Shown here one piece after another: positions 1 through 43,440 of a DNA stretch of 43,440 bases; the stretch's first letter is position 1, and each line of letters opens with the position of its first letter. The notes under the pieces were generated by a model. It had not been told where the DNA came from. It worked only from the letters and a program-made list of their open reading frames with translations, and did not search any database. Origin of the DNA: Candidatus Aenigmatarchaeota archaeon (GTDB taxonomy: Archaea; Aenigmatarchaeota; Aenigmatarchaeia; Aenigmatarchaeales; JAHLMR01); the NCBI GenBank assembly GCA_018920255.1, contig JAHLMR010000003.1:1-43440 (forward strand), read 5' to 3'. A program made the translations under genes and the position numbers.

Positions 1-2310
1 TCCAAAGGAATTTACATCGATGGTTTTTCTGCAAATGTGTCTAACGTAACACTCAAAAATGTAAAAGTTGCGAATTGGTATTATGGAATTTATTTATCTT
101 ATTCTTCACATAACACCTTAACAAATAATACAGCAAACTTAAATAACAACACTGGAATTTATTTGCTTTTTTCCTCAAACAATACCTTGACAAACAACAC
201 AGCAAACTCAAATAGGTATGGAATTTATTTATATTTTTCTTCAAACAACACATTAATAAACAATAACGCAAGCTCAAATAGTGATGTTGGAATTGATTTA
301 GATCATTCATCAAATAACATTCTGACAAATAACACTGCAAACTCAAATGGATATCTTGGAATTCATATATATTTTTCATCAAACAATAACCTAACAAGCA
401 ATACTGCAAACTCAAATGAGGAAGGAATTCATTTAGATCATTCATCAAACAATATTCTAATAAACAACACAATGAACGACAATACATATAATTTTGGTAT
501 ATGTGGAGCGGGTATTTCATATTATTATCAAGACATTGATACATCAAACACAGTTGATGGAAAGCCAATTTATTATTGGACAAATGAAAAAAACGCTCCA
601 AATAACTGTAAAGACACAGAAATAGATGAATCAACTAATGCAGGCTTTGTTGCATTAGTTTCTTGTGATAATATTACAGTAAAAAATTTAAATTTAAGTA
701 AAAACTATTATGGAATTTTATTAGTAAATACAACCGATAGCAAAATTTTAAACAACAATGTAAACTCAAATTATGAAGGAATTCATTTATATTCTTTCTC
801 AAACAACAACATCCTAACAAACAACAATGCAAGCTCAAATAGTGGTGTTGGAATTTATTTAGATTCTTCTTCAGACAACACTCTAACAAACAACAATGTA
901 AACTCAAATTACGACGGAATTCATTTATTTTTTTCCTCAAACAACAACATTCTGACAAACAATAATGCAAGCTCAAATATTGATTGTGGAATTTATTTGG
1001 ATTTTTCCTCAAACAACAACATCCTAACAGACAATACTATAAACTCAAATACTCAATATGGAATTCTTTTATCTTCTTCTTCAAACAATAGCATCTATAA
1101 TAACTTCTTCAATAACACAAATAATTTTTATTTTGCAGGAACACCTTCAAATAACTGGAACACAACAAAAACACCTGGAATAAATATAATTGGAAGGCTT
1201 TATCTTGGAGGAAACTTCTGGGCAAAACCAGATGGAACAGGATTTTCTGAAAATATTACAGAATGTAATCCAGGAGAAGACGGAATATGTAAAAATGCTT
1301 ATCAATTAAATTCAAACAACATTGATTACCATCCATTAACTTTAATAAACCTTAAAGTTTCAGATTTAACTTTTACACCTTCAAATCCCTACACATCTGA
1401 TAATGTTATAATTTCAGCAAAAATATTAAGTAATTCAATATCAGGAAACATAAAAATACAAGTATATGACAATAACAATTTAATTTATACAATAAGTCCA
1501 TACTCAGTTTCACCAGGAGAAAATTCATTAACAATAAACTTAGGATATTTAACATCTGGAACACATACTATAAAATTAATAATTGATCCAGATAATACAT
1601 ATCCAGAAGTAAACGAAAATGATAATGAGATTTCAACAGAAATTTATGTAGTTTCAAGATTTATACCATCCTCTTCAACATATTATTCATCCTCTTCAGA
1701 TTCATCAATTTCAGCAGGAACAAATAAAATCTCATCAGGCCAATCAATAACATATAACTTTTCCTTACCAAAATTAGATATAATAGAGATTATTTTAACA
1801 TTTGCAAATTCAGTTTCTGGAATTTCAATAAATGTAAATCAATTATTAGAACCTCCAACTGGAATAATAACTCCATCAGGAAAGGTTTATGCATACATAA
1901 CAATAGATAAAACAAACTTCAAAGATTCAGATATTTCTTCAGTAACAATAAAGTTTAGAATACCAATTTCATGGTTAAATGAAAATAATATTGATGAAAA
2001 TTCAATAAAATTATACAAATATGAAAACGGAGAATGGAAAGAATTACCAACATCAATATTATCAAGAGATGATAAATACATTTACTATTCCGCAACATCT
2101 CAAGGATTATCAATATATTCAATATCAGGACAAGTTAAAACAATAACAGCTCCAAGTGGAGAAAAGCCAACATCTCCAACTGAAGAAAAACCAACTAAAA
2201 AGTCAACAGAAAAACCTGCAGATTATACAATGATTCTTTTAGGAATAATTATAATACTTTTATTTGCAAGTATTTTTATCAACCTATATCGAAAATCTCA
2301 TAAAAAATAA
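1..2310 (+). CDS. Surface protein, 5'-truncated by window edge: NosD-like right-handed beta-helix repeats, CARDB-like domain, PGF-pre-PGF-like domain, C-terminal TM anchor
   Basis: Frame is open back to base 1 (SKGIYIDGFSAN upstream of the GTG at 37). Repeats of the type SSNNxLTNNxxNSNxxGI; CARDB-like LKVSDLTFTPSNPYTSDNVIISAKI...; terminal TMILLGIIIILLFASIFI. Confidence 0.85.
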   Translation, partial: SKGIYIDGFSANVSNVTLKNVKVANWYYGIYLSYSSHNTLTNNTANLNNNTGIYLLFSSNNTLTNNTANSNRYGIYLYFSSNNTLINNNASSNSDVGIDLDHSSNNILTNNTANSNGYLGIHIYFSSNNNLTSNTANSNEEGIHLDHSSNNILINNTMNDNTYNFGICGAGISYYYQDIDTSNTVDGKPIYYWTNEKNAPNNCKDTEIDESTNAGFVALVSCDNITVKNLNLSKNYYGILLVNTTDSKILNNNVNSNYEGIHLYSFSNNNILTNNNASSNSGVGIYLDSSSDNTLTNNNVNSNYDGIHLFFSSNNNILTNNNASSNIDCGIYLDFSSNNNILTDNTINSNTQYGILLSSSSNNSIYNNFFNNTNNFYFAGTPSNNWNTTKTPGINIIGRLYLGGNFWAKPDGTGFSENITECNPGEDGICKNAYQLNSNNIDYHPLTLINLKVSDLTFTPSNPYTSDNVIISAKILSNSISGNIKIQVYDNNNLIYTISPYSVSPGENSLTINLGYLTSGTHTIKLIIDPDNTYPEVNENDNEISTEIYVVSRFIPSSSTYYSSSSDSSISAGTNKISSGQSITYNFSLPKLDIIEIILTFANSVSGISINVNQLLEPPTGIITPSGKVYAYITIDKTNFKDSDISSVTIKFRIPISWLNENNIDENSIKLYKYENGEWKELPTSILSRDDKYIYYSATSQGLSIYSISGQVKTITAPSGEKPTSPTEEKPTKKSTEKPADYTMILLGIIIILLFASIFINLYRKSHKK
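100..1110 (+). repeat. Intragenic repeats of ~22-25 codons (beta-helix coils)
   Basis: Recurring tcaaacaa(c/t)a...ct(a/g)acaaacaa...gcaa(a/g)ctcaaat...ggaatt(t/c)at blocks. Confidence 0.8.
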
Positions 2311-2341
2311 CTTTATAAAATCATAATTTTATTTTTTTATT

Positions 2342-3484
2342 ATGTTTATTCCAATAGAAGGTTTAGATTATTTAGCTCTAACAGAAATATTTATAGGTTT
2401 ATCATTTATTCTTGGTTCTTGGACAGTTATATTAAGTTGGTTCTATGAAAATAAAAAATTTCTAAGATGGAAAACTGAAGGAATGAAAATAGTCTTAGGA
2501 TTTTTTATTTCAATAATAGCTAATGTATTAGGTATGATTATAGCTGCTATTTATAATTTTGAAATTGGTTATATAATAAATTTATTTGGACTATTAATTT
2601 TAATTATCTCAATGATATATGCTATTAGAATAACTATACAAATGACAAGATTAGAAAGTTTTGCAATATTTCCAACGAATAAAAAAACAGAAACAAGAAT
2701 TATTCCATTAGAATCAAAGGAAAGAATTTTAGAAAAAACAGGTGTTCCTTGTATTGATAAACTTATAAAGGGACAATTAAAGCGCGAACCAATAGTAATT
2801 TTTGGTACTCAGGGAACTCATCCATGGAGATTAGCACAACACTTTGCTTTAGAAGGATTGGTAAATGGTGAAGCAGTTATATATCTAACTACTTCCAAAC
2901 CACCAGAACAGGTAATAGAGCAATTTAACTGGCTTTGTCAGGCAAAAAATTTAAATTTTGAAGATTACAAACAAAATCTTGCAATTATAGATTGTTTTAC
3001 TCCTTTTGCTGGGTTTGGAAAATTTAAAACAAAATTTGATTTTAAAAAAGAAAAGTATATATATGAAGATGCAGATTTAAGAGATCTTAATGATATTTAT
3101 ATTACACTTGATAATATACGTAATAAATTTGAAAATAAAAAGATAAGAGTAATTTATGATAATTTTTCATCATTAATAGAGTTTTCAGATCCAGAGCTTA
3201 TTCATCAATTTCTTTTACATCAAATAGCAATAGAAGAAAAATATGGATATATGTCACTTTATATAGTAAGAAAGCCATCTGACTTAGAATGTTTGCAATA
3301 TCTTGTTTCAAATATAATAAAATTAGAAATTGTAGAAAATCAGCGTAGTATAGAAATATTAAAATTATCTGTGCCTTATAGACCAGGAATATTTGCAATT
3401 AATGAATTAGATGAAATAAGTATGAGAATTTCAAAACCAAAATTTATAAGAGACTATACTGCTTTAGATCATACAAGTGAATAA
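2342..3484 (+). CDS. Membrane protein with N-terminal TM helices and a DUF835/KaiC-like RecA-fold domain lacking a canonical P-loop
   Basis: About 3 hydrophobic helices, then GVPCIDKLIKGQLKREPIVIFGTQGTHPWRLAQHFALEGLVNGEAVIYLTTSKP...RVIYDNFSSLIEF. Confidence 0.6.
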   Translation: MFIPIEGLDYLALTEIFIGLSFILGSWTVILSWFYENKKFLRWKTEGMKIVLGFFISIIANVLGMIIAAIYNFEIGYIINLFGLLILIISMIYAIRITIQMTRLESFAIFPTNKKTETRIIPLESKERILEKTGVPCIDKLIKGQLKREPIVIFGTQGTHPWRLAQHFALEGLVNGEAVIYLTTSKPPEQVIEQFNWLCQAKNLNFEDYKQNLAIIDCFTPFAGFGKFKTKFDFKKEKYIYEDADLRDLNDIYITLDNIRNKFENKKIRVIYDNFSSLIEFSDPELIHQFLLHQIAIEEKYGYMSLYIVRKPSDLECLQYLVSNIIKLEIVENQRSIEILKLSVPYRPGIFAINELDEISMRISKPKFIRDYTALDHTSE

Positions 3485-3560
3485 ATTATCTTTTTAAATT
3501 TATTTTCTATATTAAAAATTAATGCGCTAGTAGTCTAGTGGTTAGGATACGAGCTTGCCA

Positions 3561-3573
3561 TTATTTAGCAAAA
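3561..3573 (+). other. tRNA-Gly intron 1 (13 nt, canonical position 37/38)
   Basis: BHB: helix TTGC/GCAA with 3-nt bulges CA^T and AA^A. Removal restores a 7-nt anticodon loop. Confidence 0.85.
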
Positions 3574-3594
3574 AGCTCGGGACTCGGGTTCGAA

Positions 3595-3609
3595 AAAGTT
3601 AAAAGAAAA
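3595..3609 (+). other. tRNA-Gly intron 2 (15 nt, T-loop)
   Basis: TTCGAA[aaagttaaaagaaaa]T: removal restores TTCGAAT. Relaxed BHB with TTC/GAA helix and 3' bulge AA^T. Confidence 0.75.
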
Positions 3610-3684
3610 TCCCGACTAGCGCACCATTTAAATTAACCATAAGTTATTTAAAACCTATAAACAATAAAATTTATGTGGTAATTT

Positions 3685-4188
3685 ATGTTTTTTGGAAAGA
3701 AAAAGCAGCAAGAAGCATCTGAAATAAAACAAGCTGTAGGAACATTAACAACACCACCAATACAAAAAGAAGCAGAAATAAAGGAAGAAATTAAAGAATT
3801 ACCTCCTTTGCCAGATATTAAAACAATAGAATTAGCACCTTTACCAGAACGTCCAAAGGCAGCACCATTATTTGTAAAAGTAGAAAGATATAGTTTAATT
3901 TTAAGTAAAATTAAAAAAATTAGAAATATTTTAGCATCAACTAAAAAATTAATAGAAATAAGGAAAAAAATAGATAAACTTAAAGAAGATTCTGATACAA
4001 TTTTAGAAAAAAATTTATCACAAATTATAGATGATATGCAAGCTCTTGATGTTGAGTTTGTAAGACCCGAATTTAAACCACCAACACCCCAACCAGAACA
4101 AAACCTAGATTATATGGAAAAATATGTTAATGAACTTAGAGAAGAACTTTCAATTTTACAAAATGAAATAGAAAAACTTAAAGTTTAA
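3685..4188 (+). CDS. Hypothetical protein, proline-rich then coiled-coil
   Basis: Intact ORF; PLPDIKTIELAPLPERPKAAP followed by charged heptad-like region. Confidence 0.7.
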   Translation: MFFGKKKQQEASEIKQAVGTLTTPPIQKEAEIKEEIKELPPLPDIKTIELAPLPERPKAAPLFVKVERYSLILSKIKKIRNILASTKKLIEIRKKIDKLKEDSDTILEKNLSQIIDDMQALDVEFVRPEFKPPTPQPEQNLDYMEKYVNELREELSILQNEIEKLKV

Positions 4189-4195
4189 TTTTTAT

Positions 4196-4441
4196 CTAGA
4201 AAATTTTTGAAACTTCATTATAATATTGTTCAAGATCAATTGCTATCATCGATGATAATGGTAATCTAAATCTTCTTTTGTTATAGTTTTCTAATTCTTT
4301 TGTAATTTTTTTATAGTCAGGATTTCCATTTTCATCTACACATTTTTTTATTAATTTAGAAATTCTAGCAATTTCATATGATTCCCAAAGCCCATAAGCT
4401 GTTATACCACCAACAATAAATAATCCAATATAGTCAGTCAT
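4196..4441 (-). CDS. Small hypothetical protein with N-terminal hydrophobic segment
   Basis: 81-aa ORF, MTDYIGLFIVGGITAYGLWESYEIARISKLI... Confidence 0.5.
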   Translation of the reverse strand: MTDYIGLFIVGGITAYGLWESYEIARISKLIKKCVDENGNPDYKKITKELENYNKRRFRLPLSSMIAIDLEQYYNEVSKIF

Positions 4442-4540
4442 ATTTTTTATATAAAATAAAAAGTTTTTAAATATTTCAATTTTTTAATATTCTTTTAAAG
4501 CGGGAGTCGCCTAGCCAGGTCAAAGGCGCAAGATTTTAAA

Positions 4541-4585
4541 AATGCGAAGCTTAGGAGCTATGCGAAGCTCAGAACTGGTTAAGAA
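4541..4585 (+). other. tRNA-Leu anticodon-region intron (boundaries approximate)
   Basis: Extra ~45 nt between TTTTAAA and ACCTTG; possible BHB helix TTTA/TAAG. Confidence 0.5.
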
Positions 4586-4617
4586 ACCTTGTGAGTTAGT
4601 CTCTTCGCAGGTTCAAA

Positions 4618-4736
4618 GAAACTTCTTTTAGAAAAAGAAGTTTCATCAAGAAAACTAAAAAGTTTTTCTTGCTGAAGCTTCTTTTTTGAAAAAGAAGCTT
4701 CGAAGAAAGTTCAGCAAGAAAGACAAATTTTGAAAA
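4618..4736 (+). other. tRNA-Leu T-loop intron (119 nt)
   Basis: hBHBh': outer GCAGG/CCTGC, 4-bp helix TTCA/TGAA, bulges AA^G and AA^T, inner AAA/TTT. Removal gives T-loop TTCAAAT. Confidence 0.8.
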
Positions 4737-4757
4737 TCCTGCCTCCCGCACCAAAAT

Positions 4758-5852
4758 TTAAAATAAAACTTCTTCTAACTTATCTTTAAAAATTATTTTA
4801 AAAAATGGTAAATACTCATTTTTAATTTTTTTAGATGAACAATGCAGTTTTAATGCAATTTCCTTTAAATTTTTCTCCTGATTTTTAAAATATTGATCTG
4901 GAGGTTGATAAAAAATAAATTTATTGTTTGGTTTTTCTCTAGAAAGATTTATTCCAGCAAGAATTTCAATCATATATTCTTTAAATCTCCAGTTTTGTCT
5001 TTTAACTACCTTTGATAAAAATAAATCAGCCTTACTTAATTTTTCATATGCAGAAGCAATTTCTTCCGGTTTAGAATATTCTAATGGTATATTTTTTTCT
5101 ATCCAAAATAATAATTTTTCTGGTTCTATTTCACATTTATTTATAGCATCTAATGAAGATAATATAAAATTTGACTTAAAAACAATTTTTAATGTATCAA
5201 AAACATTTAATTGCGTATCATGCCAAGATGAATATTCTTTAGAATATGCAGCTATAGCATTTTGTAATTCTAAAAGTGCAGAACGCATATCACCATTACA
5301 GCTTCTTGAAATTTGCTTTATTATTAATTCATCTATTTTTACTTTTTCTATATCACATATTTTTTTTAAATATTTTTCTATGGAAAACACAGAAATTTTC
5401 TTAAATTTTATTACCTTTGCAGAATCAACAAGTGGTTTTAATTTTGGATTATAAATATTATTTACTGTCATAACAATAGGATAAAGAGAATGTTTTGAAA
5501 TCTTCAATATTTCATTTAATCCTTTACGATCATTTAAAATAAGATTATCTATTTCATCAAAGAATATTAGCTTAGGCTTATTTACAAGACTTGCAAGTTT
5601 AGTTGATTCTGAAAGAAGATTGATTATAGTTGATATATTTTTTACATTTTCTGTACTAAATTCTATTAAAGAATATCCCATCTCATTAGCTGCTGCACGA
5701 ACAAGACTTGTTTTTCCAGAACCAACCGGGCCACAAATTATTGCTACTTCACCTAATTTATAGTTTTTTAAAAAATTTGTAAATTCTTTTATTGCTTCAT
5801 CCTGCCCTACTATATCCTTTAAAATTTTTGGCTTATACTTTTCTACTAACAT
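4758..5852 (-). CDS. rfcL: Replication factor C large subunit (clamp loader)
   Basis: MLVEKYKPKILKDIVGQ, Walker A GPVGSGKTS, Walker B LIFFDEIDNL, lid region RSCNGDMRSALLELQ. Confidence 0.88.
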   Translation of the reverse strand: MLVEKYKPKILKDIVGQDEAIKEFTNFLKNYKLGEVAIICGPVGSGKTSLVRAAANEMGYSLIEFSTENVKNISTIINLLSESTKLASLVNKPKLIFFDEIDNLILNDRKGLNEILKISKHSLYPIVMTVNNIYNPKLKPLVDSAKVIKFKKISVFSIEKYLKKICDIEKVKIDELIIKQISRSCNGDMRSALLELQNAIAAYSKEYSSWHDTQLNVFDTLKIVFKSNFILSSLDAINKCEIEPEKLLFWIEKNIPLEYSKPEEIASAYEKLSKADLFLSKVVKRQNWRFKEYMIEILAGINLSREKPNNKFIFYQPPDQYFKNQEKNLKEIALKLHCSSKKIKNEYLPFFKIIFKDKLEEVLF

Positions 5853-5853
5853 A

Positions 5854-6096
5854 TTACGACCTTAATAAAATTAATATCAAAACTATAATTATCCAAATTA
5901 TTGCTATTATAGCAGAAATTAACTTTTTGTTTTCAGTAATTTTTTGATTTGTATTACTCATTTTTGTAATATAACTTTTTATATCTTCTTTATTAAAACT
6001 TTCTTTTCCTCTATACCCACAATACTTACATTCATAAATTTCATTATTTTTTATAACTTCTTTTCCGCAGTTTGGACAATAGTTCATTTCATTCAC
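5854..6096 (-). CDS. Zinc-ribbon protein with C-terminal TM helix
   Basis: YCPNCGKEVIKNNEIYECKYCGYRG; C-terminal LISAIIAIIWIIIVLILILL. Confidence 0.7.
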   Translation of the reverse strand: MNEMNYCPNCGKEVIKNNEIYECKYCGYRGKESFNKEDIKSYITKMSNTNQKITENKKLISAIIAIIWIIIVLILILLRS

Positions 6097-7048
6097 CTAA
6101 AACTAATAATTGCGCAAGTAAAGCTTCAAGTTGTATTATTTCATTTGCACCTTCAGATATTCTAAATTCATATTCTCCAATTTTTTGAATAATTTCAATT
6201 TTCTTTCTTTCAGGAATTTTCATTTCAATTATCTGTCTATGAATTTCTTTTATGATATCTTGACCAGAAACACCTTGATGATTCATAATAAATTTAAGTT
6301 TTTCCCTTGCTTCATTAAATTTTCCTTCAAAAACTAAATTAAGCATATCTTTAACATCATCTGGTTTTGCTTGAGATGCAATACTATAAACAACATCAGC
6401 TGTAATGTTATTTTTTTCTATAGAAGCAGCTTGAAGAAGGTTTGCAACCTTTCTCATATCTCCTTCAGAAAGCTTAATTATAGCAGAAATACCAGATTCA
6501 TCTATTTTAAGATTTTCAGATTTAACTATTCTTAAAATATAATTTTTAATATCTTCTTCAGAAAGAGTTTTAAATCTAAATATAACAGTTCTAGATTGAA
6601 TTGGTTCTATAATTTTTGAACTATAGTTACATATTAAAATAAATCTACATATGCTACTGAATTGTTCCATTGTTCTTCTTAATGCAGATTGTGCATCAAA
6701 AGTAAGAGCATCTGCTTCATCTAAAATAATAAGTTTAAATGGAATATTTCCCATAGGCTTTGTTCTTGCAAATTCCTTTATTTTAACCCTTACTGTATCA
6801 ATTCCTCTTTCATCAGAGGCATTTGTTTCCATTACATTAAATTTTACTGTTTTTCCATAAAGTTCTTCTGCAATTGCTAATGCACATGTTGTTTTCCCAC
6901 AACCAGCAGGTCCTGCAAAAAGCATATGAGGAATATTTTTTTCTTTAACAAAGAATTTTAATTTTTCAATAATATGTTTTTGATTAATTACTTCATCTAA
7001 TTTTTTTGGTCTATATTTTTCAGCCCAAACATAATTTTCAATCTGCAT
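6089..7048 (-). CDS. rfcS: Replication factor C small subunit
   Basis: VWAEKYRPKKLDEVINQ, GPAGCGKTT, LIILDEADALT, SRTVIFRFK; intact, no intein. Confidence 0.93.
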   Translation of the reverse strand: MQIENYVWAEKYRPKKLDEVINQKHIIEKLKFFVKEKNIPHMLFAGPAGCGKTTCALAIAEELYGKTVKFNVMETNASDERGIDTVRVKIKEFARTKPMGNIPFKLIILDEADALTFDAQSALRRTMEQFSSICRFILICNYSSKIIEPIQSRTVIFRFKTLSEEDIKNYILRIVKSENLKIDESGISAIIKLSEGDMRKVANLLQAASIEKNNITADVVYSIASQAKPDDVKDMLNLVFEGKFNEAREKLKFIMNHQGVSGQDIIKEIHRQIIEMKIPERKKIEIIQKIGEYEFRISEGANEIIQLEALLAQLLVLGE

Positions 7049-7111
7049 GTTTTAAATTATTATATGCAATAAATTTAAAGATTTTTAAATTATAAATTCC
7101 TCTCTATTTTT

Positions 7112-8869
7112 ATGAGAAAAGTAATTATTATATGCTTATTATTAGTATTTTTATTTTCCTTAAAAGCGTTTTCCTTAGAAATAGAAAATCCACAAACAGT
7201 TGATTATGTAAAGTTACAAATAGTTCAATATGGTAATATAACTTTTTCTTCAAAGCCTTCTGAAGTTTGGATAAACTTATCAATTCCTCAAGAATCTTCT
7301 TATCTTCAAATAGAATCTTTAACGGCAAATTATCAATTTCAATATGGATATGATTATTTAGGAAATAAAATAATAACAATTCATATAAAGGACCCGGATG
7401 AAGTTGTAAATTATAAGATAGTAGAAAATTTAATAGTTAGAAGAAGTAATTGTGATAAACTATCTGATAGTAAATGGACGAAACCAACAGAATTAGCTAT
7501 TTCTACAGATCCTTTAATTAAAGAAAAAGCAGAACAACTAACTTTAGGTATTTCTGATGATTTTTCTAAAATTTATGAACTTGCAAAATGGACTCATGAA
7601 AATATAGAATATTCTGAAAGCTATAAAGATGTTAATTTAAATGCAAGAGATGTATTTTTAAACAAAAAAGGAACATGTGATGAGTATAGTATTTTACTTC
7701 TCTCTTTTGCTCGAGCTTTAGGATACCCATCTGCTATTATCTCTGGATATGCATATGGATCTATTAACAAAGGTGGATTACAAGATTTTCAACCGCACAG
7801 TTGGGTTCAAATTGGGGATACAGGTTGTTGGGATCCAACATGGGCAGAAGGAGGATTTATAGATGCATTGCATATACCATTTGGAAAATATGAAGATACA
7901 AGATGGGTTGATGTTGCTGTCTCATTTAAGGCAAAAGAAAATATTACTGCAAAAATCTCCCCAATGAATGTTGAAATAAAAATTTTAGATTATAAAAAAT
8001 CAAGTATAACTTCATTAGAGTCAGAACTTTTAGAAAATAGTTTAAACAAAGGATTTGCTGTTATTAAAAATAAAATAGCATCAAATTCTTGTATAATGAC
8101 TAAAATTAAATCAGTATCTTGTGCGATTAATGAAAAATCATTATTAGAAAATATTAGAAATGAAGGTATTGTAAAAGTTTGTGGTAAAGAAGCATATTTC
8201 TTTTCTATTTTTAAAATCCCAGATAATTTAGAAACAAATAAATTTGAATATACTTGCCCAATTTTAACAGTTTCATATACTGGAAATGAAAATAAAAATT
8301 TTTTAGAAATTAAATCAGGTGCAAAGTATGAAAATGCATTTATAAATGTAAATAAAAATACAGCTATTTTAGGAGAAAATATAATAGTTTCTGCTCCAGG
8401 ACAATTTATATTTACAGATCTCGGTGATTATGGAACAAATTCACTTAATATATTATCTCCATCACATGATTTTAAAATTTGGGCTTATAAAAATGGTGGT
8501 TTAGCTGAAGTAAATATTTCAGTAGTAAAATATAAACCTCTTGATGTTGAAATTATTTTATTAAATAATACAGTTAAACTTGGAGAGACTATTAATTTTA
8601 AAGTTAAAATTACTAATAAGTTATCTACTCCACAAAATGTAATAGTTGAATTTAACAATATAAAAAAATCAAAAACTATAGATAATTTAGATTATTTTGA
8701 TTTTAATTTTACGCCATCTTCAATAGAAGATAGAATAATTCAAATAAAAGTTTCAACTTCTAATTATGTTACAACGTCTGTTAATTCTATTAACGTAATT
8801 GAAGAAAAAAATTGGCTTAAGGAAATTATTGATGCAATTATAGCTTTTTTTAAAAAGATATTTGGATAA
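7112..8869 (+). CDS. Secreted/membrane transglutaminase-like (cysteine protease fold) protein
   Basis: Signal peptide; Cys KGTCDEYSILLLSFARALGYPSAIISGYAYG, His PHSWVQIGD, Asp CWDPTWAEGG; C-terminal hydrophobic IIDAIIAFFKKIFG. Confidence 0.8.
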   Translation: MRKVIIICLLLVFLFSLKAFSLEIENPQTVDYVKLQIVQYGNITFSSKPSEVWINLSIPQESSYLQIESLTANYQFQYGYDYLGNKIITIHIKDPDEVVNYKIVENLIVRRSNCDKLSDSKWTKPTELAISTDPLIKEKAEQLTLGISDDFSKIYELAKWTHENIEYSESYKDVNLNARDVFLNKKGTCDEYSILLLSFARALGYPSAIISGYAYGSINKGGLQDFQPHSWVQIGDTGCWDPTWAEGGFIDALHIPFGKYEDTRWVDVAVSFKAKENITAKISPMNVEIKILDYKKSSITSLESELLENSLNKGFAVIKNKIASNSCIMTKIKSVSCAINEKSLLENIRNEGIVKVCGKEAYFFSIFKIPDNLETNKFEYTCPILTVSYTGNENKNFLEIKSGAKYENAFINVNKNTAILGENIIVSAPGQFIFTDLGDYGTNSLNILSPSHDFKIWAYKNGGLAEVNISVVKYKPLDVEIILLNNTVKLGETINFKVKITNKLSTPQNVIVEFNNIKKSKTIDNLDYFDFNFTPSSIEDRIIQIKVSTSNYVTTSVNSINVIEEKNWLKEIIDAIIAFFKKIFG

Positions 8870-8906
8870 ACATATATTTTAAATTTAGATTTTCATAATA
8901 AAAATT

Positions 8907-10994
8907 ATGGCATTTTTTAAGAAAAAAAGCAAAGAAGAAGAGGCTAAAGAGCGTGCTGAAAAGCAAAAAAAAGCAGAAATTGAAGAAATTATTAAATCAA
9001 CAAACATAGAATTTCCTGAAGTAAAACTACCAGTTAGTGAAAGAAAAATTATTAGAACTGCAGAATATGAAGCATTTTTAAAAGAACTTCAACAAGAACC
9101 AAAAACTTTTTATGAAAAAGCATGTGTATTTTCTGAAAAAATACTTAAAATAAAAATAAATCCAAAATCAAAAGAAAAAATTCAAGAAAAAATAAATGCA
9201 GCATATCTTAATGTTACACCCGAGGGGGTTTATTCATTTTCATTTCTTACTATTATATTTGGATCTTTATTTGTTTTATTTTTATCAATTTTAGGGGTTT
9301 TTGATTTAATATTCATTTTATTTCTTTTTTGCTGTGTTTTTGGTTTAGGATTTTATATTTATAATTATCCAGAATATCAAACAAAAGTAGTTTTAATGAA
9401 CATGTCTTCTGAAACAGTTCTTGCAATTTTATATATGATAATATACATGCGTACTAATCCAAATCTTGAAGGTGCATTGAAATTTGCGGCTCAAAATTTA
9501 CCCGGTGCTCTTGGTTTAGATTTAAAAAAAGTTGTTTGGGATATTGAGGTAGGAATTTATTCAAGTGCTGATATAGCAATAGCTTCTTATATAAATAAAT
9601 GGAAAGAAAAAAATGCTGAATTTGCAGAATCTTTACATATTTTAAGAGGGGTTGCAGTAGAACCAGGAAGACGTGAAATGATTTTTAAGGAAGCAATTAA
9701 TACAATATTAAACGGTACAAGAGAAAGAGCAAGACATTATGCAGCTGGGCTTAGAATGCCTATGATGATTATAAATGCAATGGGGGTCTTACTTCCTGTT
9801 ATGGGTTTAGTTTTATTTCCAATTGTAATGTTATTTATGTCAGATGTTATAAAACCAAGCTTCCTTGCTTTTGGATATGATGTTTTACTTCCTTTAGGTT
9901 TATTTTTAATAACATCTCATGTTTTAAGTACAAAACCACCAACGTTTTCTCAACCAGAAATTTCAAAATTAAAGGGAATACCTCCTTTAGGAAAAATGAA
10001 ATTTGGAAATTCGATAATTTCAATTTGGCCTATTTCATTAGTAATATTTTTACCATTTTTAATTATAGGTTTACTTGGAATAACTTCTCCTGATGCATTT
10101 TCTTCTGTTAATTTTTCAATTTTAATAACTTTTGGTATTGGATTAGCAATTGCAATTTTTTGTTTATTAGATAGTATGCAAAAAATGGCTGCAAGAAAAG
10201 CAATAGAAAAAATAGAAGAAGAATTTTCAGTAGCTTTATTTCAGTTAGGAAATTCTTTATCTTCAGGAATACCTCTTGAATCAGCATTACAAAAAACAAT
10301 ATCAAATGTTAAAAATCTAAAAATAGCTGAATTTTTCAATATAATACTAATGAACATGCAAAAATTTGGTTATACATTTGAGCAAGCAATTTTTGATAAA
10401 GAAGTAGGAGCAATTTGGTATTATCCTTCAAAGTTAATAGAATCTGTAATGCATACTGTAATTGAAAGTTCACAAAAATCAATTTCTGCTGCAGCAGAAA
10501 GTATGATGACAATTTCATCTTATTTAAAAAATGTACATGAAGTTAAAGAGGAAATATTTGAGTTATTAGGGGAAACAACATCAAGTATGAGATTTTTATC
10601 TATGTTTTTAGCTCCAATGATTGCTGGAGTTACTGTTACTATGGCTGTAATTATAATGCAAATTCTATCTAAAATAAGTTATTTAATGCCAACAATAACT
10701 GGAGGAGAAGTTTCTGCTGCAAGTGCTGCTTTTGTTATGCCTTGGAGCTTGCATGGAGGAAAATTACCAGTTTCACCAGCAGAATTTCAATTAATTATTG
10801 GAATATATGTAATAATACTTTCTATTTTATTATCAAAATTTTTAAATAGAATACAATATGGAGAAGATATTATCGGTGAAAGATCTTTAACAGGATGGAC
10901 TTTAATATTTGGAATGACAGTTTATGCATTTTCATGGTTAGTAACATACTCATTATTTGGAAATAGTATAGCTGCTTTATTAACTCCAATTTAA
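8907..10994 (+). CDS. Archaeal type IV pilus/archaellum platform protein (TadC/ArlJ-like, two T2SSF-like domains)
   Basis: 695 aa; two halves with EFAESLHILRGVAVEPGRREMIFKEAINT and EEFSVALFQLGNSLSSGIPLESALQKT, each near multiple TM helices. Confidence 0.8.
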   Translation: MAFFKKKSKEEEAKERAEKQKKAEIEEIIKSTNIEFPEVKLPVSERKIIRTAEYEAFLKELQQEPKTFYEKACVFSEKILKIKINPKSKEKIQEKINAAYLNVTPEGVYSFSFLTIIFGSLFVLFLSILGVFDLIFILFLFCCVFGLGFYIYNYPEYQTKVVLMNMSSETVLAILYMIIYMRTNPNLEGALKFAAQNLPGALGLDLKKVVWDIEVGIYSSADIAIASYINKWKEKNAEFAESLHILRGVAVEPGRREMIFKEAINTILNGTRERARHYAAGLRMPMMIINAMGVLLPVMGLVLFPIVMLFMSDVIKPSFLAFGYDVLLPLGLFLITSHVLSTKPPTFSQPEISKLKGIPPLGKMKFGNSIISIWPISLVIFLPFLIIGLLGITSPDAFSSVNFSILITFGIGLAIAIFCLLDSMQKMAARKAIEKIEEEFSVALFQLGNSLSSGIPLESALQKTISNVKNLKIAEFFNIILMNMQKFGYTFEQAIFDKEVGAIWYYPSKLIESVMHTVIESSQKSISAAAESMMTISSYLKNVHEVKEEIFELLGETTSSMRFLSMFLAPMIAGVTVTMAVIIMQILSKISYLMPTITGGEVSAASAAFVMPWSLHGGKLPVSPAEFQLIIGIYVIILSILLSKFLNRIQYGEDIIGERSLTGWTLIFGMTVYAFSWLVTYSLFGNSIAALLTPI

Positions 10995-11003
10995 GGTGAT
11001 TAA

Positions 11004-12401
11004 ATGAAAGGATTAAGTTTGTTAATATGGATTTTAATTATAATTGTAGTTTTAATTATAATTTTTGGTGTTTCTTTTGTTATATTAAAACAAGCTCAAG
11101 AATTTTATAAAAAACAAGAATATAGACTTGAATTGTTTAGTAGAGCAACAGCATTAAAAATACGTGGTTTTGATATAAATAGATTAATAATGTCTGATGA
11201 AGATAGAAATAAATTTGGATATGATAATTTTAGTGCATGGATAAATGAGGAAGATCTTGGCTCTCCATATAATGTTCCATATTCAGAAAATCCGTTTTAT
11301 AAAAAATATGGTAACAATACTGAAAATATAATTAATTGTATAAGAAATGCAATTATTTCTGGAAGGCCTTGTGTTTTATATTCTGATTTGAAAGTAATGC
11401 CTAGTTCCGATATTTATATTACACCAGATGAATGGATGAAACCTTCTATTAGATTAGAATATTATACTTTATTTGATAAGTTTTTAGAAAAAAGAAAAAT
11501 CAAATATATACCAATAAATTATGAAAAAGATGGAATTACACGATTTATATGTAATTATTATGCCAGGAAAGATCTGGCTGGCGAGAGTTATGTGATTTTT
11601 GATGAAGACGAATCTTTATTTATTGATTATGAGCATTTTCAGCCATTTGTTCATGGAGGATATATTGATAATAATTTTAAAAATATTAAATTAGGAGACG
11701 AAAAATATTTAGTTTGCTCAGTAGATAAGTGTCAATATGACGATAAAAATGATGACAATAAGACACCAAGAAGTTATACTATAGTTATTACAGATGCGCA
11801 TGTAGATGAAAATAATGAATGTAAATTTAAAGCAATCACTTTTAAAAATTTTCAAATTGGAAACAGTACAGATTCAGCAATCATTAGATTATTAGAAACC
11901 ATTAAAGATATGCCAGATTACTTTTTCAAATATGGAAGAATAAATCTTGATGTCGATTTAGATCGCGAGTATACTTGTACAGAAATAGTGTCAGCAGTCA
12001 ATGAAGGATTATGGGAATGGAACAGAAATCATTTTTATGATAAACAATATATAAAAACTTTAGTTGAATATGGAGTATATTTTAAAAAAGATGATTATGG
12101 CCAGTATATATCTTATAATTGTAATCATGATATAGGCGATTCAATTGATAAATTTGTTGAGACTAATTTTATAACAATATATTTTGATTTTGGACCCTTA
12201 CCCACGCAGAGAAAAATGCTTCATATAAATGATAACCTTTATCTTGATGTAGATCCAAATTATTGTAAAAATTTTAAAAAAATAAATTTAGATATTTCTA
12301 TAAAAGGCTTTAATTGTACTAAATTAACAAATGAAAAAACCGGAAAAGAAGAAACTGGTTTATCTATGTGGATTGATATTAATATTAATGGGGTGTCTTA
12401 A
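11004..12401 (+). CDS. Pilin-like protein with large ectodomain
   Basis: MKGLSLLIWILIIIVVLIIIFGVSFVI; GGTGA 5' of ATG; motif EIVSAVNEGLWEW. Confidence 0.75.
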   Translation: MKGLSLLIWILIIIVVLIIIFGVSFVILKQAQEFYKKQEYRLELFSRATALKIRGFDINRLIMSDEDRNKFGYDNFSAWINEEDLGSPYNVPYSENPFYKKYGNNTENIINCIRNAIISGRPCVLYSDLKVMPSSDIYITPDEWMKPSIRLEYYTLFDKFLEKRKIKYIPINYEKDGITRFICNYYARKDLAGESYVIFDEDESLFIDYEHFQPFVHGGYIDNNFKNIKLGDEKYLVCSVDKCQYDDKNDDNKTPRSYTIVITDAHVDENNECKFKAITFKNFQIGNSTDSAIIRLLETIKDMPDYFFKYGRINLDVDLDREYTCTEIVSAVNEGLWEWNRNHFYDKQYIKTLVEYGVYFKKDDYGQYISYNCNHDIGDSIDKFVETNFITIYFDFGPLPTQRKMLHINDNLYLDVDPNYCKNFKKINLDISIKGFNCTKLTNEKTGKEETGLSMWIDININGVS

Positions 12402-12529
12402 TGGCCCAAGAATCGATTTTTAATGCAGTTTTTTGGATTATTTTAATTGTTTTAATTATTTTAATAGGGATATATTTTATAGTTACAGGATTAAAAATAA
12501 ATTTAGGAGGAATTTTTGGGGTTGTATAG
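12401..12529 (+). CDS. Mini pilin-like peptide (42 aa)
   Basis: TAATG overlap with previous CDS; MAQESIFNAVFWIILIVLIILIGIYFIVTGLKINLGGIFGVV. Absent from supplied ORF track. Confidence 0.6.
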   Translation: MAQESIFNAVFWIILIVLIILIGIYFIVTGLKINLGGIFGVV

Positions 12530-12537
12530 GTGTTTAA

Positions 12538-13875
12538 ATGAAAGGAGCTATAAATATAATTTTTGTAATTTTATTTGCAATAATTATTGGAATTATAACA
12601 ATTGTAATTACTTTAGGACTTCTCGGGCAAAGACCATATGAATTAGGAAAAAATTTAGAATATACTGGAATAATTGAAATAGGAAAAGCAACTTTTAATT
12701 ACGAGGATTACATCGAAGCCGCTCCAAGTTTTAGGAATGAAGATGAGATTGAAGATTATTTTGAAAAAGATGGCTGTAAACTTTTGCAATATTGTACTAA
12801 TCAATATTTGAAATATGGAAAACCATGTCAAATTGGAGTATATGCAATTGGAAGTTATAGTGAAGGTACAGATATAAATTTTATAAGAAAATTTGCAAGT
12901 AGTATAACTCGCTGTAAATTTGAAATTGCACAAGAAATTGCTCCAGGAATAAAGCAAGAAATATGTTATTTCGATACTGACTCTATAGAAATGCTACAAA
13001 AATATGTTGATGCAAATGGTTTGTATTATTACAATATATCTTTTAAAAATTCTAGTTTTTATAGTGGAAATGATTTAACTACACCTAGTTTAGATTCAAC
13101 AACAATAATTTATGATATTACATCTTTTCCTCCAGATAATATTTGTAGTCCTGTTGCAGGTAGATATAAAATAGCTATTTTAAATGTAACAAGTAAAGAT
13201 CTTAATTGTAATTTATTAATAGCTATTGCATATTTGCCATATCTTGCAAATGAATTACCAACAGATTTTAAATCTGCATCAACGCCACTTAAAGTTTTTG
13301 ATGTAATTAGAAATATAAATTTTAGACCCATCTTTAACCAAAGAACATGGGATGCTATACCGCATGTTGTTGGAGCAAGTCAAGTTAATAATCAAGGAGC
13401 AAAAGATTGTAAAGATAGCCCATTTAAACCATGTTGTAGTCTTGACTCAGGAATAATTTATCATTGTGATTTTGGTGACTTTTCTAGATATTGTTTTAAT
13501 ACAACAGATTGTTTAAATTATATTATATTAACCCCAATTACTATAAAAATAAATGAAAATAGTGTAAATATCACTGATATTTTAAGAGCAGTTAGATTTG
13601 GACTTTATGCAAATCCAACTTATAGAAAGTATGAAATACCATATAGGGATTTTAAAAATATTCTTGTTCCCCCATATGTAGGTACAATTTGGAATAACGA
13701 TTATTCAAGTCAGCTCTCAGATTTTGAAGGAAGATATATTTACTATAATACCAATGAAGGAAAAGAAAAATGTTTTGGTAATTTAGATATACAAGTAGGA
13801 TATGCAATAAGACAAAAAAATAATAAAGAGTACTTATTGCCCATAATTTCTATAAGATGTTGGAAAGAGGCATAA
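12538..13875 (+). CDS. Pilin-like protein with large Cys-containing ectodomain
   Basis: MKGAINIIFVILFAIIIGIITIVITLGLLG; motif DILRAVRFGLYA; paralogous to CDS 17405-18901. Confidence 0.75.
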   Translation: MKGAINIIFVILFAIIIGIITIVITLGLLGQRPYELGKNLEYTGIIEIGKATFNYEDYIEAAPSFRNEDEIEDYFEKDGCKLLQYCTNQYLKYGKPCQIGVYAIGSYSEGTDINFIRKFASSITRCKFEIAQEIAPGIKQEICYFDTDSIEMLQKYVDANGLYYYNISFKNSSFYSGNDLTTPSLDSTTIIYDITSFPPDNICSPVAGRYKIAILNVTSKDLNCNLLIAIAYLPYLANELPTDFKSASTPLKVFDVIRNINFRPIFNQRTWDAIPHVVGASQVNNQGAKDCKDSPFKPCCSLDSGIIYHCDFGDFSRYCFNTTDCLNYIILTPITIKINENSVNITDILRAVRFGLYANPTYRKYEIPYRDFKNILVPPYVGTIWNNDYSSQLSDFEGRYIYYNTNEGKEKCFGNLDIQVGYAIRQKNNKEYLLPIISIRCWKEA

Positions 13876-13878
13876 AAT

Positions 13879-14526
13879 ATGGAAATAATAAAAACTATAA
13901 TAATTGCATTAATATTAATGATTATTTTATTAGCAGTAGGAATTTTGTTTGGACAACAAATTATAAGTGGGTTTTCCCAAGTTCTTAAAATCGGAGAGAA
14001 AGAGTCACAGCCTAAAGCAGAAAAATTTACAACGGAAATAAGTAGTTTAGGAATAACAGAAGACACTAATATTTATGATAAATTAAAAATATTTATAGAA
14101 AATTTTAATTTAGATTATAAACATGAAACTTCTCACGAAGATCGTTGGGGAACATGCTTTGATGGGTCATGTCACATAAGCTATTATATTTATGATTATT
14201 CTTCATATCCATTTAATTTTTCATTTAAAGATAATATTTATTTAGTTGATCTTTTGAGAACTGCTAGAGAATCAGAAAAAGTATGGTTTAAAAAAATTAA
14301 TAATAAAGATGCAAATGAAATATCAGAATGTTATATATCAAATTGTGATTTAAGTATTAATGAAAATGATTTTAGAAAGAATGATATAATTGTAAAAGTT
14401 CAAGACAGCCCATATAATAATAACTTCTTTCTTTTATATGTAAAAATTATATATATAGAAGAGGATGATTGGAATAATGTATATAATACATATAAGCCAG
14501 TTTTTATTATTTGTAGAGGCGAATAA
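13879..14526 (+). CDS. Pilin-like protein
   Basis: MEIIKTIIIALILMIILLAVGILFG; 3-nt gap from previous CDS; motif LVDLLRTARESEKVW. Confidence 0.7.
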   Translation: MEIIKTIIIALILMIILLAVGILFGQQIISGFSQVLKIGEKESQPKAEKFTTEISSLGITEDTNIYDKLKIFIENFNLDYKHETSHEDRWGTCFDGSCHISYYIYDYSSYPFNFSFKDNIYLVDLLRTARESEKVWFKKINNKDANEISECYISNCDLSINENDFRKNDIIVKVQDSPYNNNFFLLYVKIIYIEEDDWNNVYNTYKPVFIICRGE

Positions 14527-14529
14527 ATT

Positions 14530-14646
14530 ATGAAAGGAGTTGAAAAAGAAACATTAGCAAATATAATTTGGGGCATTTTAGTAATAACAATTTTACTTTT
14601 AATAGCTATATTTATCTTTTCATCTTTATTAACAATTAAAATTTAA
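14530..14646 (+). CDS. Mini pilin-like peptide (38 aa)
   Basis: MKGVEKETLANIIWGILVITILLLIAIFIFSSLLTIKI; absent from ORF track. Confidence 0.6.
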   Translation: MKGVEKETLANIIWGILVITILLLIAIFIFSSLLTIKI

Positions 14647-14691
14647 ATAAAACGAAAATTAATATTAAATAAAATTTGTTATGGTGAAAAA

Positions 14692-14889
14692 ATGACATTA
14701 TCAAAGGAAGGCTTAATTTTAGTTATGGTATTTATATTAGGTTTAATATTTATTGTAATTTATCTTGTTGTTCAATCAAATATTTTATCTGGTGGCCTAC
14801 AAACAGCAAACCCTCTCCCATGCGAAAATTGGCTAGGAAATTTAAAATGGCAAATTATAAAAGCCTTTGGCGGTACTCCGAGTTGTTAA
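14692..14889 (+). CDS. Small pilin-like protein (65 aa)
   Basis: GGTGA upstream; MTLSKEGLILVMVFILGLIFIVIYLVVQ; C-terminal Cys. Confidence 0.65.
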   Translation: MTLSKEGLILVMVFILGLIFIVIYLVVQSNILSGGLQTANPLPCENWLGNLKWQIIKAFGGTPSC

Positions 14890-14892
14890 GTT

Positions 14893-15099
14893 ATGGTAAA
14901 AGAAGAAACAAAAAACACCTTATCATTGATATTAATTATTTTAACAATTGTAATTTTAATTTTTATTTTAATGGGCCTTCTTACAGGAAAACTATATGGA
15001 AGAGAATTTTGTCTCAGAATTTCAGAAAGATTAACTTTAAATATTATTGGTTGGAACTTGAGACCATTAGATAAAATTTGTGAAATGCTACCTATATAA
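14893..15099 (+). CDS. Small pilin-like protein (68 aa)
   Basis: MVKEETKNTLSLILIILTIVILIFILMGLL; tight spacing. Confidence 0.6.
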   Translation: MVKEETKNTLSLILIILTIVILIFILMGLLTGKLYGREFCLRISERLTLNIIGWNLRPLDKICEMLPI

Positions 15100-15110
15100 A
15101 AGGTGTATAA

Positions 15111-15332
15111 ATGACAGAAGTTGAAATGAAAGAAGAAACATTAATGACCCCAGCAACATTAATTATATTAATTATAACTATTTTATTGGGCTTATTTATT
15201 CTTTTATGGTTTGAATCAGGAAGAAGCGGAGCAATTGTTGTATCAAAAATAATATGCGGATTAATTTCTTTATTCCCGTTTGGAAATGCAATGTCAATTT
15301 TATTAAAATGCCCAGCATTAACAGGAGGATAA
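15111..15332 (+). CDS. Small pilin-like protein (73 aa)
   Basis: MKEETLMTPATLIILIITILLGLFILLWF; two C-terminal Cys; start may be the Met at 15126. Confidence 0.6.
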   Translation: MTEVEMKEETLMTPATLIILIITILLGLFILLWFESGRSGAIVVSKIICGLISLFPFGNAMSILLKCPALTGG

Positions 15333-15334
15333 AA

Positions 15335-17392
15335 ATGAAAGGAATAAATACAACATTATTAGTTATCTTTGGTGCAGTAATAATATTAGCTATTGCAATT
15401 GCATGGCCAGCAATAATTAAAGCAGCTAATTTAGAATCTGTTTTAATTACATTAAAATTAAATTGTGGTTTAGAAGGAAAAGAATGTTGTAGTGGTTTTT
15501 ATTGTTTTGGTGGGCTTTCATGCATAGATGGAAAATGTTATGAACCTAAAATTTCAGTTGATTTTGATGATGATTTGCTTATTTATAATGAAACTGCTTT
15601 TAATGAATATTCTAACGAATGGTTGTTTGAGACAACTGGAAGCTGGAGAAGCGATATTAAACAAAATTTAAATAACATTGAAAAATTAAAAGAAGAATGC
15701 TATGGTGATTTTTCTGATTGTTCAGAGTGTGAATATTTTTATGGGTTTCAAAATAAAACAATTTCAATATTGAATAATCAGCCAATTGAATATTATTTTC
15801 CATGTGAATGTTATAACTGTGAAGGATGTATAGGTACTAATTGTGACAGATGTTTGGATTGTAATAAATACGGATATTTTAATCTTCCAAAGGGTATTCA
15901 ATGTAAATCTCGTTTAGATGTATTTTATGCTGAAAATCTATCATTTTGTTATAAATGTGAAGGATGTGACCCAGGTGCTGAACCATTTTCTGATTCTTGT
16001 AAAAGATGTGAATTTTGCGAATCTGGAGAAACTAAAAGTTATGATGTTTTTGATTCGGGTAAGGGTATTTCTTGTAAGTTTTGTGGAAATTGGAATGGTA
16101 CTACAGGAGAATCATGTTATAACTGCAAGAGACATGAAGCGTTTTTAGATAATTATAGATGTAAATATTGTAGAAAGGCAGAAAATCTTGATTGCTCGAA
16201 AAATACTAATTTTGCTTTTTGCGAATATTGGAAAAATGGTTTTGTAGAAGCAGCAGAAACCGGTGAATCTGTACCAATTATAACCGATATTCCGATAACA
16301 CCAGAAAAAAAAGATGAATTTGAAAATTTAATTATAAATATTGCACGTACTTGTAATAAGGATAGAAGCGTTTATAAAAATTTAGATTATGGAATGAAAC
16401 AATATTTTGGAGAAATTCCTTATATTTCTCCATATGAGGAAGACAGGCCAATAGTATTTACTGATGAAGATGGATATACATCATATTGGGATTGTGGTAA
16501 AAAAAATTTTGAAAACTGGATATCAAATGAGATCGTATTTGGTCATTATGATTTTGGAGCAACAAATTATTATTATAGTGTATATACAACTTATCATGGT
16601 AATCTTTTTATTTGCAGACAGCCTGTATTTGCAAATTCTGCAAATGATAATATTTTAGAAATTACAAGAAAATTAAGAGAATTAGATTTTACAAATAATA
16701 GTACTCTTCCTGGAAATATTACTGTATATTTAACTGGTATTTATATTGATTGGGCAGACAAATATAATAAAACATTTATTGTTGGACTAATAAATTTCAC
16801 AAGTAGTTATTTATTAGATTTAAACAATCATAATCATGAAAAAAATGATCTTTCAAATGCGGTTATGACAGGAATACAACAATGGAATGTTTTAAATGAA
16901 AATTTTAAACCAGAAGCAGAAAAATTATGCAAATTGATTAATGAAAGTATTCCTGATGATTTAAAAAATTTTAGGGATTACATTATCCCAGAAAATTGCA
17001 ATTATATAAATATAATTGATAAGAGATTAGATATTCCGGATACCTCGTATAGTTTTACATCAAATTGGTATCATTATTGGAATACTCAATCAATTTCTTT
17101 TTGTTTAGATGTTATTAAAAATAAAACTATAATTAATACATATGAGTGGGGTGGTGCTTATGATGAAAATAATTTTAATGTTTTTATTAAACCTGCATTT
17201 TTATATGTGCTTATATTTAATAAAGATTGTCCAAATGAATATGATGAATGTAAAGATGTAGTAGAAGATTATAAAAAACAATGTAATGATTATTATTATG
17301 AAAAATGTAAGGAAATAGAAATAAAATTAATACCAATTATTAGTGTTTTAAATCCTCATGATGAAAAGGCAGTACCGTGTCAACCTGTATAG
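15335..17392 (+). CDS. Cysteine-rich pilin-like protein (685 aa)
   Basis: Start moved from 15254 to ATG 15335 after AGGAGG: MKGINTTLLVIFGAVIILAIAIAWPAI, then CGLEGKECCSGFYCFGGLSCIDGKC and repeated CxxC motifs. Confidence 0.75.
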   Translation: MKGINTTLLVIFGAVIILAIAIAWPAIIKAANLESVLITLKLNCGLEGKECCSGFYCFGGLSCIDGKCYEPKISVDFDDDLLIYNETAFNEYSNEWLFETTGSWRSDIKQNLNNIEKLKEECYGDFSDCSECEYFYGFQNKTISILNNQPIEYYFPCECYNCEGCIGTNCDRCLDCNKYGYFNLPKGIQCKSRLDVFYAENLSFCYKCEGCDPGAEPFSDSCKRCEFCESGETKSYDVFDSGKGISCKFCGNWNGTTGESCYNCKRHEAFLDNYRCKYCRKAENLDCSKNTNFAFCEYWKNGFVEAAETGESVPIITDIPITPEKKDEFENLIINIARTCNKDRSVYKNLDYGMKQYFGEIPYISPYEEDRPIVFTDEDGYTSYWDCGKKNFENWISNEIVFGHYDFGATNYYYSVYTTYHGNLFICRQPVFANSANDNILEITRKLRELDFTNNSTLPGNITVYLTGIYIDWADKYNKTFIVGLINFTSSYLLDLNNHNHEKNDLSNAVMTGIQQWNVLNENFKPEAEKLCKLINESIPDDLKNFRDYIIPENCNYINIIDKRLDIPDTSYSFTSNWYHYWNTQSISFCLDVIKNKTIINTYEWGGAYDENNFNVFIKPAFLYVLIFNKDCPNEYDECKDVVEDYKKQCNDYYYEKCKEIEIKLIPIISVLNPHDEKAVPCQPV

Positions 17393-17404
17393 GGTGAATA
17401 GAAT

Positions 17405-18901
17405 ATGGAAATATCGCTTAGAGTTATTTTAATTATATTTGCATTTATATTAGCTGTTTTAATTGTAGTTTTTTTCTCTCTTCAACTTTTTGGCTTTCAA
17501 CCAATTTCTCTTTTAGGAGGAGAAAAAGTTGGAGAACTTAAATCAGCGTCATCTGTAGTTTCAGAATCTTTATTAAACTTTAAAACAGAAGATTATAGTT
17601 ATTTAGATACATCAGGAATGATAGTGTTTCCAGGAGAATATCCTGTTGATGCAAGTAAATATTTTTCTTTATATCCTATTGAAATGAAAAAATGGGAGAT
17701 AACAGAATGTGCAAAGTGTGACAGAATGAGTAATGATCCAAGTAATTTTTATTATAATTATTATATTTGTAATTTTATATACGTACAAGGAGATTTACTT
17801 TGTGGTGCTTCTGTAAATGATCCAAGTAATTATTATTTTCTTTGTAAATATGATTCAAAAGAAGGCAGTGGAGATTATCCACTATATCATAATTTAACAT
17901 GTTTTTACGAAGATACTTCACAACAACCAGAACTTTGTAAAAAATTAGAAACTTGCATGAAAAAATTAGCAGCAGGAATAGATTCAACATGTGTAGTAGA
18001 TGAAATTTTAGATATGGGCTATTATTATGTTGATGGTCATGTAATAAATCAAGGACTTGACATTGTTAATAATATTAGAAATACTATTAAAAAATGTAAA
18101 ATTTCTTTAACACAAAAGTTAAATGAAGATATAGAACAAAAAATTTGTAATTTTGAAAATAGAAATTTTATAATTGATAATAATATTGATCCATCTGATT
18201 TTTTCTCGTTTTCTAAATCAGTTTTTTATCCAATATGCGGAAAAGGTGGATTTGGTGAGTTAGATTATATTTATTACTATTATCCTTATGGTACACACAG
18301 GAGCCTTATAAGAGATGAAAATATACCAGCAAAATTAAAACTTGTAATGGGAAATTTTAGACCGCGTAATTGTAATTTTACTTTATTTTTATGTTCTCAA
18401 GTACCATTTGCAGAGGATGAAGATGATTCAACAATGAAAATATATGAATTTTTTAGAGATTGGAATCCTACTATGTTATATAAAAACATTACATGTAATA
18501 ACTTTCAATCACCATACTCTTCACTTAATTTTTTATATAATACTTATCGTATAGAATTAGATGATGCTTATTCACCAGAAGATATAGTTAATTCTATAGA
18601 AACCGGATTATATGCATGGACTTTTATAAATGGAGAAAATTTTAATGGAACTATACCTTGGAATTATACATTTTGTACATTTTGTGGCTTTACTTGGAAA
18701 GAAGAAAATATAAATCCGATGAATTTGAATATATGTGATTGGACTGATCGCAGGTGGAATAAAATTAGTATAGATTGTAGTCGTGGAAGAAATAAAAATA
18801 TGTGTGATGGAACTCTTTCGATAAGTGTTTTCATTAGTGGTTGGAATAGCTGGACGAACCTAGAGCCAGTTTTTAATGTATATGTTTGGGATGATAAATA
18901 G
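17405..18901 (+). CDS. Pilin-like protein with large Cys-containing ectodomain
   Basis: MEISLRVILIIFAFILAVLIVVFFSLQLFG; IRNTIKKCKISLTQKLNEDIEQKICNF matches ASSITRCKFEIAQEIAPGIKQEICYF of CDS 12538-13875. Confidence 0.75.
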   Translation: MEISLRVILIIFAFILAVLIVVFFSLQLFGFQPISLLGGEKVGELKSASSVVSESLLNFKTEDYSYLDTSGMIVFPGEYPVDASKYFSLYPIEMKKWEITECAKCDRMSNDPSNFYYNYYICNFIYVQGDLLCGASVNDPSNYYFLCKYDSKEGSGDYPLYHNLTCFYEDTSQQPELCKKLETCMKKLAAGIDSTCVVDEILDMGYYYVDGHVINQGLDIVNNIRNTIKKCKISLTQKLNEDIEQKICNFENRNFIIDNNIDPSDFFSFSKSVFYPICGKGGFGELDYIYYYYPYGTHRSLIRDENIPAKLKLVMGNFRPRNCNFTLFLCSQVPFAEDEDDSTMKIYEFFRDWNPTMLYKNITCNNFQSPYSSLNFLYNTYRIELDDAYSPEDIVNSIETGLYAWTFINGENFNGTIPWNYTFCTFCGFTWKEENINPMNLNICDWTDRRWNKISIDCSRGRNKNMCDGTLSISVFISGWNSWTNLEPVFNVYVWDDK

Positions 18902-18914
18902 AGGTGTAATTAAA

Positions 18915-19184
18915 ATGAAAGCAACAATTTCAGTTGAAATGCTTGTAATGGTAGTTTTTCTTATAATAATTATAGCAGTTCTGTTTGGGCTAATTAATCC
19001 ATCAATATCACAAAAAATGGAAACATCAAAACCACCTGAGGGCTGTGAAACAAACAATGATTGCATAAATTCAGAATTTGGATACAAATGTATGAATATA
19101 GAAAATAAAGGATGGAAATGTGGTTGCATTTCAAATGGTGATTGTACTGATAATAAAATTTGCAAAAACAATGTTTGTAGTTGA
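18915..19184 (+). CDS. Small Cys-rich pilin-like protein
   Basis: Start moved from 18876 to ATG 18915: MKATISVEMLVMVVFLIIIIAVLFG; CETNNDC...CM...CGCISNGDCTDNKICKNNVCS. Confidence 0.7.
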   Translation: MKATISVEMLVMVVFLIIIIAVLFGLINPSISQKMETSKPPEGCETNNDCINSEFGYKCMNIENKGWKCGCISNGDCTDNKICKNNVCS

Positions 19185-19189
19185 TTAAA

Positions 19190-19318
19190 ATGAAAAAGAA
19201 ACACGGAATTTCAATAGTTTATGGAATAATTATTGTATTAATAGTTATGGCAATTATATTCATGTTAATTTATTTAGGATATAATAATTTAAAAGTCCTT
19301 ATATCTAAAAATTTATAG
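19190..19318 (+). CDS. Mini pilin-like peptide (42 aa)
   Basis: MKKKHGISIVYGIIIVLIVMAIIFMLIYLGYNNLKVLISKNL; absent from ORF track. Confidence 0.55.
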   Translation: MKKKHGISIVYGIIIVLIVMAIIFMLIYLGYNNLKVLISKNL

Positions 19319-19326
19319 GTGAAAAT

Positions 19327-19590
19327 ATGCCAACAACAGTAGTAAATATATTACTTATAATAATTATTTTTGTTATTGCATTAGCATTTATTTTTTTATT
19401 TATAAGTTCACCAATATCAACTGGAGAATCTACCACAGATGCACAAGCAAAAATAGCTAGTAACTGCAAGGCTTGGATAGAAACCAAATGTAGTGATACA
19501 TATTATAATAATAATTTAAAAACATATTGTGAAAAACTTTATGGCGAAGCTCAAGCAAAGGATAGATGTAAAGTATTTTGTGGATGTTAA
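19327..19590 (+). CDS. Small Cys-containing pilin-like protein
   Basis: MPTTVVNILLIIIIFVIALAFIFLF; C-terminus AKDRCKVFCGC; GGTGA upstream. Confidence 0.65.
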   Translation: MPTTVVNILLIIIIFVIALAFIFLFISSPISTGESTTDAQAKIASNCKAWIETKCSDTYYNNNLKTYCEKLYGEAQAKDRCKVFCGC

Positions 19591-19605
19591 AATGGGGGGA
19601 TAAAA

Positions 19606-19893
19606 ATGAAAGGCATATCAGATCAAGTTTTAATGTTTGTAATAGCAATAATTATAGTTTCAATAATTTTAATTATAGCAATAATTTTTTTAAGTGGAGG
19701 AAAAACCGGGGGAGAGCAAGGTCTTCTTAGTGCTGCAGCTCAACAATGTTGTGCAGAATATAAAGCTTGTATAGCACGCGGAGGAACGGACTGTCAAAAT
19801 ATTAACTGTAGATTTCCAAACGGAACAATAACAAGCGCCTATACACTTATAAAGACATATTCTGGGCAATATCCGAGTGATTATTGTAAATAA
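19606..19893 (+). CDS. Small Cys-containing pilin-like protein
   Basis: MKGISDQVLMFVIAIIIVSIILIIAIIFLSGG; QQCCAEYKACIARGGTDCQNINC. Confidence 0.7.
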   Translation: MKGISDQVLMFVIAIIIVSIILIIAIIFLSGGKTGGEQGLLSAAAQQCCAEYKACIARGGTDCQNINCRFPNGTITSAYTLIKTYSGQYPSDYCK

Positions 19894-19902
19894 GTGAATA
19901 AA

Positions 19903-22584
19903 ATGAAAGGCAGTTTAGAATTTGAACAAAGAATGATTTTTGGAATTATATTATTTATTTTAATAGCAGCAATATTATTAAGAGTTTCTACATCTCCTGA
20001 ATGTGATATGTATGCAAATGAAACAGCAAAAGAATTAAGGGATGCAATAAATGAAGTTGCAAGTGATAATTTTCCATCTTGGAATCAAAATTTCCCTCCA
20101 TCAGATGAAAATAAAGATTTTTACAAACCCGTAATTATAAAACTCTGTGAGAAAAAAATCGGTTGGGCAGGAGCAGCGTTATCTGCAGCAATTCCAACAT
20201 ATCAGATTTTTTATGAATCATTCCCCGAAGCTCCAGCATGGGCTGCCTGGGATGAGTCATATCCATTTTCAGGTGGAGCTGCAAACGCATTATTGAATTA
20301 TGCAATTATTAAGTATGGTCCAAAAATTGGAAAAGGTATTGGAAAAGGAATTAAAGCAACTTATAAAATTGGTACTAAAGTAGCTAAATATGGTTTTAAA
20401 GAAGTTTATAAAACGTCAAAATTAAATAATTTTTTTAATAAAGTAAAAACTGAAGGATTTATAAAAGCAGTTTTAAAAAAACCAGAAATTGAAGAAAAGA
20501 GTATAAAAGAAGCATTTGAGAAATTTCTTTCTCAAGATTATAAACAGGCAGCAAGACAAGGAGATCATATAATATTTCAAAAGGCTTTAATGGAACAGGA
20601 ACAAAATATAGAAATATATAAAGCTGGTGGTACTATAGAAAATGCATTAGTTGATACACCAGAAGGAAAAAAATTTATAATTACTAGAGAAAATATAAAT
20701 GCATACAAGCTTATATATGATTCTGCAAACTCAGAAACACAAAAAATTTTAGATAAATATTTTTATGTACCAAGCAAATTTCAAAAAATTGAAAACTTTA
20801 AATGGAAAATTTTTAATGTTAAACAAACAATAGGAAAACTGTGGCGTGGATCATTTCTAGGAAAAACTACATCTACCTTGAAAGAAAAATATTATAATTT
20901 TAAAAAAAGCGTATATAAAGCTTTTGGTCGGGATATTTCTAATTTAGAAGCTGCAAAAACAGCTGAAATTTATAAAGTTAGATGCTATGCTGATCCTGAA
21001 TGGTGTAGAAAATTATTAATAGAGAGTTGGGATGATGCTGATATTGGAACCGTAATGTCTCAAATAGCAAAACATAAAGTGGAAAAAGGAAAGTTTACTG
21101 ATGCAGAAATGTTTAAGTTTATGGAAGAACATGAAAAATGGATAAGAATAAATGAAGAAGTAGAAACTATAATTTCATATGATAAAGCTAATGATGTTAA
21201 TATGAGAATAAAAGATTTATTTAAAGAAGCTGATACTATCCGAACAGATGAGGAGTATGAGGCTTTAATGAACAAGTTAGATAAAATAGAGAAACCAGAC
21301 GATAAGTTTATAAGTGAACTACAAGATACTACATTTAAAGGCTATAGTCAGCAAGAAATTAAAGAAATTTTAATAATAACAGATGCTGAGATAAAAAAAA
21401 TACATGCAGAAAAAGTTGCAGCTAGTGGAAAAATCACATCTCCTGAATCTGCTGGACCCATCTTGTGGAGAGATAATCCATTAAGATATGCTTTAAATGA
21501 TATAAGTTCAAATGGAATAACTACAAAAGATAATTGGAATAACCTTTATACTACCTTTTCAACAAAGGAAGAAATTTCAACTTTTTTTGCAAAAAGAATA
21601 GTAGAAAATGAAGATCAGTTAAAAAATTTAATTGAGAAAAAAGCAAAGGGTTATTTCTTTGTTAAATTAGGACGTGTTTATCCTACACTTTTATTTACAA
21701 AGCCAGGCGCTCCTTTAATTCCAGGAGGAGCATATTTTTCAAGAATAGTTGAAGATGAATTAAACAAATATTGTACATCAGGAGCAATATGTTTTACTTT
21801 AGGATCAAATGTATATTCCTATCCGCTTAATGAAGAAGCAACAAGATATGCAATAAGGTTATGGCGACCTAATCCGAGTGTAGAACAGAGACAACCTATT
21901 TTTATACAAACAGGCTGGTTTTATCCTAGTATAGAAGAGCATCCTAGATTTTATACAGTAAGTCCATGCTTTGGATATGCTAAAGTCTGGAAATCAGGAC
22001 AGAATATATTTATTAGTTTTGATGTTGATCCGACAACAGGACAAACTAAAAAATGTAAAGTTCTTGATGAAAATGGAAAAGAAAAAGATGTTGCTAATTA
22101 TTGTTATGCCTCATTTAATGATGTTTGGGGTTCTAATTATAATAATTTAGAAACCGGTACTGGAACAGCATGGCTTAGTGACGGTGCAATAGCTGCTCAT
22201 ATTATAGGAATTTTCGTTGGTTGTGCTGCATCAACTGTGGGTTATCAACAATGTGTTCAGATAGCAACACTTGCAGATGAAGGAGCATTATCTGTGGCAG
22301 CAACTACAGCCGCTTATAGTGGAGATAAAGATTGGGGTTATTGGACATATTATAAAGCTTCAGATGCTATAGATCTTTTAGATATAGCTGGAAGTCTTGG
22401 AAGTAAGGGAGCAGTAAAAGCTATAACTACTGCACAAAAGTATTTACCAGACTTATCTGTTTATGTTCAGGCATTAGGAGATGCAGCTATGGGGTGGCCA
22501 AAAAGAGGGCTTGATAAAGTAAAACCATTAAATGAAGATGATATTTATAGAAGTTTAGGACAATGTATTTGGAGTAGTGAATAA
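19903..22584 (+). CDS. Giant pilin-headed protein (893 aa)
   Basis: GTG at 19894 is probably part of the ribosome-binding site; ATG 19903 gives MKGSLEFEQRMIFGIILFILIAAILL. Confidence 0.75.
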   Translation: MKGSLEFEQRMIFGIILFILIAAILLRVSTSPECDMYANETAKELRDAINEVASDNFPSWNQNFPPSDENKDFYKPVIIKLCEKKIGWAGAALSAAIPTYQIFYESFPEAPAWAAWDESYPFSGGAANALLNYAIIKYGPKIGKGIGKGIKATYKIGTKVAKYGFKEVYKTSKLNNFFNKVKTEGFIKAVLKKPEIEEKSIKEAFEKFLSQDYKQAARQGDHIIFQKALMEQEQNIEIYKAGGTIENALVDTPEGKKFIITRENINAYKLIYDSANSETQKILDKYFYVPSKFQKIENFKWKIFNVKQTIGKLWRGSFLGKTTSTLKEKYYNFKKSVYKAFGRDISNLEAAKTAEIYKVRCYADPEWCRKLLIESWDDADIGTVMSQIAKHKVEKGKFTDAEMFKFMEEHEKWIRINEEVETIISYDKANDVNMRIKDLFKEADTIRTDEEYEALMNKLDKIEKPDDKFISELQDTTFKGYSQQEIKEILIITDAEIKKIHAEKVAASGKITSPESAGPILWRDNPLRYALNDISSNGITTKDNWNNLYTTFSTKEEISTFFAKRIVENEDQLKNLIEKKAKGYFFVKLGRVYPTLLFTKPGAPLIPGGAYFSRIVEDELNKYCTSGAICFTLGSNVYSYPLNEEATRYAIRLWRPNPSVEQRQPIFIQTGWFYPSIEEHPRFYTVSPCFGYAKVWKSGQNIFISFDVDPTTGQTKKCKVLDENGKEKDVANYCYASFNDVWGSNYNNLETGTGTAWLSDGAIAAHIIGIFVGCAASTVGYQQCVQIATLADEGALSVAATTAAYSGDKDWGYWTYYKASDAIDLLDIAGSLGSKGAVKAITTAQKYLPDLSVYVQALGDAAMGWPKRGLDKVKPLNEDDIYRSLGQCIWSSE

Positions 22585-22627
22585 TTTTATAAATTAAATA
22601 AAATATAAAATATTAAAAGGTGATAAA

Positions 22628-22927
22628 ATGAAGGGTTTAGAACTTCCAATAAATTTAATTATCATAATTATAATTGCCGGAGTAATTCTTTTAGCACTAC
22701 TTTATTTATTTACAAATGCATGGCAAAGTGGTGGAGGCGGAGTTCAAAGTGAAAATGTTTTTAGAAGCTTATGTCAAAAATTTGTTACACAGTATAATTG
22801 TGATACAAGTAAAATAAGCCAAGTAAGTTTAACTATTTCAGGAAAGACTTATTCTTTATCTACAGAATGTAGTAGCAGGGGAGTTTCTGGTGATGCCTGC
22901 GCAAGAGCATGCGGCTGTTTAATTTAA
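22628..22927 (+). CDS. Small Cys-containing pilin-like protein
   Basis: GGTGATAAAATG; MKGLELPINLIIIIIIAGVILLALLYLF; C-terminus DACARACGCLI. Confidence 0.7.
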   Translation: MKGLELPINLIIIIIIAGVILLALLYLFTNAWQSGGGGVQSENVFRSLCQKFVTQYNCDTSKISQVSLTISGKTYSLSTECSSRGVSGDACARACGCLI

Positions 22928-23277
22928 ATATTTAAAGTAATCCTTTGTGTTAAATTTAATTGTATAATTGGTTGATATACTGAAATTAAAATATTACATT
23001 TATTATTTTCACATTTTTCTGTAGTTATAGTTATTTTATTTTCATCATTTCCTTCATAAAATAAATTTAAATTTTTTATTTTTGTACTATCAACTTTTGA
23101 AAGAGCAATTATGGAATTTTTTGCAATTTCAAAATCATTTCTTGCAGAATATGCATAATCATTTCTTAAAATTATATTTTTTTCTTCACTTGCTGTTTGA
23201 GAAATTAAAATAAAAATTGTTATAGTAGCTACTATCATAAAAATTATACTTGAAACTTGTAAAATTGCACCTTTCAT
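22924..23277 (-). CDS. Pilin-like protein (minor pilin type)
   Basis: Start at second Met: MKGAILQVSSIIFMIVATITIFILI. Confidence 0.7.
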   Translation of the reverse strand: MKGAILQVSSIIFMIVATITIFILISQTASEEKNIILRNDYAYSARNDFEIAKNSIIALSKVDSTKIKNLNLFYEGNDENKITITTEKCENNKCNILISVYQPIIQLNLTQRITLNI

Positions 23278-23282
23278 TTTAT

Positions 23283-23810
23283 TCACCCAGGCTCTATAAC
23301 ATATAAAATAAGCTTATAATCAATATTTGGAATAAATACATATTTGACGTTATAAATTTTATATTTCATAAAAATTTGTGATGGATTATTTTCTGCAATA
23401 ATTATTGCTCCTCCAGGTGACTCCCAAGTTAAAATATATTTAGATTTTATCCAATTATTAATTTCATTCAATAATTTTTTACCAATTTCTTCACATGTAA
23501 TTTCTTTATTATTTATTTTAATCTTATTATTTTCATTACTACAATTTACTTTTTGTAAGCTTGCAATTGTAAATAATTCAGAAAATTTAATATTTATATT
23601 CTCATCAGTATAATTTGTCTCTAAAACAAGATTAATAACGTTTTGATATAATGTTGGAAGATTAATACCATGTACTGTTAGAGTAATTTCTTTCTTACCA
23701 CCAATTTCTGAAATTTGATACATATAAATAATAATTCCAGCAGTAATAAAAGTAACCCCTATTAAAAACAATAATGCTAATAGCATTGCGAGTAAAGTTA
23801 CACCTTTCAT
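23283..23810 (-). CDS. Pilin-like protein
   Basis: MKGVTLLAMLLALLFLIGVTFITAGIIIYMY. Confidence 0.7.
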   Translation of the reverse strand: MKGVTLLAMLLALLFLIGVTFITAGIIIYMYQISEIGGKKEITLTVHGINLPTLYQNVINLVLETNYTDENINIKFSELFTIASLQKVNCSNENNKIKINNKEITCEEIGKKLLNEINNWIKSKYILTWESPGGAIIIAENNPSQIFMKYKIYNVKYVFIPNIDYKLILYVIEPG

Positions 23811-24244
23811 TTTAGATCACATACTTTAACAGTAATTTCTTTTTGATTTATATTTCCATCATCCAGTATAAGTACAGGTAGAATATATTTGCCTATCTTA
23901 TCTCCTGAGCAATATTTACTTTGCGGAATTGAATATTTATAATCATCTATCTGTATTTCGGTTATTTTACTCTTATCTGTTATAAAACAATTTTCAAGAT
24001 TCAAATTATCTAATTTTGTTTTATTCAAAATTCCTTGATATATTATATTGTTTTCTTCATACGCAGCACATTTTGAAGAAATAAACATATACCCTATATC
24101 TTGAGCTTCTCTATTTAATTGATTTACATCAAAAATTAAATTTAAATTTATTAAATTAAATAAAATAGCTAAAATAGCTAAAATAGTATATCCTAAAGTA
24201 ACAATATTTATTAGTAACTCGCTTAAATCCCATTGGCCCTTCAT
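23807..24244 (-). CDS. Pilin-like protein with class-III-like signal
   Basis: MKGQWDLSELLINIVTLGYTILAILAILF resembles KGQxSxE-type signals; overlaps next gene by 4 nt. Confidence 0.7.
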   Translation of the reverse strand: MKGQWDLSELLINIVTLGYTILAILAILFNLINLNLIFDVNQLNREAQDIGYMFISSKCAAYEENNIIYQGILNKTKLDNLNLENCFITDKSKITEIQIDDYKYSIPQSKYCSGDKIGKYILPVLILDDGNINQKEITVKVCDLK

Positions 24245-24254
24245 TTATACTACC

Positions 24255-25130
24255 TTATTTGTATTCAAATTTTATAATATCATAACCATATAATTTTCCT
24301 TTAGTAATATACAAATATTTGGTTTTACTTCCTGTTTGAATTGTAATAGGCATTAATGAAAAATTATAATCAAAAGTAAAATTAAAACTCTCTTTTGTTT
24401 TAAAAATATCAGAAGATTCAATTAATAAATACATATGACGATTTCCATCAGCAGATGGATCATATATAAATGAATTCGCGTTTCCCATTGAAGCAATATT
24501 ATTTTCATCAATCCAGCATCCGCCAGTAATATAATCTAATTTAAATGGAGTATTATTTTCTGTTTTTTGAGAAGAATTACCAGATAAATTTCCAGTACCT
24601 ATTACTATACTCCAACCTTTTTTAATTTTATAACTACAAAACTGTGAGCCCCACTGACAATCTTTTAAACAAAAATAAGCATGATACCATTGGTTAACAT
24701 CTTTAAATGACTCATTTTTTTCACATTTTAAATTCCCATTTTCGTCATAAATTCTTAAAGTTAAGTTTATTGTAGTTGGAAAGCCGATTGAAAAATTACT
24801 TATTATAGCTTCTGGATAGAAATCGCAATCTTTAGGGACTGTAAAATTTACATATCCATTATATCCAACCATCATTATATTTCCTTTACTATAAACAGTT
24901 ATTTTTGATGTTATTGGAATTAATAATTTTGCTTGAAAATCCCCTGGGAACGAACTAGCCTGAGAGACGTATGTTACTATTTGCTGCCCTAAGTATTTTG
25001 GATGAAATTCAGCAGCAGAAGATAAAATCGGCATAAAAATTAATTTACTTCCTGCTAATAAAATTATTACAGATAAAATTACGCATACAAAAAATAACAT
25101 AAAACTTGTCATTAACGATATTCCACGCAT
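24255..25130 (-). CDS. Pilin-like protein with beta-rich ectodomain
   Basis: MRGISLMTSFMLFFVCVILSVIILLAGSKLIF. Confidence 0.7.
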   Translation of the reverse strand: MRGISLMTSFMLFFVCVILSVIILLAGSKLIFMPILSSAAEFHPKYLGQQIVTYVSQASSFPGDFQAKLLIPITSKITVYSKGNIMMVGYNGYVNFTVPKDCDFYPEAIISNFSIGFPTTINLTLRIYDENGNLKCEKNESFKDVNQWYHAYFCLKDCQWGSQFCSYKIKKGWSIVIGTGNLSGNSSQKTENNTPFKLDYITGGCWIDENNIASMGNANSFIYDPSADGNRHMYLLIESSDIFKTKESFNFTFDYNFSLMPITIQTGSKTKYLYITKGKLYGYDIIKFEYK

Positions 25131-25213
25131 ATTTTAACTTATTAGTTCATTTAAATAAAAACCTTTGCATTTAAATGAAAATATTTAAATATTTTTCGTT
25201 ATATATTATCTAT

Positions 25214-25927
25214 ATGTCACTTTTCAAAAAGAATTATGAAATAAAATCTGACAATAATATTATTGTTGCATGTTTTTATAAGGATATTACAAACGCTGAC
25301 GGAACAAAAAATAATGAATCAATTGAATTAATTAATAAAAAATTTTTACCAAAAATTGAGGAAGAATATGTAGAGTGTTTATCTAACGATAAGAATAATG
25401 GAAAAATCTTTAATAATTTACTAAAAAAATTTAATAAATTTTATGAACAACTTGACGATGAAAATATTGATGTTAAAGAATTTACCAAAGTATTTAAAAA
25501 AGAATCTTTAGATAACTTTATACCTAATTTTTATGGTTTGAGTAAAGAATTTTGTCAAAATAGATTTGGTAATGTTTTTATATGTATAAATTCAGAAAGA
25601 GATGTTGATCCTTGTGCTAAGGCAATCTCAAAAGCTTTTATAGAAAATCATAATTTTACTAAAGAATTTGCTTCTTTATTACAAACTCCAGAGCAAGAAA
25701 CAAAGCCAACTTTAAAAGATAATTTAAAAGAAGGTGCTTCTCGAGCAGGATTAAAGGTTTTAGAAAAAGCCGTTCCTTTTGGAGGAATAATAGCTGGTGT
25801 AATAGAATATAAATCTAACAAAGAATATTATGATTTTTGTAGTAAATTATATACATATGTGGCAGGTTGGTCATTTTATCCAGTTTTGGAATTAAATAAA
25901 ATTCAGTATTATGTAAAAAAATTATAA
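25214..25927 (+). CDS. Hypothetical protein
   Basis: ATG 25214 preferred over 25175; AT-rich TATA-like element about 25 nt upstream. Confidence 0.6.
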   Translation: MSLFKKNYEIKSDNNIIVACFYKDITNADGTKNNESIELINKKFLPKIEEEYVECLSNDKNNGKIFNNLLKKFNKFYEQLDDENIDVKEFTKVFKKESLDNFIPNFYGLSKEFCQNRFGNVFICINSERDVDPCAKAISKAFIENHNFTKEFASLLQTPEQETKPTLKDNLKEGASRAGLKVLEKAVPFGGIIAGVIEYKSNKEYYDFCSKLYTYVAGWSFYPVLELNKIQYYVKKL

Positions 25928-25968
25928 AAAAACTATCTTTATATATTTAAAATATTTTCAATTTATTT

Positions 25969-26406
25969 ATGCTTGAAAAATTTAAAAAAATATATAACGG
26001 AAAATATGGTATAATTTTACAAATAATATTAGGAGCAATTTCAGCATATATTATATATTTCTTTATACTTGCAAACATTTTTCATACAGATGCTGTATTC
26101 TCATCAGTTTTTTCAAATAGTATGATTCCTGTATTTTTTCGAGGAGATTTAATGATAGTTTATAATGATGGAAATTTTAAAATTGGAGACATAGTTGTTT
26201 ATGAATCAAACTTTTTCCCACACCCAATAATTCATAGAATTATAGCAATAGAAGATGGAAAATATATAACAAAAGGAGATAATAATTTAATTAAAGACCC
26301 GTATCCAATAACAAAAGAACAAATTAAAGGAAAAGTTATATTTAAATTTCCTCTTTTAGGTTATGTTAAAATATTTGCAGAAGAAGGATTAAACTTTATA
26401 AGGTGA
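25969..26406 (+). CDS. Signal peptidase I (archaeal/ER type)
   Basis: SNSMIPVFFRGDLMIVYN, GDIVVYES...PIIHRIIAIEDGKYITKGDNN. Confidence 0.85.
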   Translation: MLEKFKKIYNGKYGIILQIILGAISAYIIYFFILANIFHTDAVFSSVFSNSMIPVFFRGDLMIVYNDGNFKIGDIVVYESNFFPHPIIHRIIAIEDGKYITKGDNNLIKDPYPITKEQIKGKVIFKFPLLGYVKIFAEEGLNFIR

Positions 26407-26410
26407 AAAA

Positions 26411-26737
26411 ATGCCAGAGTTTTGTGAAGATTGTGGCTCATTAATGCTACCAACTAAAAAAAATGGAAAAGTTGTATTTATATGTAAAAAATGTAAAAAA
26501 GAAAAAGAATGTAAAGAGGAATCTCATAAATTATCTTCAAAAATAAAAGGAAAAGAAAATAATATAATAATTGAAGATAAAAAAGAATCAATTGCATTGC
26601 CAACTGTAAAAACAAAATGCCCAAAATGTGGGTATGAAGAGGCTTATTGGTGGCAAAGACAAATGAGAGCAGCAGATGAACCACCAACAACATTTTTTAA
26701 ATGTAAAAAATGTGGGCATACTTGGAGAGAATATTGA
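26411..26737 (+). CDS. Transcription factor S (TFIIS/RpoM-like)
   Basis: MPEFCEDCGSLMLPTKK...CKKC and CPKCGYEEAYWWQRQMRAADEPPTTFFKCKKCGHTWREY. Confidence 0.9.
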   Translation: MPEFCEDCGSLMLPTKKNGKVVFICKKCKKEKECKEESHKLSSKIKGKENNIIIEDKKESIALPTVKTKCPKCGYEEAYWWQRQMRAADEPPTTFFKCKKCGHTWREY

Positions 26738-26738
26738 G

Positions 26739-26756
26739 CGAAATCTTTATAAATTA
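26739..26756 (+). promoter_or_regulatory. BRE/TATA-like promoter
   Basis: cgaaatctttataaatta; TTTATAAA centred about 26 nt before 26776. Confidence 0.6.
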
Positions 26757-26775
26757 AAAAACTAATTAAGTTTTA

Positions 26776-26862
26776 GAGGATATCCGAAATTCAGATATAA
26801 GGTCTTCGGACTTTATATCAGAACAATCTGCTATTGCAGATGTTTCAAAGAATTCGGACCTC
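26776..26862 (+). ncRNA. Structured RNA (three-way junction) or 5' leader
   Basis: GAGG/CCTC and CCGAAATTC/GAATTCGG closing helices; GATATAAGGTC-TTCG-GACTTTATATC; ATCTGC-TATT-GCAGAT. Confidence 0.6.
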
Positions 26863-26886
26863 AGATTTCAAATTTCTGTGATTTAA

Positions 26887-27369
26887 ATGTTCTGGAAGAA
26901 AAAAATAGAAAAGAAATGTAATTCTTGCGGAAAAAAGATCGATGAAAACTGGAATTATTGTCCTTTTTGTGGAATTAATTTAAAAAATGAGCAAGTGCCA
27001 AAAATAAATTTTAAACCATTTCCAGGCGGATTTTCTATTTCAATAATTAGCGGACCAATTCAAAGTACTTCTTTAAAAGGAATGCAAATTGAAGAAAAAT
27101 CAATAGAAAGAAAAATTCCAAGAAAAATAAAAGAAACAAAAGAACCAAAATTAGAAATAAAAACTTCTTCGAATCAAAAAATATATATTATTCATTTACC
27201 GAAGGATATAAAAATGAATGATATTGAAATAACACGTCTTCCTAATTCAATAGAAATACGTGCTTTCTATAATGATTTACAATATTTTAAAATAATTGAA
27301 ATTCCTCAAAACAAAAGAATTATTAAAAAAGAATTATCAGAAGGAAAATTAATGCTTTTTGTTGAATAA
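26887..27369 (+). CDS. Zinc-ribbon plus Hsp20/CS-like domain protein
   Basis: CNSCGKKIDENWNYCPFCG; C-terminal YIIHLPKDIKMNDIEITRLPNSIEIRAFYND...KRIIKKELSEGKLMLFVE. Confidence 0.6.
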   Translation: MFWKKKIEKKCNSCGKKIDENWNYCPFCGINLKNEQVPKINFKPFPGGFSISIISGPIQSTSLKGMQIEEKSIERKIPRKIKETKEPKLEIKTSSNQKIYIIHLPKDIKMNDIEITRLPNSIEIRAFYNDLQYFKIIEIPQNKRIIKKELSEGKLMLFVE

Positions 27370-27370
27370 T

Positions 27371-28516
27371 ATGTTAAAGAATAATTCAAAATCTATAAAA
27401 CTTTTAGCTTTATCTGCTTTATTAAATGATTTAGGTTCAGATGCTATAAAACCATTTTGGCCATTTTTTGTTACAAGTATTATAGGTGCACCAGCAACAA
27501 TTTTAGGAATTTTAGATGGTTTTGGAGAAGCAATATCTTATGGTATAAGATGGCCTGCAGGATGGTTTTCTGATAAATATAAAAAAAGAAAAATATTAGT
27601 TTGGTTAGGTTATTTACTTGCTGGAATTTCAAGAATAGGTTATTCAATATCTTCAAATGTTTCACAATTATTTCTATTTAAGGCAATGGATAGAATGGGA
27701 AAATTAAGAGATCCACCAAGAGATGCATTGTTATCAAGTTATATAAATAAAAAAGAAAGAGGAAAAGCATTTGGAATATTAACAGCAGCTGATAACTTTG
27801 GAGCAATGCTTGCTCCTTTATTTGGCTTATTAGTTTTTTCTATTTTAAGTTATAGAGGTTTATTTTTTGTTGCTGCATTCCCTAGTCTAGTAGGTTCAAT
27901 TTTAATTTTATATTTTATAAAAGAAAAAAATAAAAAATTAAAAAACATTAAAAAAGTTAAAGTTAAGCTAACAGGAAATTTTAAGAGATTTGTTTTTTCC
28001 ACAATAATATTTGCTTTAAGTTGGATTTCTATTTCTTTTGCTATTTTATATTCAAATGAAAAGGGCATTGATACAATTTATACGCCATTTTTATTATTTG
28101 TTTATTCAGGTGGTGCTGTTATAGGAAGTTATGTTTTTGGAAAACTTTCAGATAATATCGGAAGAAAAAACAGCTTATTTTTATCTTATTTATTACATAT
28201 AATAACTTTATTTGCTTTCTTTAGTATTTATGAAATTAGTGTTTCATATTTTATATTTCTTATTTTGTTTGCAATTTGTGGAGTAGTTTTTGGTTCAATT
28301 ACTACATTACAATCAGCATTTGTCATTGATTTAATAAAAAAAGAAAGAAGAGCAGAAGCAAGCGGAATTTTTAGTACATTTTTTGGTATTTCATCATTTT
28401 TTGCTTCTTCTTTAGCAGGTCTTTTCTGGGATTTATTTTCTCCCCAAATTACGTTTGGAATCGCTGGATTTTTTGGATTTTTAGGTTTAATTTTATTTAG
28501 TTTATTAGTTAAATAG
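27371..28516 (+). CDS. MFS transporter
   Basis: About 12 hydrophobic helices; GWFSDKYKKRKILVWLGY and GKLSDNIGRKNSLFLSY. Confidence 0.82.
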   Translation: MLKNNSKSIKLLALSALLNDLGSDAIKPFWPFFVTSIIGAPATILGILDGFGEAISYGIRWPAGWFSDKYKKRKILVWLGYLLAGISRIGYSISSNVSQLFLFKAMDRMGKLRDPPRDALLSSYINKKERGKAFGILTAADNFGAMLAPLFGLLVFSILSYRGLFFVAAFPSLVGSILILYFIKEKNKKLKNIKKVKVKLTGNFKRFVFSTIIFALSWISISFAILYSNEKGIDTIYTPFLLFVYSGGAVIGSYVFGKLSDNIGRKNSLFLSYLLHIITLFAFFSIYEISVSYFIFLILFAICGVVFGSITTLQSAFVIDLIKKERRAEASGIFSTFFGISSFFASSLAGLFWDLFSPQITFGIAGFFGFLGLILFSLLVK

Positions 28517-28558
28517 AAATCTTTAAATATTATTTTATTTTAATATTTGAAGATTTAA

Positions 28559-28894
28559 ATGCCAGAGTTTTGTAAATGTGGTGGGCTATTAGTTCCAACA
28601 AAAAAAGGTAAAAAAATAATATTAGTGTGCAGAAAATGCAATAAAAAAATAACAAAATTTAAGAAATCAAGTGAAAAAATATTTGAAACAGAAATAAAAA
28701 AAATACAACCAGTAATAGTAGTTGAAAAAAAGAAACAAATAGAGGACGTTTTGCCAAAAATAAATATTGAATGCCCAAAATGTAAAAATAAAGAGGCTTA
28801 TTGGTGGGTTCAACAAGCAAGTGTTGAGGAAGAAAAAAATATTAGATTCTATAAATGCACTAAATGCAAGTACACCTGGAGAGAAGAAGAATAA
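28559..28894 (+). CDS. TFS paralog with altered acidic hairpin
   Basis: MPEFCKCGGLLVPTKK...CRKC; CPKCKNKEAYWWVQQASVEEEKNIRFYKCTKCKYTWREEE. Confidence 0.8.
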   Translation: MPEFCKCGGLLVPTKKGKKIILVCRKCNKKITKFKKSSEKIFETEIKKIQPVIVVEKKKQIEDVLPKINIECPKCKNKEAYWWVQQASVEEEKNIRFYKCTKCKYTWREEE

Positions 28895-28967
28895 TATTTC
28901 TTATTCTGTTAACCGAAAGATTTAAATAGTATTGAATATATATTTATTATTAAGAGGTGGTAAATTT

Positions 28968-29576
28968 ATGAAAGATGTAAAAATACAGCCACATAAAGTA
29001 GATGAATGGATTAGTAGTATACCAGAAAAAAGAGAAATTTATATTCCATTTAATGGATATGTAAAAGATCCTGTAGAAGTTTATTTAAAAGAAGATGAAA
29101 AAAAATTTATATCAATTGATCCTAATTCTGAATTAAATAGATTATATTCCGGAAAGATTCGTTCTCCAATGAATGGAGATTGTTATGCTTTTTTTAGTTC
29201 AAATGAATTAAATAATGAAATAAAAAAATTATATAAAGAAGTATATAATTTATTATCCTCAGCTGAAAAATTAAATAGTTATGCTAGTGAAGTTTTAGCT
29301 TCAGAACAAGTGTGGAATATAACAAATCCAATAAAGAACCTTGAAATTGAAATATATAACAAAACCCACAGTGACATGTTTCAAAACCCTCAAATAGCAT
29401 ATTATGTATTAAGAGAAGGTAAAGTATCAAAAAGATTTACAGGTATTCCTACAAATTGTTCTTTAGTAAATGAAGGTATATTTTGTGTTGTAGTTCCAGA
29501 AAAAATCGAAAATCATGTAAAGGGAGCAAATATTTATTATAATTCAAAACTAGTTGAAGTATTGGGCAACATATAA
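28968..29576 (+). CDS. Hypothetical protein
   Basis: AGAGGTGG upstream of ATG 28968; MKDVKIQPHKVDEWISSIPEKREIYIPFNG. Confidence 0.65.
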   Translation: MKDVKIQPHKVDEWISSIPEKREIYIPFNGYVKDPVEVYLKEDEKKFISIDPNSELNRLYSGKIRSPMNGDCYAFFSSNELNNEIKKLYKEVYNLLSSAEKLNSYASEVLASEQVWNITNPIKNLEIEIYNKTHSDMFQNPQIAYYVLREGKVSKRFTGIPTNCSLVNEGIFCVVVPEKIENHVKGANIYYNSKLVEVLGNI

Positions 29577-29600
29577 AATCAATAATTCCCCTTTTTCTAA

Positions 29601-30215
29601 TTAAGCCCTACCTAAGCTCTCTCCTAAAACAATTCCTGTTGCAATAAGATGAGCAACTCTAACTGGTTCTGGAATAAATGCGCGTGTTGAAGAAAGTTTA
29701 ATAATTTTTTCTGCAATATCGTTCGTACATCCATAAAATTGATAAAAAACTTTTCCATATCTTTTATCTTTAAGAGGTTTTACTTTAGTTAAATAAACAT
29801 CTCCTGCAGCTTTTACACATTCCATACCTTTTTCATATTTATTAATTTTAGCTAATGCTTTTAAAAAATAATCAAAATTTGGTTTTTTTCTATTAATAAC
29901 AATTACAGGTAATTTTGTTTTTTCTGAAATATTTTTTATATTTACAATATTAAATCCTGCAAACGTTATTCCATCTAACATTAATACTCTAAGCTGTCCT
30001 TTATGTTTTGTTTCATTAGTCATTTTTATTATTTTTTCTTCTGCATCATTCCCATCAATTTCAATTTCTTCCTTTAAAACTCCGTCAATAAATTCTCCAC
30101 CGCGAAAAATAACTCCAATTAAAATATCTTTACCCTTTCTTTTAAATTCAAAAGGACCATCATCGATTGCAAGAATTCTTATTTCAGGCTTTATTGTTTT
30201 TAAAATAAAAATCAC
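29601..30215 (-). CDS. DUF99 family protein
   Basis: IRILAIDDGPFEFKRKGKDILIGVIFRGGEFIDGVL...VLMLDGITFAGFNIV; GTG start adjoining rpoL stop. Confidence 0.85.
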   Translation of the reverse strand: MIFILKTIKPEIRILAIDDGPFEFKRKGKDILIGVIFRGGEFIDGVLKEEIEIDGNDAEEKIIKMTNETKHKGQLRVLMLDGITFAGFNIVNIKNISEKTKLPVIVINRKKPNFDYFLKALAKINKYEKGMECVKAAGDVYLTKVKPLKDKRYGKVFYQFYGCTNDIAEKIIKLSSTRAFIPEPVRVAHLIATGIVLGESLGRA

Positions 30216-30479
30216 TTATTCTACTTGTTTATTAAATTCTGATTTAAATTCATCACATTGTGCAATAATTCTTTCGCATGCATTGCGTATTAAATTTCTA
30301 GGATTTTTTCCAATAACTAATAATTCAGGTTCTGCTAAAAAAGGATGTTCTTGATTTGCAGCAGCATCTCCACCTTCTTCCCGAATTGCTTTTGCAAGTA
30401 AAAAAGGAAATGTTAATGTTGCACCAGATATTCTTAATTTTAGCTTTTCTTTATCTTCCTCTAAAATTGTAATATTCAT
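30216..30479 (-). CDS. rpoL: RNA polymerase subunit L (Rpo11)
   Basis: LRISGATLTFPFLLAKAIREEGGDAAANQEHPFLAEPELLVIGKNPRNLIRNACERI. Confidence 0.88.
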   Translation of the reverse strand: MNITILEEDKEKLKLRISGATLTFPFLLAKAIREEGGDAAANQEHPFLAEPELLVIGKNPRNLIRNACERIIAQCDEFKSEFNKQVE

Positions 30480-30523
30480 TTAATCACCAAAAAAATATAT
30501 GTATAGAAGATATTTAAATTTTT

Positions 30524-31384
30524 TTAAAGCTCTAATTCATCTAAATTTATAATTGGTTTTTTAAATTGTATAGCATCTTCTATTGCAATTCTTGGGCATG
30601 CTGTATTTATTAAACATTCTATTTTTTCAGGTATTTTTTCAGGCTTTATTTCATTCATAGCTAAAATATATGCTTCTTTTCCAGATTCCTTTAATTTCTT
30701 TAAAATTTCTTTTGCTTTTTTGATATTGTTTTGACCTATTTTAGTTGAAACTATAATTCCAAAAACCTTTGCATCTTTAGAAAGTGATTTTGCAATTATT
30801 CTTTGTTTTTTAATTTTTTCTGTAATATCAGATAAATCTTCTAATTTTCCAGTTTCAACATTTAAACAAAATACAGGTTTATTTATTTTAATAGAAACTC
30901 CTAAAGGATGAAATTTTCCAGAGCCAATAAAAAGATAGCAATCAACAGCATTTTTTATTTCTTCTGCTGCTTCTATATTACATCCTAAAATTTGTCCAGG
31001 ATAAAGATTTTTAGATTTTCCAATAAAAACATTTTTTTCATTTTCTTCTAAACATTTTTTTATATCATTAAGATAATCTAAAAACTGGACAGAAGTTAAC
31101 AGTCCAATGTTTTTATAATTTTTAATTAAATGTAAATTTTTCTTAAGTAAGGATATTATTTCTATTTTTTCTCTCATTTCAAGATATTTTACTTTTATTT
31201 TAGTATTAACAATTTTAGAATGTCCTAAATGTATTATTTCATTACAACCTAAAGTTTTTGCTTCATATTCTGGAATATCACATGCACCATAACATGGTTC
31301 ACACCAAATTATTTCAACATCTTCTTTTTTTGCAAATTCAAGTACTTTTTTCTTAAATCCTTCTGGAAATTGAAGTAATTTCAT
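30524..31384 (-). CDS. dph2: Diphthamide biosynthesis radical enzyme
   Basis: CEPCYGACDIPEYEAKTLGCNEIIHLGHS; LINTACPRIAIEDA. Confidence 0.87.
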   Translation of the reverse strand: MKLLQFPEGFKKKVLEFAKKEDVEIIWCEPCYGACDIPEYEAKTLGCNEIIHLGHSKIVNTKIKVKYLEMREKIEIISLLKKNLHLIKNYKNIGLLTSVQFLDYLNDIKKCLEENEKNVFIGKSKNLYPGQILGCNIEAAEEIKNAVDCYLFIGSGKFHPLGVSIKINKPVFCLNVETGKLEDLSDITEKIKKQRIIAKSLSKDAKVFGIIVSTKIGQNNIKKAKEILKKLKESGKEAYILAMNEIKPEKIPEKIECLINTACPRIAIEDAIQFKKPIINLDELEL

Positions 31385-31388
31385 TTAA

Positions 31389-31787
31389 TCATCCTAAATA
31401 ATTAAAAATTTTTTCACATTTTGATTTATAAATACAACTTTCACATTTTTCTTCATGTTTAGGCATTTTATCAACTTTTAATTTACCTTCATTATATAAC
31501 CTTTCATTTAACGTTAAGTTATTGTTATACATACTAAATGAATAATTACATTCACCTAATCTAAATTCGCATTTTGTTATTTTTCCACTCGGATATTTTT
31601 TTAATAATTCATTAAATTCAGATTTATTTTTAATATTTTTTTTAGCAAATCTTTTATTATTTTCTTCTTCAATCTTTTCTTCTATTGTTATTGAAATATT
31701 AAAATTATTGTTAATATTACACTTTAATTCTGGAAATAAATTTTCTATAATTTCATTTAAATTTTTTGAGTTTAGATATTTTTTCAT
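31389..31787 (-). CDS. Hypothetical Cys-cluster protein
   Basis: TKCEFRLGEC...EEKCESCIYKSKCEKIFNYLG. Confidence 0.55.
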   Translation of the reverse strand: MKKYLNSKNLNEIIENLFPELKCNINNNFNISITIEEKIEEENNKRFAKKNIKNKSEFNELLKKYPSGKITKCEFRLGECNYSFSMYNNNLTLNERLYNEGKLKVDKMPKHEEKCESCIYKSKCEKIFNYLG

Positions 31788-31820
31788 AAATTACTTTAAT
31801 AAAGAAAAGAATTTAAAATT

Positions 31821-32564
31821 TTATTTTATAAATTCATGTAAAAAATTTAACCAATTAAAAACTTCAAGCATCATTAAAATTTTCCAAACAAACGGTATTA
31901 ATATAAGAATAGCAAGAATTAATAAAAGAGATTTTAATCCTCCAGCAGCACCCTCTTCTTTAAAACCAAATAAAATTCCAATAAAAATTCCACCAATATG
32001 CGCAATATATGCTATTTCAGATTTTATTCCAGTAGAAATCACAATAATAAAATTCATTACATTATAAAAAGAATATAATAATGCAACTAAAATTACAGGC
32101 ACTGGTATTATATATGGAAAAGAAATAAATTCAAGTGGTTTAATAAGCATAGCTGTGCCAAGCAATCCAAAAATACCAGCAGATGCTCCTATTGTAGGAA
32201 CATTCCAAGGCATAAATCTAAAATATTGGGCAGCTAAAACTGTAATATTTCCAAAAATAGCAGATAAAATAAATATTAATAAAAATTTCTTTTTTCCAAG
32301 ATTTTCTTCTATAATATTTCCAAAGAAAAATAACGCTATCATATTAAAAATAAAATGATCTAACCCCCCATGAAGAAAAATATTAGTAAATATTGTCCAC
32401 CATTTTCCACTTAAAAAAGAATATCCACTAAAACCATAATTTATAAAAAATAATTCTAATGCATAACTGCCTTTTGTATATACAATATAAATTTCATAGA
32501 TAAAAACAAGGGTAAATATAATTATTAATGTTAAAGTTAAAGAGATTTTAATATTTGGTAACAT
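31821..32564 (-). CDS. Rhomboid-family intramembrane serine protease
   Basis: FLHGGLDHFIFNMIALFFFG, GASAGIFGLLG, AYIAHIGGIFIGILFGF. Confidence 0.87.
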   Translation of the reverse strand: MLPNIKISLTLTLIIIFTLVFIYEIYIVYTKGSYALELFFINYGFSGYSFLSGKWWTIFTNIFLHGGLDHFIFNMIALFFFGNIIEENLGKKKFLLIFILSAIFGNITVLAAQYFRFMPWNVPTIGASAGIFGLLGTAMLIKPLEFISFPYIIPVPVILVALLYSFYNVMNFIIVISTGIKSEIAYIAHIGGIFIGILFGFKEEGAAGGLKSLLLILAILILIPFVWKILMMLEVFNWLNFLHEFIK

Positions 32565-32570
32565 ATATAT

Positions 32571-32595
32571 AATTTAAATTTTTAAAATTTAAATT
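32571..32595. promoter_or_regulatory. Palindromic AT-rich element in divergent promoter
   Basis: AATTTAAATTTTTAAAATTTAAATT: 12-nt perfect arms around one base. Confidence 0.5.
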
Positions 32596-32605
32596 AGGTG
32601 TTTGC

Positions 32606-34471
32606 TTGCCAGATATGAGATTTTTTCCATATACTCCAAGAAAATATCAAGAAAAAGTTATAGAATTAATTCAAAGAGAAATTGAAGGAAATAAAAATAT
32701 TTGTATCCATGCAACCAGCGGTTTTGGAAAAACAATATCAATTCTTTCTGCTCTTCTTCCTTATGTTGAGAGTTCTGGAATTAGAATAATTTGGGCAGTA
32801 AAAACAGGAAATCAAACAGACAGACCAATTGAAGAATTAAAAATTATTAATAAGAAATGTGCATCAGGTTTTTTTGGTTTTTCTTTTAGAGGAAAAAAAG
32901 ATATGTGTTTATTAGGAAAAAAATATGGAAAAAATCTTACTTATGATGATATTCATTATATTTGTAAACACATGCAAGGAGAATGTAAATATGCAAAAAA
33001 TATTAATAAATTTAAAGAAATAGAAGAAAAAATTTTAAAACAACCTTTATGTTATTCAGAAATATTAAAAATTTGTAAAAAATATAATATATGTCCATAT
33101 AAAATTCAATACATAATTTCAGAGTTTGCTGATATAATTAGTGCAAACTATAATTATATTTTAAATGATTTTGAAATGTTACCCATAACAGATGACAGAC
33201 CTAAAATTTTAGTTGTTGATGAAGCTCATAATCTTCAAAATATTAATATTAAATCTTTTATAATTTCTTATAAAACTTTAAAAAAAGCATTTGGAGAATT
33301 AGAAGATTTTTTTGAAAATAAAAACAAAAAGATTTTTAATTTTTTAAAAGAATTTGAAGAATACATTAATTCTATTTCAAATAAATTTGAAGAAGAAATA
33401 GAAATTAATAAACAGGAAATATTAACATTATGCAACAATGAAATCTTAGAAGAATTAAAAGAATATGGTATGGCTGTGAGAGCAGAAAGATTAAGATCTG
33501 GTAAACCGCCAAGATCATCTATATACAGATTATATTTATTTTTCTCAGCGATATTAGCTTCAATAAACCAAGATGGAATAGTATTAATTGCGTTTAAAGA
33601 TAAGGGAAAAGAAAACAAACAACAAATTTATTTTGAAATATTCGACATGAGAGCAGAAGAGGTTTTAAAGGAAAAATGGAAAAATTATAATGCAAGAATA
33701 TTTTGTTCAGGTACTTTAACTCCAATAGATGCTTTTGCAGATATATGCGGATTAGAAAATTACAGTTCATGTCAAATACCTTCTATTTATACCTCAAAAA
33801 ATATTCTTCCTTTAATTACAAATGGTTTAACAACAAAAGGAGCAGAATTAGAAGAAAAAATGAAAAAAGCATATGTTGAAAATATATTAAAATTTGTTAA
33901 AAATTTACAAACAAACATTGCAATATTTTGTGCAAGTTATAGAATTCAAAATAATTTAATAGAAGAAGGATTAGTTGAAAGAATTAATGAATTAAATAGA
34001 GAAGTTTTTGTTGAAGAGAGTAAAATATCAGGAATAGAAGGAAGAGAGATCCTAATTAAATTTAAGAAAAAAAGTAAAGATAAAAATAAAGCAGTTTTAA
34101 TAGCTCCACTTGGAGGAAGATTTGGAGAAGGAGTAGATTTTCCTAATGGTGAATTAGGTGGAATATATATTGTAGGTATACCGTTTGATAAGATTTGTGC
34201 AAGAACAAATGCATATTTAAATTATTATAAATCACTTTATGGTCCATCTTTAGGAAGATATTATGGCTATATTCTTCCTGCATTAAAAAAAGCATCTCAG
34301 GCTATTGGAAGAGGCTTAAGAAGCGAAAATGATAGATGTATTGTAATTTTAGGAGATCAAAGATTTGCAGAACCAAGATTTTTTAAACTTCTTCCTGATT
34401 ATGTAAGATATAATGCTAAAATAATTAATTATGAAGAAATAGATAAAAATATAGAAGAATTTAAATTATGA
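32606..34471 (+). CDS. XPD/Rad3-family Fe-S helicase
   Basis: Motif I ATSGFGKTISIL, DEAH, motif VI QAIGRGLRSENDR; Cys in DMC, YIC, GEC, NICPYKI. TTG 32606 or ATG 32615 start. Confidence 0.85.
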   Translation: MPDMRFFPYTPRKYQEKVIELIQREIEGNKNICIHATSGFGKTISILSALLPYVESSGIRIIWAVKTGNQTDRPIEELKIINKKCASGFFGFSFRGKKDMCLLGKKYGKNLTYDDIHYICKHMQGECKYAKNINKFKEIEEKILKQPLCYSEILKICKKYNICPYKIQYIISEFADIISANYNYILNDFEMLPITDDRPKILVVDEAHNLQNINIKSFIISYKTLKKAFGELEDFFENKNKKIFNFLKEFEEYINSISNKFEEEIEINKQEILTLCNNEILEELKEYGMAVRAERLRSGKPPRSSIYRLYLFFSAILASINQDGIVLIAFKDKGKENKQQIYFEIFDMRAEEVLKEKWKNYNARIFCSGTLTPIDAFADICGLENYSSCQIPSIYTSKNILPLITNGLTTKGAELEEKMKKAYVENILKFVKNLQTNIAIFCASYRIQNNLIEEGLVERINELNREVFVEESKISGIEGREILIKFKKKSKDKNKAVLIAPLGGRFGEGVDFPNGELGGIYIVGIPFDKICARTNAYLNYYKSLYGPSLGRYYGYILPALKKASQAIGRGLRSENDRCIVILGDQRFAEPRFFKLLPDYVRYNAKIINYEEIDKNIEEFKL

Positions 34472-35677
34472 TAATTTTGAAATTTCTTTTAATGTTTTAA
34501 TAAATATTTCAACCTCTTCTTCAGTGTTATAAAAATATAAAGATGCTCTACAAGTTCCATTTGCACGTTTAATTAAATTTGTATGTAGCGGCATTGCACA
34601 ATGATGCCCGCTTCTTACTGCAATATTAGATAAGTTATTTAATAATCCAGCAACATCATGTGGATGCATATTTTTAAAATTAAATGGTATTACTCCAGTT
34701 CTGTTTTCAATATTTTTTGGTCCATAAATTTCTAAATTTGGTATATCATTCATTTTTTCAATAATATTTTTTGTAAGTTTTCTTTCATAATTTTCTATGT
34801 TTTTCATTCCAATTTTTTTAAGATATTTTATAGCTTCACCAGTACCAATTACTCCAGCAATATTTGGTGTTCCCGCTTCCCATTTATCAGGAAGTTTTGT
34901 AAAGAAATAATCATCTAATGTAACTTTTGTAATAATTCCACCACCTAATAATGCGGGTTCAAGTTTTTCTCCAAGTTCCTTTTTCATATATAATATTCCA
35001 ATTCCTGTTGGGCCACAAAATTTATGAGCAGAGCAAGAAAAAAAGTCGCATCCAATTTTTTTAACATCAATTTCCATGTGCGGTGTGCTTTGTGCTCCAT
35101 CTATATGAACAAGAGCATTATACCCCTTTGCAATTTTACATATTTTTTCAACAGGAGTTATAGAACCTAAAACATTAGATACATGAATTATTGTAACTAA
35201 TTTTGCATCTTTACATGCTTTTTCAAAATCATCTAAATTAAAAATACCTTCTTCATTAGGCCTTATAATTTCTAATTCTATTCCATATAATTTTTTTAAT
35301 CTTAACCAAGGTAAAAAATTGCTATGATGTTCTAACAATGTTGTTACTATTTTATCTCCTTTTTTTAAATATCCTGAAAAATAAAGAGAAAATGCAAGTT
35401 GATTAATAGATTCTGTTGTATTTTTTGTTATAAAAATTTCTTCTGATTTTGCATTTAAAAACCTTGCTATTTCATTATGAGCTTCCTCATATTTTTTAGA
35501 AGCAATTTCAGATAGTTTATGTATCCCTCTATGTATATTTGCACGATATTTTTCATAATATTCATTCATTGCAAAAATTACTTGATTTGGTGTTAATGTT
35601 GTTGCAGCATTATCAAAATAAATGACATTTGTATTTTTTAATACTGGAAAATCTTTTCTTATTACTTTAACATCCAT
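34466..35677 (-). CDS. SufS-like cysteine desulfurase
   Basis: IYFDNAATTLTPNQV, CSAHKFCGPTGIGILYMKKE, VRSGHHCAMPLH. Confidence 0.88.
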   Translation of the reverse strand: MDVKVIRKDFPVLKNTNVIYFDNAATTLTPNQVIFAMNEYYEKYRANIHRGIHKLSEIASKKYEEAHNEIARFLNAKSEEIFITKNTTESINQLAFSLYFSGYLKKGDKIVTTLLEHHSNFLPWLRLKKLYGIELEIIRPNEEGIFNLDDFEKACKDAKLVTIIHVSNVLGSITPVEKICKIAKGYNALVHIDGAQSTPHMEIDVKKIGCDFFSCSAHKFCGPTGIGILYMKKELGEKLEPALLGGGIITKVTLDDYFFTKLPDKWEAGTPNIAGVIGTGEAIKYLKKIGMKNIENYERKLTKNIIEKMNDIPNLEIYGPKNIENRTGVIPFNFKNMHPHDVAGLLNNLSNIAVRSGHHCAMPLHTNLIKRANGTCRASLYFYNTEEEVEIFIKTLKEISKLS

Positions 35678-35731
35678 AAAATAAAAGTTACTTAAAGATA
35701 TTTAAAAATTATAAATATTTTAATAATTTAT

Positions 35732-35822
35732 GGGCCTGTGGCTTAGCTTGGATTAGAGCGGCTGGCTTCGGAATTTTGAAGAAACCAGCAGGTCGGGGGT
35801 TCAAATCCCTCCAGGCCCGCCA
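35732..35822 (+). tRNA. tRNA-Arg(UCG) with 12-nt canonical intron (35772-35783); CCA encoded
   Basis: GGGCCTG/CAGGCCC, GCTGG/CCAGC, spliced loop CTTCGGA; BHB helix CTTC/GAAG with bulges GG^A and AA^A. Confidence 0.92.
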
Positions 35823-35825
35823 TTT

Positions 35826-36530
35826 TTATCTTCCAAATCTTCTTTCTCTTTTTTCGAATTCTTTTAAAACTTGTATAAAATCTTCTTTTGTAATTTCCGG
35901 CCACATTTTATCTAAGAAAAATAATTCTGAATATGCAGATTGCCATAAAAGAAAATTTGAAATACGTTTTTCACCACCAGTTCTAATTATTATGTCTGGA
36001 TATGGAAGATTTCCAGTATAAAGAGCATTTCTTACAATTTCTTCATTTATATCCTTAATTTCTATTTTTCCACTTTTTACATCTTCAGAAACTTTTTTAA
36101 CAGCATCAGTTATTTCTTCTTGTCCTCCATATGCTATAGCAAAATTTAAAATATAATTTGAATAATTCTTTGTTTTTTCCATAATTTTTAAAAATAAATT
36201 TTGAAGGTCTTTTGGTAATAATTCAATTCTTCCAATAATATTTATTTTTACTTTTTCTTTATGTACACTATTGTTATTATCCAAAATTTTTTTAAATTGT
36301 TCTCTAAATTCATTTAATATAAATTCTAATTCATTTTTAGGTCTAGAAAATAAATTTTGTATTGAAAGTGTATATAAAGTTACAATTTTAATTTTAAATT
36401 CTTTACACCATTCTAAAACTTCTTGAAGCTTTTTAGCACCATATTCATGTCCTTTCCATGGTTCTAGCATGAGACGTTTAGCAAACCTTCTATTTCCATC
36501 CATTATTATTGCAATATGTTGTATTTGCAT
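35826..36530 (-). CDS. uppS: cis-prenyltransferase (undecaprenyl diphosphate synthase family)
   Basis: HIAIIMDGNRRFAKR, GHEYGAKKLQEVLEWC, PDIIIRTGGEKRISNFLLWQSAYSELFFLD. Confidence 0.9.
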   Translation of the reverse strand: MQIQHIAIIMDGNRRFAKRLMLEPWKGHEYGAKKLQEVLEWCKEFKIKIVTLYTLSIQNLFSRPKNELEFILNEFREQFKKILDNNNSVHKEKVKINIIGRIELLPKDLQNLFLKIMEKTKNYSNYILNFAIAYGGQEEITDAVKKVSEDVKSGKIEIKDINEEIVRNALYTGNLPYPDIIIRTGGEKRISNFLLWQSAYSELFFLDKMWPEITKEDFIQVLKEFEKRERRFGR

Positions 36531-36562
36531 AAATATCATTTAATTTTTTTATTTTTAAAATT

Positions 36563-37330
36563 TTATTTTTCTTTTAAAACTTCTTCTATAACAGCCCTAA
36601 ATTCTTCTTCTTCAGCAGTTAAGTTATTTTCTCTTTCAAATGCATTTCCAATTCTATAATATCTGCATCCAAATATATAGGTAGGTACTGTATATTCAGG
36701 ATTAAATTTTTTATATATTTCAATTTCAGAATTTGGTATATCTCCTTCTTTTGTTAAAGTAAGAAGATTATCCTTTGTATCTAAATCCCAATGATATGCA
36801 ACAATTAATCCTTTATCAACATATTCTTTTGCTATTTTATCAAATGCAGGACCAGCCCAAGTGCAGTGAGGACAAAAGGATGTTGAAAACATTCTTATTA
36901 TTGGCTTTCCGTTTTCTGTACAAATAGGGCCAGAGAAAATTTTAAATGATTTTATTTTACTAGTTTCATTTATTATACATGCTTCATTTGCAGAAAATGG
37001 GCAATTTTCTGGATGTTGTGGATCACATGTACCAAAAACAAAAAGATTATAAATTCCATAAACAGTATAAGCTCCTGTAACTATAAAAGTTATAGTAAAA
37101 ATCCATGCAAAAAGTTCAAAATGTTTAAATAAAATTTTTGCAATTTTTGGATATTTTGGAAGAATTTTAGAAACTAAAGCAGTTTTTATTTTTTCATCAA
37201 AAGATGATTCACATGGTCTTAATGTAATTTTATATGCTATACATTTAAAAGATTCTTTTGCATATTCTCTATATTTTGCAGAAAATATTCCTAAAACTGC
37301 AAATATAAAAAAACTAATTATACAAAGCAT
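36563..37330 (-). CDS. Membrane-anchored thioredoxin-fold protein
   Basis: TM segments plus MFSTSFCPHCTWAGPAFDKIAKEY. Confidence 0.7.
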   Translation of the reverse strand: MLCIISFFIFAVLGIFSAKYREYAKESFKCIAYKITLRPCESSFDEKIKTALVSKILPKYPKIAKILFKHFELFAWIFTITFIVTGAYTVYGIYNLFVFGTCDPQHPENCPFSANEACIINETSKIKSFKIFSGPICTENGKPIIRMFSTSFCPHCTWAGPAFDKIAKEYVDKGLIVAYHWDLDTKDNLLTLTKEGDIPNSEIEIYKKFNPEYTVPTYIFGCRYYRIGNAFERENNLTAEEEEFRAVIEEVLKEK

Positions 37331-37340
37331 TAAAAATCAC

Positions 37341-38330
37341 TTAACCGCATGAACCACTTGTTTGCGAAACAGAGGATGATAATTTTTGATTACATTCTGT
37401 TGGCATTGTTAAAAATCCAGTACATACAGCAGTTTTATATGCTTCAGGTGATCTCGAACCAGAATATTGTTCATCATTAATAAAAACAGTTGGCGAACCT
37501 TGAACATTGTATTTTTGATTTAATTCATATTCTTCTTTAATTAAAGCTTCACCTTGTTCTGTTTTACATTTTTCAATTTCTGAAATAGATATATTTAATG
37601 CATTTGCTTTTTCTTTCCAACATGTTTCTATATTTTGAAGATTACATCCCGAATTAATCATATTAACATAATTCCAAAATTTTTCAATTCCATACAATTT
37701 ATATATACAAATTTGTCTAATATCTTCATTTAATTCATTAATTCCATGCATAGAACATAATGTTCCATTTGCTATACAATAATTAGGATCGTTTCTTCCA
37801 TAATTATAAATTACATAATGCGGTTCAAAATTTATCTTATTTTTAAATAAATCATAAACTACTTTTAAGCTATTTTCTGCTTGTTGTCCATATGGACAGA
37901 AAGACATTACAAAAAACTTTATTGTTGGCTTTTCAGTTTTTTTAGGAGAAAATTCAACATTACTTTGTGAATTCATTTTATTAATTTCTTCTATAGCACT
38001 ATCTATATTAATTGGTTGTAAAAATAAATATTTTCCATCTTTTGTTATATATATTTTATATTCTTTTCCTTCTATGCTTATATTTAAAGCAATTAATCCA
38101 CTTTCTTCTTTAGCATTTTCAAGTGTTGCTTTTATTCCAGAAGGAAGCATATAAGTATTAATAAAATTTAATGCCTTTGAACTTGCAAAGTTAGAAGTTG
38201 TAAAACTTGAAAATCCTTGAGTAAAAATACTTAAAATAAGTAAAAATATAAGAACACCAATAATAGCATAACTAATATAATTTTTATTATTAGTGATTTG
38301 TTTATTTTCTTCTTGTTTTGTTTCTGTCAT
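37341..38330 (-). CDS. Membrane-anchored DsbA/thioredoxin-fold protein
   Basis: FFVMSFCPYGQQAENSLKVVYDLF, cis-Pro QGSPTVFINDEQYSG; ATG 38330 follows GAGGTGA. Confidence 0.72.
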   Translation of the reverse strand: MTETKQEENKQITNNKNYISYAIIGVLIFLLILSIFTQGFSSFTTSNFASSKALNFINTYMLPSGIKATLENAKEESGLIALNISIEGKEYKIYITKDGKYLFLQPINIDSAIEEINKMNSQSNVEFSPKKTEKPTIKFFVMSFCPYGQQAENSLKVVYDLFKNKINFEPHYVIYNYGRNDPNYCIANGTLCSMHGINELNEDIRQICIYKLYGIEKFWNYVNMINSGCNLQNIETCWKEKANALNISISEIEKCKTEQGEALIKEEYELNQKYNVQGSPTVFINDEQYSGSRSPEAYKTAVCTGFLTMPTECNQKLSSSVSQTSGSCG

Positions 38331-38400
38331 TTTATTCACCTCTTTAACTTTGAAAGTATTAAATTTTAAATTATTTAAATCTTTTCTAAATCAAATTATT

Positions 38401-38796
38401 TTATTGTTTTACAACTTTAATAAACCCATCGTTTGCATTAACTTCAATTATATCTCCTGTTTTAATTTTTTCAATTTCAATCTTATCCATAAGTGGAATT
38501 CTAGCAATAATTGCGCCAACAGCAACAATTACATCACATTCTTTGTTTAAAATTGCAGCAGGAGCCACGTTATTTTTGGCAAGTCTATATAAAGTGTATG
38601 ACCCAACAGTTGAACCTTTACCTGTAGGAAATACGAGGATTTTACCTGCAATGCATTTATTTTCAAGTTCATGTCCTTTTTCAATTACAATACCTGTATT
38701 TGGGTCAACACCACCAAAAAATGAAATTGGCTGATTTGTTACAAGTGCTTCTCCTTTTGCAAAACCAGGAAATATTATTCTCCCCTTTATTTCCAT
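38401..38796 (-). CDS. Aconitase X swivel domain; predicted phosphomevalonate dehydratase small subunit
   Basis: MEIKGRIIFPGFAKGEALVTNQPISFFGGVDPNTGIVIEKGHEL...KILVFPTGKGSTVGSYTLYRL. Confidence 0.87.
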   Translation of the reverse strand: MEIKGRIIFPGFAKGEALVTNQPISFFGGVDPNTGIVIEKGHELENKCIAGKILVFPTGKGSTVGSYTLYRLAKNNVAPAAILNKECDVIVAVGAIIARIPLMDKIEIEKIKTGDIIEVNANDGFIKVVKQ

Positions 38797-39971
38797 TTTC
38801 CAGTCACCGCAGCATCAATACACTTTTCAATCGTTCCAAATTTTGTTTTAAAATTATTTGTTCCGCGTCCATAAAAACATGCTTTTGATGAATTTGTTAC
38901 AAGACATTTAAACCTTCCTTTAAGTGGTGCAACAGCCATGCATGTATCGCATACAATTTTAGCTCCAGATTTTTCAATTTTAGATGCCCAACCTTGTAAC
39001 TCAGCTAATGTTTTAATTTGTCTTGCAGTAAATATCCAGGTTTCTACAGAAACTTTTTTTCCATCTAGCAATTTTGCAATTTTCTCTATTTCTTGTAAAG
39101 AACAATGAGGACATCCTATACCTACAAAATCTATTTCTCCTTCATCGTTTAATTCATCACGAGCATTTTTTAAATCAATTTCTTCAATATCTATTTTTTC
39201 ATTTGGAATTTCAGTTTTATTAGGCGTAATATTTTCAATATGAAATAATGCTGTTCCTCCATAAGTTGCGATTGCAGCACTAAAACTTTTTAATTCTTCA
39301 AGATTTGCAGTTTTAATCCCACGAATAAACGGTATTTTATTTCCTGTTTTCTTTCCAATTGAAAATCCAAGTAAAGCCCAATCTTCATTTTCAATTTTTG
39401 TTCTCACATTTATAACAATTTGTGCATTTCTATTTTCATCTAAATGCAAACCAAAATTTGCAGTTTTTCCTGTTAGTGCAGCAGCAAGCGCAGAAGGTCC
39501 ACCTTCACGATTTGTTTTTGCACCAAGCACAGAGTTTGCAAATGTTACTGCACTTGATTCTGACCAAGCAATATGTTGTCCTTTTAATGGTAAATTACCT
39601 ACTAAATATGGTATACAAGTACATGAAGTAATTATTCCAAGTTTTTCAAATGCATCAATAACCATTTTTTGCTTTATTGCAAAATCTTCAGAAATATTTA
39701 ATTCCTTCCATCGTTCAAGATCAATACCTGCAGGATTTAATGTTGTTAAAACCTTTACTTTTCCATCCCTTGCTAATTCCGATAGAAATTCTAAACCAGC
39801 ATCACCTAAATTATGATAACTTACGCCAGCAACCTGCACCGATGCTACGTTAATTAGTCTATCTGCTCCATAAATTTTTCCAAGTGCAACAAGAATTTCC
39901 ATTGCTCTTTTACATGCTTCACCGTGTTCTCCAGCAAGCATTGCTTCTTCTTCATGTGTTAAATACATCAT
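38787..39971 (-). CDS. Aconitase X catalytic domain; predicted phosphomevalonate dehydratase large subunit
   Basis: MYLTHEEEAMLAGEHGEACKRAMEILVALGKIYGADRLI..., SSAVTFANSVLGAKTNREGGPSALAAALTGKT. Confidence 0.88.
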   Translation of the reverse strand: MMYLTHEEEAMLAGEHGEACKRAMEILVALGKIYGADRLINVASVQVAGVSYHNLGDAGLEFLSELARDGKVKVLTTLNPAGIDLERWKELNISEDFAIKQKMVIDAFEKLGIITSCTCIPYLVGNLPLKGQHIAWSESSAVTFANSVLGAKTNREGGPSALAAALTGKTANFGLHLDENRNAQIVINVRTKIENEDWALLGFSIGKKTGNKIPFIRGIKTANLEELKSFSAAIATYGGTALFHIENITPNKTEIPNEKIDIEEIDLKNARDELNDEGEIDFVGIGCPHCSLQEIEKIAKLLDGKKVSVETWIFTARQIKTLAELQGWASKIEKSGAKIVCDTCMAVAPLKGRFKCLVTNSSKACFYGRGTNNFKTKFGTIEKCIDAAVTGKWK

Positions 39972-41287
39972 TATCCCTGTAAATATTCTTTCATATTTAC
40001 TTTTTTATAACTTTCTGGTTTAAATGATTTATCTTTTTTATCAAAAGGAATTGTTGCATCAATACCAACTTTACATGTAATTGCCTTTTTTCCTTCAGTT
40101 AAATCTGCGCTTGGATCAAGAGATGAACCAGGCTGATTTGGCATAATTATCATATCTTTATCTCCTTGAAATCTCGTCGCAATTGCCCATTCTACTGAAG
40201 CAGGATTGTCTATATCTATGTCATCGTCAATGACAACACAATGTTTTAATGAACTGTGACCTTTAAATGCTGCTTGAATTGCTTGTTTTCCGTCTTCCTC
40301 CTTTTCTTTATGAATTTGAATAATTGCATGAAGCCAATTTCCTCCACCAGAAGTTAATTGAACGTTTACACATTTACAAACTTTTGATACTTCATTAAAA
40401 ATTGTTGGTTCTCGAGGCATTCCCATAAGATTTCTATGCTCGTTCAACCCAGGTAAAAGCGTTTGCCATATCGCATCTTTTCTATGAGTAATACAGGTTA
40501 TTTCAATTATTGGCTGTTTTCGTATTTTATCATATGTTGTAGTTAAATCAAGAAAAGGACCTTCATCATGCATTTCTTTAGTAATTTTTCCTTCAAGTAC
40601 AAATTCAGAATCTGCTGGTACATATAAATTAACTGTTTTACATTTTACAAGCGGTGTTGGTTCTATTGCATTAGCAAGATAAAATTCATCCACCCCATGA
40701 GATAAAGATGTTGCTGCAGCAAGCATTACAGCAGTTGAATTTCCTATGCATATCGCAATTTCAAGTTCTCCTCCTGCTTTTTTTAATGCTGTATCTGTGC
40801 CACGATTTTCAACAATTCTTGCAACAAAATGATTTTTATCCAATAACATTAATCTATGAAAACTAACATTCTGCACATTTAATTCTGGATCGCGCACTAC
40901 TGAAATTCCAGAAGGTATATATCTCCCGCCATCTTTTGGCATATAACGCATAATTGGAAGTTTATATAAATCAGGAGATGTTTCCACTATTTCTTGACAT
41001 GGTGCAGTTTCAACAATTTCTGGTTTTTTTAAATTATTTATTGCATTGCATAATTTTTTAACAAGATTTTTTTCTGAGACTTCAAGCGCTTTTGCGATTA
41101 AATTCCTTGAAGAGCATAAACCACCAACAACAGGAAAGGACGATTCTTTTATATTTTCAAATATTATAGGTCTTTCATTAAAAGTTGCCATTATGTTTGC
41201 CATTTCAAATTCAAGAGAAACAGGTTTTTTTATATGTATTAATTTATTTTTTGTATCTAAATAATTTATAAATTCTCTAAATTTCAT
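39971..41287 (-). CDS. UbiD-family decarboxylase; predicted anhydromevalonate phosphate decarboxylase
   Basis: MKFREFINYLDTKNKL; PKDGGRYIPSGISVVRDPELNVQNVSFHRL; VVIDDDIDIDNPASVEWAIATRFQGDKDMIIMPNQPGSSLDPSA. Confidence 0.87.
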   Translation of the reverse strand: MKFREFINYLDTKNKLIHIKKPVSLEFEMANIMATFNERPIIFENIKESSFPVVGGLCSSRNLIAKALEVSEKNLVKKLCNAINNLKKPEIVETAPCQEIVETSPDLYKLPIMRYMPKDGGRYIPSGISVVRDPELNVQNVSFHRLMLLDKNHFVARIVENRGTDTALKKAGGELEIAICIGNSTAVMLAAATSLSHGVDEFYLANAIEPTPLVKCKTVNLYVPADSEFVLEGKITKEMHDEGPFLDLTTTYDKIRKQPIIEITCITHRKDAIWQTLLPGLNEHRNLMGMPREPTIFNEVSKVCKCVNVQLTSGGGNWLHAIIQIHKEKEEDGKQAIQAAFKGHSSLKHCVVIDDDIDIDNPASVEWAIATRFQGDKDMIIMPNQPGSSLDPSADLTEGKKAITCKVGIDATIPFDKKDKSFKPESYKKVNMKEYLQG

Positions 41288-42307
41288 TTACTCACCCTCA
41301 ATTTTTACTCCTTCAACACCTAATTTTGTTAGAAATGCATGAAAATTATTTTTTTCAAAAATTTTTATAAGTTCATTTGCATGTTCCTCATTTTCTGCAA
41401 GTGCAATACAAATACCGCCACCCCATCCACCTGTTGGTTTTATTCCTAATACATCATTTTCAATACCAATTTTAATAATTTCATCTAATCGTTTTGTAGA
41501 AATATTTAATTTTGATAATTCTTTATAATATTCATTCATTAAAATACCAATGTTTTTTATTTTTTTATCTTTAATTGCCTCAATTGCCTGATATGAGATT
41601 TCATTTAAATTATTTAAAATATTTTCAACAAAATCATGTTTCTTTTCATATTGTTCTCTTACATAAGAAACTGTTTGAGCAGTATTCATTTTAACTTCTC
41701 CACTATCTATAATTACAATAGGTAGTTTAAAGTTTATTGGAAGTGGTTGTGGACCATTCGCTTTTGTGTATGTTAAATAACCACCATATGTTACAGTACT
41801 ATTATCTATTCCAGAAGGAGTTCCAGCATGAGCAATTACATCACCTAAATATGCAATTTCATTAATAATTTTTTTATCTATTGTTTTTTCTATAAAACTT
41901 ATTATTGCAGCTGAAGTTGCTGCCCAAAGTGCCGCACTTGTTCCAGTACCCTTAATTGCATTTCTTTTCGGCCAATAAATATTTACATTTTTCCATGTAT
42001 TGTATTTATTAAATGTTTCTGCAATAACAATTTTTAACGCATCCGTGAAACTCATATTTTTTATTTCAGAAAAATTTTTTTCTTGATAAATTTTATGAAA
42101 TTTTAAAAGTAAATTTAAAACTTCTTCTTTATTTGAAGAAAAAGAATTAAGACCTTCTGCATCATTTACTTTAATATTATTATTTTTATTTTCTTCAATA
42201 CTAACTTTTATTCTACTATCAAATGCTGCAGAAATTCCAATTTTTCCATAAACAACTGCATGCTCACCAAATAAAATAATTTTTCTTGGTGTAGATGCAA
42301 TAATCAT
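41288..42307 (-). CDS. mvk: Mevalonate kinase (GHMP)
   Basis: APRKIILFGEHAVVYGKIGISAAF-type N-terminus (ASTPRKIILFGEHAVVYG), IKGTGTSAALWAATSAA, KPTGGWGGGICIAL. Confidence 0.9.
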   Translation of the reverse strand: MIIASTPRKIILFGEHAVVYGKIGISAAFDSRIKVSIEENKNNNIKVNDAEGLNSFSSNKEEVLNLLLKFHKIYQEKNFSEIKNMSFTDALKIVIAETFNKYNTWKNVNIYWPKRNAIKGTGTSAALWAATSAAIISFIEKTIDKKIINEIAYLGDVIAHAGTPSGIDNSTVTYGGYLTYTKANGPQPLPINFKLPIVIIDSGEVKMNTAQTVSYVREQYEKKHDFVENILNNLNEISYQAIEAIKDKKIKNIGILMNEYYKELSKLNISTKRLDEIIKIGIENDVLGIKPTGGWGGGICIALAENEEHANELIKIFEKNNFHAFLTKLGVEGVKIEGE

Positions 42308-42321
42308 AATTTATAATAATT

Positions 42322-42337
42322 TTTTAAATATTTAAAA
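42322..42337. promoter_or_regulatory. Symmetric bidirectional TATA-like palindrome
   Basis: TTTTAAATATTTAAAA, exact palindrome centred 22.5 nt from both divergent ATGs. Confidence 0.55.
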
Positions 42338-42351
42338 TTTATTAATTTTTT

Positions 42352-43005
42352 ATGGTAAAAACTGATGAATTTAGAATACAAAAATTTGTAAAATTTATAG
42401 ATATTTTTTCAATTTCTAATACATTAATTGGATTTTTATCAATAATTTATATGATTCGTGAAAATTTTCACAATGCTTGTATTTTATTATTTATTGCAGT
42501 AATTTTGGATTCACTCGATGGTTTTATTTCCAGAAAATTTAAAAAATCTACAGAATTTGGAAAAAATATTGATTCGTTTTCAGATATGATATCATTTGGA
42601 ATTGCTCCAGCTATTTTTGTTTATTTATATTTTAATAATCTAATTATAAGTTTTGTAATAATAATTTGTGGTTTATTAAGGCTTTCAAGATTTAACTTAA
42701 TTTCTAATATTAAAAAAGAATCATTTATAGGTATTCCAATACCAACGCTTGCATTACTTGTTTGTGCTTTATATTTTTTAGAATTTAACTTTTTAATTTC
42801 ATGCTTTATTATTTTTATTTTTTCACTATTAATGATAAGTTCTATTGAATATTCAAAAATTTCAATAAATTATATAACTTTTGGAATTGCTATAATTTTA
42901 ATATTTTTATTTTTATTTAATGAAAAATTATTTGCATATATTTTATTTACCGGGTTAATCTTATATTCACTCTCACCTTTAAAAAATTTTTTCAATAAAA
43001 AATAA
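42352..43005 (+). CDS. CDP-alcohol phosphatidyltransferase (PssA/archaetidylserine synthase-like)
   Basis: LDSLDGFISRKFKKSTEFGKNIDSFSDMISFGIAPAIF; TM helices. Confidence 0.85.
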   Translation: MVKTDEFRIQKFVKFIDIFSISNTLIGFLSIIYMIRENFHNACILLFIAVILDSLDGFISRKFKKSTEFGKNIDSFSDMISFGIAPAIFVYLYFNNLIISFVIIICGLLRLSRFNLISNIKKESFIGIPIPTLALLVCALYFLEFNFLISCFIIFIFSLLMISSIEYSKISINYITFGIAIILIFLFLFNEKLFAYILFTGLILYSLSPLKNFFNKK

Positions 43006-43079
43006 TTTGATTTTTATTAAAAATTACTTAATTCTAATAAACCATAAGCTTTAATATTTGTTACTACATAATAATAAAT

Positions 43080-43440
43080 ATGGAAGAAAATAATTCATTA
43101 ACAATGAATATAGGTGGCTGGAGACAAGATGCTATTTTAGAAATATTAGCTCAATTACCTAATGAAGTTATGGATAGAATATTAGATAATTTAAATAAAA
43201 TTTATATGGGTTCATCAGAATATTTTTATGGTGGTAAAGGTAGATATTCACATGAAGAAAAAGAAATTTCATTATCATGGAATCAACACCCAAATTATTT
43301 TATAGAACTTTTTTGTCATGAATTAGGACATGTTGTTGATAGAGCATATAATATTACAGCTGACAAAGATGAAAATGGTGTTATAAAAGCTGTAAAAGGT
43401 GAATCACAATTTTTTGCAGATGTTTTTGCTTTATATTTGA
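43080..43440 (+). CDS. HExxH metalloprotease-like protein, 3'-truncated by window edge
   Basis: MEENNSLTMNIGGWRQDAILEILAQLPNEVMDRIL...FIELFCHELGHVVDRAYN...GESQFFADVFALYL; not in ORF track. Confidence 0.7.
   Translation, partial: MEENNSLTMNIGGWRQDAILEILAQLPNEVMDRILDNLNKIYMGSSEYFYGGKGRYSHEEKEISLSWNQHPNYFIELFCHELGHVVDRAYNITADKDENGVIKAVKGESQFFADVFALYL

What the first reader, a model, noticed from the sequence alone, without database searches (positions are those of the whole stretch)
8907..25130. Multi-pilin gene cluster: one TadC/ArlJ-like platform with about 20 pilin-like proteins
Sixteen + strand and four - strand genes encode a short basic N-terminus (often M-K-G), one hydrophobic helix and an ectodomain from nearly none to ~870 aa. 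The + strand genes are overlapping or a few nt apart over ~12 kb, directly after a type IV pilus platform gene. Archaeal pilus and archaellum loci usually carry a few pilins; this number and size spread suggests a complex multi-subunit appendage, adhesion or uptake machine. Function is inference.
Basis: partly seen in the sequence, partly recalled or inferred. Interest (0 to 1): 0.85.

Follow-up and report, generated by a model that had tools for sequence, protein, structure and literature searches.

The report
Twenty-subunit pilus machine in DPANN archaea
A tiny, probably host-dependent archaeon carries a conserved gene cluster that builds a type IV pilus-like surface machine from about twenty different helix-anchored subunits, where most archaeal pili use only a few; it could be how these cells contact their hosts.

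Summary
After a two-domain T2SSF (TadC/ArlJ-type) platform gene (8907-10994), the window encodes exactly 16 plus-strand and 4 minus-strand proteins made of an N-terminal hydrophobic helix plus 0 to about 860 aa of ectodomain. The genome belongs with Aenigmatarchaeota (DPANN). The platform is 46-57% identical in full-length relatives from the order, in most of which it follows its own ATPase and precedes 14-20 such proteins in the same order of sizes and families. The four minus-strand genes are orthologs of the tail of that operon, so here the tail is inverted. The cognate ATPase (61-65% identical to the relatives' neighbours), a coiled-coil protein and three more small pilins sit on contig C3. 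The platform family occurs in 142/147 genomes of the phylum and 118/121 of a second DPANN phylum. I conclude this is a type IV filament system with a greatly expanded set of pilins, probably a multi-subunit tip or priming complex on a small-pilin fibre for cell contact. It appears to be the CpaF/TadC/coiled-coil 'Locus 2' described for DPANN in 2024, where no filament proteins were recognised; 'diverse pilins' in DPANN islands were proposed in 2019. Function and signal cleavage are inferred: only about half the subunits have a K/R-G/A leader.

The parts
7112..8869 (+). Secreted transglutaminase-like protein, 37 nt upstream of the platform (possible accessory; not at this place in the relatives checked)
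   Evidence: PF01841 E 6.6e-16; transglutaminase-type peptidases are linked to archaeal T4P in PMC4858521 section 15
8907..10994 (+). Platform protein, TadC/ArlJ type, two T2SSF domains, 695 aa
   Evidence: PF00482 twice; orthologs in 16/19 genomes of the order, 46-57% identical over full length
11004..12401 (+). p1, large pilin-like protein, 465 aa, MKG start
   Evidence: ectodomain shared with p2, p7, p8
12401..12529 (+). micro 'headless' helix protein, 42 aa
   Evidence: 38-45 aa counterparts near p1/p2 in relatives
12538..13875 (+). p2, large pilin-like protein, 445 aa, MKG start
13879..14526 (+). p3, pilin-like protein, 215 aa, no KG leader
   Evidence: positional counterparts of 199-227 aa in relatives
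14530..14646 (+). micro helix protein, 38 aa, MKG start
14692..14889 (+). p4, small helix protein, 65 aa, two Cys
14893..15099 (+). p5, small helix protein, 68 aa, two Cys
15111..15332 (+). p6, small protein, 68-73 aa, acidic N-terminus, second hydrophobic segment (may be a hairpin, not a pilin)
   Evidence: (counterparts in 6 of 7 relatives)
15335..17392 (+). p7, large Cys-rich pilin-like protein, 685 aa, 42 Cys, MKG start
17405..18901 (+). p8, large pilin-like protein, 498 aa, 20 Cys
   Evidence: AF2 model pLDDT 61, pTM 0.62, no PDB fold match
18915..19184 (+). p9, Cys-rich mini-domain pilin-like protein, 89 aa, 8 Cys
   Evidence: (ectodomain matched in 6 of 7 relatives)
19181..19318 (+). 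micro helix protein, 45 aa
   Evidence: 47-58 aa counterparts after p9 in relatives
19327..19590 (+). p10, small pilin-like protein, 87 aa
   Evidence: weak PF07790 Pilin_N match, E 8e-4, 20.7 bits versus cut-off 25.2
19606..19893 (+). p11, small pilin-like protein, 95 aa, MKG start
19903..22584 (+). p12, giant pilin-like protein, 893 aa, MKG start (GTG 19894 also possible)
   Evidence: one ortholog in each of 7 relatives, and in 4 loci of families outside the order
22628..22927 (+). p13, small pilin of the MKGxELPIN type, 99 aa, 6 Cys; major-pilin candidate family
   Evidence: 38% identical over 58 aa to a C3 pilin; family members end the cluster in relatives
22924..23277 (-). m4, pilin-like protein, 117 aa, MKG start
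   Evidence: orthologs as the fourth gene after the giant in relatives
23283..23810 (-). m3, pilin-like protein, 175 aa, MKG start
23807..24244 (-). m2, pilin-like protein, 145 aa, MKG start
24255..25130 (-). m1, pilin-like protein, 291 aa, MRG start
   Evidence: m1-m4 are on the platform strand right after the giant in relatives, so this block is inverted here

Best explanation
This is one part of a type IV filament machine that is widespread in two DPANN phyla (Aenigmatarchaeota and the phylum of a Woesearchaeota relative). SHOWN by sequence: a platform protein, a dedicated ATPase on contig C3, and an ordered, conserved set of about twenty different proteins that share only an N-terminal helix. 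INFERRED: many are trimmed by the A24 prepilin peptidase; the ATPase and platform push their helices out of the membrane into a helical fibre; the small six-cysteine MKGxELPIN proteins (one here, three beside the ATPase) are the main fibre subunit; the single-copy large, giant and Cys-rich proteins form a fixed tip or priming complex, as minor pilins do in other type IV pili, that carries binding ectodomains; and the machine makes contact with partner cells. My confidence is about 0.9 that it is a type IV filament system, about 0.55 for the tip-complex-plus-small-pilin model, and about 0.45 for host or partner contact.
For: Platform: two T2SSF domains, 16/19 genomes of the order, 142/147 of the phylum, 118/121 of a second DPANN phylum. 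ATPase on C3: T2SSE match, FlaI/TadA-like, 61-65% identical to the ATPases next to the order's platforms but only 26-27% to the two other type IV ATPases of its own genome. Peptidase A24 at C24 with WDLK and GGGDGE motifs. Conserved slots: p6, p9, p12 and m1-m4 each find mostly one ortholog per relative, in the same order; similar size order throughout. Duplication within the cluster: p1, p2, p7 and p8 share an ectodomain. Control: the genome's two other platform loci have about 4-5 pilin-like neighbours each. Antecedents: PMC6393860 and PMC11291902.
Against: Only 12 of 20 window subunits, and 60 of 115 across the order, have a K/R-G/A leader. Orthologs of one slot differ in having it (p12, m1, m2), so signal cleavage cannot be assumed for all. 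p6 looks like a two-helix membrane protein. No ectodomain matches a known adhesin, and no fold was identified. Several relatives have the platform with no or few neighbouring pilins (L094, L105, L125, L131). Nothing tested shows a filament or host contact.
Confidence: 0.6

Rival explanations
1. A static membrane-anchored envelope complex: the helices are ordinary uncleaved signal anchors, and the ATPase and platform use these proteins to build a non-extending structure or a protein exporter (a pseudopilus-like piston) rather than a pilus.
For: Half the subunits lack a leader, and leader presence varies within ortholog slots. There are many single-copy subunits. Relatives have 3-5 copies of a 4-5-TM membrane protein family near the ATPase.
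Against: A dedicated T2SSE ATPase and platform, the prepilin peptidase, and MKGxELPIN small pilins in one to three copies per locus speak for polymer assembly.
Confidence: 0.2
2. An uptake machine: the pilins bind nutrients (as in the Sulfolobales bindosome) or DNA (as in a competence pilus) and bring them to the membrane of an auxotrophic cell.
For: Small-genome DPANN cells need external nutrients. The ATPase gives a weak match to the bindosome ATPase model (E 9.5e-17, 61 bits versus cut-off 1000).
Against: No ComEC homolog in any of the 19 genomes of the order. No solute-binding domain in the ectodomains scanned.
Confidence: 0.15
3. An archaellum or another ordinary known archaeal pilus with pilins that merely diverged fast.
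For: DPANN pilins evolve fast (PMC6393860). The ATPase matches the FlaI model, though far below cut-off (142 bits versus 550).
Against: Two other platform loci with about 4-5 pilin-like genes each exist in the same genome, and its other two ATPases are only 26-27% identical. The fixed set of roughly twenty large and tiny subunits matches none of the archaeal variants in the parts of PMC4858521 read.
Confidence: 0.05

Closest known systems
DPANN cluster-2 'Locus 2' (CpaF, TadC, coiled-coil proteins), Hamm et al. 2024, PMC11291902
   Same: ATPase plus platform with small coiled-coil proteins next to the ATPase, in Aenigmarchaeota and Woesearchaeota; the layout of my relatives matches
   Different: That paper shows filament proteins only for Locus 1; here the platform is followed by 14-20 pilin-like genes. 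Identity could not be tested against the Nanohaloarchaeum sequences.
DPANN dark-matter islands with FlaI, TadC and 'diverse pilins', Makarova, Wolf and Koonin 2019, PMC6393860 Fig. 2A
   Same: The same kind of inference: unrecognisable signal-peptide proteins around an ATPase and TadC are pilins
   Different: An example figure only; no orthologous slot order, giant pilin, shared ectodomain or DPANN-wide survey is described in the passages read. Which genomes are shown is not in the held text.
Clade 1 archaeal T4P (Methanococci, Methanobacteria, Thermococci), Makarova et al. 2016, PMC4858521
   Same: A complex archaeal pilus with small major pilins, at least 5 minor pilins, extra membrane proteins and associated transglutaminase-type peptidases
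   Different: Fewer minor pilins. Its large DUF2341 tip adhesins and two platform genes were not seen here: one platform gene with two domains, and no DUF2341 match in the proteins scanned. The peptidase subfamily (5-TM PibD/FlaK or 9-TM EppA) was not tested.
Minor-pilin priming/tip complexes of bacterial type IV pili and T2SS (general knowledge)
   Same: Several single-copy pilins, some very large, encoded together and thought to prime and cap the fibre
   Different: About 4-6 subunits there, up to about 20 here; headless 38-58 aa subunits and the 840-1034 aa p12 family have no counterpart I know of.

Membership tests
Type IV filament superfamily | T2SSF-type platform protein | tested here: met
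   PF00482 twice in one 695-aa protein
Type IV filament superfamily | Cognate T2SSE/VirB11-type assembly ATPase | tested here: met
   Not in the window; on contig C3, PF00437 E 4.9e-16, orthologous to the ATPases beside the order's platforms
Type IV filament superfamily | Prepilin peptidase in the genome | tested here: met
   PF01478 on C24, 28.2 bits versus cut-off 26.5
Type IV filament superfamily | Class III signal: short basic leader ending in G/A directly before the helix | tested here: inconclusive
   12/20 in the window, 60/115 in the order; leader variable between orthologs. No dedicated predictor was available.
Type IV filament superfamily | Subunits polymerise into a fibre | not testable with these tools
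   Needs imaging or biochemistry
DPANN Locus 2 (PMC11291902) | ATPase and TadC gene with adjacent coiled-coil protein genes | tested here: met
   Relatives L059-L061 and L078, and own contig C3 with ATPase plus a 127-aa coiled-coil-like protein; in the window's genome the platform is on another contig
DPANN Locus 2 (PMC11291902) | Homology to the Nanohaloarchaeum Locus 2 proteins | not tested
   Those sequences were not fetched; no named Nanohaloarchaeota record was among the hits
Competence pilus | ComEC DNA channel | tested here: not met
   0/19 genomes of the order; control bacteria positive
Bindosome | Solute-binding ectodomain on the pilin-type helix | tested here: not met
   No such Pfam or NCBIfam match in the proteins scanned
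Archaellum | FlaH, FlaF/FlaG and FlaC/D/E beside FlaI/FlaJ | not tested
   The two other platform loci of the genome were read but not assigned

The most novel reading that the evidence does not exclude
The filament proteins missing from the DPANN Locus 2 pilus are this family of about twenty single-copy and few-copy pilins, and they assemble into a heteromeric host-contact tip far larger than any known minor-pilin complex, with subunits whose prepilin leader is optional.
Probability: 0.4. Interest if true: 0.82.

Novelty: new variant of a known kind. Interest (0 to 1): 0.62.

Why it matters
Cultivated DPANN archaea depend on contact with another archaeon, and the contact machinery is largely unknown. 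A near-universal DPANN platform/ATPase system with a conserved set of roughly twenty ordered slots gives a concrete parts list to look for in proteomes and tomograms of cultivated DPANN, and a case for how complex a pilin-only assembly can become.

Tried and rejected
Family-level search: only the window's own genome is held, so I moved to order, phylum and a second phylum. AlphaFold2 of the giant p12: pLDDT 40, pTM 0.30, not interpretable. AlphaFold2 of p8: partly confident (pLDDT 61, pTM 0.62), but Foldseek against the PDB gave nothing below E = 1.4. PDB sequence profiles of both families: nothing credible. Calcium-loop (EF-hand-like) motif in the MKGxELPIN pilins: seen by eye in the three C3 copies but matched by the pattern in only 1 of 15 others, dropped as a family feature. 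Weak Pfam hits of single ectodomains (WW, YebF, UBA and others) rejected as far below cut-off. The KaiC-family ATPase at 2342-3484 was considered as a FlaH-like partner and not adopted: no conserved link was seen.
Full report
WHAT IS THERE. The window is part of contig C19 of a 552-kb, 94.6%-complete genome in 25 contigs. Its order contains Ca. Aenigmarchaeum subterraneum (contig G001:C5 and ASMQ01000005.1 both measure 41,863 bp), and most other named hits are Candidatus Aenigmatarchaeota, so the source is a DPANN archaeon of that phylum (inference). The platform ORF 8907-10994 has two T2SSF domains. Behind it lie 16 plus-strand ORFs, including three micro-ORFs of 38-45 aa, and four minus-strand ORFs. 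Single N-terminal hydrophobic segments and [KR][GA] leaders are strongly enriched there compared with the other genes of the window (Fisher 7e-7 and 3e-5). No ectodomain reaches a curated Pfam cut-off, and the five tested against NCBIfam give no match.

CONSERVATION. With the platform as query, 16 of 19 genomes of the order match; full-length copies are 46-57% identical. In seven of them 20-kb stretches show the same cluster: platform, then ~450 aa, ~430-470 aa, ~200-227 aa, tiny proteins of 40-81 aa, 700-1034 aa, 450-884 aa, ~90 aa, a 40-58 aa protein, ~90-110 aa twice, a giant of 840-1034 aa, then four proteins and the small ELPIN-type pilins; some loci lack single slots or are cut by contig ends. 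Iterative HMM searches within these loci (E-values relative to that small set) find p12 in 7/7, m1 and m2 in 7/7, m3 in 6/7, m4 in 4/7, p9 in 6/7 and p6 in 6/7, mostly one per locus and in the same order. In the relatives m1-m4 follow the giant on the platform strand; in the window they are on the opposite strand in reverse order. This explains the two strands: an inversion of the operon tail. p1, p2, p7 and p8 share one ectodomain family (E 1e-11 to 1e-57 after iteration), so part of the set arose by duplication. The giant family reaches four loci outside the order (L069, L070, L071, L073).

THE REST OF THE MACHINE. In relatives the ATPase (about 750 aa) directly precedes the platform. In the window this place is taken by a secreted transglutaminase-like protein, a type of peptidase noted beside archaeal type IV pili (PMC4858521). 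The cognate ATPase is on contig C3 and is 61-65% identical to the relatives' neighbours but only 26-27% to the two other type IV ATPases of the genome. Beside it lie a 127-aa coiled-coil-like protein, 44-50% identical to the proteins beside the relatives' ATPases, and three small pilins of 117-141 aa. A four-gene array of 4-5-TM proteins, which in relatives lies just upstream of the ATPase, is on contig C1. A prepilin peptidase is on C24. The genome has two further platform loci with about 4-5 pilin-like genes each, which serve as an internal control for what an ordinary locus looks like.

DISTRIBUTION. A profile of the platform finds 142 of 147 genomes of the phylum, including 40 of 40 near-complete ones, and 118 of 121 in the phylum of the Woesearchaeota relative. 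In sampled 20-kb stretches the number of pilin-like neighbours varies: 14-20 in the window's order, 18 in L098, 16 in L112 and L113, about 8-14 in many others, and none or few in some (L094, L105, L125, L131), where the pilins must be elsewhere or absent. These counts rest on a hydropathy rule and a greedy ORF caller and are approximate.

LEADERS. Only about half of the subunits have the K/R-G/A leader, and orthologs of the same slot differ. For p12: MKG, MRG or MPMKG in four genomes; MVSTSM, MSAED, MAMLE, MPEEAM in four others. MPELPVN beside MKGVELPVN-type starts in L049 is similar. Either signal cleavage is optional, or leaderless genes start at the mature end. This is an observation, not a tested mechanism, and it is the main weak point of the pilin reading.

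HOW IT PROBABLY WORKS. The ATPase and platform assemble small six-cysteine MKGxELPIN pilins into a fibre, and the single-copy large and giant subunits form a tip or priming complex that carries the binding domains (inference by analogy with minor pilins). Cys-rich ectodomains (p7 has 42 Cys, p8 20, p9 eight) would suit a surface position. Contact with host cells is suggested by the lifestyle of cultivated DPANN archaea and by the literature, not by anything tested here. DNA uptake of the usual kind is disfavoured because ComEC is absent.

WHAT IS KNOWN. Makarova, Wolf and Koonin (PMC6393860) already proposed that islands of unknown signal-peptide proteins around FlaI and TadC in DPANN are diverse pilins. 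Hamm et al. (PMC11291902) described two conserved pilus loci in cluster-2 DPANN; their Locus 2 has an ATPase, TadC and coiled-coil proteins, with filament proteins shown only for Locus 1. The present locus looks like Locus 2, with the pilins attached. What appears new, within the literature that could be searched, is the ordered and conserved set of about twenty subunits, the giant family, the shared ectodomain family, the headless micro-pilins and the variable leaders. I rate it a new variant of a known kind.

Noticed in passing
L059:6263-9994, L072:6245-10000, L064:4218-9554: The ATPase next to the platform is 1243-1778 aa long in three relatives, with insertions at residues corresponding to about 484 and 540 of the 750-aa form; L059 passes the NCBIfam intein N-terminal model (32.5 bits versus 24.5). 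L064 seems to carry two insertions.
   Followed up: partly
L059:3311-4917, L072:3337-4977, L078:4971-6607; own contig C1:11885-13980: Arrays of 3-5 paralogous 4-5-TM proteins of about 170-190 aa sit upstream of the ATPase in Aenigmatarchaeota and Woesearchaeota; the ones scanned reach no curated Pfam cut-off. Found in 18/19 genomes of the order.
   Followed up: partly
window 36563-38339 (-): Two membrane-anchored thioredoxin/DsbA-like proteins; possible oxidative folding helpers for the Cys-rich pilins. Link untested.
   Followed up: no
window 1-2310: Large beta-helix surface protein (NosD/Beta_helix) with a C-terminal membrane anchor, running off the window's left end.
   Followed up: no
window 14692-15332; counterparts in L039-L049: p4-p6 are 65-73 aa proteins with two Cys about 18-22 residues apart behind the helix; several counterparts have acidic N-termini and a second hydrophobic stretch, unlike pilins.
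   Followed up: partly
L035:3371-4696: The three C3 pilins each contain a calcium-loop-like stretch (DANKNRHINDK, DANKNGKINDP, DANKDGNLDDKD) that most other family members lack.
   Followed up: partly
window 38401-41287 (-): Aconitase X large subunit, a small protein beside it and a UbiD-family decarboxylase, next to an ORF resembling mevalonate kinase: looks like the archaeal modified mevalonate pathway. The kinase was not tested.
   Followed up: no
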